The notes under the pieces are model-generated. The model was not told where the DNA came from and did not search any database. It worked only from the letters and a program-made list of their open reading frames with translations. The position numbers and the translations under genes are program-made. A DNA stretch of 64,000 nt from Bifidobacterium mongoliense DSM 21395 (lineage in GTDB: Bacteria > Actinomycetota > Actinomycetes > Actinomycetales > Bifidobacteriaceae), in contig NZ_JGZE01000004.1 of NCBI RefSeq assembly GCF_000741285.1, forward strand, positions 1 to 64,000, in the 5' to 3' direction. Each line of letters begins with the position of its first letter. Positions within the stretch are counted from its first letter, which is position 1. Positions 1 to 64,000 of this stretch are shown here, piece after piece.

Positions 1-192
1 GTGGTGGTTGAGAACTGGATAGTGGACGCGAGCAGGAAGACGTGAAGTCTTCTTGCTTTATATATGACAATTTCAGACCGACTCTTGTATTTGGAGTCGA
101 TCGATCGTTTTGTGATCATTATAGTGTGATGATTTGTTGTCTGGGAATAAGCTAGGATTATGGATCTTGCGGCATGGATACCCCATGGGTAT
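1..192 (+). other. 16S-23S rRNA internal transcribed spacer (3' part)
   Basis: The sequence upstream of the 23S gene carries the motif TTGAGAACTGGATAGTGGAC near position 8, which is typical of the spacer in bifidobacterial and other actinobacterial rRNA operons (box B-like antitermination and processing region). No tRNA cloverleaf is visible in this part of the spacer. The 16S gene itself lies outside the window. Confidence 0.75.
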
Positions 193-3247
<3,055 letters not shown>

Positions 3248-3426
3248 TACAATCCCTTTCTTCGGGAGGGGGTCCGTAATGGTTCATAATGGTTGGTTTC
3301 CAGGCGATGATAGCGCTTGGTGGTCACTCAACGATTCAAAGTCATATATGCGCGCGTCCACTCTCCGGTCCCCGAACCACCACCTTCCGGTCCGACGGTT
3401 GGTTGGTCGGCCCGATAATTCAAGAT

Positions 3427-3544
3427 TTGCGGCGGTCAGAGCCTGGGGGAGACGCCCGGTCCCATTCCGAACCCGGAAGCTAAGACCCAGCACGGCGATG
3501 GTACTGCACTCGACAGGGTGTGGGAGAGTAGCGCGCCGCCGCAT
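3427..3544 (+). rRNA. rrf: 5S ribosomal RNA
   Basis: The 5S gene lies about 180 bases after the 23S gene. The ends pair as TGCGGCGG (3428-3435) with CCGCCGCA (3536-3543). Inside are the conserved CCCATTCCGAACCCGGAAG segment (about 3460) and the GGTGTGGGAGAGTAG segment (about 3517). The operon order 16S-23S-5S is the usual one. Confidence 0.93.
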
Positions 3545-3554
3545 TACACGTTGG

Positions 3555-3592
3555 ATGGATCCCGGCGGGCTTGGATGCCCGTCGGGATCCAT
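3555..3592 (+). terminator. Inverted repeat ending the rRNA operon
   Basis: A 16-base stem ATGGATCCCGGCGGGC pairs with GCCCGTCGGGATCCAT (one G-T wobble) around a six-base loop, 10 bases after the 5S gene. It lacks a long T run but its position and strength fit the rRNA operon terminator. Confidence 0.7.
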
Positions 3593-3904
3593 TCGTATAT
3601 CCGGGGGTATGCCGCATGGCATCGCCATCCGCACGCGGCGCACGGACCGTTGCACGGCGGGCCTGCCATGAACACACCACAAACCACCACACCACCCATA
3701 AAACGTCGGATTCAATGGGGAATACGTATGTGGTTCCGTCCCACAACACCGTTATTATCCCCGTTCCCCAGGGTGCCTAGGCGAACGCCGGCGACGAACA
3801 CCGCGTGGATATACCCGGTCAGTGGCTAAGCTGGTGCCTGCAACCATACTGCAATCATGCCGCGCGGACGGCCACGAGCCGTATACCGCGTCAGGCGTGG
3901 CCAA
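3593..3904. other. Intergenic region after the rRNA operon
   Basis: About 310 bases between the rRNA terminator and the aldo/keto reductase ribosome-binding site. I see no coding potential with a ribosome-binding site and no tRNA. It must hold the promoter of the next gene, but no convincing -35/-10 pair stands out. Confidence 0.5.
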
Positions 3905-3916
3905 TAAGGAGGATCC

Positions 3917-4855
3917 TTGGAATACAACGAACTCGGCTCCAGCGGAGTCATCGCGCCGAATGTGGCGCTTGGTGTGATGCGCATCAACACGAAGAGCGCA
4001 CGAGAGGCGGCCGCCATCGTCGGCACCGCCGTCGACCATGGCATCACCTTCTTCGATACGGCCGACTGCTATGCCGCCGGCGACAGCTCGGAACGTCTCG
4101 GCCAGGCCCTCAAGGACGGTGACATCGCCCGCGACCGCGTGCTGTTGCAGACGAAGGTCGGCATCTACCAGCATCCCGGCACCGGCACCATCACCCGCTA
4201 CGATTTTTCGAGCAAACACATTCTCGAGGCCGTGGATGGTGAGCTGCGCCGTCTGCAGACGGACCATGTCGATTTCCTATTGCTGCACCGCCCGGACACC
4301 TTGGTGGATCTGCCCGACCTCGCCAGCGCCTTCGATGAGTTGGAACGCGACGGCAAGGTTCTGCATTTCGGTGTCAGCAATGTGAACCCCATGCAGGTGG
4401 ATCTCCTGCAGAGCGCTCTGTCCCAGAAACTCGAGATCAACCAGTTGCAGTTCGGCCTGGGGCACACGGGTATGCTGGACCAGGAATTCCACGTGAATAT
4501 GAACAGCGCGCCGAGCATCGACCACGATGGTGGGTTGCTTGCTTATTCGCGGTTGCATCATATGACCATCCAGGCGTGGAGCCCGTTCCAATTCGGGTTC
4601 TTTGACGGTGTCTTCCTCGACAACCCGAAGTTCCCTGAGCTCAATGCGGCGCTGGATGCCGTCGCCCAGCATTATGGCGTCTCCAAGAGCGCCGTCGCCG
4701 TGGCATGGATCCTGCGTCATCCGGCGCACATGCAGGTGTTGCTCGGTTCCATGACGCCCAGCCGCATCGCCGATATGGCAGCGGGAACCGATGTGCACAT
4801 CACCGCACAGGAATGGTATGACCTGTACGTTGCCGCGGGCAACGATCTGCCCTGA
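3917..4855 (+). CDS. Aldo/keto reductase (YdhF-like)
   Basis: A 312-residue NAD(P)H-dependent oxidoreductase of the aldo/keto reductase superfamily, cytosolic, probably reducing small aldehydes or ketones. The TIM-barrel motifs are present: DTADCYAAGDSSERLG with the family Asp and Tyr, LQTKVG with the catalytic Lys, LLLHRPD with the His, and a cofactor-binding GSMTPSRI motif near the C-terminus. The start is a TTG with an ideal ribosome-binding site AAGGAGG at 3906-3912; no ATG fits. The substrate cannot be told from sequence. Confidence 0.88.
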   Translation: MEYNELGSSGVIAPNVALGVMRINTKSAREAAAIVGTAVDHGITFFDTADCYAAGDSSERLGQALKDGDIARDRVLLQTKVGIYQHPGTGTITRYDFSSKHILEAVDGELRRLQTDHVDFLLLHRPDTLVDLPDLASAFDELERDGKVLHFGVSNVNPMQVDLLQSALSQKLEINQLQFGLGHTGMLDQEFHVNMNSAPSIDHDGGLLAYSRLHHMTIQAWSPFQFGFFDGVFLDNPKFPELNAALDAVAQHYGVSKSAVAVAWILRHPAHMQVLLGSMTPSRIADMAAGTDVHITAQEWYDLYVAAGNDLP

Positions 4856-4859
4856 TATC

Positions 4860-5114
4860 GTGGCGCACTTCTTTGTCCCCCGACGATGTGCGGCCGCCGA
4901 TAAGATCATGTATCACGACAAGGCGAAAGCCCTCGAGGCCGCCGAGGACAGTCTTGTCGAGCGTGGGGTCACCTTGTGGGTGTATCGATGCCGCTTCTGC
5001 GGCACCTGGCACCTGACCCACCGGGACCCCAACTCCCCGATGACCAATGGCCCTCATACGGGCTCACGAAGGCCGCATTCGCGCAAACGTGGATTCAAAC
5101 CGCGTCGCCGGTAA
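4860..5114 (+). CDS. Small zinc-ribbon-like conserved protein
   Basis: A small basic protein of about 84 residues. It has an isolated Cys near the N-terminus, a helix-forming KALEAAEDSL segment, then WVYRCRFCGTWHLTHRD and a very basic tail (KRGFKPRRR). The C...A..A...YxCxxCxxWHLT arrangement recalls small phage and bacterial zinc-ribbon proteins, so metal and nucleic-acid binding is a fair guess, not an established function. I chose a GTG start at 4860, four bases after the aldo/keto reductase stop, because it keeps the N-terminal Cys; ATG 4908 is the alternative and would give 68 residues. There is no clear ribosome-binding site for either, so translational coupling is likely. Confidence 0.6.
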   Translation: MAHFFVPRRCAAADKIMYHDKAKALEAAEDSLVERGVTLWVYRCRFCGTWHLTHRDPNSPMTNGPHTGSRRPHSRKRGFKPRRR

Positions 5115-5197
5115 CATCCATCCACGTGCCGCGTGGTGGCCGGATACACGCCGGCGAACGGTACGTCCGCACCCGCCGTGTATCCGACCGCGCAAGG

Positions 5198-5986
5198 TCA
5201 ACGGCTGAGGTCGAAGCCCTGCCGAGCGGCGATGGGGGCCACCGGCCGGATCAGGGGGCCTTCATCCGTGGAGGCCTTGGCGATCTGGTCGCTGAATGGG
5301 CCGACCGGGCGGTCGGCGTGACGCAGGTCGTAGTAGTGATGCAACGTCGCGTCGAACTCGCCCACAGACTCCAGGATCGTGGCGTCGTCGCCGGGGTACG
5401 CGTTGTCGAAGAACTGCATGCGTCGTGGCATACGAGGCTTGAGCGCCGGTGATTCGGCGGGTTTGCCGATGGCCAGTGCGAGAACCGGATAGGTCAGTTC
5501 CGGCAGATGCAGGAGATCGATGAGCCGATTGGCGTCGTTGAGTACGGATCCGAGGATCACACATCCCAAGCCGAGCGCATTGGCCGCGGTTTCCATGCTC
5601 TGCAGGGCCAGCGTCGCATCGTTCTGTCCCTGGATGTACCGGTAGCTCACGTTGAGCGTTGGAGAGTCGGCAGCGGCAGTGGTGCCGCCGTCGGCCGCAT
5701 GACGCGCTATCGCGAGATTGCGGTGTTCGTCGACCACGAAGACATACAGCAACGGCGCCTGGGCGATGTAGTCCTGGTTGCCGATATCCGCCAGAGCCCG
5801 CTTCAGGCCGTCATCGGTGATGCGGATAGCGGACCAGTCGTTGAGGAACTGGCTGGATGCGGCCTGCTGGGCCGCGCGTTCGAGCAGGTCGACGATATCG
5901 GGATCGATCGGTTCGGGGGCGAAGTGTCGGATGGATCGTCGGTTGAGCAGGGTGTGGATGACCGTATTGGTGCTGTGTTCGTTCAT
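5198..5986 (-). CDS. Nitroreductase family NAD(P)H-dependent flavin oxidoreductase (NfsA-like)
   Basis: A 262-residue FMN-dependent reductase of the NfsA/FRP type, likely reducing nitro compounds, quinones or flavins in the cytosol. The N-terminal LLNRRSIRHFAPEPID is the FMN-binding signature of the family. SMETAANALGLGCVILGS and LALAIGKPAE are the later conserved blocks, followed by the FDATLHHYYDLR segment typical of the C-terminus. The gene converges on the small zinc-ribbon gene. Upstream of the ATG the sequence TGTAGACCGACACT has no clear ribosome-binding site, so it may be leaderless. Confidence 0.85.
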   Translation of the reverse strand: MNEHSTNTVIHTLLNRRSIRHFAPEPIDPDIVDLLERAAQQAASSQFLNDWSAIRITDDGLKRALADIGNQDYIAQAPLLYVFVVDEHRNLAIARHAADGGTTAAADSPTLNVSYRYIQGQNDATLALQSMETAANALGLGCVILGSVLNDANRLIDLLHLPELTYPVLALAIGKPAESPALKPRMPRRMQFFDNAYPGDDATILESVGEFDATLHHYYDLRHADRPVGPFSDQIAKASTDEGPLIRPVAPIAARQGFDLSR

Positions 5987-6123
5987 AGTGTCGGTCTACA
6001 ACGCTTCGCGCGCATCCGCGCGACGCGTTCACGCTCGGCGGATGCGGACGCCATGGCGTATGGCGACCGCCGAGCGCTGAGCCTGCGCGCCCGGTGACGG
6101 CAGTGCGAGGAGTGCCGGCGGCC

Positions 6124-6546
6124 TCAGCGCTGCTTTGCTTCGCGGCGATGTTGCAGCCGCGACACCAGATGCTGTGATCCGCGATCCGAGAGCTGCGAAA
6201 TCACGGCGCCGAACGCCGACGAGACCGCCGCGAACAGCAGGCTCATCATGAGGCCCTGACGGCGTGAGTCCTCTTCGGTTTCCTTGTTCACGCCTCCATG
6301 ACGGGCGACGCCGGCATTCCATATAGTTTCGAAGATCTTGCCCGCCACCAATCCGGCGATCGCGGGCAACGCCATTCTGATGATCTTGTCGCCCACGGTA
6401 TCGGGGTCGTCGATACGTTCCTGTTGCATAGCCGTCACCTTGTCGTTGAACGTCTCCAGCCTATGGACCAGTGCGTCGGCGCTCGCCGACCAATCGCCGC
6501 CGGCGTCGAAGCCATCGTCTTGGGTGTCCATCGTCTGCTTATTCAT
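6124..6546 (-). CDS. DUF4235-type membrane protein
   Basis: A 140-residue protein with a hydrophilic N-terminus, a central hydrophobic segment (residues about 58-78, ALPAIAGLVAGKIFETIW), a second one (about 100-120, LMMSLLFAAVSSAFGAVI) and a basic tail. This two-segment pattern with the GKIFETIW block matches the actinobacterial DUF4235 family, whose function is unknown. No ribosome-binding site precedes the ATG. Instead a TAGTAT hexamer lies six bases upstream on the coding strand, so the mRNA is probably leaderless. Confidence 0.7.
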   Translation of the reverse strand: MNKQTMDTQDDGFDAGGDWSASADALVHRLETFNDKVTAMQQERIDDPDTVGDKIIRMALPAIAGLVAGKIFETIWNAGVARHGGVNKETEEDSRRQGLMMSLLFAAVSSAFGAVISQLSDRGSQHLVSRLQHRREAKQR

Positions 6547-6719
6547 AGGCCCATACTAATTCAACGTGTGGTTCGCCGTTTGATGTGCGCTGCGCGTGAA
6601 GGGGCTGCGGGACATATGCACCGCCACGGGTGATCGGCCTGAGCATTGCCGCCCGTGTCCCGATGACACCGCCGGTGCCGTGCCGTGGTCGTACCGGGAG
6701 ACGTATTACAGTGGTGGGT

Positions 6720-7418
6720 ATGGCTACATTCAGCACATCGGGCAATGATGCCCAGCATCCCGGATACCTGGTCCTGCTGCGTCACGGGCAGACCGCGTGG
6801 AGCGTGTCCGGCCAGCATACGGGTCGCACGGATATCCCTCTGACCGCTGTCGGGCAAGGGCAGGCGGTTGCGGCGGGCGCACGCATACGTCGGGAGTTCC
6901 CCGAGGGGTTCGCCGAGGGGCGTGTGTTCTCCAGTCCGCTGCGGCGTGCACGGCAGACCGCGCAGTACGCCGGATTCGCCGGGGCGGCGACATGTCCTGG
7001 TATCGCGGAGTGGGATTACGGTCGGGCGGAGGGCCGGACCCGAACGCAGATCAGTGAGGCTTGGCAGGGGGATTGGGATTTGTGGCGTGACGGCACCCAG
7101 GTGCTTGGGCACGAATATGAGGGAGAGCATGATGAGCTGCTCCCCTCCGGTGAGACCGTGCGGGTGCGCAACACCGCCGGCGAGGCGCTCGACGAGGTGG
7201 CGGCGCGCGCCCGGGGCGTCGTGGAGGACGTGCTGCCCGTCATCGAGGGGGGAGAGAGCGTGCTGCTTGTCGCCCACGCCCACATCCTGCGCATCCTCAC
7301 GACGCAGTGGCTTGGCGTCGACCCGCATGTGGCCAAGCTCCTGCGGCTCGATACGGCCCATTTCAGCGTGCTGAGCCTGTACAAAGGCGATAGGGTCATC
7401 GATCACTGGAACGTGTGA
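6720..7418 (+). CDS. Histidine phosphatase family protein
   Basis: A 232-residue phosphatase of the phosphoglycerate mutase-like branch. LVLLRHGQTAWSVSGQHTGRTDIPLT carries the catalytic RHG histidine, SSPLRRARQTA the second phosphate-binding arginines, EWDYGRAEGRT the acid/base glutamate region and LLVAHAHILRI the second catalytic histidine. The substrate is unknown; many members are broad phosphatases. The frame stays open further upstream, but the ATG at 6720 is preferred because homology begins right after it and because TACAGT sits at 6707-6712, seven bases upstream, the spacing of a leaderless gene. Confidence 0.85.
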   Translation: MATFSTSGNDAQHPGYLVLLRHGQTAWSVSGQHTGRTDIPLTAVGQGQAVAAGARIRREFPEGFAEGRVFSSPLRRARQTAQYAGFAGAATCPGIAEWDYGRAEGRTRTQISEAWQGDWDLWRDGTQVLGHEYEGEHDELLPSGETVRVRNTAGEALDEVAARARGVVEDVLPVIEGGESVLLVAHAHILRILTTQWLGVDPHVAKLLRLDTAHFSVLSLYKGDRVIDHWNV

Positions 7419-7442
7419 TCGCCGGTACGGAGCCGAGGATAT

Positions 7443-7456
7443 TGCAACCGGTTGCA
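7443..7456. promoter_or_regulatory. LacI-type operator palindrome upstream of the sugar-binding protein
   Basis: A perfect 14-base palindrome, TGCAACCGGTTGCA, with the central CG typical of LacI-family operators. It lies about 180 bases before the binding-protein gene and resembles the sites in front of the permease, alpha-glucosidase and LacI genes of this window. Confidence 0.65.
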
Positions 7457-7502
7457 TCGCCTGTGGCCCTAATTGTCGTGGGCCGATGGGTAAGGCCTAG
7501 TA

Positions 7503-7541
7503 TTGCCATCGTTTGCAGCTTGGGCCGTTACGGGGCATAAT
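7503..7541 (+). promoter_or_regulatory. Promoter of the sugar-binding protein with overlapping operator
   Basis: TTGCAG (7513-7518) and CATAAT (7536-7541) are spaced by 17 bases, a good housekeeping-sigma promoter. The imperfect palindrome TGCCATCGTTTGCA (7504-7517) covers the -35 element. Its centre is 61 bases from the centre of the perfect palindrome at 7443, about six helical turns, which would allow DNA looping by a tetrameric or paired repressor. Confidence 0.55.
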
Positions 7542-7622
7542 AGAAGATGTAGTTAGATTATTCTTCCGAAGACGTCGGTGTTGACAGATGGCGTCGTCGG
7601 GTGAGAAAGGGAAGGTTCATCG

Positions 7623-8945
7623 ATGAATCACGTATGTAAATCGGCCATCGCTTTGGTAGCCGTGGCCGCCATGTCGTTGGGTGTTGCAGCCTGTGGGGGT
7701 GCGAGCTCGAATAGCGGCAAAGGTAGTGTGTACTATCTGAATTTCAAACCTGAAGCCGCCGATCAGTGGAAGGGTCTCGCCAAGGCGTACACCAAGGAGA
7801 CCGGAGTCCCGGTCAATGTGCAGACAGCGGCGTCGGGAACCTATGAGCAGCAGCTGAAGAGCGAGATGGCGAAAACGGCGGCTCCCACGCTGTTCCAGGT
7901 GAACGGCCCCGTTGGTTACGCCAATTGGAAGACCTACACCGCCGACATGAAGTCGACGGATGTCTACAAGGAATTGCAGAACCCCGACATCGCGCTCAAG
8001 GACGGGGGCAAGGTCGTCGGTGTGCCTTACGCCATGGAGACGTATGGCCTGATCTACAATCGGGATATTCTCAACAAGTACGTCGCGTTGCCCGGAGCCA
8101 AGGTGAAGGCGATCAAGGACATCGATTCCTTCCCCGCGCTCAAGGCCGTCGCCGATGACATGCAGGCGCGCAAGGACGAACTGGGCATCAAGGGCGCGTT
8201 CACGTCGGCGGGCTTCGATGCCAGTTCGGATTGGCGGTTCAAGACCCATCTGGCGAATCTGCCGTTGTATTACGAGCTGCGGGAGAACAAGATCACGACC
8301 CAGCCCGCGACGATCAAGGGCACGTATCTGCCGGAATTCAAGAACATCTTCGATCTGTATCTTCGCGACTCCACCACCCCGCCCAGCCAGTTGAGCTCAA
8401 AGACGGCCGATGATGCGAATTCGGAGTTCGCTCTCGGACAGGCGGCGTTCTACCAGAACGGCACCTGGGCCTGGACGGATCTGCAGAAGGCCGGCATGAA
8501 GGCGGATCAGATCAGCATGATGCCGATCTACATCGGCGGGCCCGATGAGAAGAACGGCGGTCTGGCCACCGGTTCGGAGAACTACTGGTGCATCAACGCC
8601 AAGGCTTCCGAGAAGGATCAGAAGGCCACCGCCGATTTCCTCAAGTGGGTGATCACCTCGGATACGGGTAAGAACGCACTGAGCAAGGAGATGGGCTTCA
8701 CCGCGCCATTCAAGACGTTCTCGTCCGTCAAGAACGACAATCCCCTGGTGGAGGCCGCGGTAGAGGATCAGAAGTCCGGGAAGATTCCGGTGTCGTGGAA
8801 CTTCACCATGATGCCCTCTGAGCAGTGGAAGAACAACCTGGGCAACGCCATGCTGGAGTATGCGCAGGGCACCGGCAAGTGGGATGCAGTGAAGAATGCC
8901 TATGTCGATGGCTGGGCAAAGGAATATGCGGCCACGCACGAGTGA
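7623..8945 (+). CDS. ABC transporter sugar-binding lipoprotein
   Basis: A 440-residue extracellular solute-binding protein (family 1, MalE-like). It has a lipoprotein signal peptide with lipobox VAAC, the lipidated residue being Cys24, so it is anchored to the outside of the membrane. The mature part has the usual family features, such as PYAMETYGLIYNRDIL and the C-terminal AMLEYAQGTGKWDAV helix. A ribosome-binding site GGGAAGG lies about 10 bases before the ATG. No permease follows; the next gene is convergent. The likely partners are the permeases at 22521-24208, which share an operator motif. The ligand is probably an oligosaccharide with alpha-glucosidic bonds, inferred only from the nearby GH13 enzyme. 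Confidence 0.9.
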   Translation: MNHVCKSAIALVAVAAMSLGVAACGGASSNSGKGSVYYLNFKPEAADQWKGLAKAYTKETGVPVNVQTAASGTYEQQLKSEMAKTAAPTLFQVNGPVGYANWKTYTADMKSTDVYKELQNPDIALKDGGKVVGVPYAMETYGLIYNRDILNKYVALPGAKVKAIKDIDSFPALKAVADDMQARKDELGIKGAFTSAGFDASSDWRFKTHLANLPLYYELRENKITTQPATIKGTYLPEFKNIFDLYLRDSTTPPSQLSSKTADDANSEFALGQAAFYQNGTWAWTDLQKAGMKADQISMMPIYIGGPDEKNGGLATGSENYWCINAKASEKDQKATADFLKWVITSDTGKNALSKEMGFTAPFKTFSSVKNDNPLVEAAVEDQKSGKIPVSWNFTMMPSEQWKNNLGNAMLEYAQGTGKWDAVKNAYVDGWAKEYAATHE

Positions 8946-9016
8946 TGCTCGTCGGAGCGGCCTTGCTGTGCTGATGGTGCGGTGAGGCTGTTCGTGTGGC
9001 GGTAGAACAGTGTATT

Positions 9017-9072
9017 CGGGTGTGGGTGTGTGCGGGATCGATCTGTGTGGTCGCCGTACGCACCCACACCCG
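9017..9072. terminator. Inverted repeat between convergent genes
   Basis: CGGGTGTGGGTG (9017-9028) pairs perfectly with CACCCACACCCG (9061-9072) around a 32-base loop. It lies between the binding-protein gene and the convergent YesL-like gene and may end transcription from both sides. Confidence 0.45.
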
Positions 9073-9120
9073 TTTCATTGTCGGTCGGTGTCGGGACGCA
9101 CCGCTCGGGCGTGGTGCAGT

Positions 9121-9756
9121 CTAGCGACGGCCTTCGGGTGAGGTCGGTGAATGACCTGTTGTGGTGTATTCAGCCAGCGCTCGCTCCAGGAGGGGGACGT
9201 GCAGCATCAGCAGCGAGCCGTATCCCAGTATGACGAGAAGAAACAGTCCTTGCGGCATGTAGAGCCATGAGCAGACGAGCAGAGCGGCGAATGCCACGTC
9301 GATGATGAGGAGCATGAGTGTGGTGCCGGCGTGCGATATGCCGAAAACGAAGGCATTGATGAGTGTACGGCCGACAGGATTCGAAAACCGGGCCTGCAGT
9401 GCCCATGCCCACTCGAAGCCGATGGCCCAGAGGATGCTGACGGTGAATTGGGCGATCAGCAGGGGCAGAATGCGCCACGTTGCCCATGTGTAGGCGATCG
9501 CGACGAGGGTGGGGCCAAAACACAGCCATATCGTCGTGGACTGAAGGAAGTTGTTCCTGAAGGACCGCATATAGGTCTTGGTTAGGTGTCCCTCGCCCCG
9601 TAGTGTCCTTCGGGCCGTGTCGTGACCGGCGGCCAACGTCGCGCCGATGGTGATGATCGGAATGCTGGTGAGCAACATGAGGACGTTGAGCCATATACCG
9701 TCAACGAGACCGTTCAGGCCTCGCATGAATCCGGAATCCGGTGACAGCATCTGCAT
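9121..9756 (-). CDS. YesL-like (DUF624) integral membrane protein
   Basis: A 211-residue protein with about five hydrophobic segments, starting MQMLSPDSGFMRGLNGLVDG, followed by WLNVLMLLTSIPIITIGATLAA and the motif AGHDTARRTLRGEGH. This is the pattern of the YesL/DUF624 family, membrane proteins of unknown function that are often linked to carbohydrate ABC transporters and glycoside hydrolases, as here. A ribosome-binding site GGAG precedes the ATG. It is divergent from the alpha-glucosidase gene. Confidence 0.75.
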   Translation of the reverse strand: MQMLSPDSGFMRGLNGLVDGIWLNVLMLLTSIPIITIGATLAAGHDTARRTLRGEGHLTKTYMRSFRNNFLQSTTIWLCFGPTLVAIAYTWATWRILPLLIAQFTVSILWAIGFEWAWALQARFSNPVGRTLINAFVFGISHAGTTLMLLIIDVAFAALLVCSWLYMPQGLFLLVILGYGSLLMLHVPLLERALAEYTTTGHSPTSPEGRR

Positions 9757-9926
9757 GGCGCTCCTGACGATACGGCCGATGGTGGGACGTCGACCATTCT
9801 AGCTCGATTCCGGGTGGCGGCTGGCGGCATGCGCCGGCATAGGGGCTCCTGATGCCGTGACTGGCGGCGGTATCCGACTCACGTGGTGGGCCCCGACGCG
9901 GCGACACAGCAAGTGAGCTCCTCTGG

Positions 9927-9940
9927 TGATATCGTTGTCA
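9927..9940. promoter_or_regulatory. LacI-type operator upstream of the alpha-glucosidase
   Basis: TGATATCGTTGTCA with a central CG. It matches the minus-strand site in front of the lacI-type gene (TGATAGCGTTGTCG at 12900-12913) at 12 of 14 positions. It lies 72 bases before the alpha-glucosidase start and also between the divergent YesL-like gene and this enzyme. Confidence 0.55.
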
Positions 9941-10011
9941 TCGTTCTGGTCGCCCGCCGTGAAACGTTGATGCGGTGTCCGGGGTGGCAACGTCATCATG
10001 GAGAGGAAGTC

Positions 10012-11787
10012 ATGACCGCAAACAACGAACGGGCCGATTGGTGGAAACAAGCGGTCGTTTATCAGGTGTATCCGCGCAGTTTCAAGGATGCGAACGGCGA
10101 CGGGCTCGGCGACATCGCGGGCATCACGTCCAAGATCGGGTATCTGAAGGACCTGGGCGTCGACGCCCTGTGGCTTTCCCCGTTCTACCCATCGGAGTTG
10201 GCCGACGGTGGATACGATGTCATCGATTATCGCAATGTGGATCCGCGACTCGGCACCATGGACGATTTCGACGCCATGGTGGATGCCGCGCATGGCGCCG
10301 GCATGAAGGTCATGGTCGACATCGTGCCGAATCACACCTCCGACCGGCATGCCATGTTCCAGGAGGCGTTGCGCGCGGGGCGCGGTTCCGCCGCCCGTGA
10401 TCGCTACATCTTCCGTGAGGGGCGCGGCGAGCATGGCGAGCTTCCGCCGAACGACTGGCTCTCCCTCTTCGGCGGCTCGGCATGGGAGCGTGTCGATGAC
10501 GGCCAGTGGTATTTGCACATCTTCGCCGTGCAGCAGCCCGATCTCAACTGGCGCAACCCCGAGGTGCACGAGGAATTCAACGCCACCTTCCGTTTCTGGA
10601 GCGACCACGGCACGGACGGGTTCCGCATCGACGTGGCTCACGGCCTGGCGAAGGACTTCCATGGTGCCTCCCTTGAGGAGCTCGGCAGGCGCTACCCGGT
10701 GCATCAGGTCATGAACCATGACGGCATGCATCCGCTGTGGGACCGTGACGAAGTCCATGAGATCTACCATGAGTGGCGCAAGGTCTTCAACGAGTACCAG
10801 CCTCCCCGTTTCGCCGTCGGCGAGGCCTGGGTGGTGCCCGAGCATCAGTATCGTTACGCCTCCCAGGACGAACTGGGCCAGGTGTTCAACTTCGAATTCG
10901 CCAAGGCCGACTGGACCGCCGACGCCTTCCGCACCGCCATCGAGGAAGGCCTCGAATCGGCGCAGGAGACGCACGGGTCGACCACCACCTGGGTGATGAA
11001 CAATCACGACGTGCCGCGCAGCGCTTCACGCTACGGGCTGCCGCAGGTGGCGGCGGCGAACTATCATCAGCTCGCCAAGGACTGGATCCTGCGCGACGGC
11101 ACCACGTACACGGAGGACCGTGATCTCGGTGAGCGCAGGGCGCGGGCGGCCATCCTCATGGAGGCCGGTCTGCCCGGGTCGATGTACGTCTATCAGGGCG
11201 AGGAGCTCGGCCTGTTCGAGGTGCCGGACATCCCCTGGAACCGGCTCGAGGATCCGACCGCACGCTTCACGCGTGGCGGCTTCACCGAGAAGGGCCGTGA
11301 CGGTTGCCGTGTGCCGTTGCCGTGGGATGCGGCCGATGCCCCGGAGCCCGCGGACTGGAATGCGCATTTCGGTCATGGGGCGTCCTTCGGATTCTCTCCC
11401 GCTCGTCGCACGGGGGACGGGGCTCCCGCGGCTGAGCCGCATCTGCCCCAACCGCTGTGGTATGGCCGGTATGCCGTGAACGTCGAGGATCGCGATCCTG
11501 ATTCGATGCTCGGCCTGTACCGTACCGTCCTTGGCCTGCGTGCCTCGTTGTTCGGGTCGGCGGATGATGCGGTGTGCCGGATGGTCGAGGCCGGGCCCGA
11601 TGTCATCGCCTATACCCGTACCGTGGCTGACGATGCGAAGAACCCTGGATCTCGGTTGGTGAGTATGACGAACTTCGGCGGCACGCCGGTCGAAGTCCCC
11701 GGGGGTGAGGTGGTGCTGTCGTCCGTGCCGTTGCAGGATGGGCGCCTTCCTCAGGATGCGACGGCCTGGGTGCTCGTCAGGCAGTGA
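10012..11787 (+). CDS. GH13 alpha-glucosidase
   Basis: A 591-residue cytosolic glycoside hydrolase of family 13 that should release glucose from the non-reducing end of alpha-glucosides. Conserved regions in order are VYQVYPRSFKDANGDGLGD, DIVPNHTS, GFRIDVAHGL (nucleophile Asp), AVGEAWV (acid/base Glu) and NNHDVPR (stabilising Asp). The VAHG wording after the nucleophile fits actinobacterial alpha-glucosidases (bifidobacterial AglA/AglB type) better than oligo-1,6-glucosidases. There is no signal peptide, so the substrate must be imported. The ATG at 10012 has GAGAGGAAG just upstream; the longer reading frame 5' of it lacks homology. Confidence 0.88.
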   Translation: MTANNERADWWKQAVVYQVYPRSFKDANGDGLGDIAGITSKIGYLKDLGVDALWLSPFYPSELADGGYDVIDYRNVDPRLGTMDDFDAMVDAAHGAGMKVMVDIVPNHTSDRHAMFQEALRAGRGSAARDRYIFREGRGEHGELPPNDWLSLFGGSAWERVDDGQWYLHIFAVQQPDLNWRNPEVHEEFNATFRFWSDHGTDGFRIDVAHGLAKDFHGASLEELGRRYPVHQVMNHDGMHPLWDRDEVHEIYHEWRKVFNEYQPPRFAVGEAWVVPEHQYRYASQDELGQVFNFEFAKADWTADAFRTAIEEGLESAQETHGSTTTWVMNNHDVPRSASRYGLPQVAAANYHQLAKDWILRDGTTYTEDRDLGERRARAAILMEAGLPGSMYVYQGEELGLFEVPDIPWNRLEDPTARFTRGGFTEKGRDGCRVPLPWDAADAPEPADWNAHFGHGASFGFSPARRTGDGAPAAEPHLPQPLWYGRYAVNVEDRDPDSMLGLYRTVLGLRASLFGSADDAVCRMVEAGPDVIAYTRTVADDAKNPGSRLVSMTNFGGTPVEVPGGEVVLSSVPLQDGRLPQDATAWVLVRQ

Positions 11788-11826
11788 GCGGGGCGGGGGG
11801 AATGCAGACGGTCGGCCGTGCGTTCC

Positions 11827-12846
11827 TCACCGACCGGTGTGCGGCACGGCCGTGGTCTCGCGCAGCATGAGCCGCACGGGTTGCGTGGCGAACCGCGGTT
11901 CGTGCGGCGTGCCATTGATGGCGGCGAGCGTTCGTACGGCCGCGGCGCGGCCGAGCGCGTAGGGATCCTGGCCAAGTGTGGTCAGACCCACCGCCTTGGC
12001 CAGCGGGACATCGTCGAAACCGATGACGGAGAGGTCGCGTGGGATGTCCCGCCCGTATTGCCGCAGTCGGAAGAGCACGGGGAGTGCGATGCCATCGCTT
12101 TGCAAACACAGCGCGGTGGGTGCGGGGGCGGTGGCATCGAGGTATCCCAGAACGGCGTTGACGGCGTCGGCGTCGGTGTCGATCGCGATCTGTTCCGGTC
12201 GCATCCCCTCATGCGTCGCGCAGGCCTGCATGAAGCCCTGGAGACGCGTCTCGGCGCTGAACCTCATGCCGGTGCTGTCGTCGGCCTTCGTGTAGACGTA
12301 GGCGATTCTCCGGTGTCCGATTGCGGCAAGATGGTCGACGGCCATGCGCATGGCGCGTCTGTCGTCGATGCTGACCGCGGCGTCGAAACCCACGTTCGAC
12401 GGCACGTTGAGGCCGATGATCGGCACGTTGACGGCCTTGAGGCGCACCGCTTCGCGTGAGTCGATGTCGAAGGAGTTGACGACGACCGCATCCGCGTTGC
12501 GCAGGACCGGCATCTGGTCGAAGAACTCGCGGCGTTTCTCGACATTGGCCATCGTGAAGATCGATGTGTCGTAGCCGGCGTCATGTAATACCGAATCGAG
12601 TCCGGCGAAGGCGTTGGCGTTGAACCATGTCGAAGCCGCACTGCCGCTCAGGAGGGCGATGCGCATGGTCTGGCCGGATTTGAGCGAAGCGGCTGATCTC
12701 GAAGCGTGGTAGTCCAGCGCCCGGGCGGCGGCCAGGACCGTATCGCGTGTTTCGGGAAGCACCAGATTCGGTTTGGACAAGGTCCGCGACACAGTGGACA
12801 CGGACACTCCCGAGCGCAGGGCGACGTCCTTGATGCTTGCCTTCAT
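11827..12846 (-). CDS. LacI-family transcriptional regulator
   Basis: A 339-residue repressor. The N-terminal IKDVALRSGVSVSTVSRTL is a textbook LacI helix-turn-helix and hinge region, followed by a periplasmic-binding-protein-like effector domain ending in the usual VIGFDDVPLA and PVRLMLRETT blocks. AGGAGG lies six bases before the ATG on the minus strand. The gene converges on the alpha-glucosidase gene, and operator-like palindromes lie before itself, the glucosidase, the binding protein and the permeases, so it is probably the local sugar regulator and is autoregulated. The effector is unknown. Confidence 0.88.
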   Translation of the reverse strand: MKASIKDVALRSGVSVSTVSRTLSKPNLVLPETRDTVLAAARALDYHASRSAASLKSGQTMRIALLSGSAASTWFNANAFAGLDSVLHDAGYDTSIFTMANVEKRREFFDQMPVLRNADAVVVNSFDIDSREAVRLKAVNVPIIGLNVPSNVGFDAAVSIDDRRAMRMAVDHLAAIGHRRIAYVYTKADDSTGMRFSAETRLQGFMQACATHEGMRPEQIAIDTDADAVNAVLGYLDATAPAPTALCLQSDGIALPVLFRLRQYGRDIPRDLSVIGFDDVPLAKAVGLTTLGQDPYALGRAAAVRTLAAINGTPHEPRFATQPVRLMLRETTAVPHTGR

Positions 12847-12899
12847 GGCACCTCCTGAACACAACGGCCATACGCCGGAAGCCCCACGCTTCACGGCCA

Positions 12900-12913
12900 C
12901 GACAACGCTATCA
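12900..12913. promoter_or_regulatory. Putative autoregulatory LacI-type operator
   Basis: On the minus strand the sequence reads TGATAGCGTTGTCG, 54 bases before the lacI-type start codon. It differs at only two positions from the site before the alpha-glucosidase (9927-9940). Confidence 0.55.
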
Positions 12914-13050
12914 TGCCCACGCATCGCGGCGGCATGTGCCGTGTGGGGCACGTGAAATCGTCCAGCCCGGGACCGGGTTGTGGGCCGGGGCGGGGCGGAG
13001 GGGCGCCATGCGCACGGGTGCGGGGAATATGCGACACGGCGGGAATATAT

Positions 13051-13084
13051 TTGACTTTTAAAAGTTGAGTGATGTAGGCTCAAG
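13051..13084 (+). promoter_or_regulatory. HAIR-type HspR operator and promoter of dnaK
   Basis: GTTGAGT (13064-13070), seven bases, then GCTCAAG (13078-13084) matches the HAIR consensus CTTGAGT-N7-ACTCAAG at 12 of 14 positions. A -35-like TTGACT lies at 13051-13056, so bound HspR would block the promoter. HspR is encoded at the end of this operon, giving the autoregulatory loop known from actinobacteria. Confidence 0.85.
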
Positions 13085-13202
13085 TTTGAAAGCAAGCTTG
13101 GATATCGCTTGGGGCACGGACGCGGACCGCGAGGTCCGTGGCCGGGGGCCAAGCGGAACCGTAGTGGAACGACAGAGCAACACAACAAAGGAGATCATGG
13201 TT

Positions 13203-15101
13203 ATGGGACGCGCAGTCGGTATTGATTTGGGTACTACCAATTCCTGCATTGCCACACTGGAAGGCGGTGAACCGACCGTCATCGTGAACGCCGAGGGCGC
13301 TCGCACGACGCCGTCGGTCGTGGCGTTCAGCAAGTCCGGGGAGATTCTCGTCGGCGAAGTGGCCAAGCGTCAGGCGGTCACCAACGTCGATCGGACGATC
13401 AGCTCCGTGAAGCGGCATATGGGCACGGATTGGTCCGTGGACATCGACGGCAAGAAGTGGACCCCCCAGGAGATTTCGGCGCAGGTGCTGATCAAGCTCA
13501 AGAGGGATGCCGAGTCCTATCTCGGCGAACCCGTCACCGATGCGGTGATCACCTGCCCGGCGTACTTCAACGACGCACAGCGTCAGGCCACCAAGGACGC
13601 GGGTAAGATCGCAGGGCTCAACGTGCTGCGTATCATCAACGAGCCCACGGCCGCGGCTCTGGCCTACGGTCTTGAGAAGGGCAAGGAGGACGAGCGCATC
13701 CTGGTCTTCGACCTCGGTGGCGGCACCTTCGATGTCTCCCTGCTGGAGATCGGCAAGGACGACGACGGATTCTCGACCATTCAGGTCCAGGCGACCAACG
13801 GCGACAACAAGCTCGGCGGCGACGACTGGGATCAGAAGGTCATCGACTGGCTCGTCGGTGAAGTGAAGAACAAGTACGGCATCGATCTGGCCAAGGACAA
13901 GATCGCACTGCAGCGGCTCAAGGAAGCGGCGGAACAGGCCAAGAAGGAGCTGTCCAGCTCCACGTCGACCCAGATCTCCATGCAGTACCTGGCGATGACC
14001 CCCGACGGCACTCCGGTGCATCTCGACGAGACGCTCACCCGTGCCCACTTCGAGGAGATGACTTCCGATCTGCTGGGCCGTTGCCGCACGCCGTTCAACA
14101 ACGTGCTGTCCGACGCCAGCATCTCCGTGAGCGACATCGACCACGTCGTGCTCGTCGGTGGTTCGACCCGTATGCCCGCCGTCAAGGAACTGGTGAAGGA
14201 ACTCACCGGCGGCAAGGAAGCGAACCAGTCGGTCAACCCCGATGAGGTCGTCGCGGTCGGCGCCGCGGTGCAGTCCGGTGTCATCAAGGGCGACCGTAAG
14301 GATGTCCTGCTCATCGACGTCACCCCGCTGTCGCTGGGCATCGAGACCAAGGGCGGCATCATGACCAAGCTCATCGACCGCAACACCGCCATTCCGACGA
14401 AGCGCTCCGAGGTCTTCTCGACCGCCGAGGACAACCAGCCCTCAGTGCTCATCCAGGTGTATCAAGGCGAGCGTGAGTTCGCCCGTGACAACAAGCCGCT
14501 CGGCACCTTCGAGCTGACGGGCATCGCGCCCGCCCCTCGTGGCGTTCCTCAGGTCGAGGTCACCTTCGACATCGACGCGAACGGCATCGTCCACGTCAGC
14601 GCCAAGGACAAGGGCACCGGCAAGGAACAGTCCATGACCATCACCGGGGGCTCGGGCCTGCCCAAGGACGAGATCGATCGCATGGTCAAGGAGGCCGAGT
14701 CCCACGAGGCTGAGGACAAGCAGCGCCGTGAGGACACCGACACCCGCAACCAGGCCGAGTCCTTCGCGTACCAGACCGAAAAACTGGTGAGCGACAACAA
14801 GGACAAGCTGTCCGACGACGTCTCGAAAGAGGTGACCGACAAGGTCAACGCCCTGAAGGAAGCCCTGAAGGGCGAGGACATCGAGAAGATCAAGAGCGCG
14901 CAGAGCGAGCTCATGACCTCCGCCCAGAAGATCGGTCAGGCGCTGTACGCCCAGCAGGGCGCCGAGGGCGCCGCGCCGGCAGGTGCGGCGGCCGGCGCCG
15001 GTGAAGCGGCCGGTTCCACCTCCGCCCCGTCGTCTGATGACGATGTCGTCGATGCCGAGGTTGTGGATGACGACACCGACAACGGCAAGGACAAGCAGTA
15101 A
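13203..15101 (+). CDS. dnaK: Molecular chaperone DnaK (Hsp70)
   Basis: A 632-residue ATP-dependent chaperone. The N-terminus [14 protein letters not shown] is the Hsp70 phosphate-loop signature; [15 protein letters not shown]-type and [12 protein letters not shown] motifs complete the ATPase domain, followed by the peptide-binding domain and an acidic tail ending [18 protein letters not shown] 13203 is preferred over ATG 13197 because AAGGAG at 13188-13193 is nine bases from it but only three from the other. It is the first gene of dnaK-grpE-dnaJ-hspR and is controlled by the HAIR site upstream. Confidence 0.97.
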
Positions 15102-15103
15102 TC

Positions 15104-15817
15104 ATGTCCGGGTTCAATGCCAACGACTATCTGGATGATCTGCCGGATGCCGGGGACGCCGCGCCGCACGATGCTGCGGCCGACGCCTCGGCATCGGCCG
15201 CCCCTGAATCGCCTCAGGGCAAACCGTCGAAGCCCTCGGAAGCCTCCGATGCAGGTGCCGAACAGGCTGCGCATGCTGATGCCGGGTCGGATGACCATGC
15301 CGACGGACAACCGAAGCAGCAGCAGGGTCCCTCGGATGCGGACGGCGCAGATGCCCACGGCGACGCCTCGAAGGAGACGCTCACACCGCTAGGCCAGGCC
15401 AAGAAGGAAGCGGCGGAGTACCTCGATGCGCTCCAGCGCGAGCGTGCCGAATTCGTCAACTTCCGTAACCGGTCCAAGAAGGAGCAGGAGCGTTTCCGCG
15501 AACACGGCATCACCGACGTGCTCACCGCGCTGTTGCCCGCCTTGGACGACATCGATCGCATCCGTGCCCACAGCGAGCTGGACGATTCCTTCAACGCCGT
15601 CGCCGCGAAGATCGACAAGGCCTTCGCGAAGTTCGGCGTCGAGAAGTTCGGCGAACCGGGTGAGGAGTTCGATCCGACGAAGCACGAGGCGGTCCTGCAC
15701 AAGCCCGCCCCCGAGGCCACCAAGGAGACCGTCGATACCGTGGTCGAAGCCGGGTACCGGGTCGGGGACCGCGTGATCAGGGCTGCGCGCGTGGTGGTCG
15801 CATCACCGAAGAACTGA
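15104..15817 (+). CDS. grpE: Nucleotide exchange factor GrpE
   Basis: A 237-residue co-chaperone that releases ADP from DnaK. The first 85 residues are acidic and low-complexity. The coiled-coil region EYLDALQRERAEFVNFRNRS and the C-terminal beta-wing ending VGDRVIRAARVVVASP are characteristic. It starts two bases after the dnaK stop, so translation is coupled. Confidence 0.95.
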   Translation: MSGFNANDYLDDLPDAGDAAPHDAAADASASAAPESPQGKPSKPSEASDAGAEQAAHADAGSDDHADGQPKQQQGPSDADGADAHGDASKETLTPLGQAKKEAAEYLDALQRERAEFVNFRNRSKKEQERFREHGITDVLTALLPALDDIDRIRAHSELDDSFNAVAAKIDKAFAKFGVEKFGEPGEEFDPTKHEAVLHKPAPEATKETVDTVVEAGYRVGDRVIRAARVVVASPKN

Positions 15818-15866
15818 GTCGCGCCCAGGCGCGACATGTCGTCTGCCTTAGGAAAGGAGGCACAAC

Positions 15867-16880
15867 ATGGCTGAGAATGAATGGCTGAACAAGGACTTCT
15901 ACAAGGTTCTGGGTGTCTCCAAGGATGCCAGCCAGGCCGATATCACCAAGGCCTATCGCAAGTTGGCCCGTAAGTATCATCCGGATCTCAACAAGACCAA
16001 GCAGGCCGAGGAGAAGTTCAAGGACCTCTCGGAGGCCTACGATGTGCTGAACAACAAGGAGGAGCGTCGTAAATACGACGCCATCCGCCAGTTCGGCATG
16101 GGCGGGGCGCGATTCGCCGGCGGATCCCATGCCGGTGGGTTCGACGCGTCGGGCTTCTCCGACCTCTTCGGCAACGCATTCGGACAGGGTGCGGGGTCGG
16201 CCGATGGCGGTACGCGCATTCGGTTCTCCTCGAGCGGTGGCCAGCCGAACATGAACGATATCTTCTCCATGTTCGGCGGCGGCGCCGGTCAGGGCGGCCC
16301 CTTCGCCGGGGCTCGGGGCAACGACTCATACCGTGAGCCGCCGCAACCCGAGCGCGGTGAGGACCGCAACTCCAAGATCACCTTGACTCTGCGTCAGGCG
16401 GTCAAAGGGGCGACGGTCTCCCTGCGGGTCGACGGACGGCAGTTCCGTACCCATATTCCGGCCGGCGTGCACGACGGACAGCGCATACGCCTGGCGGGCA
16501 AGGGCCGGCCCGGCCGTAACGGGGGCCGTAACGGCGATATGTTCCTGGCGATCCACGTCAAGGACGATGCCAAGTTCACGATGAGCGGCGACGATATCGT
16601 CATGCCGCTGCCGGTCACGGTGGGACAGGCGGTGGCGGGCGCCAAAGTCGAAGCGCGTGACCTCGACGGCGAAACCGTGGTCTTCCGTGTGCCTTCGGGC
16701 TCTTCGAGCGGTGATGAGATCCGCATCCACGGCAAGGGCGTGCCCGGCCGGGACGCCGATCTCGTCGGTCGTGTCGAGATTCGGGTCCCCTCGCGTCCTG
16801 GTCTCGCACTGAAACGAAAGGCGAAGGAATTCGACGAGGAGTCGGGGGACTTTGTCGCTGATCTTGCCCAGGAGCGCTGA
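15867..16880 (+). CDS. dnaJ: DnaJ-type co-chaperone without zinc fingers
   Basis: A 337-residue J-domain protein. Its J domain covers residues 9-75 with HPD at 38-40, then a Gly/Phe-rich linker (about 78-150) and the peptide-binding C-terminal domains. The four CxxCxGxG zinc-finger repeats of classical DnaJ are absent; the protein has no cysteine at all, which makes it a type II (CbpA-like) J protein by architecture. AAAGGAGG precedes the ATG. It sits inside the HspR-controlled operon and should deliver substrates to DnaK. Confidence 0.92.
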
Positions 16881-16885
16881 TCGAC

Positions 16886-17449
16886 ATGCCGCGGGTTACA
16901 CGACAGGTACGGGCGCTCTATGAGATGTGCGCCGTCGCTTTGGTGCAATCGAGGGCCAACCTCGACGGTGCGGACGATGTCGGTTTCGACATCGATCTGC
17001 CCCTGTTCAGCGTCGGGCGTGCCGCCGAGCTCGCGGATATCCACGCCCAGACGTTGCGCCAGTACGATCGGGTCGGGCTGATTGTGCCCCAACGCACCGA
17101 GGGCGGCGCGCGGCGGTATTCCTTGAGGGATTTGGACAGGCTTGTTCATGCCCAGCATCTGAGCCAGGATGCCGGCGTCAATCTCGCCGGCATCACCCGG
17201 ATCCTCGATCTGCAGGAGGAGAACCGCCAACTCCGGCGTGAACTCAAACGCCTGCAGACGCCAGCGGGGTCCAGTGTCTTCGCGGCCGATGCCGACGGTG
17301 ACATCACCGAGGTCCAGCGCTCCAGGAAGGCACGGATGTGGCGCCATGAGATCCATGTGCGCACGCGTGAACTCAGCGCGATGTCGCAGGATCGTGACGA
17401 GGACGCGGATTCGAAATCCATGGTGGTGTGGGGACGGTTCCTTGATTAG
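16886..17449 (+). CDS. hspR: Heat-shock repressor HspR (MerR family)
   Basis: A 187-residue MerR-type regulator. The winged helix-turn-helix runs from about residue 40 (LFSVGRAAELADIHAQTLRQY) through DRVGLIVPQRT and GGARRYSLRDL. A coiled-coil helix QEENRQLRRELKRL and a basic tail follow. HspR binds HAIR sites together with DnaK as co-repressor in actinobacteria; a HAIR site lies before dnaK. It starts five bases after the dnaJ stop. The first 37 residues are less conserved and the true start could be internal. Confidence 0.92.
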   Translation: MPRVTRQVRALYEMCAVALVQSRANLDGADDVGFDIDLPLFSVGRAAELADIHAQTLRQYDRVGLIVPQRTEGGARRYSLRDLDRLVHAQHLSQDAGVNLAGITRILDLQEENRQLRRELKRLQTPAGSSVFAADADGDITEVQRSRKARMWRHEIHVRTRELSAMSQDRDEDADSKSMVVWGRFLD

Positions 17450-17489
17450 CCGAACGCAGTCCCTGTCACATGCGTCCGCCGGTCTGACC

Positions 17490-18167
17490 ATGGCGGCGGT
17501 GCTGTGGGATATGGACGGCACGTTGATCGATTCGGAGCCCTACTGGCACGAATCGGAGTACGAGCTGGCCCGCATCCATGGCGGCGAATGGAATGAACGC
17601 CTCGCCTGGAGCGGATCCGGCACACCGGTGATCGAGGTGGCCCGCACCATGGTCGCGCACGGTGTCGCACTCAGTCCCGATGAGATCGTCACCCGACTCG
17701 TGGCCGATGTGGCCGGACGTGAGGAGGCGCGCATGCCGTGGATACCCGGCGTGCGCGATGTACTCGAGTCGCTGGTCCGATCGGGCATCCCCTCGGTCCT
17801 GGTCACCGCTTCGCCGCGAGCCATGGCCGAGCATCTGGTCGACCAGGCGCCGCGCGGCGCGTTCGCCGGGTATATCTGCGGTGAAGACTCGCTGCCCAGC
17901 AAACCGGATCCCGCCCCGTATCGGGCGGCAGCCGCGCTGCTGGACGTCGGCCACGACGATATCGTGCGTTGCATAGCCATCGAGGATTCCGCGACCGGCC
18001 TGCAATCGGCCGCGGATTCGGGCGCCACCACGATCGCGCAGGAGGGTTTCACCGCCAAACCGTCGCCCGACGGCCCGCAGTTCGCGACGATCAACGGATA
18101 CGATGGGATCGACGTCGCAACCCTTGACGAGTACGTGCGCCGACGCATGGCGAATATGTCCGCATGA
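17490..18167 (+). CDS. HAD-superfamily phosphatase (beta-phosphoglucomutase-like)
   Basis: A 225-residue HAD hydrolase. VLWDMDGTLIDSEPYW is motif I with the nucleophile and acid/base Asp, LVTASPRAM motif II, SKPDPAPYRAAA motif III with the Lys, and IEDSATGLQSA motif IV. Such proteins are sugar-phosphate or nucleotide phosphatases; the substrate cannot be read from sequence. An in-frame TTG at 17442 overlaps the end of hspR and is an alternative start. It probably belongs to the dnaK operon transcript or is read from inside hspR. Confidence 0.82.
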   Translation: MAAVLWDMDGTLIDSEPYWHESEYELARIHGGEWNERLAWSGSGTPVIEVARTMVAHGVALSPDEIVTRLVADVAGREEARMPWIPGVRDVLESLVRSGIPSVLVTASPRAMAEHLVDQAPRGAFAGYICGEDSLPSKPDPAPYRAAAALLDVGHDDIVRCIAIEDSATGLQSAADSGATTIAQEGFTAKPSPDGPQFATINGYDGIDVATLDEYVRRRMANMSA

Positions 18168-18283
18168 TCCTCACGGGTGTTTGCCATACCGCCCTCCCGC
18201 TACTACGCTGAGCATTGGCTGGTCGGGCAATGTCGCACACCATGTGGCTTTGGCCCTGTCCCCGAATGATCTGGGAAGGAGTC

Positions 18284-19858
18284 ATGGTGATAATCGGAAT
18301 ACCAAAGGAGACGCTCGAGGGGGAGCGTCTCGTGGCGGCCACCCCCAAAACGGTGGTGCAGCTCAAGAAACTGGGATACGACGTGGCCGTCGAATCCGGG
18401 GCGGGGCATGCGGCGAGTTTCTCGGATGAGGTCTACGTGGCCGCCGGAGCCTATATCGTCAACGCCGATCGGGCGTGGGGCGCCGATGTCGTGGCCACGG
18501 TCGATCCGCCGACCGATCGTCAGATCGATGCGCTGAAACCCGGCGCGCTGCTGGTGTCGAGGCTCGCGCCGCATTCCCATACCGAACTCATCGGCACGCT
18601 CGCCCACCATCAGGTCACCGCGCTCGCCCTCGATGCCGTGCCGCGCATCTCACGCGCGCAGTCGCTCGATGTGCTCTCCACGATGTCCAACGTCGCCGGG
18701 TACCGCGCCGTGATTGAGGCCGCGGAGGAATTCGGCGGCATGTTCACCGGCCAGGTCACCGCGGCGGGTAAAACGCCGCCGGCCCGGGTCTTTGTGATCG
18801 GCGGTGGTGTGGCCGGACTGTCGGCCATCGGCGCGGCGGCCTCACTCGGCGCCGAGGTGCGCGCCTTCGATGTGCGGCCGGAAGCCGCGGAGCAGATCGA
18901 ATCACTCGGCGCCACATTCGTCAGGGCCCCGCAGGCCCAACAGCAGCGGTCGAGTACGGGGTACGCCAGCGCCTTGAGTGACGAACAGCAGCAGGCCACC
19001 TTGGCGTTGTACACCCAGGAGGCCTCGCAGGCCGATATCGTGATCACCACCGCATTGGTGCGTGGCGTCGCCGTGCCGACCATCACCAAGGAGGCCGTGG
19101 CGGCCATGAAGCCTGGTTCGGTGATCGTGGACGTGGCGGCGACCGGCGGCGGCAACTGCGCGCTGACGGTGCCCGGCAGGAGCATCGTCACCGACAACGA
19201 CGTGACCATCATCGGCTACACCGACCTGGCCGGGCGCATGCCCCAGCACACGTCGCAGCTGTTCGGCACCAATGTCGTGAACCTGATGAAACTGATCACT
19301 CCGAAGGGCGACGGCGTGCCGACCCTGGACCTCGACGATCCGGTGCAACGCGGTATGACGGTTTCGCGGGGCGGCGACATTCTGTGGCCTCCGCCAGCGG
19401 TCGCGGTGTCCGCGGCACCTGTTGCCTCGGCGTCGAATACGGCGTCGGCTGCAGTCAAGGCACCCGATCCGGCGGTGAAAGCCCGGGAGGAAGCCGAACG
19501 TAAGGCGGCCGCCACCCGACGCAACGGGGTGCTTACCGTGGTCGCGGGCACCGTGTTGGCGGTGGCGCTCGCGTTCACCAACCACGCGTTCCTGCTCACC
19601 TTCTCCATCTTCGTGCTGGCCATCGTGGTCGGCTATTACGTCGTGTCCAACGTCAGCCACTCGTTGCACACGCCACTCATGTCGCAGACGAACGCGATCT
19701 CCGGCATCATCCTCGTCGGGTCGCTGTTGCAGATCGGTTCCGATAACACGCTCGTCACGGTGTTGGCGGTGCTGTCGGCGGCCATCGCGTCGATCAATGT
19801 GTTCGGTGGGTTCCTCGTGACCTACCGCATGCTCGGTATGTTCAGGAAGGATGCGTGA
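18284..19858 (+). CDS. pntA: NAD(P) transhydrogenase alpha subunit
   Basis: A 524-residue subunit of proton-translocating transhydrogenase, which transfers hydride between NADH and NADP+ using the proton gradient. The soluble NAD(H)-binding domain carries [21 protein letters not shown] charged, Ala-rich linker (about 395-425) leads into three membrane segments at the C-terminus, so domains alpha-1 and alpha-2 are fused in one chain as in E. coli. The ATG at 18284 has GGGAAGGAG just before it; homology begins there with the [16 protein letters not shown] block. Confidence 0.93.
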
Positions 19859-21249
19859 TGACGATGACTCTCGGCACCATATCTCAGGACGCCTATCTCA
19901 TCGCCGCGGTCCTGTTCATTCTCTCGCTGGCCGGTCTGTCGAAACAGGAGACCGCCCGCAGGGGCAACATCCTCGGCATGGTCGGCATGGCGCTCGCGAT
20001 CGTCGCGACGGTGGTGTTGGCCCTGCGCGACTCGGTGCGCCCCGTCGCCGTGACGGCGCTGCTCATCGCCCTGGTCTTCATCGTCGGAGCGTCGGTGGGC
20101 ATTTGGAGGGCGAAGAGCGTCGAAATGACGCAGATGCCCGAACTGATCGCCATGCTGCACAGTTTCGTAGGCATCGCGGCCGTGCTGATCGGCTATAACT
20201 CCTTCATCACCGAACCGCATGCCGATGCCGCCCATCTCACGGAAATCTATATCGGTGTCCTGATCGGCGCGGTGACCTTCACTGGCTCGATCATCGCCTA
20301 CCTCAAGCTCGCCGCCAAGATCGGTTCCAAGCCGCTCATGATCCCCGGACGCAACGTCATCAACGCCGTCGTCCTGGTGGCGATGCTGGCCATGATCGGC
20401 TGGTTCGTGCCCACCCGTTCGGTCTGGGCGCTGGCCGTGATGACCGTGCTCGCGCTGCTGCTCGGCCTCCATCTGGTCGCGGCGATCGGCGGCGGGGACA
20501 TGCCGGTGGTCATCTCCATGCTCAACTCCTACTCCGGCTGGGCTGCCGCGGCGGCAGGGTTCATGCTCAACAACAACCTGCTCATCATCACCGGGTCGTT
20601 GGTCGGCTCCTCGGGCGCCATCCTGTCGTATCTCATGTGCAAGGCGATGAACCGCAAGTTCCTCGCCGTCATCCTGGGTGGGTTCGGCGACGAGAAGCAC
20701 GCGCAGGCGGCCAAGGTCGAGGGCGAATACCACGAGGTGACGGTCGATGATGTGGCCCAGGAGCTTGAAGCGGCGCATTCGGTCATCATCGCGCCGGGCT
20801 ACGGCATGGCGGTCGCCAAGGCGCAGTACCCGGTCGCGACTTTGGTCGAGCGGCTGCGCGCCAAGGGCGTGGAGGTGCGGTTCGCCGTCCACCCGGTGGC
20901 GGGGCGCCTGCCTGGCCATATGAACGTGCTGCTGGCCGAAGCGAAGGTACCGTACGACATCGTCCTGGAAATGGATGAGATCAACCCCGACTTCCCGGAC
21001 ACCGATGTGGTCCTCGTCATCGGCGCCAACGACACCGTGAACCCCTCGGCCGCGGAGGATCCGAACTCTCCCATCGCCGGCATGCCGGTGCTCGAGGTGT
21101 GGAAGGCGAAGACGGTCGTGGTGCTCAAGCGCTCCATGGCCACCGGGTACGCCGGCGTGCAGAATCCGCTGTTCTATCGGGACAACACGCAGATGCTGTT
21201 CGGCGACGCGAAGGCCAGCGTGGACAAGGTGCTTGAGGCGATGCATTAA
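19858..21249 (+). CDS. pntB: NAD(P) transhydrogenase beta subunit
   Basis: A 463-residue membrane subunit with about eight to nine transmembrane helices followed by the NADP(H)-binding domain, recognisable by [36 protein letters not shown] and [14 protein letters not shown]. It overlaps pntA by the ATGA arrangement, so the two subunits are translationally coupled. A GTG one codon earlier is a less likely start. A strong terminator follows. Confidence 0.93.
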
Positions 21250-21272
21250 CGCCTAGGGTTCGTAGGAAATGC

Positions 21273-21306
21273 AAAGATCGTCCGGGAACAATCCCGGACG
21301 ATCTTT
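21273..21306 (+). terminator. Rho-independent terminator after pntB
   Basis: A 15-base perfect stem, AAAGATCGTCCGGGA and TCCCGGACGATCTTT, around the loop ACAA, followed by an AT-rich tail. Because the stem ends in AAA/TTT it can serve the pntB transcript on the plus strand and also the tRNA-Ala transcript coming from the minus strand. Confidence 0.85.
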
Positions 21307-21313
21307 ATATTTG

Positions 21314-21386
21314 TGGAGCTGATGGTAATCGAAACCACGACCTCTTCGATGCGAACGAAGCGCTCTACCAACTGAGCTACAGCCCC
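21314..21386 (-). tRNA. tRNA-Ala (anticodon CGC)
   Basis: A complete 73-base cloverleaf on the minus strand. The acceptor stem is GGGGCTG/CAGCTCC with a G3-U70 pair, the identity element of alanine tRNA. The anticodon stem CTTCG/CGAAG encloses TTCGCAT, giving anticodon CGC for GCG codons. The CCA end is not encoded. Confidence 0.95.
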
Positions 21387-21527
21387 ATTGCCCTTTTCAA
21401 GACAACGTTGGCCAGTGTAGTACGAGCGGTGTCCAAGCGCAATTCCGCAGGTGGCGATGGGGTCGGCCGTGTTGCGGTGAGCGATGGTCGGGCCGGTATT
21501 GACGGCGCGGGACCGGGCGGTGCGGGC

Positions 21528-22199
21528 TCAGTCTTGGGATGTGCGGCGCGAGGCGCGTGCCTTGATCAGACCGATGATGGTGGGCAGCAGTGAGATGACG
21601 AGGATGGCGACGATCACGAGCTCGAAGTTATCCTGTACGACCGGAATGCCGCCGAAGAAGTAGCCGAGCAACGTGAACAGCGTCGACCAGGTGAGGCCGC
21701 CCAGCACCGAGAACGGGGTGAAGCGCGTCCAGCGCATGCCCGAAATGCCGGAGATGAAGGGCATGAACGTGCGGATGAAAGGGAAGAAACGGCCGAGGAA
21801 CACGGCGAGTGGACCCCATTTGTCGATCATCGCCTCGGTCGAGGCGAGACGCTCCGGGGTCATGGCCTTGACCTTGCCCGAATCGATGATCCGGCGGCCG
21901 AAGAAATGGCCGATGAAGTAATTGCACTGATCGCCCACGATGGGTGCCGTCCAGATCACCGGCAGCAACGCCATGATGGGCAGCGCCGAGGTACCGGTGG
22001 CGGCGTCGGGGGCCGCGAAGAATCCGGCGGCGAACAGGAGGGAGTCGCCCGGCAGGAAGGGGAAGAAGACCACGCCGGTCTCGATGAACACGATCAGGAA
22101 GATGAACCCGAGCGTCGGCGCGACGCCCATGGTGATCCATGCGGCGATGGCCGTGCGCGGGTCCTTGATGAGTTCGATGAAGAAGTTGATGATTCCCAT
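21528..22199 (-). CDS. DedA-family membrane protein
   Basis: A 223-residue integral membrane protein of the DedA/VTT family, implicated in other bacteria in membrane-lipid flipping and envelope homeostasis. Diagnostic parts are FIETGVVFFPFLPGDSLLFAAG, the GDQCNYFIGHFFGRRII segment and FLGRFFPFIRTFMPFISGIS with its conserved arginines. It lies downstream of the tRNA-Ala gene region on the minus strand and is divergent from the sugar permeases. Confidence 0.88.
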   Translation of the reverse strand: MGIINFFIELIKDPRTAIAAWITMGVAPTLGFIFLIVFIETGVVFFPFLPGDSLLFAAGFFAAPDAATGTSALPIMALLPVIWTAPIVGDQCNYFIGHFFGRRIIDSGKVKAMTPERLASTEAMIDKWGPLAVFLGRFFPFIRTFMPFISGISGMRWTRFTPFSVLGGLTWSTLFTLLGYFFGGIPVVQDNFELVIVAILVISLLPTIIGLIKARASRRTSQD

Positions 22200-22347
22200 G
22201 GCGATCCTGTCATATGTGTTGCGGCTGCCCTGTACCCGGTACCGAAGTCACCAGCTTAGCCGCAGACCGGTCGGTTCGGTGTCGGCGGCACGTCATCGCG
22301 GAGCCCCGGACGGTGGGGAGCCGCCTCGAAATGGCGTCGATGCCGGC

Positions 22348-22375
22348 TTGACATTGGCACTGCAACCGTTATCAT
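22348..22375 (+). promoter_or_regulatory. Promoter and operator of the sugar permease operon
   Basis: A perfect -35 TTGACA (22348-22353) and TATCAT (22370-22375) are spaced by 16 bases. Between and across the -10 lies TGCAACCGTTATCA (22361-22374), whose left half equals the perfect operator at 7443 and whose right half resembles the sites at 9927 and 12900. Repressor binding here would cover the promoter. Confidence 0.6.
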
Positions 22376-22520
22376 TTATATTGAGATTCCGGATCAACAA
22401 CCGTCAGGGCTGGCGAGGTTGGACCGGTGGGAGCGCGGGTCTCGTCCTGTGCGCAGCGAGGCAACGAGCGGCGGGGCATGGCGGGAACGCGTGACGGACA
22501 AGGGATACAGGGAGGTAGCT

Positions 22521-23375
22521 ATGATCAGCATGAAAGGGCGTGCGATACGCCGGTGGTGGCCGGTGTTCGTGTTTCCCACGCTCGCCGCGTTCATTCTCGG
22601 GTTCATCGTCCCGATGCTTGAAGGCATCTATCTGAGTTTCTCCAGATTCACCACGGTGACCGATGCGGTGTGGGTCGGGTTGAAGAACTACCGCAGGGCG
22701 GTGCAGGACCCCGAGTTCCTTCATGCTTTCTGGTTGACCGTGCTGTTCACCATCGTCACGACGGTTCTGGTGAATGTTCTGGCGTTCTTCGTGGCGTACA
22801 TGTTCACGAAGGCCATGAAAGGCGCCAAGCTGTTCCGGGCCGTATTCTTCATGCCCAACCTGATCGGCGGCATCATCCTGGGCTACATCTGGCAGCTGTT
22901 GCTCAACGGCATTCTCGCGCGGTGGAACATCTCGCTGACCTACAGCGCGAAGTACGGCTTCTGGGGCATGGTCATCCTCGTCTGCTGGCAGCAGATCGGG
23001 TACATGATGGTCATCTACATCGCCGGTCTGCAGAACGTGCCCGGCGAGCTCATGGAGGCCGCCGCCGTCGATGGCGCGTCATCGCGTCAGACGCTGTTCG
23101 GGGTGACGTTGCCGCTCATGATGCCCAGCATCACCGTGTGTTCGTTCCTGACCGTGACCAATGGTTTCAAGATGTTCGATCAGAACCTGGCGCTGACCAA
23201 CGGAGCCCCGTCGAACACGTCGGAACTGCTCGCCCTGAACATCTATCGAACGTTCTATGGCCGTATCGGATTCGAAGGCATCGGCCAGGCCAAGGCCGTG
23301 ATCTTCCTGATCATCGTCGCGGTCATCGCCGTGATCCAGAACCGGATCACCACCAGCAAGGAGGTGCAGGCATGA
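22521..23375 (+). CDS. ABC sugar transporter permease (MalF-type)
   Basis: A 284-residue inner-membrane protein with six transmembrane segments. The cytoplasmic EAA loop, ELMEAAAVDGASSRQTLFGV, which docks on the ATPase, is intact. GGGAGGT precedes the ATG at 22521. It forms a permease pair with the next gene. No binding protein or ATPase gene is adjacent; the binding protein at 7623 is the likely partner, and the ATPase must be shared and encoded elsewhere, as is usual for bifidobacterial sugar transporters. Confidence 0.88.
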   Translation: MISMKGRAIRRWWPVFVFPTLAAFILGFIVPMLEGIYLSFSRFTTVTDAVWVGLKNYRRAVQDPEFLHAFWLTVLFTIVTTVLVNVLAFFVAYMFTKAMKGAKLFRAVFFMPNLIGGIILGYIWQLLLNGILARWNISLTYSAKYGFWGMVILVCWQQIGYMMVIYIAGLQNVPGELMEAAAVDGASSRQTLFGVTLPLMMPSITVCSFLTVTNGFKMFDQNLALTNGAPSNTSELLALNIYRTFYGRIGFEGIGQAKAVIFLIIVAVIAVIQNRITTSKEVQA

Positions 23376-24208
23376 TCAAGCATGTGAAGCACGGAGCGTG
23401 GTGGACCGCGATATTCACGGTCGTCTCCCTGGCATGGATCTTTCCCATCGTGCTCGTCGTCATCAACTCCTTCAAGAAGAAGGTCTATATCTCGACGAGT
23501 ACCTTCAGCCTTCCCATCGGCAATGCCGGAGCCGGTCTGGAGAACTATACCGAAGGCATCGCGAAGACCGATTTCCTCATGAGCTTCCTCTGGACGGTGG
23601 TCACCACCGTCGGTTCCGTGGTCGTCATCCTGCTGTGCACGGTGATGTGCGCATGGTGGATCGTCAGGGTCAAGAGCAGGTTCTCCACCGCGATCTACCT
23701 GGTGTTCCTTCTGAACATGATCGTGCCGTTCCAGATGGTCATGTTCCCGCTTTCCAAGCTTACCGATATGACCGGCCTGAACACCCCGTGGGGGCTGTGG
23801 CTCGTATACCTCGGGTTCGGCGCGGGCCTGCCCGTGTTCATCTTCACCGGCGTCGTCAAATCCATCCCCGACGAGATCGAGGAAGCCGCGATGATCGATG
23901 GCGCCAATACCTTCAGGATGTTCTTCACCATCGTCGTGCCGATGATGCGCTCCTCCATCATCTCCGTGGCCATCCTCGAGATCATGTGGATCTGGAACGA
24001 TTACCTGCTGCCCTATCTGACCTTGGATCTGCAGCAGTTCAAGACCATTTCCATCGCGATACAGTACCTGCGTGGCGGGTACGGCAGCATCGACATGGGG
24101 GCCATGATGGCCTGCCTGGTGCTCGCCATCATCCCCATCGTGGTCTTCTTCGTGTTCTGCCAGAAGTACATCATCCAGGGCATCGCGGCAGGCGCCGTCA
24201 AGGGGTAG
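23372..24208 (+). CDS. ABC sugar transporter permease (MalG-type)
   Basis: A 278-residue second permease with six transmembrane segments and the EAA loop EIEEAAMIDGANTFRMFF. It overlaps the first permease by ATGA, so the pair is co-translated. The GGAGG inside the first gene's last codons serves as ribosome-binding site. The role is import of an oligosaccharide with the upstream permease. Confidence 0.88.
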   Translation: MIKHVKHGAWWTAIFTVVSLAWIFPIVLVVINSFKKKVYISTSTFSLPIGNAGAGLENYTEGIAKTDFLMSFLWTVVTTVGSVVVILLCTVMCAWWIVRVKSRFSTAIYLVFLLNMIVPFQMVMFPLSKLTDMTGLNTPWGLWLVYLGFGAGLPVFIFTGVVKSIPDEIEEAAMIDGANTFRMFFTIVVPMMRSSIISVAILEIMWIWNDYLLPYLTLDLQQFKTISIAIQYLRGGYGSIDMGAMMACLVLAIIPIVVFFVFCQKYIIQGIAAGAVKG

Positions 24209-24216
24209 CGGGGTCC

Positions 24217-25902
24217 TCAGATCCAGGACTTCAGCCACATGTGGCTCAGCCAGAAGCCATACGGTACCGGCATCGCGGTCCAGATCGGGTAGAAGAACGC
24301 GGAGACGAGCAGTATGAGCGCCAGCGTCACGCCCAGGACGCTGCGCCAGGCGACGCGCGGCATCCGGCCGTGCAGCCAGTGCATGACGTAGGCGATGGCG
24401 AGGATGATCCAAGGCAGGATCACGATCGAGTAGAAGGTGAAGGTGGTCCGGTGCAGGTACTGGGTCCACGGCAGCCATCCGCCGAGGAAGCCCGCCAGGA
24501 CCGCCCAGATCCTCCAGTCGCCGCGTGTGCACAGCGCCAGGATGATGGCGATGATGACGCATGCGGAGCCGAGCCACCAGATCAGGGGATTGCCCAGCGA
24601 GGTCACGGCGGTCACGCAGGACGAGTCGGGGGAGAGCGAACACCATCCCGGATGGCTGGTGATCCGCTCCCAGTAGAAGCTGGTCGGGCGGATCTGCAAC
24701 GGCCAGGTCAACGGGTTCGCGCGGTAGGGGTGCGGTGAATCGAGCGTGGTGTGGAATTGCCACATCTCGGCATGGTAGGCCGCCAGGGATCGCAGCGACG
24801 CGGGTAGCCAGGTCAGGCCCTCGCCCGGATGGGTCTGTGCCCAATCTCGCATGTAGGCGTCGGGGTGCAGCAGCCAGCCCGACCATCCCGCCAGGTAGGT
24901 CAGGGCCCAGATCGGCAGCATGAACGCGGCGGCGATGGGTCCGTCGTTGCTCAGCGCCGACAGCAGCCAGCCGCGGTATCCGACGCGGTGGCGTTCCCAA
25001 GCGTCCCAGAGCACACTGATGATGCAGAAAGCGGCGAAGAAGTAGGCGCCCGACCATTTCACGCCTGTCGCCAAGCCCAGCAGCACGGCCGCTCCCGCGC
25101 GGGACCACGAGAAGGCGATCACCGGGCCGCGCGAATCCAGGATCAGGTGAGCGTGTTCGTCGCCGGCATGCGACGATGGCCGACGCCGCGGAGTCCACCG
25201 GGCGCCGGGTGCGGCCGCGTCCGCACGATAACAGTCCTCGAGCCGGCGTCTGGCCCGGTCGCGGTGCACGAGCATCAGACTGAACGCGCCGAGGGCGAAC
25301 ACCATGATGAAGATGTCGAGCAGACCGGTTCTGCTCAGCACGATGCCGACGCCGTCGACCGACATGAGCATGCCCGCCAGCACCGCAACCGGAAGATCGT
25401 GGAAGAGGCGCAGCGTGACACGCATCATCAGGACGATGGCCAGGGTTCCCGCGATGGCGCCGGCGGCCCGCCAGGCGAAGGGGTTCCCCGCGCCGCCGAA
25501 CGCCGACAGCCCGGCGGCGATCAGCCATTTGCCGACGGGTGGGTGCACGACGTATTCGGCGCTCGCCAGCCACGTGCTGGTGTCCCCGGCGGCGAATGCG
25601 GCGTCGACGCTCTGACGGGCCCCCTCGAAGTCCACGGTCGTGGGCCATGTTCGTGGTTGGCCGGTGAGCAGTGCCGTCCACGCGTCCTTGACGTAATAGG
25701 TTTCGTCGAACATGATCGCCGGGGGCTCGCCGAGCCGTACCATGCGCAGCAGGCCGCCGAACAGGGCGATGACCAGCGTCCACAGCCATGCCGTGAGCGG
25801 GCGGACATGCGTCGGTTCACCGGTGCCGGTCGGGCGTGGGGGCGCTGCGGGTCGCCGCATGTGGGCGGGTCGCGCAGACCGTCCGAAGCTGATCGATGCC
25901 AT
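24217..25902 (-). CDS. Protein O-mannosyltransferase (PMT/GT39 family)
   Basis: A 561-residue polytopic membrane enzyme that transfers mannose from polyprenyl-phosphate-mannose to Ser/Thr of secreted proteins in actinobacteria. The N-terminal region has RLGEPPAIMFDETYYVKDAW, with the catalytic Asp66-Glu67 pair of the first extracytoplasmic loop, and HPPVGKWLIAAG. The C-terminal PWTQYLHRTTFTFYSIVI block is typical of PMT. GGAGGAG precedes the ATG. It runs convergent to the permease operon and divergent from rsmI, an arrangement also common in other actinobacteria. Confidence 0.9.
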   Translation of the reverse strand: MASISFGRSARPAHMRRPAAPPRPTGTGEPTHVRPLTAWLWTLVIALFGGLLRMVRLGEPPAIMFDETYYVKDAWTALLTGQPRTWPTTVDFEGARQSVDAAFAAGDTSTWLASAEYVVHPPVGKWLIAAGLSAFGGAGNPFAWRAAGAIAGTLAIVLMMRVTLRLFHDLPVAVLAGMLMSVDGVGIVLSRTGLLDIFIMVFALGAFSLMLVHRDRARRRLEDCYRADAAAPGARWTPRRRPSSHAGDEHAHLILDSRGPVIAFSWSRAGAAVLLGLATGVKWSGAYFFAAFCIISVLWDAWERHRVGYRGWLLSALSNDGPIAAAFMLPIWALTYLAGWSGWLLHPDAYMRDWAQTHPGEGLTWLPASLRSLAAYHAEMWQFHTTLDSPHPYRANPLTWPLQIRPTSFYWERITSHPGWCSLSPDSSCVTAVTSLGNPLIWWLGSACVIIAIILALCTRGDWRIWAVLAGFLGGWLPWTQYLHRTTFTFYSIVILPWIILAIAYVMHWLHGRMPRVAWRSVLGVTLALILLVSAFFYPIWTAMPVPYGFWLSHMWLKSWI

Positions 25903-26002
25903 GGGCTCCTCCGTGTTGTACCGTTGCGTACTATAGCGTCCCGTTCCGTGTCGTACCGATACGACCAACAGTAGGTGACCGGGATAGATAATGGAGTGTC
26001 GT

Positions 26003-27037
26003 ATGATGCAGAGCCCGCAGCAGCCGGCGGCGGATGCCGTCACGTCGGAACGGCCGGTGGATCCGCGCCCGGAGGATTCCCGCGAATCGCAGGGGGCGGG
26101 ATCCGGGGCGACGACGGGTGCGGGGCATGCACGTGGCGCCGCGCTGGTGCCCCCGGCGACCGTGGTCCTTGCCGCCACGCCCATAGGGAACACCTCGGAT
26201 GCGTCGCCGAGACTGATGGCCCTGTTGGAACGCGCTGACATCGTCGCCGCCGAGGACACGCGGCGACTGTATGATCTGGCGAATCGTCTGGGTGTGCGTG
26301 TGGGCGGTCGCGTCGTTGCCTACCACGATCACAACGAGCACGAGAAGGCCGATGGGCTCATCGATGAGGCCGAGGCCGGTGCGACCGTCCTCGTGGTCTC
26401 CGATGCGGGCATGCCGACGATCAACGATCCGGGTCTGGCCGTCGTGCGCCGGGCCATCGAGCGTGGGGTGGCCGTGACCTGCGCCCCGGGCCCGAGTGCC
26501 GTCCTCGATGCGCTCGCCCTGTCGGGGCTGCCCACGGATCGGTTCTGCTACGAGGGATTCGTGCCCCGCCGTCACGCCGAGCGTCTGCAGCGCCTGCGGA
26601 TGCTCAAGGGCGAGGAGCGCACCATTGTGCTCTACGAGACGCCGCATCGCATAGCCGCGACCATGGATGACCTCGAGGAGGTCTTCGGCCCCGATCGTCG
26701 TATGGCCCTGTGCCGCGAGCTGACCAAGGATTTCGAGGAGATTCGTCGCGGTGACATCCGTACCATCCACCAAGGGGTGGTCGACGATCCGCCTCGTGGC
26801 GAGATCGTGCTCGTGTTGGCCGGGGCGTCGCCTCAGGAGGCCGCGGAGGCCTTCCCCACGGCGGCGGATCCCGATGATCTGGCGGCGCTCGCTGCCGGAC
26901 GCGCCCAAAGCGCGGGGATTCGCGTCAAGGACGCCATCGCCCAGGTCGTCGCCGAGCACCCCCTGCCGGATGGTTCGCTCTTGAGTCGCAAGGACGTGTA
27001 CGCCCGGGTGCTGGCGCTCAAGGATCAACGTCGCTGA
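26003..27037 (+). CDS. rsmI: 16S rRNA 2'-O-methyltransferase RsmI
   Basis: A SAM-dependent enzyme methylating the ribose of C1402 in 16S rRNA. VLAATPIGNTSDASPR, AAEDTRRLYDLANRLG, VSDAGMPTINDPGL, PGPSAVLDALALSGLP and the C-terminal SRKDVYARVLALK are the family blocks. The first 45-50 residues are an unconserved acidic/Pro-rich extension. ATG 26003 has GGAG six bases upstream; ATG 25991 lies within the probable promoter (TAGATAAT) and is less likely. The gene is divergent from the mannosyltransferase. Confidence 0.9.
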   Translation: MMQSPQQPAADAVTSERPVDPRPEDSRESQGAGSGATTGAGHARGAALVPPATVVLAATPIGNTSDASPRLMALLERADIVAAEDTRRLYDLANRLGVRVGGRVVAYHDHNEHEKADGLIDEAEAGATVLVVSDAGMPTINDPGLAVVRRAIERGVAVTCAPGPSAVLDALALSGLPTDRFCYEGFVPRRHAERLQRLRMLKGEERTIVLYETPHRIAATMDDLEEVFGPDRRMALCRELTKDFEEIRRGDIRTIHQGVVDDPPRGEIVLVLAGASPQEAAEAFPTAADPDDLAALAAGRAQSAGIRVKDAIAQVVAEHPLPDGSLLSRKDVYARVLALKDQRR

Positions 27038-27091
27038 TCACCGTGATGGGGGCGTCGTCCCACGTGGTTCACCGGGCGCTTAACCGGGCGT

Positions 27092-27592
27092 TCACCGGGG
27101 AGCTTCGGCATGGACCCTGCCTGTCGCGCCGTGTGCCGCATCGGTGCCCGCCGGGTCGATGGAGGTGAGCAGCACCTCGAGTCCTTCGGTCACGCCCGGT
27201 CCGCCGGCCTGGGCGACGTATTCCAGCAGTGTCGCATCCGCGCGGGGATTCGCGATCAACCATCGCCGCAGTTCCGGCGCCTCGCGTGCGATATGCCACA
27301 GGATCGCCATGTCGGTCGTGCCGTCGCAGGCGAGCAGTGGCGTCAGTTCGATCGGGGGACGTGGTGGCCGCATCGAGGCACTCGGCCCTCTGCTCCGCGG
27401 CTGGTCGGCGATCTGTCGGGCGTCGTGCCCGTCGCGCCGAGGCCGTCCCGAACCCGCGTCGTGGTGCAAGACGCTCAGTCGATGGTGTTGGCCCTCCGTC
27501 GGAGGCGTTGTCGCGGTTGATGCGGGCGATCCCCGACGGCTTCGGCCCGCGGTGTTCGGTTCGCTCGATCGTCGCGATGTGTTCGGGAACAT
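27092..27592 (-). CDS. Small leucine-rich-repeat-variant protein
   Basis: A 166-residue frame whose C-terminal half (about residues 90-150) reads like the variant leucine-rich repeat of bifidobacterial proteins: MAILWHIAREAPELRRWLIA, NPRADATLLEYVAQAGGPG. In larger proteins this module accompanies membrane or FHA regions; here it stands almost alone. The first 70 residues are basic and low in complexity, so the start is uncertain; Met74 is an alternative. A decayed or truncated relative of a longer gene is possible. Function unknown. Confidence 0.5.
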   Translation of the reverse strand: MFPNTSRRSSEPNTAGRSRRGSPASTATTPPTEGQHHRLSVLHHDAGSGRPRRDGHDARQIADQPRSRGPSASMRPPRPPIELTPLLACDGTTDMAILWHIAREAPELRRWLIANPRADATLLEYVAQAGGPGVTEGLEVLLTSIDPAGTDAAHGATGRVHAEAPR

Positions 27593-27657
27593 GGCACCTC
27601 TCGCTATCGTGTGTGGACCTCCCGGGTGGGTGATGCGCAGGCCGGGTGGACGTCTGG

Positions 27658-27721
27658 GTATTCAAAAAGGTATTCAACGGCTGAGCATTCACAGGCGGGG
27701 CATTCAGAATCAATGCGTTCA
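27658..27721. repeat. Short direct repeats GYATTCA with about 15-base period
   Basis: Five copies of G(T/C)(A/G)TTCA start at 27658, 27670, 27685, 27700 and 27715. They lie just downstream of the AbiEi-like gene on the minus strand; the last copy touches its stop codon. They may be the remnant of a coding repeat. Confidence 0.4.
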
Positions 27722-28471
27722 GAAGCAATAGGAGATGAGATCGAAGAACCGTCGGGCCCGCGGCGAGTTCTGCCAGAAACGGTTCTCGTCGAGTATCGCC
27801 AGGCAGTCGGCGGGCCGGAATTCGTAGGTCTCCATAAGCGAACAGACCATCTCGTTGGCATACAGGTCGGCGGATTCCTCATCGCTGAGCAGGGCGATGT
27901 CGCAGGCGGTCCTCGCCGGGGTGGTGATGCGCAGACTTCCCACGGTCGTGAGATGCGATGCCGGCGCGTTGCGATTAAAGACGCGTATCTTCCTACCGAA
28001 GATCAGGGATCGGAAGTGTGAGGTCGACAGGATGTCGATGGTCTTGGGGAACTGGCCGCCGAGCCACACCCATGCGGCGGTGACCGCGCAGACGCTCATG
28101 CGTCGTGGTGCCATCGAGGCCATCAGGGCGCCACGGCCATAGAGCGTGTCATCGTGCTCCGATAGATAGGCATGGGAATCGTCGAGTCGCCGCACCGCGC
28201 CCATATGCGCCAGGCGATGCAGGGAGAGGGGTCCGGGCAGATCGCTGCCGTGCAGCACCCGTGCGTTGGGTGGCATGCCGCTGCGGGACATGGATGCGGC
28301 GGCCGCGGCGGACGAGGACTGAGCCTGGAGGGATTGAGCCTGGAGGGACTGGGCCGGAGCTTGCGGGGGCAGAGCCTGGAGGGACAGCGCGCGAGAAGAT
28401 AACGCGTGGAGGAGCGAGGCGGCCGCGCGACCTGATGTGGTGACGGCGGGAAGGGCTGTTGCACTGGTCAT
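27719..28471 (-). CDS. AbiEi-like protein (orphan antitoxin-type regulator)
   Basis: A 250-residue protein. Residues about 20-60 are a Ser/Gln/Ala-rich spacer with SLQAQ repeats. The remainder, from LHRLAHMGAVRRLDD through YGRGALMASMAPRRMSVCAV, AAWVWLGGQFPKTIDILSTS and TTPARTACDIALL, resembles proteins annotated in bifidobacteria as AbiEi-family type IV antitoxins (winged helix plus a nuclease-like fold without obvious catalysis). No AbiEii nucleotidyltransferase toxin is adjacent, so a toxin-antitoxin function is not supported here; a stand-alone DNA-binding regulator is equally possible. Confidence 0.6.
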   Translation of the reverse strand: MTSATALPAVTTSGRAAASLLHALSSRALSLQALPPQAPAQSLQAQSLQAQSSSAAAAASMSRSGMPPNARVLHGSDLPGPLSLHRLAHMGAVRRLDDSHAYLSEHDDTLYGRGALMASMAPRRMSVCAVTAAWVWLGGQFPKTIDILSTSHFRSLIFGRKIRVFNRNAPASHLTTVGSLRITTPARTACDIALLSDEESADLYANEMVCSLMETYEFRPADCLAILDENRFWQNSPRARRFFDLISYCF

Positions 28472-28648
28472 GCTCCGACGATAACCGATACGAGATCGGG
28501 AGGAGCCACGTGTGCTCTGTGCTGTTGATAAGTGGATAAACACTCCGCCGCAAGTGCCCGATGTGGATGGTCTTGTGGACGGTCGGGGGTGCGGCATTCG
28601 TGTGCCGCAGGAGCCCGCTGTCCCCGCTGGGCCTGATAATCGTGGATT

Positions 28649-30586
28649 ATGAGTCATATTCTGGTGAATGTCGCCTGGCCGTATGCCAATGGTCCCCGTC
28701 ACGTCGGTCACGTCGCCGGCTTCGGCGTCCCCTCCGATGTCTATGCACGCTACGAGCGCATGAAGGGCAATGACGTGCTTATGGTCTCCGGAACGGATGA
28801 GCACGGCACGCCCATCCTCGTGGAGGCCGAGAAAGAGGGGCTTTCGGCCCAGCAGCTCGCCGACCGGTACAACCGCGTCATCGCGAAGGACCTGTGCGAT
28901 CTGGGGTTGAGCTACGATCTGTTCACCCGCACCACCACCGTGAACCACGAGCATGTGGTGCAGCAGATGTTCCGGCAGTGCCTCAAGAACGGCTACATCT
29001 ACAAGGGCACCCAGAAGGTCGCCATCTCTCCTTCCACCGGGCGCACGCTTCCCGATCGCTACATCGAAGGGACCTGCCCGATCTGCGGGTACGATGGCGC
29101 CCGCGGCGATCAGTGCGACAACTGCGGCAACGAGCTCGACCCCGACGAACTGCTCAACCCCGTATCGAAGATCAACGGCGAAACCCCGCGGTTCCAGGAG
29201 ACCGAACACTTCTTCCTGGATCTGCCCGCCCTCGCCGACGCCAATCTTGCTTGGCTCCACAGCCGTGAAGGCTGGCGCACCAATGTCATCAACTTCTCCC
29301 TCGGCCTGTTCCGCGAGGTCAAGCCGCGTGCCATCACCCGCGACATCGACTGGGGCATTCCCGTGCCCGTCGATGGTTGGATCGACAATCCGAACAAGCG
29401 GTTGTACGTATGGTTCGACGCCGTCATCGGATACCTGTCGGCCTCCATCGAATGGGCCCGTCGGCAGGGCGACTCCGAGGCCTGGCGCGCCTGGTGGAAC
29501 GACCCGGAGACCCCGGCCTACTACTTCATGGGCAAGGACAACATCACCTTCCATTCGCAGATCTGGCCCTCCGAGCTCCTGGCGTACAACGGCCAGGGGT
29601 CCAAGGGGGGCGAGCCCGGCGAGCTGGGCACCCTGAATCTTCCCGAACAGGTCGTGGCCTCGGAGTTCATGACCATGGAGGGTAAGAAGTTCAGCTCCTC
29701 GCGCGGCATCGTGATCTACGTCAAGGACTTGCTCGCCCGATACCCCGTGGACGCGGTGCGCTATTACATCTCCGTCGCCGGGCCGGAGAGTTCCGACTCC
29801 GACTTCACGTGGTCGGAGTTCGTGCGGCACAACAACGAGGAACTCGCCGCCAGCTGGGGCAACCTGGTCAACCGCGTCGCCAACCTCATCAGCAGGGACT
29901 TCGGCGTCATCCCCGAGCTCGATGAGGATTCGATGACGACCGAGGACCGCGCGCTGCTCGAGGAGACCTCGGCGGCGTTCGACGTGGTCGGGGGGCTCAT
30001 CGAGCGTCATCACCAGAAGAACGCGTTGTCGGAGGCCATGCGCATCGTCGGCACGATCAACAAATACATTTCGGCGGAGGAGCCTTGGAAGATCAAGGAC
30101 GACGAACGGCGCCTGGGCACGGTGCTGCACGTGGCCGCGCAGGCGGTCTCCGATGCGAACCATCTGCTCGCGCCCTTCCTGCCCCACGCCGCGCAGAAGG
30201 TGTGGGAGGCCCTCGGCGGCACCGGGACGTTCTCGCCCCTGCCGCGTATCGAGGAGGTCGAGGATCTCGACAAGCCCGGGTTCCGCTATCCGATCATCAC
30301 CGGCACCTATACGCTGGGTCAGACCCTGCATCCATGGGTTAGTGAACCGCTGACGGCCGGGACGTCCGTGCCCAAGCCTTCGCCGATCTTCAAGAAGATC
30401 CCCGTGGAGGCCGTGGACGAGGAGCTGGAACGGTTCGACACGATGCTCAGCAAGCGGCGCGAGGAGGAGCGTGAACGCCTCGCCGCCGCCAAGAAGACCA
30501 CGGCGCAGGCCGAGTCGGCAGCTGAGCATGCCTCGGCGCCGCAATCCAGCCAGCCGGAGCAGTCGAAGACGGCCGATGAGGTGTAA
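28649..30586 (+). CDS. metG: Methionyl-tRNA synthetase
   Basis: A 645-residue class I synthetase charging tRNA-Met. The HIGH motif appears as PRHVGH near residue 17, the zinc knuckle as [18 protein letters not shown] and the KMSKS motif as KKFSSSRG (F instead of M). The anticodon-binding helical domain follows, and the last 60 residues are a charged Ala/Glu/Gln tail without the C-terminal EMAP/Trbp111 dimerisation domain. No ribosome-binding site is present; GATAAT (28635-28640) ends eight bases before the ATG, so the mRNA is probably leaderless. Confidence 0.95.
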
Positions 30587-30605
30587 CGGACGTTAATCCC
30601 GTCAT

Positions 30606-30637
30606 CGTGGGCTCGTCCGGTGCCGGAGGGGCCCACG
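30606..30637. terminator. Interrupted hairpin after metG
   Basis: CGTGGGC pairs with GCCCACG, and inside TCCGG pairs with CCGGA around TG. The structure starts 20 bases after the metG stop. There is no T run, so termination efficiency is uncertain. Confidence 0.4.
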
Positions 30638-30868
30638 AGTCCTGTATGTCTGCCAGGCCCGCGAGTTCCGCTGCACCCGCTGGGCGTGGCACAGCAGGAC
30701 GGTCACACGGTTTTGGCAGTGGCTTCACAGCGTTCTTTGAGGGTTACGCATTGCTTCGTTCAGCATCGTGCGGTTATATCGTAGATGTCAGCGATACACC
30801 AAGCCACACACCGCAGGCGAGGTTCCTACACGAACCCCATAACTGAACCCCTTCTTCTCTCTTCTCTC

Positions 30869-30905
30869 GCCCGGCGGCTCTCCCCGCCGGGCTTCTCCTT
30901 TTTTC
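30869..30905 (+). terminator. Strong hairpin with T run in the metG-exporter intergenic region
   Basis: GCCCGGCGG (30869-30877) pairs with CCGCCGGGC (30884-30892), followed by TTCTCC and six T. It has the form of a Rho-independent terminator. It lies 283 bases after metG and over 450 bases before the exporter promoter, so it may end metG transcription or a short unannotated transcript, or act as an attenuator. Confidence 0.7.
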
Positions 30906-31223
30906 AGCCCAGCTTTGCCGCGCCACATTTTTGCGTCGACACCGCTGTGCTGCTGCACAACTTTCGGCGATACGTCGGATTCGGACGGACCGCTCACTTT
31001 GTGTAGTACTTTCGCCTGGACCGGGAAAAACGGACAACCCGGAACGGCCATATATCGCTGATCCGCAGAACCGCGACGGTCCGGGCCGCGACGATCGTTG
31101 CGCCATTGACTACACAACGTGCAACAAGGCGCAACTGAGGGATTGAACGTTTGGTCGAGAGACAACAAGGACTTCGAACGGCGTGCCCGCATCAATGAGG
31201 TCACGGGGCCTGAGATGCAATGC

Positions 31224-31300
31224 GCAGGAGGTGCGGCGAGCTGCTCCACATGGGGTGCGACGAGCCGCTCCACAAGAGGTACGACGAGCCACTCTTCGGG
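31224..31300. repeat. Degenerate 24-base tandem repeats
   Basis: Three imperfect units of about 24 bases follow one another: GGTGCGGCGAGCTGCTCCAC, GGTGCGACGAGCCGCTCCAC and GGTACGACGAGCCACTC. They lie in the non-coding stretch upstream of the exporter promoter. Copies are contiguous, without spacers. Confidence 0.5.
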
Positions 31301-31577
31301 GTACGGCGGAACCCCTCTGCCGTGGCGCAACACGCCGTGCCTCGGGGGTTGCGTTTCGAAATCACTCGAATAGAATGAACCGCGTTTGCGGATGAGGTGA
31401 CGTGACGCGGTGGATAGCCGGTCGACGCACCAGGCGTGAATGAGCGGGGCCACGATGAGCTTCGCACAACAGAACAGATGTCCCGTATCGTACCGGCCGA
31501 GAGTGCCGTCGGCTACGGCGGCGGCGTCCCACAGCAGGCAAACAACCCACCACCCAGGAATGCGAGTGTGCGCTCAC

Positions 31578-33422
31578 ATGTACGTCGATCAGACCCGAAA
31601 CCTCAAGTCGGGCAATCTCAAATGGATTATGCCGTATTGCCGGCCAGACCTGCCCCGTGTGGCGGCGGCCTTCGTCCTGTTCTGCGTGAACAACACCATG
31701 GCGATGATCATGCCGCTGCTCTCCGGGCTCATCGTCGACCGGGTCATCACACAAGGTCACGTCAGTGAGCTGATGCGACTGTGCGTGATGATGGTCGTCG
31801 TCACGCTCGTGCGCGTCATCTCCCGGTATGGTTACCAGATGTGGATGGAGCGCTTCGGGCAGAACTCCGTGTTCCGCCTGGTCAGCGACGAATACGAGAA
31901 GCTGCACCAACTCGACTTCACCTACTTCAACCACACCCGCACGGGCGACATCATGAGCCGGATGACCTCCGACACCGACGCCATCCGTCACGGTCTGAGC
32001 TGGGTGTCCTATCAGGTCGCCGACTGCGTCGTCATGTTCATCGGGGCGTTGGCGGTCATGTTCGTCATCGACTGGCGACTCGCGCTCGCGCTCGCCTGCG
32101 TGACCCCGTTCCTGTTCGTGCTCACCCGGGCACTCGCCAGCCACGCCCACCCGCTCTTCTTCGCCATCCGCAACTCCCTCGCCGACCTCAATTCCATGGT
32201 CGAGGAGAACATCGAGGGCAACCGCGTGGTCAAGGCCTTCGTGCGCGAACCCTATGAGATCGAGCGGTTCGAAGAGCACAACGACGACTACATGCAACGC
32301 AACATGAAGCTGGCCATGAACAGCCGTCGCTACATGCCGTGGCTCGACGGGTTGGGCTTCTCGCTGCAGCTCATCACGCTCGGTTTCGGCGGTTTCCTCG
32401 TGATCCGCGGGGACATGACCCTAGGCAATCTGGTGAGCTTCAACAGCTTCCTGTGGATGATCGACGGGCCGGTGCGCCAGTCCGGATGGCTCATCAACGA
32501 CTGGCAGCGCTTCAATGCCAGCTGCATCAAAATCCGTCGCCTCCTGACCGCGACCTCGCGCATCGTCGAGCGGCCGGACGCCAAGGAATCCGTCCATCAG
32601 GCGGTGTCCATCCACACCCAGGTCAGCGGCGAAGCCGCGACCTCCGAACGCATCAAAGGCGAGATCCACTTCGAGCATGTGAGCTTCGCCTTCCCGGACG
32701 AGCCCGAGACGCCGGTCCTCAAGGATCTCGACTTCTTCGTTCCCGCCGGATCGAAACTCGGCATCCTGGGTGAGACCGGCGCCGGCAAGTCGACGCTCGT
32801 GAGCCTGATCGCGCGGTTCTACGATCCGACGTACGGCAGGGTGCTCGTCGACGGCATCGACGCGCGCGATTGGCCGCTGGACATGCTGCGCAGCCAGGTG
32901 AACGTCGTGGCGCAGGACACCTTCCTGTTCTCCGACACCATCGGCGGCAACATCGGGTTCGGCACTCGTGGCGGGCGCGGCGACCACTTCATCCAGCACA
33001 TGGCTTCGATCGCGGGGGCCGACGATTTCATCCGGAGCATGCCGGAGGGCTACGACACCATCGTCGGCGAACGCGGCGTGGGGCTCTCGGGCGGGCAGAA
33101 GCAGCGCCTGAGTCTGGCCCGGGCGCTGGCCGACGACCCGGCGATCCTCATCATGGACGACACGACTTCGGCCGTCGACATGGAGACCGAGGCGGAGATC
33201 CAGCATCATCTGCAGGAGCTCGACACGGCCAAAACGATCGTCACGATCGCCCACCGCATCTCGTCGGTCAAGGACGCGGACCTCATCCTGGTGCTCGAGC
33301 ACGGTCGCATCGTCGAACGCGGCACGCACGAGGAGCTGGTCGCCGCGCACGGCCGGTACTGGGAGATCTACCGCAAGCAGCTGGGCCTGCAGTCCGGCCA
33401 GTCGCAGGGATACGGGGAGTAG
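31578..33422 (+). CDS. ABC exporter half-transporter, degenerate-site subunit
   Basis: A 614-residue type IV ABC exporter half-molecule: six transmembrane helices, then a nucleotide-binding domain with Walker A GETGAGKST and signature LSGGQKQR. Walker B reads LIMDDTTSAVD, with Asp in place of the catalytic Glu, which makes the site it forms inactive or slow, as in heterodimeric exporters such as TM287/288. Start ATG 31578 is chosen because homology begins there; ATG 31560 is an alternative. It pairs with the next gene, 11 bases downstream. Substrate unknown (drugs, lipids or peptides). Confidence 0.88.
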   Translation: MYVDQTRNLKSGNLKWIMPYCRPDLPRVAAAFVLFCVNNTMAMIMPLLSGLIVDRVITQGHVSELMRLCVMMVVVTLVRVISRYGYQMWMERFGQNSVFRLVSDEYEKLHQLDFTYFNHTRTGDIMSRMTSDTDAIRHGLSWVSYQVADCVVMFIGALAVMFVIDWRLALALACVTPFLFVLTRALASHAHPLFFAIRNSLADLNSMVEENIEGNRVVKAFVREPYEIERFEEHNDDYMQRNMKLAMNSRRYMPWLDGLGFSLQLITLGFGGFLVIRGDMTLGNLVSFNSFLWMIDGPVRQSGWLINDWQRFNASCIKIRRLLTATSRIVERPDAKESVHQAVSIHTQVSGEAATSERIKGEIHFEHVSFAFPDEPETPVLKDLDFFVPAGSKLGILGETGAGKSTLVSLIARFYDPTYGRVLVDGIDARDWPLDMLRSQVNVVAQDTFLFSDTIGGNIGFGTRGGRGDHFIQHMASIAGADDFIRSMPEGYDTIVGERGVGLSGGQKQRLSLARALADDPAILIMDDTTSAVDMETEAEIQHHLQELDTAKTIVTIAHRISSVKDADLILVLEHGRIVERGTHEELVAAHGRYWEIYRKQLGLQSGQSQGYGE

Positions 33423-33433
33423 GAGGAGAGATC

Positions 33434-35239
33434 ATGGCACAACGCAACACCTTCCGTGAGGACGAGGAGCTCGAGGAGCAGATCAACGTCCACGACCTTC
33501 TGCGGGTCGCCCGCTACCTCAAACCCTATCTGGGCCGCGTCCTGCGGGTCGCACTCGTCGTGGTGCTCATGAGCGTCATCGCGGTCACCGTCCCGTACCT
33601 GACCAAGGTCATGATCGACGAGACCATACCGCACCGCGACCTGCGCCAGCTGGGCGTTCTCGTCGGCATCCTGGCGGCGCTCATCGTGCTGTTCGAATGC
33701 GGCATGCGCTACCGGACGCTCGAGATCACCCGCGTCGGCCAGCTCATGCTCAAGGACATGCGGCGGGACCTGTTCACGCACGTCCAGAGCCTGCCGTTCA
33801 GCTACTTCGATTCCCGGCCGCACGGCAAGATCCTCATCCGTATCGTCAACTACGTCAACACCCTGTCGGACACCCTGTCCTCGGGCGTCATCAACGTGAT
33901 CGCCGACGTCTTCACGTTCCTCATCACGCTCGTGGTCATGTTCGCCATCGACTGGCGGATGACGCTATGGAGCCTGGTGCTGTTCCCGCTGCTGCTGCTG
34001 TGGGTGCGCGTGCTGCAGACCTTCCAGCGTCGCGCCTACCAGAAGCTCTCCAACAAGCAGAGCAACCTCAACGCCTACATCCACGAATCCATAGCCGGCG
34101 TGAAGACCACGCAGACCTTCGCCCAGGAACGCGCGCAGTTCCGCACCTTCCAGGAACAGCAGAACGATGTGCGTACGGCATGGATGAAGGCCGTGCACAT
34201 CCAGTTCCTCATGTGGCCCGGCGTGCAGACGATAGCCACCATGACCATCGCGTTCATCTACTACGCGGGCATCATGGGCTTCGGCGGCGTCTCGGTGAGC
34301 ACCGGCGTGCTCATCGCCTTCGTCGGCTACGCGAACAACTTCTGGAACCCGGTCATCGATCTGGGCAACTTCTACAACCAGCTCATCACCTGCTCGGCCT
34401 ACCTGGAGCGCATCTTCGAGACGCTCGACGTCAGGCCCGAGATCACCGACCGCCCGGGGGCGGCCGAGCTCCCGCCGATCAAGGGCAAGGTCGACTTCAA
34501 CGACGTGGTGTTCCGCTATGAGCCCGACGGGCGCAACATCCTCAACCTCGTCGACTTCCACATCGAACCGGGCGAGACCGTGGCCCTGGTCGGGCCGACC
34601 GGTGCGGGCAAGACGACGATCGTGAGCCTGCTGTCCAGGTTCTACGACGTGTCGGAGGGCTCGGTGACCATCGACGGCCATGATGTGCGCGACGTGACGC
34701 TGGATTCCCTGCGTCGCCAGATGGGCGTGATGCTGCAGGACACGTTCATTTTCTCGGGGACGGTGCGGGAGAACATCCGCTACGGCAAACTCGACGCGAC
34801 GGACGAGGAGATCGAAGCGGCGGCGAAGGCCGTGCGCGCCCACGAGTTCATCATGGAGCTTCCCGACGGCTACGACAGCGTCGTGGAGGAACGTGGTTCG
34901 ACCTTGTCGGCCGGCCAGCGCCAGCTCATCTCCTTCGCCCGTGTGCTGCTCGCCGATCCGCGGGTGCTGGTGCTCGATGAGGCGACGAGCAGCATCGACA
35001 CACGGACCGAGGAGGCGTTGCAGGACGGGCTACGGCATTTGCTCAAGAATCGCACAAGCTTCATCATCGCCCACCGGCTCTCGACCATCGAGAACGCGCA
35101 CGAGATCTTCTACATCGACCATGGCCAGATCGTCGAACACGGGTCCCATGAGGAGCTCTTGCGGCAGCGGGGCGCCTACTACCGGCTCTACGAGTCGCAG
35201 TACGCCATGATCCGCGCCCATACCGGCGCCGTCGACTGA
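33434..35239 (+). CDS. ABC exporter half-transporter, catalytic-site subunit
   Basis: A 601-residue partner of the preceding gene. It has six transmembrane helices and a nucleotide-binding domain with Walker A GPTGAGKTT, Walker B VLDEATSSID with the catalytic Glu, and the H-loop IIAHRLSTI. Its signature is LSAGQRQ (Gly to Ala), so the heterodimer has one canonical site (this Walker B with the partner's LSGGQ) and one degenerate site. GGAGGAGAG precedes the ATG. Together the pair should export a hydrophobic or amphiphilic substrate. Confidence 0.9.
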   Translation: MAQRNTFREDEELEEQINVHDLLRVARYLKPYLGRVLRVALVVVLMSVIAVTVPYLTKVMIDETIPHRDLRQLGVLVGILAALIVLFECGMRYRTLEITRVGQLMLKDMRRDLFTHVQSLPFSYFDSRPHGKILIRIVNYVNTLSDTLSSGVINVIADVFTFLITLVVMFAIDWRMTLWSLVLFPLLLLWVRVLQTFQRRAYQKLSNKQSNLNAYIHESIAGVKTTQTFAQERAQFRTFQEQQNDVRTAWMKAVHIQFLMWPGVQTIATMTIAFIYYAGIMGFGGVSVSTGVLIAFVGYANNFWNPVIDLGNFYNQLITCSAYLERIFETLDVRPEITDRPGAAELPPIKGKVDFNDVVFRYEPDGRNILNLVDFHIEPGETVALVGPTGAGKTTIVSLLSRFYDVSEGSVTIDGHDVRDVTLDSLRRQMGVMLQDTFIFSGTVRENIRYGKLDATDEEIEAAAKAVRAHEFIMELPDGYDSVVEERGSTLSAGQRQLISFARVLLADPRVLVLDEATSSIDTRTEEALQDGLRHLLKNRTSFIIAHRLSTIENAHEIFYIDHGQIVEHGSHEELLRQRGAYYRLYESQYAMIRAHTGAVD

Positions 35240-35286
35240 CCGGTGTGACTGACCGCCGTCGACTGACCGCCGTCGACTGATCGGCG
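35225..35286. repeat. Tandem copies of a 14-base unit after the exporter
   Basis: The unit CCGTCGACTGACCG (with variants) recurs, beginning in the last codons of the exporter gene and continuing past its stop: GCCGTCGACTGACCG, GTGTGACTGACCG, CCGTCGACTGACCG, CCGTCGACTGATCGG. Because the unit contains TGA it repeats the stop codon of the gene several times. Confidence 0.55.
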
Positions 35287-35366
35287 TGGCATGCGGGGAT
35301 GGCGTTCGAGGATGGGGTGGCGAGTAGACTGCCGCGGGTAATCGATATGAGGTGTAAGGAGATCGG

Positions 35367-36095
35367 ATGGCCATGGATGACCCCGACGGCGATGGCCGCC
35401 TGAACGAGCGGCAGCGCGATGCCATCGACGTGCTCGCCTCGCACAACGCCTACGCCGCACAGTCGAAATGGAAGACCTTGCGAGAACTGCCGCGCAAGGA
35501 ACGGTGGCCGTTCTTCGTCCAGCATTTCCTGCTCGCGACATCCGCCATACTCGTGGCGCTCATCGTCGTGATCTCCTTGGCCGTCAGCTTCCTGACCAAG
35601 CCTCCCACCCCGCTGCTCGCGGTCCAGGGCATCGGTATGAGCCGCTATGCCTCGTCGCTCGATCGGCTGCGCGACGGCTTCCTGCGGGACCAGGGCATCG
35701 AGGACCACCGTCTCGTCCAGGTCGATGGCACGCTGTCCATCGGCGGCGACGGGTACGCCGACGATTCCGCCAAGGTCATGACCATGGTCACCGCCGGGCA
35801 GATCAACATGATGGCCGCGGGGCGGACCATGTTCGCCACCCTCGACCATCGTGGGTACATCTCGAAGCCGGCCGATGTGCTCACCGCCGCGCAACTGCGG
35901 GCCGTCGCCGGGGCCTTGGTCGACGCCCGGGGGCATGCCGTGGCCGATCCCGCGCATGCCGCCGGCCTTGATCTGTCGAAATCGGCGGTCTGGCGTTCGG
36001 CGGGGCTGCCCTCCGACGCGATCCTGGGATTCAGCAATGTACAGTCGGGCAAGGTGTACCCGCAGCGGTTCGTCGCCTATCTGCGCTTCTCGTAG
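35367..36095 (+). CDS. Single-pass membrane protein of unknown function
   Basis: A 242-residue protein. A charged cytoplasmic N-terminus of about 50 residues is followed by one transmembrane helix (about 52-74, HFLLATSAILVALIVVISLA) and an extracytoplasmic domain of about 165 residues without cysteines. I do not recognise the domain. AAGGAG lies six bases before the ATG. It sits between the ABC exporter and a YesL-like membrane protein, on the same strand, and may belong with either. Confidence 0.7.
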   Translation: MAMDDPDGDGRLNERQRDAIDVLASHNAYAAQSKWKTLRELPRKERWPFFVQHFLLATSAILVALIVVISLAVSFLTKPPTPLLAVQGIGMSRYASSLDRLRDGFLRDQGIEDHRLVQVDGTLSIGGDGYADDSAKVMTMVTAGQINMMAAGRTMFATLDHRGYISKPADVLTAAQLRAVAGALVDARGHAVADPAHAAGLDLSKSAVWRSAGLPSDAILGFSNVQSGKVYPQRFVAYLRFS

Positions 36096-36215
36096 AGCGG
36101 CATGGGTCGGCGGAGGACCTGATCGGAGTAGGATGGGCCACCGGTCGCATGGTCGCGTGACGTCGGGTCGCCGGCCCTGCGTGGCCCGATGGGCCCAACC
36201 AACGGAAGGTGTGTC

Positions 36216-36899
36216 ATGAAGCGGTTCGCCATGGGCTATGAGTATTTCGCCCGCATCATCATGATGATTCTGATCGTCCATATCGCCGTCATCGTGCATA
36301 CACTGCTCGGCCTGGTCGTGTGCGGGTTCTTCCCCTCCCTTGCCGCCAGCAACACCACGTACCGCACCTGGCTGCTGGAGGTCGAGGACCGGTCGTGGAC
36401 CGTCAAGCACACGTGGACGGTGTTCCACAGGGCATGGAAGCAGGAGCTGGGACCGGCCAACGCCTTCGGCTGGCCGCAGTTCGCCGTCTGGGCGTTGCTC
36501 ATCTGGGAATACTGGCTCACCATGACCAACAACATGGGCACCTTCGGCATCGTGGTCTCCGGTGTCCTGCTCGTACTCAACCTGTTGTACGGCCTGTTCG
36601 TCTTCATGAGCTGGGCCGTGCGTTCGAACTTCGACGAGGGGTTCGTCTGGGTGCTGCGCACCTCGCTGACCATGGTCATCGCCCGCCCCCTGTGCTCGCT
36701 CATGGTGTTCGTCCTCTTCCTCATCACCGTCTGGGCCTATTACACCTGGCCGGGGTTGATGGCCGCCTTCGGTGTCTCCGTGCCGGTGTTCGCCACGATG
36801 ATGGCCGTGTACTCCTGGGGCAGGCTGCCCGGCATGGACGTGCACGAGATCGAGCCGACGGAACGCGATCAGCGCCGCCACGACGAGGGCCGGGCCTGA
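36216..36899 (+). CDS. YesL-like (DUF624) membrane protein
   Basis: A 227-residue protein with about five hydrophobic segments. The opening MKRFAMGYEYFARIIMMILIVHIAV followed by TLLGLVVCGFFPSLAASNTTYR fits the YesL/DUF624 family of unknown function. It is the second such protein in the window, but this one has no sugar genes beside it. GGAAGGTG precedes the ATG at 36216. Confidence 0.65.
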   Translation: MKRFAMGYEYFARIIMMILIVHIAVIVHTLLGLVVCGFFPSLAASNTTYRTWLLEVEDRSWTVKHTWTVFHRAWKQELGPANAFGWPQFAVWALLIWEYWLTMTNNMGTFGIVVSGVLLVLNLLYGLFVFMSWAVRSNFDEGFVWVLRTSLTMVIARPLCSLMVFVLFLITVWAYYTWPGLMAAFGVSVPVFATMMAVYSWGRLPGMDVHEIEPTERDQRRHDEGRA

Positions 36900-36933
36900 C
36901 CCCTTTCATCGGGGCTGCCTACACTGGGGGCCT

Positions 36934-37890
36934 ATGAGCAGACATCATCGCAACCGCAGTTGGGCACCCGCACCGCAACCCCTGCCACGGGACGCATGGG
37001 TCATCGACGACCATACGCATGTGGCCTCCGTGGTGCCCTTCGCCCGAGCCATGAACCATGAGGCGCAGGAGAAGGGCCAACCCGCCGTTCCCGTCTATGA
37101 CGAGGACCAGTTGCTGGCGCAGGCCGCCGCGGTGGGCGTCGCCGGCATCATCGACGTGGGATGCGAATTGCCGCATCTCGAGACCGCCGTGCGTATGGCG
37201 CTGGACCACCCGGGTGTGGTACATGCGGCGCTCGCCATCCACCCGAACGAGGCGGTCCTGCACGGGCATCGCGGCGTTCCCGGGCCCGATGGCCTGCCGT
37301 TGCATTATCAGCCCTGGCATGACACCAGTTTCGAGGACGCGCTCGCCGAGGTCCATCGTCTGGCGTTGGCCCACCCCGAGCAGGTCGTCGCCATCGGAGA
37401 GACGGGCATGGATCTGTTCCGCACAGGGCAGGGGGCCAAGGAAATCCAGCGCGAGGCGTTCCGGGCGCATATCGCGCTGGCCAAGGAGCTCGGCCTGCCC
37501 ATGCAGATCCATGACCGCGACGCCCACCGGGAGGTCATCGACACGCTCCTAGCCGGCGGCAGTCCCGAGCGCACGGTGTTCCACAGCTTCTCCGGTGACG
37601 CCGAGATGGCCGGTATCGCACGCGATCAGGGCTGGTATCTGAGCTTTTCCGGCATCGTGAGCTACAAGGGCAATGACGACATACGCGAGGCGGCGCGCAT
37701 CGTGGGGCCCGAGCACGTCATGGTCGAGACCGACGCCCCGTATCTGACGCCGATGCCATACCGCGGCCGCACGAACGCCCCCTACATGATTCCCTATACG
37801 CTTGAGGCGCTCGCGCAGGCCATGGGGATGAGCGTGCCCGACGTCGCGCGGGCGACGCGGGCGGTCACCCGAACGGTCTATGGCGTATGA
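36934..37890 (+). CDS. tatD: TatD-family metal-dependent hydrolase (DNase)
   Basis: A 318-residue TIM-barrel metallohydrolase. IDDHTHV is the first metal site, AIGETGMDLFR contains the bridging Glu, MQIHDRDAH and VFHSFSGD bring metal His residues, and VETDAPYLTP the catalytic Asp. TatD enzymes are 3'-5' exonucleases acting in DNA repair or turnover. There is no ribosome-binding site; TACACT (36920-36925) ends eight bases before the ATG, so the gene is probably leaderless. In many bacteria tatD follows metG directly; here six kilobases separate them. Confidence 0.9.
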   Translation: MSRHHRNRSWAPAPQPLPRDAWVIDDHTHVASVVPFARAMNHEAQEKGQPAVPVYDEDQLLAQAAAVGVAGIIDVGCELPHLETAVRMALDHPGVVHAALAIHPNEAVLHGHRGVPGPDGLPLHYQPWHDTSFEDALAEVHRLALAHPEQVVAIGETGMDLFRTGQGAKEIQREAFRAHIALAKELGLPMQIHDRDAHREVIDTLLAGGSPERTVFHSFSGDAEMAGIARDQGWYLSFSGIVSYKGNDDIREAARIVGPEHVMVETDAPYLTPMPYRGRTNAPYMIPYTLEALAQAMGMSVPDVARATRAVTRTVYGV

Positions 37891-38052
37891 CGAGAGATAG
37901 TGAAGGGCGGCGCATGTGAAGAAGACGGCCTGGAAGTTGGTATAAGCGCCATGGACAGGTTAAGATTTGCGCTTGGTCTGTCATCGGATGTGATATGTGG
38001 ATGGTGGCGGCGTACGAGAGGCGTGGCGATGCCACGTAATGGAGGATGATCA

Positions 38053-40434
38053 ATGGTGCAGAAGCGTAAGCGTCCGGCGGCTGGCCGGAGCAGATCGCGT
38101 CGGACCGCCGATTCGGCCGCTACCGACGATATCGACGAGACGCTGTTGCGCGCCGATACCTTCACGAACGCCCCCAAGGTCTCGCGGCGTACCCTGACGA
38201 AGGAGGAACGCGAGGAGCTCACCAAGCAGGAGCAGGCCCGGCGCCAGGAGGATGAGTGGCTCTCCAAGGTCGCGGACAAGGGGCCCATCGGCCGCTGGTG
38301 GATCGGGCTGCAGCGCAGTCAGAACAAGATCGGCTTCGGTATGGCGATCGTCGCGCTTGGCGTCGTCTACGGTGACATCGGCACATCGCCGCTCTACACC
38401 GCGCAGACCTTCCTGTCCGGTCAGGGCGGCTTGGCCAACACCAACCGTGAGGCCGTGCTGGGCATGCTCTCCCTCGTGTTCTGGTCGATCACGCTGATCA
38501 CCACCGTGAAATACGTGCTCATCGCCATGCGCATCGACAACAACGGCGAAGGCGGCATCTTCGCCCTGTACTCCCTGATTCGCCGGCATGGTGCCTGGTT
38601 GGCCATACCGGCCATGGTCGGCGGCGCCGCCTTCCTGGCCGATTCCGTGCTCACCCCGGCCGTTTCGATCTCCTCGGCGGTCGAAGGTCTCAAGACCATA
38701 CCCCTGTTCCAACCGGTGTTCACCGAGAATCCCAATCTTTCGCTCATCATCACCGTCCTCATCATCGTCATCCTCTTCTCCGTGCAGTCACGAGGCACCG
38801 AGAGCATCGGCAAGGTCTTCGGATCCGTTGTGCTCGTGTGGTTCAGCTTCCTTGCCATCGTGGGCATCGTGAGCCTGAGCAACGATTGGACCGTCTTCGA
38901 AGCCCTCAACCCCGTGTACGGCGTGCGGTTCCTCTTCAGCCCGCACAACCTCGCGGGCATCGCGCTCATGGGCACGGTGTTCCTGTCGACCACCGGCGCC
39001 GAGGCCCTGTACTCCGACATGGGGCATGTGGGGCGTGGCAACATCTACGCGACATGGCCCTTCATCAAGGTCGCGCTGATCTTCAACTACTTCGGGCAGG
39101 GCGCCTGGATGCTGCGCAACCAGGACAATCCGGCCTATGCCAAGGCCGATGGCCTCAACCCCTTCTTCGAGATGATGGGGCCGAACGTGCGGTATGTGGC
39201 CGTCGCGCTGTCGGTGGCCGCCGGCGTCATCGCCTCGCAGGCCCTCATCACCGGGGCCTTCACCATGGTCTCCGAAGCGACCGGTCTCAACTGGATGCCC
39301 CATCTGCAGGTGCGGTATCCGGCGCGTACCCGCGGCCAGCTCTACATCCCGGTCGTCAACTGGGTGCTGTGCGTCGCCACGTTGACGGTGCTGGCGCTGT
39401 TCCGCGATTCGGAGCATATCTCCGCCGCGTACGGCCTCGCCCTGACCATCACCATGATCACGACGACCGTGCTGCTGGCCGTTCACATGTGGTACCACCG
39501 CAAACGTGCGTTCTCCATCGTGTTCACGCTCCTGTTCCTCACCATCCAGGCGATGTTCTTCATCGCCTCCATGGCGAAGTTCATGCACGGCGGCTGGTTC
39601 ACGATGCTGCTGACCCTCATGATCCTGTTCATCATGATCACGTGGGACGACGGCACCAAGATCGAGCGTTCGCAGCGACGCCATATGAAGCCTTCGGACT
39701 TCCTGCCCGCGGTCGACAAACTGCACAGTGATTTCCGCATCCCGTACTACGCGGACAACATCATCTATCTGACCTCCGATACGGAGATGCGTCGTCTCGA
39801 TACCGACATCTTCTTCTCCATCTTCGCCGACCACCCCAAGCGCGCACGGGCTTGGTGGGCGGTCTCCGTGCAGACCACGGACGAGCCGTTCACCCGCGCC
39901 TACGCGGTGGAGGACTTCGGCACGGACCACATCTTCCGCGTGCGTATACGGCTGGGATTCAAGGTGTCGCAGTCCATCCCGGCCTACATCCACCAGATCA
40001 TGCACGACCTGTCGCATACGGGCGAACTGCCCCAGCAGAAGTCGACCTACCCCAAGGTCGACGCGGATCCGGACATCGGCACCATCCGTTACGTGCTGCT
40101 GCACAAGGCCCTCATGCCCGAGTCCAACATCACGACCCGCGAGGCCCTGTCGCTGAAGATGAAGTACGCCATCCGGCATCTTGCCGGTTCGCCGATCAAG
40201 TGGTTCGGTCTTGCGCCCTACAACCCGCAGGTCGAGGTCCAGCCGTTGTTCGTCACCACGCGTCGGCCGCCGAGACTGCATCGCGAGGCGTTGCGTGCCC
40301 GTGAAACCACCCGCAAGGAGAGCGTGAAGCAATCCGAGACGGCGTCTGTGAAGACGGAGGCGCATGCCGTTGCACCGTCGGGCAAGCATCCGAACGAGGA
40401 GCCGTTGCAGCAGCAGTCCAACGTGACGGATTAG
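38053..40434 (+). CDS. kup: Low-affinity potassium transporter Kup
   Basis: A 793-residue potassium/proton symporter of the KUP/HAK/KT family with 12 predicted membrane helices. ALGVVYGDIGTSPLYT is the family signature in helix 1, and NNGEGGIFALYSLIRR follows in the next helix. The protein has a hydrophilic N-terminal extension of about 85 residues and a long cytoplasmic C-terminus with a basic, low-complexity end. GGAGGATGATCA precedes the ATG. No ydaO-type (c-di-AMP) riboswitch structure is evident in the 160 bases upstream. Confidence 0.93.
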   Translation: MVQKRKRPAAGRSRSRRTADSAATDDIDETLLRADTFTNAPKVSRRTLTKEEREELTKQEQARRQEDEWLSKVADKGPIGRWWIGLQRSQNKIGFGMAIVALGVVYGDIGTSPLYTAQTFLSGQGGLANTNREAVLGMLSLVFWSITLITTVKYVLIAMRIDNNGEGGIFALYSLIRRHGAWLAIPAMVGGAAFLADSVLTPAVSISSAVEGLKTIPLFQPVFTENPNLSLIITVLIIVILFSVQSRGTESIGKVFGSVVLVWFSFLAIVGIVSLSNDWTVFEALNPVYGVRFLFSPHNLAGIALMGTVFLSTTGAEALYSDMGHVGRGNIYATWPFIKVALIFNYFGQGAWMLRNQDNPAYAKADGLNPFFEMMGPNVRYVAVALSVAAGVIASQALITGAFTMVSEATGLNWMPHLQVRYPARTRGQLYIPVVNWVLCVATLTVLALFRDSEHISAAYGLALTITMITTTVLLAVHMWYHRKRAFSIVFTLLFLTIQAMFFIASMAKFMHGGWFTMLLTLMILFIMITWDDGTKIERSQRRHMKPSDFLPAVDKLHSDFRIPYYADNIIYLTSDTEMRRLDTDIFFSIFADHPKRARAWWAVSVQTTDEPFTRAYAVEDFGTDHIFRVRIRLGFKVSQSIPAYIHQIMHDLSHTGELPQQKSTYPKVDADPDIGTIRYVLLHKALMPESNITTREALSLKMKYAIRHLAGSPIKWFGLAPYNPQVEVQPLFVTTRRPPRLHREALRARETTRKESVKQSETASVKTEAHAVAPSGKHPNEEPLQQQSNVTD

Positions 40435-40499
40435 GCCGCGGGGAGGTGGCGCTTCGGGCGTCATCAGGTCGTTGATCGTCTACGTTAGAGTGTTGGGTT

Positions 40500-41348
40500 A
40501 TGTGCAGATTACTCGGGTATGCGGCGGACGGCACCGACATGAGTTTGGTGGACATGCTGGGCGATGCGGCGGTCGAGGATTTCCGCGGGCTCAGTGAGAT
40601 TTACCATGACGGATGGGGATGTGCATTGCCGGCCGATGACGAGCCCGCCGGCGACGATCCACGCGCCGTCGGCACCGGCGCCGACCACGCCGGCGGACGC
40701 GTGTATCGCAACACCGTCGAGGCCCGGCATGACCCCATCTTCACCCAATTGTCGCGGCAGGCGTGCCGCGGGGCGTTGTGGCACTTACGGTTGGCCAGTT
40801 CCCATCTGCCGGTCATCGTCGAGAACCAGCAGCCGTTCCATGCGCACGGTCTGAGCTTCATCCATAACGGCGATATCTCCGACGATCGTGGCCGCAACAT
40901 CGTGGAACATGCCGATGACGTGATCGGACGGAAGGACTTCCTGGCCACCGGCGGCCGCAGTGATTCCGTGTTGTTCTTCGGCGTGATGCTTGCATACGTG
41001 CGTTCCGGTGCGCCCTTGGATTCCGCGGTCTCTCAGGCCATCGGCAGGTTGCGGGCCATCTGCCCCAAATCGAGCTACAACTGCATGATTCAAAGCCCGC
41101 AGAGCACCGTGGTGGTGCAGGCCTCCGGTCGTGTCGACGTCCCTCCCCGCATCTGCGAGATCTATGAGGACTATGGGCGCGAGGGACAGGCCCACGACTA
41201 CCGCACGGTCCGCTATCGGGAGGTGCGCGATGGCCGTGGCGCGCTCCATGCGGTGGTCGCCGCGAGCTGGGCAACGACCATATGCTCGTCATGTCGAATC
41301 GTGACGCGACGTACGAAGTACGGCCCCTGTAGCGGCGGATTCCGGTGA
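40500..41348 (+). CDS. Class II glutamine amidotransferase (probable frameshift at the 3' end)
   Basis: An Ntn-type glutamine amidotransferase domain protein. After the initiator Met comes the nucleophile Cys2 (MCRLLGYAADG); RGALWHLRLASS, FIHNGDISD and GRSDSVLFFGVML are further family blocks. The last 25 residues in this frame are atypical. From about 41258 to the TAG at 41330-41332 another frame reads ELGNDHMLVMSNRDATYEVR, the normal family C-terminus. Adding one base near 41250-41262 would give a 277-residue protein. TAGAGT ends eight bases before the ATG, so it is probably leaderless. The acceptor substrate is unknown. Confidence 0.8.
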   Translation: MCRLLGYAADGTDMSLVDMLGDAAVEDFRGLSEIYHDGWGCALPADDEPAGDDPRAVGTGADHAGGRVYRNTVEARHDPIFTQLSRQACRGALWHLRLASSHLPVIVENQQPFHAHGLSFIHNGDISDDRGRNIVEHADDVIGRKDFLATGGRSDSVLFFGVMLAYVRSGAPLDSAVSQAIGRLRAICPKSSYNCMIQSPQSTVVVQASGRVDVPPRICEIYEDYGREGQAHDYRTVRYREVRDGRGALHAVVAASWATTICSSCRIVTRRTKYGPCSGGFR

Positions 41349-41476
41349 GTGCGCCGTGATGGTGGTCACGTTGTGTGCCGCGGTTGTTCGTCGCGGGACG
41401 GCTCCGTATGGGGGGGCATCGGATGCGGTTGGAAGGCTGGCCGACGGCGCGCGGGAGCACGCCTAGACTGGGGCGT

Positions 41477-42248
41477 ATGACCGGTTTCATACCCACACTC
41501 GCCCAGATCGACGAGATGCATCATGCCATCAGCCCCTCGGATGCCGCTTATGACCTCATTCACACCCATTGCGTGATCGTCGCGACCATCACGCGTCAGC
41601 TGGTTCAACGTCAGAACGCGTTGTTCGTGCGGCGGTGCACATTGCCGCAGGACGTCCCCGAGCTTGCCAGCCGCAGGCCAGACGCCGGTGCCGAACCGTC
41701 GCCGCTGATGCTCGACGCGCCCGTGGTGCCCCCCCACCGACGGGGTGCGCGACGGCACCGTTCCTCCCCGGCTGCTCGATGCGCGCATGGCGGTGATCGG
41801 CGCGATGGTGCACGACATCGGCACGTACCGGGTGCTGGCCCATGACGGCTCCGATGGTGAGCCGCTGCGATTCGACGGGCCACGCTACATACAGCATGGT
41901 CTGTTGGGGTATCGGTACCTGTTGGAACAGGGCGTGGATGAAGCCGTCGCGGCCTTCGCCAGGAACCACACCGGGGTGGGGCTCACGCGTGAAGATGTCG
42001 AACGACAGGGGCTGGCATTGCCGCCCGACGACTACGCCCCTACGACGCTGGAGCAGGAGGTGGTGATGGTGGCGGATAAATACCACAGCAAATCGGTCCC
42101 GCCCAAGTTCCTCACTGTCGAGGCCTACACGAAGAAGGCCGCTCGGTTCGGTGAGGGCAACAAACGGCGCTGGCTCGACGTCGTGGCGAAGTACGGCGTC
42201 CCCGACATCCCCGCGCTGGCGAAGCGCTTCGATATGCGGCTCGTCTGA
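41477..42248 (+). pseudogene. HD-domain hydrolase gene interrupted by a frameshift in a C7 tract
   Basis: Two overlapping frames make up one HD-domain phosphohydrolase-like gene. The first frame starts at ATG 41477 (MTGFIPTLAQIDEMHH) and has normal sequence up to a run of seven C at 41729-41735. The second continues with DGTVPPRLLDARMAVIGAM, the HD motif VHDIGTYRVL, then NHTGVGL and DKYHSKSVPPKFLT, to the stop at 42246-42248. Removing one C restores a single 256-residue frame. TAGACT (41464-41469) lies seven bases before the ATG, the spacing of a leaderless gene. A sequencing error, a mutation or phase variation could explain the shift. Confidence 0.75.
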
Positions 42249-42263
42249 GCGGCCGGTGTCGGC

Positions 42264-43373
42264 CTAGAGTTCGAAACGCTCGTCGGCCGCGTTGAGGTCG
42301 CGTTCCTCGTCGGTGACCATGATGACGCAACGTGGGGTCGTCGTGTCGTGGGCGAGGGTCGTCAGTAGCGTCAGTATGGCCGTGCTCCCGGCGTCGTCGA
42401 GGCTGACGGTCGGGGCGTCGACGATCACTGCGGTCGCCTCACAGGCGATGGCCCGCGCGATGGCGAGACGGCGCTGGTCGAGCATGTCGAGGTCGGCGGC
42501 GGGGGTGCCCGTGGCCGCGGCGCTGAAGCCCACGGTGGCGAGCAGATCGTGCGCCAGGTCGCGCATCGGCCGCAGGAAGGTGCGGTCGGCCGCTTGCATG
42601 GTGTACACGAGGTTGCTGGTCGCATCGAGATCATCGCGCACCGCGAACCGTTGCGGCACCAGGCCGATGCGGTGTCCGCGGATCGCCACGGAGGGCATGG
42701 TGGCCAGGTCGGCGCTTTTGAGCATGACTTGGCCAGTATCGGGCCTGCGCAGGCCGCCGAGCACGCTGAGCAGCGCGTGCCGTTGGTCGGCGTCATGCGT
42801 GGTCACGGCATACAGTCTGCCGCTGTAGAAGCCCAGTTGGACGTCATCGAGGAGGGCTCTGCCGGACTTGCGGTCGTGCAGGGTCGCATGGTTGAGCGCG
42901 AAGGTCGGATAGGATTTGAGCAAAATCTCGTCCGCCACCTCATCCGTGACCGCTAGGTGGTCGTCCTCCTCCGTATCGCCGGCGGCGGGGGTCGCATCCG
43001 GTTCGCTCGCCGTCCTGGAATCGTGTTCGTTGGCCGGAGTGGGGATGGATGAGGTGTCGGATGATGTGGCACCGGCATCCGCGGTCGGTTCCGTGGTGGG
43101 GCTGCCGTCCGGGTCCTCTGCTTGATCGCCGATGGGGGTGTCGTCGGGTTTGCCGTCGGCGACGGCGGCCGGTGTGATCGCATCCTCGTCGTCGTAGACG
43201 ATGTCGAATGGAATCTCGGTGGGGGACGGGGCCTGGCCACTCGGGGTGTTGCCTGTGTCGGCGTCCGCTCCGGTGGCGTCCGTGTGCTCGTCGAGCGTGG
43301 ACGTCCCGTCGTTGTCCGGTGCGTCTTCGTCGGGCATGTTGTGGTCCGATGTGTTGTGCAATGTGTCGCTCAT
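42264..43373 (-). CDS. Degenerate ABC ATPase-like protein with disordered acidic N-terminus
   Basis: A 369-residue protein. Residues 1-150 are acidic, rich in Asp/Thr/Ala/Pro and probably disordered. Residues 153-369 align along their length with MacB/LolD-type ATPases, but the motifs are lost: the Walker A region reads VTTHDADQRHALLSVLGGL (about 190-208), with no GxxGxGKS; Gln241 of the Q-loop remains; the signature is LDMLDQRRLAIARA (about 295-308) in place of LSGGQ; Walker B ends VIVDAPT (Ala320 for the catalytic Glu); the H-loop His is Asp355. ATP hydrolysis is therefore unlikely. Its ATG overlaps the stop of the FtsX-like permease gene, so the two are co-translated and should interact. 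Confidence 0.8.
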   Translation of the reverse strand: MSDTLHNTSDHNMPDEDAPDNDGTSTLDEHTDATGADADTGNTPSGQAPSPTEIPFDIVYDDEDAITPAAVADGKPDDTPIGDQAEDPDGSPTTEPTADAGATSSDTSSIPTPANEHDSRTASEPDATPAAGDTEEDDHLAVTDEVADEILLKSYPTFALNHATLHDRKSGRALLDDVQLGFYSGRLYAVTTHDADQRHALLSVLGGLRRPDTGQVMLKSADLATMPSVAIRGHRIGLVPQRFAVRDDLDATSNLVYTMQAADRTFLRPMRDLAHDLLATVGFSAAATGTPAADLDMLDQRRLAIARAIACEATAVIVDAPTVSLDDAGSTAILTLLTTLAHDTTTPRCVIMVTDEERDLNAADERFEL

Positions 43374-44692
43374 CGTGTGGCCTCCTCGCGGGTGGTGAAC
43401 AGCGTGGTCGTCTGGAACAGGAACACGCGGACCAGCGCGATAACCGCCAGCACGACGGCCGCCAGCGCACTCCAGCCGATGGTGTGCCATATGATACCGG
43501 CGTCGGGGGCGGTGGCATGGCCGGATGCGAGGGCCGAGCCCAATGGTCCGGACGCGAAGGCGCCCGCAAGTATGCCGATCGCGGCGCCCGCCACCGTGGG
43601 CATGAGCACCTCGAGCATGAACTGCCAGCCGAGACGGCCGCGGGAGACGCCGATGACGAGTCCCGTGCCGATCTCACCGCCCCTGTTCCTCAGATTGAGG
43701 ATGACGAGGGCGAGCAACAACAGACCGCCGACGATCCAGGCGATCAGGAGACCCAGCCTCATGCAGTGCGCCAGGTCGGCGAGCGGTGCGATGGAGGCGC
43801 GGTACCGCGTGACGGTGCTCGAGGAGACCTCGTGCGTGGCGCGCAGGCCTGCCCCCTTGACCGCTTTGGTGAACTGCCGGTAGTCGCCCATGCTGCTGAG
43901 TTTGAAGACGATGTTGAGGTCGGGTATGGCCCATCCTTTGGCGTTGTTCGCGTCGAGGCCGTTGGAGTTGAAGGCGTAATACCCGGTGTAGATCGTGTTG
44001 TCGCGGTTGTCCTTGGCCAGTTTCGCCGGGGCGCTCGCGTCGGGCGTGGTGTATGCATAGATCCCGCGCACCGTGAGCGTGAAGGTCTTCGTCGCATCGC
44101 CGGGACGTCCCACCGTGACCTTGTCGCCGACCTTGAGGTGGTTCTTCGTGGCGAGCGCCTGAGAGATGAGGGCCTCGTGACGGTTCGCCTCGGCCTGGCC
44201 GGTATAGTCGATCGCCTTGCCGGATACGATGCGTATCTGACCGGCCTCGTTGTCCTGCAGGGCGTCGGCGGTGTACAGGCCGGTCATGGTCAGCTCGCCG
44301 CCCGTCTTCGAGGCAGGCTGGTCGGCGCTGCCGGCGATGGCGGTGAGTGAAGACGACTGCCGGACGGGTGCAGATTCGAGGAAGGTGTAGGAGAACTGCA
44401 GGTTGGTCGACTGGGCCGCGGTGGCGTACTTGGTGTAATCGTCCCAGGACAGATAATGCTTCGTCCACGAGGCGTCCGCACCGTTGCGCTTGGCCAGGGT
44501 GGCTGCGGTCGGGCGTATGGCGGCCGCGGGTTTGAGCGCCTGCTCACCGGGGCCCGCCGCCGTGGTTTCGGCGGCCTGTACCGACCATCCGAACAGGGTG
44601 GCGAACGCCACCACCAACGCGATCAGGACGGTCGTGATACTGCGCCAAGGATGGCGTTCCAGTGACATCCATGCGTTCTTGAGAACGAACAT
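43370..44692 (-). CDS. FtsX-like (MacB-type) ABC permease
   Basis: A 440-residue membrane protein. One transmembrane helix near the N-terminus (about 18-42), an extracytoplasmic domain of about 260 residues, then three helices in the last 130 residues: the FtsX/MacB/LolCE topology of mechanotransmission ABC systems. GGAGAAG lies before the ATG at 44692. The C-terminal end overlaps the start of the ATPase-like partner. A role in export, envelope signalling or regulation of a cell-wall hydrolase is possible; nothing in sequence decides. Confidence 0.8.
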   Translation of the reverse strand: MFVLKNAWMSLERHPWRSITTVLIALVVAFATLFGWSVQAAETTAAGPGEQALKPAAAIRPTAATLAKRNGADASWTKHYLSWDDYTKYATAAQSTNLQFSYTFLESAPVRQSSSLTAIAGSADQPASKTGGELTMTGLYTADALQDNEAGQIRIVSGKAIDYTGQAEANRHEALISQALATKNHLKVGDKVTVGRPGDATKTFTLTVRGIYAYTTPDASAPAKLAKDNRDNTIYTGYYAFNSNGLDANNAKGWAIPDLNIVFKLSSMGDYRQFTKAVKGAGLRATHEVSSSTVTRYRASIAPLADLAHCMRLGLLIAWIVGGLLLLALVILNLRNRGGEIGTGLVIGVSRGRLGWQFMLEVLMPTVAGAAIGILAGAFASGPLGSALASGHATAPDAGIIWHTIGWSALAAVVLAVIALVRVFLFQTTTLFTTREEATR

Positions 44693-44925
44693 GCGGTCTT
44701 CTCCACTTTCTTCTGTGGTCGTCGGCATCCGTGCAGGCCGCGGCGTACAACGTATTTCCATGTAGCTTACCGTAAGATGCGTCTCGTGCGCGGTGGCCCA
44801 TCTTCACCAACAGTCACTTTTGTCGTGCTGGGTGCAAGTTTTCTTGCGCAGTACTGTTATACGCCTACAAGCTTCCTGAAAGGTGGCTGAATGGTGGGAC
44901 GGGCGGTGTGTGGATCCCTGGTCGC

Positions 44926-45765
44926 TCAGGACCGTGGGACGTTGGCTGCCGCCTCGCCGCGGCCGACGGCCCGCTCGTCGCGCAATGGCAGCACACGGAT
45001 GCGTGCGGTCTCGGCAGCGTCGAGCGGGATGCGGTTGGTGGGGTTGGGGGGGGGGTCTGAGGGATCGGTGATGGTGCAGGGGGCTGTGTCCGGGGAACCG
45101 TCACCGGTGTTCAGGGCGACGATATGCATGATCGGGCCTTCGTCGCCGGATCTATCGGCATGCCCGCCACTCGTCGCGGCGTCGTCCTCTTGGGGCCTGC
45201 TGACGGCGATGACGGCGTGCAGCCCCGCGCCATGGTGTTCGAGGCGGTGCAATAGCGTGGGTTCCACGTCGTTGACCCGTACGATGCGCGCCGGGACGCC
45301 GTCCGGCAGGTCGACGAGGGTGATGGCGGCCTGCGTGGGCAGACTGCCATCCGCTCGGGGTATCGGATCACCGTGGGGATCGGCGTCGGGGTGGCCCAGC
45401 AGCTCGTCGATGCGATCGATCATGAGGTCCGAGGCCGCGTGCTCCAGGGCGTCGGCTTCGGGATGGACCTCGTCCCAGCGGTAGCCGAGTGTCGTGACGA
45501 GAAACATCTCGAGCAATCGATGCTTGCGCGCCATACGCACGGCGTATCGCTCGCCGCGTTCCGTCAGTGCTATGGCGCCGTACGGGGTGTGCCTCGCATA
45601 TCCGCCGGCGACCAGTCGAGACACCGCTCCGGAGACCGTCGATGCCCGCACATGCGCGCGGTACGCCAGTGCCGAGGGTTGCACGGCGCCGTGCCCCCAC
45701 TCCCGCAGGTCCCAGATCATCTTCAGATAGTCCTGGGCCTGTGGGGAAAGATCCTGCAGCGTCAT
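44926..45765 (-). CDS. DtxR/MntR-family metal-dependent regulator
   Basis: A 279-residue regulator. The N-terminal winged helix (SPQAQDYLKMIWDLREWG, then ALAYRAHVRASTVSGAVSRL) is followed by the metal-binding and dimerisation domain with RKHRLLEMFLVTTLGYRWDE and EADALEHAASDLMIDR, where Met, His and Glu ligands of DtxR/MntR reside. A C-terminal FeoA/SH3-like region is interrupted by a low-complexity stretch. TAGACT lies six bases before the ATG, suggesting a leaderless mRNA. Iron or manganese as co-repressor cannot be decided. It is upstream of, and on the same strand as, the FtsX-like operon. Confidence 0.87.
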   Translation of the reverse strand: MTLQDLSPQAQDYLKMIWDLREWGHGAVQPSALAYRAHVRASTVSGAVSRLVAGGYARHTPYGAIALTERGERYAVRMARKHRLLEMFLVTTLGYRWDEVHPEADALEHAASDLMIDRIDELLGHPDADPHGDPIPRADGSLPTQAAITLVDLPDGVPARIVRVNDVEPTLLHRLEHHGAGLHAVIAVSRPQEDDAATSGGHADRSGDEGPIMHIVALNTGDGSPDTAPCTITDPSDPPPNPTNRIPLDAAETARIRVLPLRDERAVGRGEAAANVPRS

Positions 45766-45871
45766 GCGCCCAGTCTACGGTATGCGCTCAGTTGCGATGC
45801 GTCTGATTCCATGACCTTGGGCGGTGTTGGGGCCGAGGCCTGCACGGCGTTCGGATGACGTGATTTCGACG

Positions 45872-45883
45872 CGTTGCGCAACG
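45872..45883. promoter_or_regulatory. Palindrome in the divergent dtxR-diflavin reductase region
   Basis: CGTTGCGCAACG is a perfect 12-base palindrome, flanked by GACG and TC, in the 269 bases between the divergent genes. It may be a regulator site; I cannot name the regulator. It does not match the iron- or manganese-box consensus I know for DtxR/IdeR or MntR. Confidence 0.35.
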
Positions 45884-46034
45884 TCATGAACCCGCGCCGT
45901 ATGCAACGCAATAATACCTAGATATTGTGTTAATGCTGATGGCCATCTACCATATCTTGTGGTTCGTGTGCCCTGTGGTGTGGAGCTGAGCCTCAAGTCA
46001 TTGAGTCATAGACCTTAGATGAGGAGTGTTCATC

Positions 46035-47765
46035 ATGTTGCTGTCGCGTCGTATCACCGTGCTGTCCGCCTCGGAGACGGGGAACTCCCGGGAGGTGGCC
46101 GAGTGGCTGCGTGACGCCCTCGAACCGCTGTGTGACACGGTGCGGTTGGTGGACGCCTTCGACTATCCGGCGTCGTCGCTTCCCGATGAGGACCTGCTGT
46201 TTATGGTCACGTCGACGCAAGGGGAGGGCGAGCCCCCCATGGAAGCCGAGGAGTTGTATGACGACGTCATGGGTGAGGCGGCGCCGCGCATGGATGGTGT
46301 GGAATTCGCCGTCCTGGGATTGGGCGACAGCGCGTACGGGGTGAATTTCAACCGCATGGCCCGGTGGTTCGATGCGAGGTACGCCGAATTGGGTGCGCAC
46401 AGGCTCATGCCTCACCGGGAATGCGATCTCGACTACGAGGCCACGGCCGAGCGGTGGATCGGGGATGTCGTCGCCGCCCTCGGGGCGAAGCCGGGGGAGT
46501 CCTCGCAAGTGTCGGGGAATGTAGTGTCGCCGGGTGCCTCGGAGGACGCCTATACGTTGGTCGGGCGCACCTTGCTGAGTTCGCCCGACTGCGCCAAGCA
46601 GGTGTACCGGATACGTCTCGCGGCTGCTCACGCGATCGAGTATGAGCCCGGCGACATGATGGCGGTGCGCTACCGCAATGACGATGAGACGGTGCGACGG
46701 GTCCTCGACGCCGCGTTTCGGGGAGCCAATGACGCCGGTTCAGACGTCGTCACCCGTAATGGAACTCGTGATGCTACCTGTGAAGCCGCCACCCGCGACG
46801 CTGCCCGCAATGCGGATCCTGCGCTGTTCGACAAGCTGGCTGAGGCACTGCGAGACCGTGACATCACCAACACCTCGCCGTCCCTGATCGCCCGCTATGC
46901 GTCGATCTCGGGCAACGAAACCGTACGCGCCGCGGTGGGGGACCCGCTGTTCCTGGAACGGTATGCGTGCGCCAACCCTCCGGAGGCCCTGTTCCATGAT
47001 TTTCCGGGGACGGCGACGATGGCCGACGCCCTTGACATCTTCACCGGTTCCAGCCGGCGCCTGTACTCCATATCCAACGCACAGCCGACTCCGGTGGCCG
47101 GTGACAACTGCGGCGGCGATCAGGGTGTGACCGTGGCCGAGGTCTGGCCTGATGTCGGGGCTGAGGGCGCGCACCTTGTCGATCTGACGGTGACCCGGGT
47201 CACGCATGAATTGGACGGGCGTACCCTGGTCGGCGCCTGCACCGGGTATCTCACCGGCCTGCCCATCGGCTCCCGGATCAGCGCCGACATCGTATCCAAC
47301 CCCCGATTCCACTTCCCGACGGATCGGATGGCCGATGTCATCATGATCGCCCTCGGATCGGCGATCGCGCCATATCGGGCCTTCCTGCAGCAACGCGCCT
47401 ACGATCACGCATCGGGGCGTGCCTGGCTCATGGTCGGCAACCGCCATCCGAGGCAGGATGCCCTGTATCGCGAGGAACTGCGGCGGTGCCGCGATACGGG
47501 CCTGCTGACCCGTCTCGATGTCGCCTGGTCGCGCGACGAGCAGGACCCGCAGCATGTGCAGGATCTCATCACCGCTGCGGCATCGGATCTATGGCGGTGG
47601 ATCGAATCCGGGGCGAGCGTCTTCATCTGCGGCCACGGCGGGACGGCCGTCGCGTCCATCATGGCCGCCGTGTCGGCGGTCGTCGAGGACCAGGGCCATA
47701 TGTCCTCGGACGAGGCGCACCGGTATATGGCCGATCTCGAACGCAGCGGCCGGCTGCGGCACTGA
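46035..47765 (+). CDS. Diflavin reductase (flavodoxin plus FAD/NADPH reductase; CysJ-like)
   Basis: A 576-residue flavoprotein. The N-terminal flavodoxin domain binds FMN through SASETGNS (11-18) and has the STQGEGEPP and GLGDSAYGVNF loops. The reductase part has RRLYSISNAQ (FAD-binding RxYS), a pyrophosphate region around LGSAIAPYRAFLQQR and the NADPH-ribose-binding VAWSRDEQDPQHVQDL. It resembles the flavoprotein subunit of sulfite reductase or a cytochrome P450 reductase. No hemoprotein partner gene is adjacent, so the electron acceptor is unknown. GAGGAG is eight bases before ATG 46035; the in-frame GTG at 46026 is too close to it. Confidence 0.85.
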   Translation: MLLSRRITVLSASETGNSREVAEWLRDALEPLCDTVRLVDAFDYPASSLPDEDLLFMVTSTQGEGEPPMEAEELYDDVMGEAAPRMDGVEFAVLGLGDSAYGVNFNRMARWFDARYAELGAHRLMPHRECDLDYEATAERWIGDVVAALGAKPGESSQVSGNVVSPGASEDAYTLVGRTLLSSPDCAKQVYRIRLAAAHAIEYEPGDMMAVRYRNDDETVRRVLDAAFRGANDAGSDVVTRNGTRDATCEAATRDAARNADPALFDKLAEALRDRDITNTSPSLIARYASISGNETVRAAVGDPLFLERYACANPPEALFHDFPGTATMADALDIFTGSSRRLYSISNAQPTPVAGDNCGGDQGVTVAEVWPDVGAEGAHLVDLTVTRVTHELDGRTLVGACTGYLTGLPIGSRISADIVSNPRFHFPTDRMADVIMIALGSAIAPYRAFLQQRAYDHASGRAWLMVGNRHPRQDALYREELRRCRDTGLLTRLDVAWSRDEQDPQHVQDLITAAASDLWRWIESGASVFICGHGGTAVASIMAAVSAVVEDQGHMSSDEAHRYMADLERSGRLRH

Positions 47766-47789
47766 CGTGGGCGTCGAGCGGGGCCGCGC

Positions 47790-48491
47790 TTACTCCTCGT
47801 TCGGCGGCAGCGTCTCCACGTCCTTCATGCCGGAGATGGCGATGAGGGATGACAGCAGCTCGGTGGTCACCGGTCCCCGCACGCGCACTCCCACAGCCAC
47901 CATGGTCCGGGCGTCAACGTCGACGTTACGGGATGAGAATACCTGTGCCGTGAGGCCTGCCCGGGCCATCTCCACCAGCGCCGCACGCAACGAACCCTTG
48001 CCGTTCTCGTACACCAGGCGAATCGTCTCAAATCGATGTCGGCGCGTCACACGGTAGGTGAGGGGCGCGATCACCAGTACGACCAGGAAGTACATCACCG
48101 TGACCACGAGGCTCACCGCCAGCATGTTCGCCGCCGCGGCCACGCCGATCGCTGATGCGACCCAGATGCCCGCCGCGGTGGTCACTCCGCGCACGTTATC
48201 GCGCTGGATGAAGATGACCCCGGCGCCGATGAAGCCGATCCCCGACACCACCTGGGCGGCGACCCGCGATGCGTCCCAGCTCACGCCGAGTCCGGCAACC
48301 GCCCGATAGCCGTAGAACGACACCACGGTGAACAGCCAGCTGCCCAGACCGACCAACACGTTGGTGCGGATGCCGGCATCCTTGTCGTGGAATTCTCGTT
48401 CGAACCCGATGAGGCCGCAGAGCAGCACGGTCGTCGTCAGCGACAGCAATTGCTGCCATGTGGGAATGCCGAAAGTGGGAATGCCGCTCAT
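47790..48491 (-). CDS. MgtC/SapB-family membrane protein
   Basis: A 233-residue protein. The first 140 residues have four to five helices with the MgtC hallmarks GLIGFEREFHDKDAGIRTNVLVGLG, QVVSGIGFIGAGVIF and GVTTAAGIWVASAIGVA. The C-terminal 85 residues form an ACT-like soluble domain. MgtC proteins modulate magnesium homeostasis and F-type ATPase activity in pathogens; the role here is unknown. It converges on the diflavin reductase gene. Confidence 0.88.
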   Translation of the reverse strand: MSGIPTFGIPTWQQLLSLTTTVLLCGLIGFEREFHDKDAGIRTNVLVGLGSWLFTVVSFYGYRAVAGLGVSWDASRVAAQVVSGIGFIGAGVIFIQRDNVRGVTTAAGIWVASAIGVAAAANMLAVSLVVTVMYFLVVLVIAPLTYRVTRRHRFETIRLVYENGKGSLRAALVEMARAGLTAQVFSSRNVDVDARTMVAVGVRVRGPVTTELLSSLIAISGMKDVETLPPNEE

Positions 48492-48835
48492 GTGGTGCTC
48501 CTCTCGGCCGTGTGCCGGCGTCGTGTCTCGGTGGTCGGTGATGCGGTGGTGTCGGTGACGATATGGTCGTCGGCAATACCACTATCCACGATACGCTTGC
48601 GCAGGTGGGTCGGGGCGCGGCCTCGCCCCCGTTGTCCCACTCCACGTGCCGCGCCGCGTTTTCCGGTATTATGGATACCAACGTTGATCGGGCACCGAAG
48701 CCCGTTCGACCCCGTATCGCGTTGATGGCCACGTCGTGTGTCACGACGCTGAACCGGCGGGAGGAGTGGCGATGAAGCCCCCACGAGTGATCGTGCAGCA
48801 TCAAATTCATCACCATATTCCAGCAACGACCGAAG
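48492..48835. other. Intergenic region with a possible displaced gene start
   Basis: The region between mgtC and the acyltransferase-like gene. An ATG at 48772 has a strong ribosome-binding site, GGGAGGAG, but opens a frame unlike any protein I know. It could be the original start of the acyltransferase gene, separated from it by a frameshift between about 48791 and 48835. Confidence 0.4.
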
Positions 48836-50005
48836 ATGCTGGCCCAGATTCTCCAGCCGGCGCCATTGGACAGCTGGATCAGCCCGCCGCTGTGGTGGGA
48901 GAACTTCGTGCCCGCATGCGTGCCGATGTTCCTCTTCCTGAGCGGGTACTTCGGCCTCGGGCGGGCCATGCGCGACAATGATTGGAGCAAATCCATCAGC
49001 AATTTCTGGAAGAACATCTGGTATTGGATCCGCTGGGTGCTGCTGTTCTCGATACTGGTGGTGCTCGCACCGGGGCTGTGGCCCACCGAGCGGCCGTTCG
49101 CCGGCAAATCGCTGGGAGACAGTCTGCTCCATCTGCTGCGTAGCCTGATCACGCCGCAGAACGGTACCATCACCGACAATATCGGTCCCGCCTTCTTCTT
49201 CGTCGGGTTCGCATGGGTCGCGTTCTTCGCCGCACTGTTCCGTCCGTTCTTCGCCACCGCAAGCATGAAGGCCATCCGTATCATGACCGCGGTGATCGTC
49301 GGATATGCCACGCTCGTCCCGTTCATGAATTTCTTCAGCACCGACGTGCTGGCGGCCGACCCGAAATCCATGCTGGGCGCCTTCCTCGCCGTGTCGCCCT
49401 TGACGACGCTGCACTTCACCTGGTTCAACTTCTGGCTCGCCATGTATGTGCTCGGCGGATGGTTCGCGCGCGACGTGCAGGTGCAGCGGGTTCTGAGGGA
49501 TATGGGCTGGTGGCTGGTCATCGTCATCGCGTTGGCCGGGTTCGCGCTCGAGGCCGTGCTCGGGCATGAGTACGGCCTCGTCTATTGGGCCACGACCGGG
49601 CATATGCCGGTGGTGATGTATGAGACGGGCGGATACCTGCCGATGATGATCCCTTACGTCATCATCTCGTTCAAACTCAACGACGTCATCAAGCCCGAGT
49701 CGCGACTGGGTCGATTCGTCCTGCGGGTCTCCCCGACGACTCTCGGTACCATCCTCGTCGGCTGGTGCTTCGGCACGCTGCTCGTCAGGGGTGTATTCGC
49801 CGGGGCGTTCACCTCGTTGTGGGAGACCCTGTACCCGATCGGCGGTTCGCCCATACCGTTCTCGCTGGTCTGGTTCGTCATCTGCACGCTGTGGTTCGCT
49901 CTCATCACGGTGGTGGTCCTGCTGATGGCGAAGATCCCCTTCGTCCGCTCGCTGGTCACGTTCACCGATATGAGACTGCGCCCGAAGCGCAAGGTTTCGG
50001 CCTGA
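48836..50005 (+). CDS. Acyltransferase 3-like membrane protein, apparently short at the N-terminus
   Basis: A 389-residue polytopic membrane protein with about nine hydrophobic helices and a basic C-terminus. NFVPACVPMFLFLSGYFGLG matches the VPLFFxxSGYxL block of acyltransferase family 3 (O-acetyltransferases of envelope polysaccharides). In that family the block is preceded by a first helix with the catalytic His, about 60 residues upstream; here only about 28 residues precede it and they are not hydrophobic. The ATG at 48836 lacks a ribosome-binding site. The gene is probably 5'-truncated or frameshifted and may be inactive. Confidence 0.6.
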   Translation: MLAQILQPAPLDSWISPPLWWENFVPACVPMFLFLSGYFGLGRAMRDNDWSKSISNFWKNIWYWIRWVLLFSILVVLAPGLWPTERPFAGKSLGDSLLHLLRSLITPQNGTITDNIGPAFFFVGFAWVAFFAALFRPFFATASMKAIRIMTAVIVGYATLVPFMNFFSTDVLAADPKSMLGAFLAVSPLTTLHFTWFNFWLAMYVLGGWFARDVQVQRVLRDMGWWLVIVIALAGFALEAVLGHEYGLVYWATTGHMPVVMYETGGYLPMMIPYVIISFKLNDVIKPESRLGRFVLRVSPTTLGTILVGWCFGTLLVRGVFAGAFTSLWETLYPIGGSPIPFSLVWFVICTLWFALITVVVLLMAKIPFVRSLVTFTDMRLRPKRKVSA

Positions 50006-50068
50006 CCCCGAACGCTCGGGACGGTGATGTCGACCCGGCGTCACCGTAGCCGTGTACTGAATAGTCCC

Positions 50069-50110
50069 ATGGTGCGGGTCGCGCGATTCGTATCGCGCGA
50101 CCCGCACCAT
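50069..50110. terminator. Perfect 19-base-pair hairpin
   Basis: ATGGTGCGGGTCGCGCGAT and ATCGCGCGACCCGCACCAT form a 19-bp stem around the loop TCGT. It lies 64 bases after the acyltransferase-like gene and 213 bases beyond the 3' end of the minus-strand tRNA-Lys gene. It has no T run. It is probably a bidirectional terminator. Confidence 0.55.
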
Positions 50111-50322
50111 GTCTGACCCCTTGGCGATGTGCGCTGCTGTCATACGGTCAAACGAGATGCCCGGATCATGGGTGATCGCGGATTGTTAGCGCCATTCGAG
50201 ACCAGCCGGCGAACGGATCCGGTGCATGGGTACCTGCAACGAAGCTGTCGGGCATCTGCGGAAATATGTGTATCGAATATTCGGCCGTTCATACGAAAAC
50301 GGCTGAAAATCAAGGGAAATCG

Positions 50323-50395
50323 TGCCCCCCGTCGGACTCGAACCGACAACCCACGACTTAAAAGGACGCTGCTCTAACCATTGAGCCAGAGGGGC
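50323..50395 (-). tRNA. tRNA-Lys (anticodon TTT)
   Basis: A 73-base cloverleaf on the minus strand: acceptor GCCCCTC/GGGGGGC (with one U-G pair), D arm GCTC/GAGC, T arm GTCGG/CCGAC with TTCGAGT, and anticodon loop CTTTTAA. The anticodon stem GCGTC/GTCGT contains one U-U mismatch at 30-40 and a terminal G-U. The CCA end is not encoded. Confidence 0.93.
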
Positions 50396-50600
50396 AACAG
50401 AAGAACATTATACAAGATGGCGAGACGTTGCGCTGCCGCATAGCGCCGCGTTTCCCGGGCGTGATTCCGCGGAATCGAAATACCTGCCACATCCGTTGAC
50501 GGGTGATGTCGAATACGCGAGGACACCAAGCCAAGGTGGGCGGTCAGTGTTGGCGGTCTGTGCAGGCAGTCATTGCGGCATCGGGTGATTGGCGATCCGA

Positions 50601-50870
50601 CTACTTGGCGAGCTGGCCGAGCTCCACGAGTTTGGCCTGCAGATCGTTCGCGGACGGTTCGACCTGGAAGGATCCGTCGCCGAACTGGACGACCGGAATG
50701 TGCTTCTGGCCGCTGATCGAGACGGCCTTGTCGGCCGCGCCGTCCTCCTGCTCGATGTCGTGCCAATGGTACGGGGCACCGAAGCGGTCAAGCGCCGCCT
50801 TCGCGCGTTTGCAGTCGCCGCACCAGTCGGCTCCGTACATTTCGATGGTCGCATCGGTTTCGCTGCTCAT
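50601..50870 (-). CDS. Mycoredoxin/glutaredoxin-like thiol oxidoreductase
   Basis: An 89-residue thioredoxin-fold protein. The active site is WCGDC (Cys17 and Cys20), like mycoredoxin and NrdH-type glutaredoxins of actinobacteria. IPVVQFGDGS supplies the cis-proline. The family reduces mixed disulfides with low-molecular-weight thiols. GGAGG precedes the ATG at 50870. Confidence 0.88.
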   Translation of the reverse strand: MSSETDATIEMYGADWCGDCKRAKAALDRFGAPYHWHDIEQEDGAADKAVSISGQKHIPVVQFGDGSFQVEPSANDLQAKLVELGQLAK

Positions 50871-51146
50871 GCATGCCTCCACATATCGCTGTATCGTTGG
50901 TGGCCGTGGTTCGCGGCCATCCGTATGTCGCAGCCAATCTACAACATCGTCGCAAGGCGCACCACGTTCAGCTCTGAGCACGTGCCCGAACACGAGTTTG
51001 AGCACTTGGCCGTGGGGGTGGATCCGTGGATCACGGTCGGGCGGGAGGCTCGGATGGAAGGGTCGGGCGGAAGTGCCGGGAACGACCGTGAACCGACGTC
51101 GCCCCGTGCGCCGTTTCGTTCGAGCGGGTCGCATACCATGGTGGCC

Positions 51147-52655
51147 ATGTCTTGCACCACCATTCTGATCGGAAAATCGGCAACCTACGACGGGTCGACC
51201 ATCATCGCCCGCAATGACGACAGCGGCCACGGCAAATACGACCCCAAGCGATTCATCGCCGTCGACCCCGCGGACCAGCCGCGGCACTACCGCAGCGTCC
51301 TGAGCCATGTCGCCATCGAACTGCCCGACGACCCCTGCCGGTACACCATCGCGCCGAACGTCCTGAACAACCGGGGCATACTGGCCGAGGCGGGAATCAG
51401 CGTGCGCAACGTGGCGATGACCGCGACCGAGACGATAGCCGTGAACGAGCGCGTCCTCGCCGCCGACCCCATGGTCGAGTTCCGGCCGGCATCCGGCGAC
51501 CCGCACTCGCCCGAATACGTCCCCGAACAACCCGGCGGCATCGGCGAGGAGGATCTCATCACCTTGGTGCTGCCCTACGTCTCGAGCGCGCGCGAGGCCG
51601 TCGAACGGCTGGGCGCCCTGCTCGAACGGTACGGCACCTACGAGGCCAACGGTGTGGGTATCAGCGATGTAGATGAGGTCTGGTACGTCGAGACGATCGG
51701 CGGCCACCACTGGATTGCACGTCGGGTGCCGGACGATTGCTATGCGGCGATCCCCAACCAGTTGGGGCTGGATGATTTCGATCTCGAGGATGCGCTGGGC
51801 GATCGGCGTGAGCACATGTGCAGCGCCGATCTGCGCGAATGGGTGGTCGCCCGCCATCTCGACCGCAGCATGGACCGGCGGCCGGAGCATACGCGGCACC
51901 TCAATCCGCGCAAGATGTTCGGCACCGCCACGTCCAAGGACCACATCTACAACACGCCGCGTGCCTGGTATATGCAGCGCACGCTCAACCCCGGCGAGGA
52001 CTGGGATTCACCCCAGGCCCGGTATACGCCGATCTCCGAGGACATTCCCTGGTGTCGCCGTCCCGAAGAGCGGATCACCATCGGTGACATCGATTTCCTT
52101 ATGAGCTCGCATTACGAGGACACCCCTTACGACACCTATGGCACCCGGGGCACCGAGGAATCACGCCGACGCTTCCGTCCGATCGGCATCAACCGCAACG
52201 GTCATCTCGGCATCCTGCAGCTCCGGCCTTACGAGCCGGAGTCGAACCGCGCGCTCATCTGGCTGTCATACGGTTCCAACCCCTTCACGTCGGTGGCGCC
52301 GTTCTACGCCAATGTGCGTACCACACCGGAGTACCTGAGCAACACGAGTGGCGAGGTGACCACGAATTCGCTGTATTGGGCGAATCGCATCATCGCGGCG
52401 ATCGCCGATCCCCACTTCACCGAGAACTCCGATGCCGTCGAGCATTTCCGGGAGCACGTCCTGTCCTATGGGGATCGTCTCGTGGCGCAAACGGACGCCG
52501 TCTCGCGCCGGGACGAACATGTGCCCGACCTGCTCGAACAGTCCAACGAGATGATGGCCGACTATCTGCGTTCGCAGACCAATCAGCTGCTCTCCCAGGT
52601 GCTCTACACGTCGAGCAATCTCATGAGGAACGCCTTCACGATGTCCGACCGGTGA
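51147..52655 (+). CDS. C69-family dipeptidase (PepDA-like)
   Basis: A 502-residue Ntn-hydrolase. MSCTTILIGKSATYDGSTIIARNDD is the N-terminal signature, with Cys3 as nucleophile; IGGHHWIARRVPDDCYAAIPNQ and the later FRPIGINRNGHLGILQLRP are family blocks. Such enzymes cleave dipeptides in the cytosol and are common in lactobacilli and bifidobacteria. There is no ribosome-binding site; TACCAT (51134-51139) ends seven bases before ATG 51147, a leaderless arrangement. The 3' end overlaps the convergent TetR gene by 20 bases. Confidence 0.9.
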   Translation: MSCTTILIGKSATYDGSTIIARNDDSGHGKYDPKRFIAVDPADQPRHYRSVLSHVAIELPDDPCRYTIAPNVLNNRGILAEAGISVRNVAMTATETIAVNERVLAADPMVEFRPASGDPHSPEYVPEQPGGIGEEDLITLVLPYVSSAREAVERLGALLERYGTYEANGVGISDVDEVWYVETIGGHHWIARRVPDDCYAAIPNQLGLDDFDLEDALGDRREHMCSADLREWVVARHLDRSMDRRPEHTRHLNPRKMFGTATSKDHIYNTPRAWYMQRTLNPGEDWDSPQARYTPISEDIPWCRRPEERITIGDIDFLMSSHYEDTPYDTYGTRGTEESRRRFRPIGINRNGHLGILQLRPYEPESNRALIWLSYGSNPFTSVAPFYANVRTTPEYLSNTSGEVTTNSLYWANRIIAAIADPHFTENSDAVEHFREHVLSYGDRLVAQTDAVSRRDEHVPDLLEQSNEMMADYLRSQTNQLLSQVLYTSSNLMRNAFTMSDR

Positions 52656-53571
52656 TGTCGCCGGCGTCGGACCCGGTATCGGATCCGGTATCGCCGGTCG
52701 CGTCGCCGTTGGTATCGCCGGTCGCGGTACTGGTCGCGTCGTCGGTCGGGCCCTCGTCGTGTGAGGAGGTGCCTGCATCCGTGTGCGAATCCGTGTCCGC
52801 ATTGGCCCCGTCGACCGCGGTCGTGTCGGTGACGGGCGACGGCGCTTCTGCGGTGTCGGCATCAGGCTTGGCTGCGGCAGCCTGAGATTCGGCGGCGGCA
52901 GCGGCCTTGGCCTCCTTCGCGAGGCGTCGTTCCTCGGCCTTTCTGGCCTTGGCGCTCTCGAAGCGTAGTTCGGGCTTCGCCTGGAGCCGCGACAGTCCGT
53001 ACCAGGCGAGGTTCACGATATGCGCCGCCAGCTGCTCCTTGCTCACCTTGCGGCGGTCGGCCCAGTATTGGCCGGTGAACACCGTGAGCCCGACGAGCAT
53101 CTGTGCGTAGTACGGCACGCCTTTGAGCGGCAGGTGCTGCGACTTGAAGGTCTGGGTGAGGATTTCCTCGACGCGCATGCTCACGTCGCCCAGCAATGAA
53201 CTGAAGGACCCGGACGGGTCGGTGGTGGGGGAGTCCCTGACGAGGACGTGGAAGCCTTCCGCGTGCTCCTCGATATAGGTCAGCAGGGCCAACGCCGTAC
53301 GTTCGACGATGCGCCGGGGGTGGGCGCCGGGATCCGACAGCGCGCTGGTCAGCGCCTCGTTGAGCGAGCGCATCTCGCGGTCCACGACCACGGCGTACAA
53401 GCCTTCCTTCCCGCCGAAATGCTCGTAGACGATGGGTTTGCTCACCTTGGCCGCGGCCGCGATCGCCTCGACGCTGACCGCCTCGAAACCCTCCGTGGCG
53501 AAGAGGGAACGGCCGATGGCGATGAGTTGCTCGCGGCGCTGGTACGAGGTCATCCTTGAAGTGCTGGACAT
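52636..53571 (-). CDS. TetR-family regulator with acidic repeat tail
   Basis: A 311-residue protein. Residues about 8-60 are a TetR helix-turn-helix (EQLIAIGRSLFATEGFEAVS, then VEAIAAAAKVSKPIVYEHFG) followed by the helical effector domain to about residue 205. An Ala/Lys/Glu-rich helix and an acidic tail of about 80 residues with repeats of GDxxGDxTGS type complete it. TetR regulators are normally near 200 residues. ATG 53571 is chosen; 53553 is an alternative. It is divergent from ftsY, but a specific target is not evident. Confidence 0.85.
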   Translation of the reverse strand: MSSTSRMTSYQRREQLIAIGRSLFATEGFEAVSVEAIAAAAKVSKPIVYEHFGGKEGLYAVVVDREMRSLNEALTSALSDPGAHPRRIVERTALALLTYIEEHAEGFHVLVRDSPTTDPSGSFSSLLGDVSMRVEEILTQTFKSQHLPLKGVPYYAQMLVGLTVFTGQYWADRRKVSKEQLAAHIVNLAWYGLSRLQAKPELRFESAKARKAEERRLAKEAKAAAAAESQAAAAKPDADTAEAPSPVTDTTAVDGANADTDSHTDAGTSSHDEGPTDDATSTATGDTNGDATGDTGSDTGSDAGDITGRTS

Positions 53572-53687
53572 GGCTCCAGTCTCCCACGGGCCGGCAACTT
53601 CGCCGACGGTGGCGCATGGTGGGGGTACGTCCAACGGGATGCAGCCGGGGCACGGGCGCTGTCCGTTGAAAACCATAGGCTTGTGGT

Positions 53688-54986
53688 ATGGATACTTCAT
53701 TGATGCTCAGCGTCGTGATCGCGGTCGTGGCGGTCATCGCCGTGGTGGCCGGTCTGTTGATCTGGCGGTCGCGCCGGCGGCGTAACGATGCGCTCGCGAC
53801 GAAATCCGCTGTTACCCGGCAAGACGGTGGCGCCGTTGGCGGTACCGGCAGCCAGGATGGCCGGTCGACGGCCACGGCGGCCGCCGCATCGCAGGCCGAA
53901 CAGGCCGAACAGGCTGAACGGGCCGGATCCGCGCCGCAGTCGACCGGCGTGCAACAGTCCGCACCGTCCGCTGACTTGTCCTCTGGCCCTGCTGGGACTG
54001 TGCAGAAGGCGACCGAGGCCACCCAGCCCACCGGGCCGTCGACGGAACAGCCCGAATCCTCGGATTCGCGTCTCGTCAGGCTCAAGGCGAGGCTCTCCCA
54101 GAGCTCCAACGCCTTCGGCCGTGCGCTGTTCTCGATCCTGGCCAAGGACCAACTGTCGGAGTCGGACTGGGAGGATGTCGAAGACACGCTGCTGCTCGCC
54201 GATGTGGGTGCGCAGGCGAGCGAGGAGCTGGTGGACGAGTTGCGCAACGATGCGCGCATCACCGGCACCGCTGACCCCGCCCAGGTCAAGGAGGCCCTGC
54301 GTGCGAAACTGCTCGCCCTCGTCGGGACCGGCGCCGACGTCGACCGCCGGCTCAACGCCGACAAGCCCTATGCGCATAAGCCTGGGGTCATCATCATGGT
54401 CGGCGTCAACGGCACCGGCAAGACGACCACCGCGGGCAAGCTCGCCAGGTTGTTCGTGGCGGAAGGCAAATCCGTCATGATGGGGGCGGCCGACACCTTC
54501 CGCGCCGCCGCCGCCGATCAGCTCGAAACATGGGGCGCCAAGGTCGCGGTGCCCGTCGTGCGCTCTGACAAGGACGGGGCCGATCCCGCCTCCGTCGCCT
54601 TCGAAGCCGCCCAGCGGGCCAAGGACGAGCATGCCGACGTGCTCATCATCGACACCGCGGGACGGTTGCAGAACAAGGCGAATCTCATGGACGAGCTGGG
54701 CAAGATCCGGCGCGTGACCGAGAAGGTCCTACCGGTGGACGAGGTGCTGCTGGTGCTCGACGCCACGACCGGGCAGAACGGCATGGCCCAGGCCAAGGTC
54801 TTCGCCGAGGCGATCGGTCTGACCGGTGTGGTGCTCTCCAAGCTCGACGGTTCCGCCAAGGGCGGCATCGTCATCTCGGTGCAGAAGGAACTGGGCGTCC
54901 CCGTCAAGCTCGTGGGGCTGGGCGAGGGGCCCGATGACCTCGCGCCCTTCGACGCCGCCGGTTTCATCGATGGCATCCTGGCGTGA
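53688..54986 (+). CDS. ftsY: Signal recognition particle receptor FtsY
   Basis: A 432-residue SRP-type GTPase that receives ribosome-nascent chain complexes at the membrane. A single hydrophobic N-terminal helix (residues 4-25) anchors it, followed by an Ala/Gln/Thr-rich linker to about residue 125. The NG domain carries GVNGTGKTTTAGKLA (G1), DTFRAAAADQLE, DTAGRLQNK (G3) and LSKLDGSAKGG (G4). TAGGCT (53676-53681) ends six bases before the ATG and no ribosome-binding site is present, so the mRNA is probably leaderless. Confidence 0.95.
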   Translation: MDTSLMLSVVIAVVAVIAVVAGLLIWRSRRRRNDALATKSAVTRQDGGAVGGTGSQDGRSTATAAAASQAEQAEQAERAGSAPQSTGVQQSAPSADLSSGPAGTVQKATEATQPTGPSTEQPESSDSRLVRLKARLSQSSNAFGRALFSILAKDQLSESDWEDVEDTLLLADVGAQASEELVDELRNDARITGTADPAQVKEALRAKLLALVGTGADVDRRLNADKPYAHKPGVIIMVGVNGTGKTTTAGKLARLFVAEGKSVMMGAADTFRAAAADQLETWGAKVAVPVVRSDKDGADPASVAFEAAQRAKDEHADVLIIDTAGRLQNKANLMDELGKIRRVTEKVLPVDEVLLVLDATTGQNGMAQAKVFAEAIGLTGVVLSKLDGSAKGGIVISVQKELGVPVKLVGLGEGPDDLAPFDAAGFIDGILA

Positions 54987-55017
54987 GCAGCCGCAGCTGT
55001 GGGCGCCCGGCCGAGGT

Positions 55018-55054
55018 GTTACATCCCCGTAACCTGACGTAACCTGAAGAAAAC
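55018..55054 (+). promoter_or_regulatory. GlnR-like box upstream of amtB
   Basis: GTTAC-n6-GTAAC (55018-55033) is followed by GTAAC-n6-AAAAC (55039-55054). The four half-sites repeat every 10-11 bases, like the actinobacterial GlnR consensus (GTnAC-n6-GAAAC in two copies). It lies 109 bases before amtB, consistent with activation of amtB-glnB-glnD under nitrogen limitation. Confidence 0.6.
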
Positions 55055-55162
55055 GCCGCAGGCGTTCGATAACGGTGTTGGCTCCACATGGTGGAGCGGC
55101 ATCATGGATGATCCGGTCGCCGCATATGCGGGGATCGGGAGAGAGTAGAGAAGGAGGTAGGC

Positions 55163-56786
<1,624 letters not shown>

Positions 56787-56819
56787 CCGCGACACCATCC
56801 GCGTGACGCGGACGATATC

Positions 56820-56854
56820 GGGTGGCCCATGGACGTTCGGTCCATGGGCCACCC
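56820..56854. terminator. Hairpin between glnB and glnD
   Basis: GGGTGGCCCATGGAC (56820-56834) and GTCCATGGGCCACCC (56840-56854) form a perfect 15-bp stem with a five-base loop, followed by a short T-rich sequence. It may terminate or attenuate transcription so that glnD is expressed below amtB-glnB. Confidence 0.65.
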
Positions 56855-56922
56855 TCGTTATATATGGTCTCTCTGGTCCCGGGTGGATCCCGGGATGTGT
56901 TCGGGGATGAGGAAGGCGCATC

Positions 56923-58755
56923 ATGAGCACTGCGGTCGATGGTCTGCAGCAACGGTTCCTCGAAATCAGCGAGCCGGACACCGATGGCGTGTACCGTGAC
57001 GGCCCGCAACGGCGCGCTCGACGCACCGACCTGGCCGTGCGTGCTCTGCGCGAGTTGTGGACCCAGGCATGCGAGGACGTCCCCTTCGATGTGCCGCGCG
57101 AGGGCATCGGTCTGGCCGCGGTCGGCTCTCTGGCGCGCGGTCAGATCGGCCCCTGCTCCGATCTCGACCTGGTGATCGTCCACGATGTGCACATCCTCGA
57201 TCAGGAGCAGCTCGCCGCCTTCGCGTCGAAGCTCTGGTATCCGTTGTGGGATTGCGGCCTCGGCCTCGACCAATCCGTGCGCACCCGTCAGCAGTGCGAA
57301 GACATCACCGACAAGGATCTGCCGGCGGTCGTCGGATGGCTTGACATGACGCCCATAGCCGGGGATGTCGATTACCTCGCCGGCACGGCCACCGAGATAC
57401 TCGCCCGTTGGCGCAAGGCGGCCCGCCAGCGGCTGCCCGAACTGCTCGGATCGGCGTCCGAACGGTTGGAACGTTCGGGTCGGCTGGCATACCTCAACCA
57501 ACCCGACGTCAAGGAGTCTCGCGGCGGCTTGCGCGACACCACCCTCATCTCGGCGTTGGCCGCGTCCTGGCTGGCGGATCGACCGCACGGACGGTACGAC
57601 CAGGCGGTGGAACGGTTGCTCGACATACGCGACTGCCTCCATCTGGCGGCGCGCAAGGACACGGACATACTGCTCGCCGCGTATCAGCCCCGCGTCGCGG
57701 CGTTGCTCGGATTGGACGACCCGACGTTGCCCCGCAACGAGCGCGACGTCAAGGCCATCGACGATCTGCAGACCATGCTCGCCCGGCTTGGCCGCGCCAT
57801 CGCCTTCTCCTGGGAGTCCACCGCCGCCCGCGCCTCCCACACCCTCACCCATGACAAGCCGCGCTTCGCCTTCTTCCAGGTCTTCACACCGCGGTTCGGG
57901 GGCAGGCGAGAGGCCCCGACCTTCGAGATACTGGCCCCCGGCGTCGCACAGCATGAGCGTGAGGTGGTGCTCGCGCCTTCCGTGAAGCCGGAGACCGATG
58001 CCGAGCTGCCGTTGCGCGTCGCGGTCGCTGCAGCCGAATACGGTCTTCCCATCAACGCGTTGACCTTGCGCAATCTGGGGCGCTGTCCGATCACCGATCG
58101 CGATTGGAGCGCCTCGATGCGGGCGCTACTCATCAGGCTGTTGGCCTCTGGGTCGGCGTTGACCGATGTGTGGGAGGAATTGGACTCCGTCGACATCCCC
58201 GGGCGGTGGATTCCCGAATGGCTGGCGATTCGCAATCGGCCATCGGCCTCCTCGGCACACCGGTTCACCATCGACCGTCATATGATCGAGGTCGTTTCAC
58301 GGTTGGGACGACGGAGTCAGCACGGTCATGGCTACGATGACGAGGAATATGCGATCCTCCTGCTGGCGGGTCTGCTGCACGACATCGGCAAGCGGCCCGG
58401 AGTCGATGATCACGCCCGAGAAGGCGCGCGCCATGTGCCCGTCATCCTTGAACGGATGGGGTTTGCGCCTCGGGTGGTCGATCGGGTCGCGCTGTTGGTG
58501 CGTGAGCATCTGTCCCTGTCCCGTCTGGCCGGCACCTGCGATCCGAACGATATCGCAAGTGCGGGCAAACTGGCGGCTCGGCTCGACCATGATCCGGTGC
58601 TGCTCGACATGCTGCTCGACCTGACGAAAGCCGACGGGTCATCGCTCGGTGCCACGGCGGGCGAGACGATCACCAAGCATTATGGGTGGTCGCAATGGCG
58701 CGAACGGTTGGTCGTCACCATGGCGGATACGGTGCGAGCCGCCATGCGGCGATAG
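56923..58755 (+). CDS. glnD: PII uridylyl/adenylyltransferase GlnD, lacking ACT domains
   Basis: A 610-residue enzyme that modifies PII. The nucleotidyltransferase site is GSLARGQIGPCSDLDLVIVHD (from residue 68, metal ligands Asp80 and Asp82). The central helical region follows, then an HD domain, LLHDIGKRPGVDDHAREGARH, for removal of the modification. The protein ends soon after the HD domain; the two C-terminal ACT domains that sense glutamine in the 890-residue E. coli enzyme are absent. GAGGAAGG precedes the ATG. Confidence 0.9.
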   Translation: MSTAVDGLQQRFLEISEPDTDGVYRDGPQRRARRTDLAVRALRELWTQACEDVPFDVPREGIGLAAVGSLARGQIGPCSDLDLVIVHDVHILDQEQLAAFASKLWYPLWDCGLGLDQSVRTRQQCEDITDKDLPAVVGWLDMTPIAGDVDYLAGTATEILARWRKAARQRLPELLGSASERLERSGRLAYLNQPDVKESRGGLRDTTLISALAASWLADRPHGRYDQAVERLLDIRDCLHLAARKDTDILLAAYQPRVAALLGLDDPTLPRNERDVKAIDDLQTMLARLGRAIAFSWESTAARASHTLTHDKPRFAFFQVFTPRFGGRREAPTFEILAPGVAQHEREVVLAPSVKPETDAELPLRVAVAAAEYGLPINALTLRNLGRCPITDRDWSASMRALLIRLLASGSALTDVWEELDSVDIPGRWIPEWLAIRNRPSASSAHRFTIDRHMIEVVSRLGRRSQHGHGYDDEEYAILLLAGLLHDIGKRPGVDDHAREGARHVPVILERMGFAPRVVDRVALLVREHLSLSRLAGTCDPNDIASAGKLAARLDHDPVLLDMLLDLTKADGSSLGATAGETITKHYGWSQWRERLVVTMADTVRAAMRR

Positions 58756-58784
58756 CTGCGTACTGCAGCCGTTGAACCCGGCGC

Positions 58785-58817
58785 TCACCCGAGCACTGAC
58801 CACCAGCGCTCGGGTGA
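58785..58817. terminator. Hairpin between convergent glnD and the MATE gene
   Basis: TCACCCGAGC (58785-58794) pairs with GCTCGGGTGA (58808-58817) around a 13-base loop. Further degenerate copies of GAGCACTGACC follow to about 58855. It probably terminates glnD and, from the other side, the MATE transporter gene. Confidence 0.55.
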
Positions 58818-58859
58818 GCACTGACCCGATCGCTGACCCCCAGCGCTCGCTCCTGCCCT

Positions 58860-60239
58860 TCACCCCTGCGCGGAGACATCCATCCAGGTGCGTCCCCGGA
58901 AGCGCAGGCCGTGCAGGCGCAACCCGTTGAACAGTGCCCGCATGCCGATGAAGACCACGTTGAGCATCGCCCATAGCACCGCCATCCGCACGGTGTCATC
59001 GGGCGACAGGAGCGCATCGAGCCCGTCGACGCCGGCCAAGGCGAGGAGATAGACGCCGGCGGTGATCGAGCATGTCATGGCGAGGTAGCGGTAGTCCTGG
59101 GCGCCGATGAGGATACCGTCCAGTGCCCACATCCAGCCCGCTAGCGGCAGCAGCACCCCCTGCACCGCCGTGCCGACCATGATGAGATGGCGGATCTCGG
59201 GATCGGGGCTGAACATGCCCGCGGCCAGCAGGCCGAAGACGATGAGGCCCAAGCCGATGGCGGCACCGGCGAGCAGCCCGGCCTTGCCCGCGGTACGTGT
59301 CATGAGGCGCGCGCGGTCACGGTCGCCGGCGCCCAACTGGGTGGCGACGAGGGACTGCCCCGCGATGCCGATGGCGTCGAGCATGTTGAGCACGAAGTTC
59401 CACGTGGAGTTCACCGCCTGATAGGCCGCCAGGACCTGGGTGCCCATCTGGGCCGCCAGCATCACCGTGGCGACGAGCGAGGCCCTGAGCGCCAAGGTGC
59501 GGATGAACAACGGCACGCCTTCGCCCGCGGTGCGGAAAATGCCGGCGAGGCGGGGCCTCCAGTCGGCCTCCTCCCGGGAGGCCCACACCAGGGCGGGCGC
59601 GACGAGGAAGATCCCCATGAACCACTGCGCGATGAGGGTGGCGACACCGGATCCGGCCACGCCCCAGTGCAGGCCGAAGACGAAGATCACGTCGAGCACG
59701 GTGTTGACCACCGCACCGGCGACCGCGGCGACAAAGGTGATGCGCACCTTCCTGATGCCGCGGAAGATGCCATTCGCGGCATAGACGAGCAGCATGCCGG
59801 GCAGTCCGAAGATGATGGCGCGCAGGTAGTGCACGGCGTTGACCAGCACCGGGCCTTGAGCTCCCATGGCACGGCACAACGGTTCCGCGCCGGCGAACAG
59901 GCCGAGCGAGACGACGATGCCGATGATCAGGGCGAGCCAGAGCCCGTCGATACCCGCCTCCATGCCCTCCTTGCGGCGTCCGGCCCCGATGAGCTGGGCC
60001 ACATGCGACGTCGTGCCGTAGGCGAGGAACACGCACAGGCCCACCGTCGTGAGCAGGATGGTCGAGCCGATGGAGAGCCCGGCCAGCGCCGGTGTGCCGA
60101 TGTGTCCCACGATCGCCGTATCGATCATGACGAAGGCCGGTTCGGCGATGAGCTGGCCGAACGTGGGCAGGGCCAGCGCGAACAACGGGCCGAACGTGGT
60201 GGAGGTGCTGGGTGGTGCGGTCTCGGTGTCGTGTCGCAT
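58860..60239 (-). CDS. MATE-family efflux transporter (DinF-like)
   Basis: A 459-residue protein with 12 membrane helices in two homologous halves, a cation-coupled exporter of drugs or metabolites. LALPTFGQLIAEPAFVMIDTAIVGHIG is the N-terminal signature of the DinF branch, and NGIFRGIRKVRITFVAAVAGAVVN and GAGDRDRARLMTRTAGKAG are typical of the following blocks. GAGGAAG lies 12 bases before the ATG. The gene is divergent from dnaB across the DnaA-box region. Confidence 0.88.
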   Translation of the reverse strand: MRHDTETAPPSTSTTFGPLFALALPTFGQLIAEPAFVMIDTAIVGHIGTPALAGLSIGSTILLTTVGLCVFLAYGTTSHVAQLIGAGRRKEGMEAGIDGLWLALIIGIVVSLGLFAGAEPLCRAMGAQGPVLVNAVHYLRAIIFGLPGMLLVYAANGIFRGIRKVRITFVAAVAGAVVNTVLDVIFVFGLHWGVAGSGVATLIAQWFMGIFLVAPALVWASREEADWRPRLAGIFRTAGEGVPLFIRTLALRASLVATVMLAAQMGTQVLAAYQAVNSTWNFVLNMLDAIGIAGQSLVATQLGAGDRDRARLMTRTAGKAGLLAGAAIGLGLIVFGLLAAGMFSPDPEIRHLIMVGTAVQGVLLPLAGWMWALDGILIGAQDYRYLAMTCSITAGVYLLALAGVDGLDALLSPDDTVRMAVLWAMLNVVFIGMRALFNGLRLHGLRFRGRTWMDVSAQG

Positions 60240-60344
60240 ATGGATCGGTGCTTCCTCGGGTTGTCGTTCGCTGCTCGCCGCGCATACGCCGCCCGTGGAG
60301 GGGCGACGATCGTGTGGCTCTCCCAGCCTAGGGAGATTGGGTCG

Positions 60345-60575
60345 TGTGGACAAGCGCCGAGACCTCATCGCGATTGGGTCGGTGCCTGTCGTGCTGCCAC
60401 GTCGCAGAGGTCGGGTCGGTGCTACCACCGAATCGCGGAACGCACAAATCGATGTTGTGCCACGGATGCGCCGTCCCCACACTGTGCACCGACTTATCCC
60501 CATTGTGTGGATAACTCAGTGGATTATCCCCTGCAACACGCCTGAATTGTGGATAACTCGGTTTTTCTATCCACC
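60345..60575. promoter_or_regulatory. Cluster of DnaA boxes upstream of dnaB
   Basis: Two perfect DnaA boxes, TGTGGATAA (60506-60514 and 60548-60556), and near matches TGTGGACAA (60345-60353), TTATCCCCA (60494-60502), TTATCCCCT (60524-60532) and CTATCCACC (60567-60575) fall within 230 bases, four of them within 80 bases. They lie in the 414-base gap between the divergent MATE and dnaB genes. DnaA control of dnaB or titration of DnaA is a reasonable inference. Confidence 0.7.
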
Positions 60576-60640
60576 GTGAAGACTCCGTGAGTGTCGCCGA
60601 GCGGCCCAAGCACGATGGCGTACCGCTCCGCCGGTCTCCC

Positions 60641-60656
60641 TATACTCGAGCGTATG
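60641..60656 (+). promoter_or_regulatory. -10 element of a leaderless dnaB promoter
   Basis: TATACT (60641-60646) matches TATAAT at five of six positions and ends seven bases before the dnaB ATG, so transcription should start at or next to the start codon. No ribosome-binding site is present. Confidence 0.6.
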
Positions 60657-62099
60657 GCAGATGCAGTGGCGTGGGAAGACAAGCGATCGGACGGCGGATC
60701 GGGCGGGTACACGGGGGGATCCTCGTACGTGTCCGGTTCGACGGGTTCGAGCGCGCACGACCCGTTGTTCGACAGGGTCCCGCCGCACGACGACGATGCC
60801 GAGATGGCCGTTCTCGGCGGCATGCTCATGAGCAAGGACGCCATCGGCGAGGTCTCGCAGATGATCGACGTGGCCGATTTCTACCAGCCCAAGCACCAGA
60901 CGATCTATGAGGCGATCATCGCCTTGTTCTCCACGTCGCAACCCGTCGATGTGGTGCTCGTGGCCAACAGGCTCCTCACCGACGGCGAACTCGACAAGGT
61001 CGGCGGCGCCGACTATCTGCACAGCCTCGTCGCTTCGGTTCCGACCGCCGCCAACGCCACCTATTACGCCGAGATCGTCCATCAGCGCGCCATCCTGCGC
61101 AACGTGATCGCCGCCGGCACCAAGATCGCCCAGCTGGGGTACTCGGCCGAAGGCTCGCAGGCCGAGGACGTGGTGAACCTCGCCCAGTCCGAGGTCTACG
61201 AGATGAGTGTGGGCAAGGTTCGGCAAGACTATGCGCCGATCGAATCGGTGGTCCACGACGCTCTCGACCAGCTCGACAAGCTGCAGAACCATGAGGTGGA
61301 AAGCGGTGTGCCGACGGGATTCCGCGACATCGACGATGTGACCCAGGGGTTGCAGCCCGGGCAGATGGTCGTGGTCGCCGGCCGGCCGGCCATGGGCAAG
61401 TCGACGCTTGGCATCGATTTCGCCCGTTCGGCGGCCCTGCACCACCAGATGGCCTCCGTCGTCTTCTCCCTCGAGATGAGCAAGGTCGAGCTCGCCCAGC
61501 GCATCATCTCGGCCGAAACCAACATCCCGCTCAACGCCCTGCGTCGGGCCGATGAGATCACGCCCGAGCGGTGGAACACCCTCAACACGTTCTGGGGCAA
61601 GCTCGCCAAGGCGCCGCTGTTCATCGACGACAGCCCCAACATGAGTCTCATGGAGATCCGCGCGAAATGTCGCCGGCTCAAGCAGACCAACGATCTCAAG
61701 CTCGTCGTCATCGACTACCTGCAGCTCATGAGTTCGGGCAAACGGGTCGAGAGTCGTCAGCAGGAGGTGTCGGAGTTCTCACGTGCCCTGAAGCTGCTCG
61801 CCAAGGAGCTCGAGGTGCCGGTGGTGGCCCTGAGCCAGCTCAACCGCGGTCCCGAGATGCGCAACGACCGCAAGCCGCAGCTCTCCGATCTGCGTGAATC
61901 CGGTTCCATCGAGCAGGACGCCGACGTCGTGCTGCTCGTGCACCGGCCCGATGCCTACGACAAGGAGGATCGGCCGGGTGAGGCCGACATCATCATGGCC
62001 AAGCACCGTAACGGACCGACCGATACCTTCCATCTCGCCTTCCTGGGGGCCACGTCCAAATTCAAGGACATGCCGCAGGACTATCAGCAGGGGGTGTGA
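60654..62099 (+). CDS. dnaB: Replicative DNA helicase DnaB
   Basis: A 481-residue hexameric 5'-3' helicase. After a Gly/Ser-rich N-terminus of about 40 residues comes the N-terminal collar domain (PPHDDDAEMAVLGGMLMSKD), then the RecA-like motor with Walker A GRPAMGKST (243-251), VVFSLEMSKVELAQRI, LKLVVIDYLQLM (Walker B) and ALSQLNRGPEMRNDRKP. It has no intein and is slightly longer than average only because of the N-terminal extension. ATG 60654 is preferred for its leaderless promoter; homology does not extend upstream. Confidence 0.95.
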   Translation: MADAVAWEDKRSDGGSGGYTGGSSYVSGSTGSSAHDPLFDRVPPHDDDAEMAVLGGMLMSKDAIGEVSQMIDVADFYQPKHQTIYEAIIALFSTSQPVDVVLVANRLLTDGELDKVGGADYLHSLVASVPTAANATYYAEIVHQRAILRNVIAAGTKIAQLGYSAEGSQAEDVVNLAQSEVYEMSVGKVRQDYAPIESVVHDALDQLDKLQNHEVESGVPTGFRDIDDVTQGLQPGQMVVVAGRPAMGKSTLGIDFARSAALHHQMASVVFSLEMSKVELAQRIISAETNIPLNALRRADEITPERWNTLNTFWGKLAKAPLFIDDSPNMSLMEIRAKCRRLKQTNDLKLVVIDYLQLMSSGKRVESRQQEVSEFSRALKLLAKELEVPVVALSQLNRGPEMRNDRKPQLSDLRESGSIEQDADVVLLVHRPDAYDKEDRPGEADIIMAKHRNGPTDTFHLAFLGATSKFKDMPQDYQQGV

Positions 62100-62100
62100 C

Positions 62101-63747
62101 ATGGCGATGAATGACGAATCCCGTCCGGAGCGCGATGACGGTGCCCGTGTCGTCGTGGATGATGGGGCCGTTACCGCGCGTGCCGAGGCTCCCGCGGCGA
62201 CCCACGCTGCGAAACCCGCTGGCCCGAACGCTGCGGGCGGATCGGTTCAGGTTCCGAGAGGTCACTGGTGGTGGCCTTCGGCGCTGACTCCGTGGGCCGG
62301 CAGGACTGCCCAATGGGCGTCGCGCCTGGCCGGACATGGCGGCAGTGCGTTGCCGGGTCGTGTCGTCGAGGTGCTCGACCCCGGTTTCCTGGCGCGGACC
62401 TTGGGTACGCTGCCCTACGGCGTCGTACTTGTGTCGGGGACGAACGGCAAAACGACCACCACACGCATGGTGGCTCTCATGCTCGAACAGCTCGGACTCA
62501 AGGTGTTCACCAACCCCACCGGTTCGAATTTCACGCGTGGCGTGGTGTCCGCGTTGATGGGCGCCATCGACGGCCGTAGGCCCCTGGATGCCGATATCGC
62601 CGTGTTGGAGCTCGACGAGGCGTACGCCGTGCACTTCGTGCGGCAGATCAGACCGCGCTACAGTCTTCTGCTCAACGTGATGCGCGACCAGCTCGACCGT
62701 TTCGGTGAGATCGATAACACGGCGCGCCTGCTGGGTCATGTCGCGCAGGCGACCACCGGCACCGTGGTGCTCAATCGCGAGGACGCCCGCATCGCACGGT
62801 TGTCGGAACAGGTGCCGGACGGCACCGCGGTGCGGTATTTCGGGCTCGTCAACAGTCTGCGCTCCTACTTCCCCTCCGACGACGATATGCATGGCACTGA
62901 TATTCGTCGCACCGCCATGAGTGGAACCGACGTGGATGACGGAGCGGTCGACGGAGCTGACGACGGTGCCGCGTCGTCGGCGATGGCCGCGTTCGGTGCG
63001 GGTGGTCCCGGCGCTTCACTGTCCGGCGCGCCCTCGTCGCTGATCCCTGGAGAATCCCCGCGGCTCGATGTGGGGCGCGAAGCCTTCGCCTCCACCGCGC
63101 AGCCCGCCGACGTCACGTTGCGGCGCGTGGGCGACCACGAGGCCGAATTCCTCATCGACGGTGCCACCGTGGGAGGTCGTGTCCGACTCGAAGGCATCTA
63201 CAATCTGTTCAACGCCGCCGCGGCGCTGACCGTGGTGCGGTCCGTGCTTGCCGACGCCGGTCGGTCCGTCGACGGGGGACGCCTCATGGAGGCGCTCGCC
63301 GAAGTCACCCCCGCCTTCGGCCGCGGGGAGGTCATCGAGGTCCAGGGTGCGCCCGTTGAGCTGCTGCTCGTCAAGAACCCGATGGGATTCAGGCTGTCGC
63401 TGGGTTCGTTCCCGGCACCGGGCCACGATACGATGATCGCGATCTGCGACGAATACGCCGACGGCCGCGATATGAGTTGGCTGTGGGACGTCGACTTCAC
63501 CTCGTTGCGTGAGACCGGCGTGGCCATGGTCTCCGGCACGAGGGCATGGGATATGGCCTTGCGTCTGGGGTATGACGAGGTCAAGGTGGCGCGGACCGAC
63601 ACCGATCTGGAAGAGTCCGTGGAGCGGTTCGTCACCGCGAACCCCGGCGTGCCGAAACACATCTACTGCACATATACGGCCATGTTGCGCTTGCGCGCCC
63701 GACTTGCACGTCTGGCCGACGTGGCCGATGCCGGCGTCGGCCGGTGA
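62101..63747 (+). CDS. murT: Lipid II isoglutaminyl synthase, MurT subunit
   Basis: A 548-residue Mur-ligase-like subunit that, with GatD, amidates the D-Glu of lipid II to D-isoglutamine. VSGTNGKTTTTRMVA (P-loop, 113-119), TNPTGSNFTRGVVSAL, LELDEAYAVHFVRQIRPR and LNVMRDQLDRFGEID are Mur-ligase blocks; the C-terminal DUF1727 region contains VKNPMGFRLSLGS and VSGTRAWDMALRLGYDEVK. Residues about 250-340, where the staphylococcal and pneumococcal enzymes carry a Cys4 zinc ribbon, have no cysteine and are partly low-complexity. It starts one base after the dnaB stop. Confidence 0.92.
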   Translation: MAMNDESRPERDDGARVVVDDGAVTARAEAPAATHAAKPAGPNAAGGSVQVPRGHWWWPSALTPWAGRTAQWASRLAGHGGSALPGRVVEVLDPGFLARTLGTLPYGVVLVSGTNGKTTTTRMVALMLEQLGLKVFTNPTGSNFTRGVVSALMGAIDGRRPLDADIAVLELDEAYAVHFVRQIRPRYSLLLNVMRDQLDRFGEIDNTARLLGHVAQATTGTVVLNREDARIARLSEQVPDGTAVRYFGLVNSLRSYFPSDDDMHGTDIRRTAMSGTDVDDGAVDGADDGAASSAMAAFGAGGPGASLSGAPSSLIPGESPRLDVGREAFASTAQPADVTLRRVGDHEAEFLIDGATVGGRVRLEGIYNLFNAAAALTVVRSVLADAGRSVDGGRLMEALAEVTPAFGRGEVIEVQGAPVELLLVKNPMGFRLSLGSFPAPGHDTMIAICDEYADGRDMSWLWDVDFTSLRETGVAMVSGTRAWDMALRLGYDEVKVARTDTDLEESVERFVTANPGVPKHIYCTYTAMLRLRARLARLADVADAGVGR

Positions 63748-63760
63748 GAGAGGAGCCGTC

Positions 63761-64000
63761 ATGGAACATCCGGTGATCGATGTCGTGTCGCTGTATCCGC
63801 ATGATATGAACATCTACGGTGACTGGGGCAATGTGCTGACCGTCACGAGGCGGCTGTCGCTCTATGGATATACGCCGCGCGTGCACGCCTATAACCAGGG
63901 CGACGCGTGGCCGGACCACGTCGACCTCATCCTGGGCGGCGGCGGGCAGGACACCGGTCAGGGCCGGATCGCCGAGGATCTGTTCCTGCGTGCCGACACA
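63761..64000 (+). CDS. gatD: Lipid II isoglutaminyl synthase, glutaminase subunit GatD (5' part)
   Basis: The first 80 residues of a class I glutamine amidotransferase, cut by the window end. VVSLYPHDMNIYGDWGNVL and DLILGGGGQDTGQ match GatD. GAGAGGAG precedes the ATG, 13 bases after the murT stop. It supplies ammonia from glutamine to MurT for lipid II amidation. The catalytic Cys and His lie beyond the window. Confidence 0.9.
   Translation, partial: MEHPVIDVVSLYPHDMNIYGDWGNVLTVTRRLSLYGYTPRVHAYNQGDAWPDHVDLILGGGGQDTGQGRIAEDLFLRADT

Follow-up and report, generated by a model that had tools for sequence, protein, structure and literature searches.

A conserved putative pseudo-ATPase paired with an FtsX/MacB-type permease in Bifidobacteriaceae

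ABC systems are defined by their use of ATP, and the nucleotide-binding domains (NBDs) of the type VII systems HrtBA, MacB, LolCDE, YbbAP and the pneumococcal 5XU1 are ATPases; ABC transporters in which one site is degenerate are also known. FtsEX, according to PMC11627006, is a signal transmitter powered by the FtsE ATPase. Pseudokinases and pseudophosphatases have lost their catalytic motifs and kept their fold, and pseudoenzymes as a class are known to play allosteric and scaffolding roles (PMC10211241); the main text of that source, as far as it is accessible, gives no ABC ATPase example: the words “Walker” and “ATPase” are absent from it, and “ABC” occurs once.

The window, a stretch of 64,000 nt from Bifidobacterium mongoliense DSM 21395, carries on its reverse strand a pair of overlapping genes (Table 1; the stop codon is included for pABC). 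The upstream gene encodes a 440-aa permease of the MacB/FtsX type and the second one a 369-aa ABC-fold protein, termed pABC. In their predicted NBD fold and permease architecture, the two proteins resemble HrtBA, MacB, LolCDE, YbbAP and 5XU1; for the haem exporter HrtBA, the resemblance is one of fold only. Unlike the NBDs of these type VII systems, pABC lacks Walker A, the signature and the H-loop and has a long acidic tail; it is like the pseudoenzymes in that the catalytic motifs are lost and the fold is kept. Type VII pairs as such are well known. In the literature searched (titles and openings of abstracts as listed, with most subscription papers outside it), we found no account of the pABC family and none of a type VII ATPase that is fully degenerate.

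Table 1. Positions of the gene pair, its motifs and its upstream elements in the window.
Feature	Position	Strand	Basis
pABC pseudo-ATPase, acidic tail and ABC nucleotide-binding-domain fold	42264..43373	-	ORF, Pfam, predicted structure
FtsX/MacB-type permease, 440 aa, type VII fold, four predicted TM helices	43370..44692	-	Pfam, model
ATGA shared by the permease stop and the pABC start	43370..43373	-	Sequence; same in 73/80 relatives
Acidic, probably disordered tail of pABC, residues 1-149	42927..43373	-	41 D/E, 2 K/R; low AlphaFold2 confidence
Conserved short tail motif FDIVYDD, residues 56-62	43188..43208	-	Strict motif in 65/81 tails
Degenerate Walker A, residues 190-201	42771..42806	-	Alignment
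Q-loop Gln241, retained	42651..42653	-	Alignment; Gln in 59/80 relatives
Degenerate signature LDMLDQRR, residues 295-302	42468..42491	-	Alignment
Walker B region, residues 316-321 (with Asp319, and Ala320 in place of the catalytic Glu)	42411..42428	-	Alignment
H-loop position, Asp355 for His	42309..42311	-	Alignment
Candidate coupling helix of the permease (residues 338-346), ahead of conserved 351-360	43655..43681	-	Model and conservation
Promoter-like element GTATAACAGTACTGCGCAAGAAAAC	44838..44862	-	25/81 loci upstream of the permease at <=6 mismatches; 0.0 in shuffles
11-bp direct repeat TTCAG-N6-TTCAG, candidate response-regulator site	44876..44891	-	81 upstream regions compared

In the window's pABC, the features of an active ABC ATPase (Walker A GxxxxGK[ST], the LSGGQ signature, the catalytic Glu and the H-loop His) are all absent; the degenerate Walker A, which begins at residue 190, reads VTTHDADQRHAL. 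The residues that the original prediction had assigned to these four elements are right by a check of the numbering, and of the family framework it described, Gln241 and the SLDD of the D-loop are indeed retained. PF00005 (ABC_tran) reaches 33.8 bits (cut-off 25), over profile positions 26-136 only. Since this curated Pfam cut-off is passed, automatic annotation would be expected to call pABC a transporter ATPase. An NCBIfam search returned 150 ABC families at E up to 1, and the best 25 of these were all far under their cut-offs. Among these best 25, the top family by E-value was DevA (TIGR02982; 78.8 vs 295.8 bits). LolD (TIGR02211) reached 60.9 of the 307.75 bits set as cut-off, and the fused-protein model of MacB (NF007826; cut-off 966 bits) gave 48.4 bits with pABC and 11.7 with the permease. 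FtsE is an active ATPase, whereas pABC falls short of the FtsE cut-off (TIGR02673; 67.7 vs 264.85 bits); FtsEX moreover has a link to peptidoglycan hydrolases, but there is no sign of such a partner at the pABC pair.

Block means of AlphaFold2 confidence for pABC were 90-98 over residues 161-369 and 49-69 over residues 1-150. The domain model superposed on MJ0796 (Z 26.9, rmsd 1.9, 211 residues) and on HrtA (7w7b_K; Z 26.7, rmsd 2.0, 208 residues, 28% identity), and fold neighbours were also searched with Foldseek. By its match to PF00005 and by its predicted fold, pABC thus keeps the ABC NBD fold. The permease matches FtsX (46.3 bits) and MacB_PCD (30.6 bits), both above cut-off, has four hydrophobic segments, and was modelled with a mean pLDDT of 91.3 and a pTM of 0.81. 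Its model aligned with the pneumococcal ABC permease (5xu1_M) at Z 20.3 and rmsd 8.7 over 364 residues, and with the permease chains of LolCDE, HrtBA, MacB and YbbAP at Z of about 11-18; the large rmsd would fit a differing angle between the membrane and extracellular parts. The predicted layout is that of a complete type VII permease (elbow helix, TM1, extracellular domain, TM2, coupling helix, TM3, TM4), where the elbow and coupling helices were assigned by reading of the model. Among the most conserved parts of the permease (52 rows; overall column entropy 1.93 bits) are residues 1-10 (0.70 bits), residues 351-360 just past the coupling-helix candidate (1.04 bits) and, in the extracellular part, residues 181-190 (1.02 bits).

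Named genomes were scanned once with a profile of 28 pABC domains, that of the window and those of 27 relatives, and the scan yielded 83 relatives. Eighty were analysed: 78 from records titled Bifidobacterium, one from Galliscardovia ingluviei and one from Bombiscardovia coagulans. As these 80 loci were picked via a single peptide pattern, [AT]Mx[AS]S[GN]R[TN]FL, conservation at pABC residues 258-267 is inflated in this set. The permease lies directly upstream of pABC, on the same strand and in the same order, in all 80; in every one of them, an MFV start lines up with the start of the window's permease (MFVLKNAW in 49). The intact frame and the ATGA coupling that had been noted in the window are there, and the overlap is widely kept among the relatives (66 ATGA and 7 GTGA). 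An HD-domain gene converging on the pair occurs near at least 68 of the 80 loci, Kup near at least 44-47, and a glutamine-amidotransferase-like gene, whose family match is just under cut-off, near at least 44; these neighbour counts are lower bounds because eight loci are shorter than 12 kb. In the window, the HD gene beside the pair shows an apparent frameshift, and some 8-10 kb away there are two ABC ORFs (660 and 821 aa). No further co-oriented gene is common to most of the 80 loci in the stretches available; the third component considered in the original prediction is thus not found as a general feature besides the permease. An MFS-like gene (named by reading) is upstream and co-oriented in 14 loci of the group made up of B. 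asteroides/indicum, B. xylocopae and Bombiscardovia. In a mirror-tree analysis of the 30 loci that have all four genes, the partial correlation between NBD and permease was 0.45 (permutation p 0.0005) vs 0.50 between NBD and Kup; this signal is not specific for a complex of pABC and permease.

None of the 80 relatives has GxxxxGK[ST]. At the aligned position of the Walker A Lys, none has Lys and 43 have Arg, the P-loop alignment being uncertain where this variable stretch has insertions. The aligned ABC signature is likewise missing from all 80 (one stray LSGG, in L057, sits after the P-loop helix), as is the H-loop His. The Walker B Asp is kept in 78, and the catalytic Glu position is occupied by Glu in 67, Asp in eight, Gly in two and Ala, Gln or Asn in one each. 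From these counts, three elements are absent across the sample, and the Glu has been lost in some lineages only, that of the window included. The claim that all four ATPase elements had gone together therefore stands for the window and fails for the family; the shared absence of Walker A, signature and H-loop His was borne out in every relative.

In all, 98 of the 112 genomes of the GTDB genus have a strong match to pABC (E 4.8e-69 or better); this is a score-based count, the motifs were inspected in part of these genomes, and the named and genus-level sets overlap. One further genome (G122) has a diverged, motif-less copy (L152) and another (G006) a copy that is apparently frameshifted or broken. 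The remaining 12, all of 1.5-1.8 Mb, give weak matches only (1e-34 to 7e-37); in one of them (G009), the two loci concerned (L168 and L180) are ordinary intact ABCs by their motifs. Among 189 genomes of the family, motif-less pABC was identified by alignment in further genera (L150, L153, L155, L156 and L159 in g25; L151 in g34). Of 396 genomes from the order, 28 have a match at E 1e-40 or better, all within the family Bifidobacteriaceae.

The ABC domain of pABC is under purifying selection. By the Nei-Gojobori method, dN/dS over 28 non-overlapping pairs was 0.009-0.378 (median 0.083) for the ABC domain and 0.056-0.523 (median 0.156) for the permease; for the tail, it was 0.094-0.595 (median 0.322) in the 27 pairs with a defined value. 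We also compared column entropies between 28 pABC rows, gathered independently of the scan pattern, and 19 intact sister ATPases (see below). The means for pABC vs sisters were 2.07 vs 0.46 bits in Walker A, 1.96 vs 0.18 in the signature and 1.61 vs 0.15 in the H-loop; the Q-loop and helical subdomain gave 1.12 vs 0.86, the helix that follows the signature 0.82 vs 0.52, Walker B 0.88 vs 0.47 and the domain as a whole 1.53 vs 1.08. Judged by these values, conservation is gone from the nucleotide site and persists where the permease is expected to be held. In FtsE, NBD regions form a cavity that takes the FtsX coupling helix (PMC11627006), and we infer that the subunit interface is among the things kept by selection in pABC. 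The retained Walker B Asp and Glu, in a segment of 0.88 bits, speak against a fully freed site, and a structural role for them is possible.

The genome of DSM 21395 also contains an intact sister pair (C1:29203-31786) with the same gene order. The sister permease (C1:29203-30534) is the only other place in this genome that matches the permease profile; the intact ATPase that follows is the best other match to pABC. Unlike pABC, the sister ATPase has intact GPSGAGKT, LSGGE, DEPTGNLD and H-loop, and its copy in this genome has no acidic tail; the sister permease is larger than that of the pABC pair (open frame of 599 aa vs 440 aa). In a tree of 55 ABC domains whose bootstrap had not settled, the 29 pABC rows form one clade on a long stem (100/100), and pABC together with the intact sisters is split from nine other ABCs at 94/97; the tree singles out no intact lineage as closest to pABC. 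Duplication of the pair would be the simplest origin in view of these sequences: probably, an intact permease–ATPase pair, carried by many bifidobacteria, was duplicated, followed by loss of ATP use.

We searched for the sister ATPase in 24 pABC-bearing genomes (22 of the genus, plus G149 and G160), picked for few strong matches or for belonging to another genus. None of them has a close one: eight have no match at E 1e-40, and the best match in the other 16 shows 38-45% identity, against 72-74% in two controls (G012 and G001). The pseudo pair therefore seems not to need the sister ATPase in these genomes. Furthermore, no ORF with both intact ABC motifs occurs in 81 stretches, those of the 80 relatives (eight under 12 kb) and window positions 36000-51000. 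The suggestion that the pair is a partner for another ATPase is weakened by these two results as regards the sister ATPase and linked ATPases; as regards unlinked ones, it keeps some room.

The N-terminal part of pABC, described in the original prediction as acidic and probably disordered over residues 1-150, has just that character in composition and in modelling confidence. The net charge of the tail is negative in all 81 sequences (the 80 relatives and the window), from -7 to -102 with a median of -34, and tail length varies from 58 to 392 residues (median 166). A strict FSVVFDD-like motif, [FY]x[IV]x[FYI][DE][DE], recurs in most tails, where 0.06 would be expected in shuffled tails (the shuffles ignore kinship). 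It is absent in 16, most of which show looser forms by eye; the B. asteroides group, for instance, has FKVVIEHED. Another motif, NAxxVxxTLxL, occurs in 33 of the 81 (expected 0.0, again from shuffles that ignore kinship) and is absent from the window's tail. Both look like binding motifs for a partner.

Upstream of the permease, TTCAG-N6-TTCAG is found exactly in 13 of 81 loci, as compared to 0.0 in Markov-resampled sequence (kinship ignored). At up to one mismatch, it is found in 33 (0.7 expected; other spacings 0 to 2, opposite strand 2), and at two mismatches, which is less specific, in 51 (9.3 expected; other spacings 7-21). Repeats with an 11-bp spacing are typical of response regulators of the OmpR/PhoB type. 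The direct repeat is followed by a TATAAC-like element, which is conserved, together with the flank downstream of it, in 25 of the 81 loci, and GTATAACAGTACTGCGCAAGAAAAC has a single site in the B. mongoliense genome at three mismatches or fewer. A pstS-like gene in this genome (below its family cut-off) has a TTCAT-N6-TTCAT repeat upstream; a link of the pair with PhoP or a PHO box is suggestive only, and nothing on such a link came up in the literature searched. Two other ideas were rejected. An operator CTTACNGTAAG near 44770 was dropped because TTAC-N(0-6)-GTAA occurs in only two of the 81 upstream regions. A regulon defined by the repeat was dropped as well: the genome has three exact sites, and the other two lie, by reading, inside an ORF or have no fitting gene start just downstream.

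It is very probable, as far as the sequences tell, that pABC is a conserved non-hydrolysing subunit of its permease. Its ATP-gripping parts are lost, yet the protein has been kept by evolution, so pABC is probably the docking or signalling part and not the engine. We propose, with a probability of roughly 0.6, that the pair forms an old, nucleotide-independent, type VII ABC-like complex in which the pseudo-ATPase would be a docking and signalling subunit, a scaffold or adaptor. In such a complex, pABC would neither bind nor hydrolyse ATP in the usual manner and would be docked on the coupling helix and the elbow helix of the permease, while its acidic, disordered tail would offer a short motif to a cytoplasmic partner. 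The extracellular MacB-like domain of the permease may sense or hold an envelope partner, and the whole would act as a nucleotide-independent transmembrane scaffold or signal adaptor. A bolder version has, in our estimate, an even chance: a core Bifidobacteriaceae type VII complex that has wholly given up ATP, where pABC, as a dedicated adaptor, clamps the permease and bears the acidic, disordered tail with its motif for a cytoplasmic partner, so that signals are relayed or envelope machinery is anchored at no cost in nucleotide energy. The scaffold or regulator option of the original prediction is thus favoured but unproven.

Other explanations have to be weighed against this nucleotide-independent complex. 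The permease could be driven by an active ATPase encoded elsewhere, with pABC as a regulatory or placeholder subunit of a mixed complex; its model shows a type VII fold that is complete and includes a coupling-helix candidate, and the genome has 86 ABC_tran matches. However, neither the 81 stretches nor the 24 picked genomes provided one, whether linked or as a close sister ATPase, and we regard this as unlikely. Another explanation, in which pABC and the sister ATPase make up a heteromeric transporter with their two permeases, agrees with the sister proteins being the best or only other matches to the pair in the genome, and with many genomes having matches at the level of both pairs. It is disfavoured by the pseudo pair occurring in those 24 genomes that have no close sister ATPase, and no composite site would be canonical because the pABC signature is gone; we give it a very small chance.

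Cryptic binding, by which pABC would hold a nucleotide or another phosphate ligand via migrated residues, such as an Arg or the Walker B Asp and Glu, draws on the Arg found at the Walker A Lys position in 43 of 80 relatives and on the frequent retention of the two acidic residues. A P-loop segment that varies in length and sequence (2.07 bits) speaks against it, as do the missing signature and H-loop in all 80 and, in the window, the missing Glu, which leaves it improbable. Local decay of a pseudogene in the B. mongoliense strain, or a sequencing artefact, might be read from the apparently broken copy of G006 and the frameshifted look of the neighbouring HD gene, but it is ruled out for practical purposes: the frame is open, the same motif losses are shared by 80 of 80 relatives, not one of which has an intact Walker A and signature, and dN/dS in the ABC domain is far below 1 (median about 0.08). 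The substitution rates are not neutral, and the original assertion that this is not simple decay was correct.

Bifidobacteria are major gut symbionts. A pseudo-ATPase kept by selection across most of the genus and in some related genera, each copy next to a permease of its own, is a natural experiment on the roles of the NBD fold beyond ATP hydrolysis, and the pABC pair may also test whether type VII complexes can be pure scaffolds.

The pair formed by the FtsX/MacB-type permease and the ABC-fold pseudo-ATPase (pABC) is preceded by a conserved promoter region. Here an 11-bp direct repeat, TTCAG-N6-TTCAG, comes first, then a TATAAC element and GCGCAAGAAAAC; distant clades have the repeat in common. 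A second element, CGGCCAACG, is found 40-169 bp upstream of the permease start in 19 of the 80 loci of pABC relatives (e.g., L062, L086 and L092), where its frequency across these loci would predict 0.4; it is absent from the window's own sequence upstream of the permease. The features are collected in the table.

Positions of the features in the window, in loci of relatives and elsewhere in the same genome
Feature	Location	Strand	Remarks
Promoter region of the pair	window 44838-44891	-	conserved; direct repeat, TATAAC element, GCGCAAGAAAAC
DtxR-family regulator gene	window 44926-45765	-	upstream of the pair, same orientation
HD-domain gene	window 41375-42248	+	downstream of the pair; two overlapping ORFs in different frames
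MFS-like transporter gene	e.g., L121, L123, about 2772-4316		before the pair, co-oriented
Gene of about 293-313 aa	e.g., L118 6758-7639		after the pair, co-oriented
Intact sister pair	own genome C1:29203-31786 (L031)		gene order as in the permease-pABC pair
TTCAT-N6-TTCAT repeat	L182, own genome C26		upstream of a pstS-like gene

At L182, an ORF whose product looks like a response regulator ends before the TTCAT-N6-TTCAT repeat, which is possibly a PHO box.

The MFS-like transporter gene and the gene downstream flank the pair in the same 14 loci (those of the B. asteroides/indicum, B. xylocopae and Bombiscardovia group), and a protein similar to the window's DtxR-family regulator occurs in just four of the 80; these neighbour counts are lower bounds, eight loci being under 12 kb. 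Both ORFs of the HD-domain gene match one single ORF in relatives (e.g., L052), and the gene appears to be frameshifted in the window genome.

The pABC copy at L033 (G006:C22) is apparently frameshifted, while the permease ORF beside it is of normal length, in this one genome. In the sister pair, which includes an intact ABC ATPase, the permease is larger than that of pABC and contains a Ser-rich stretch.
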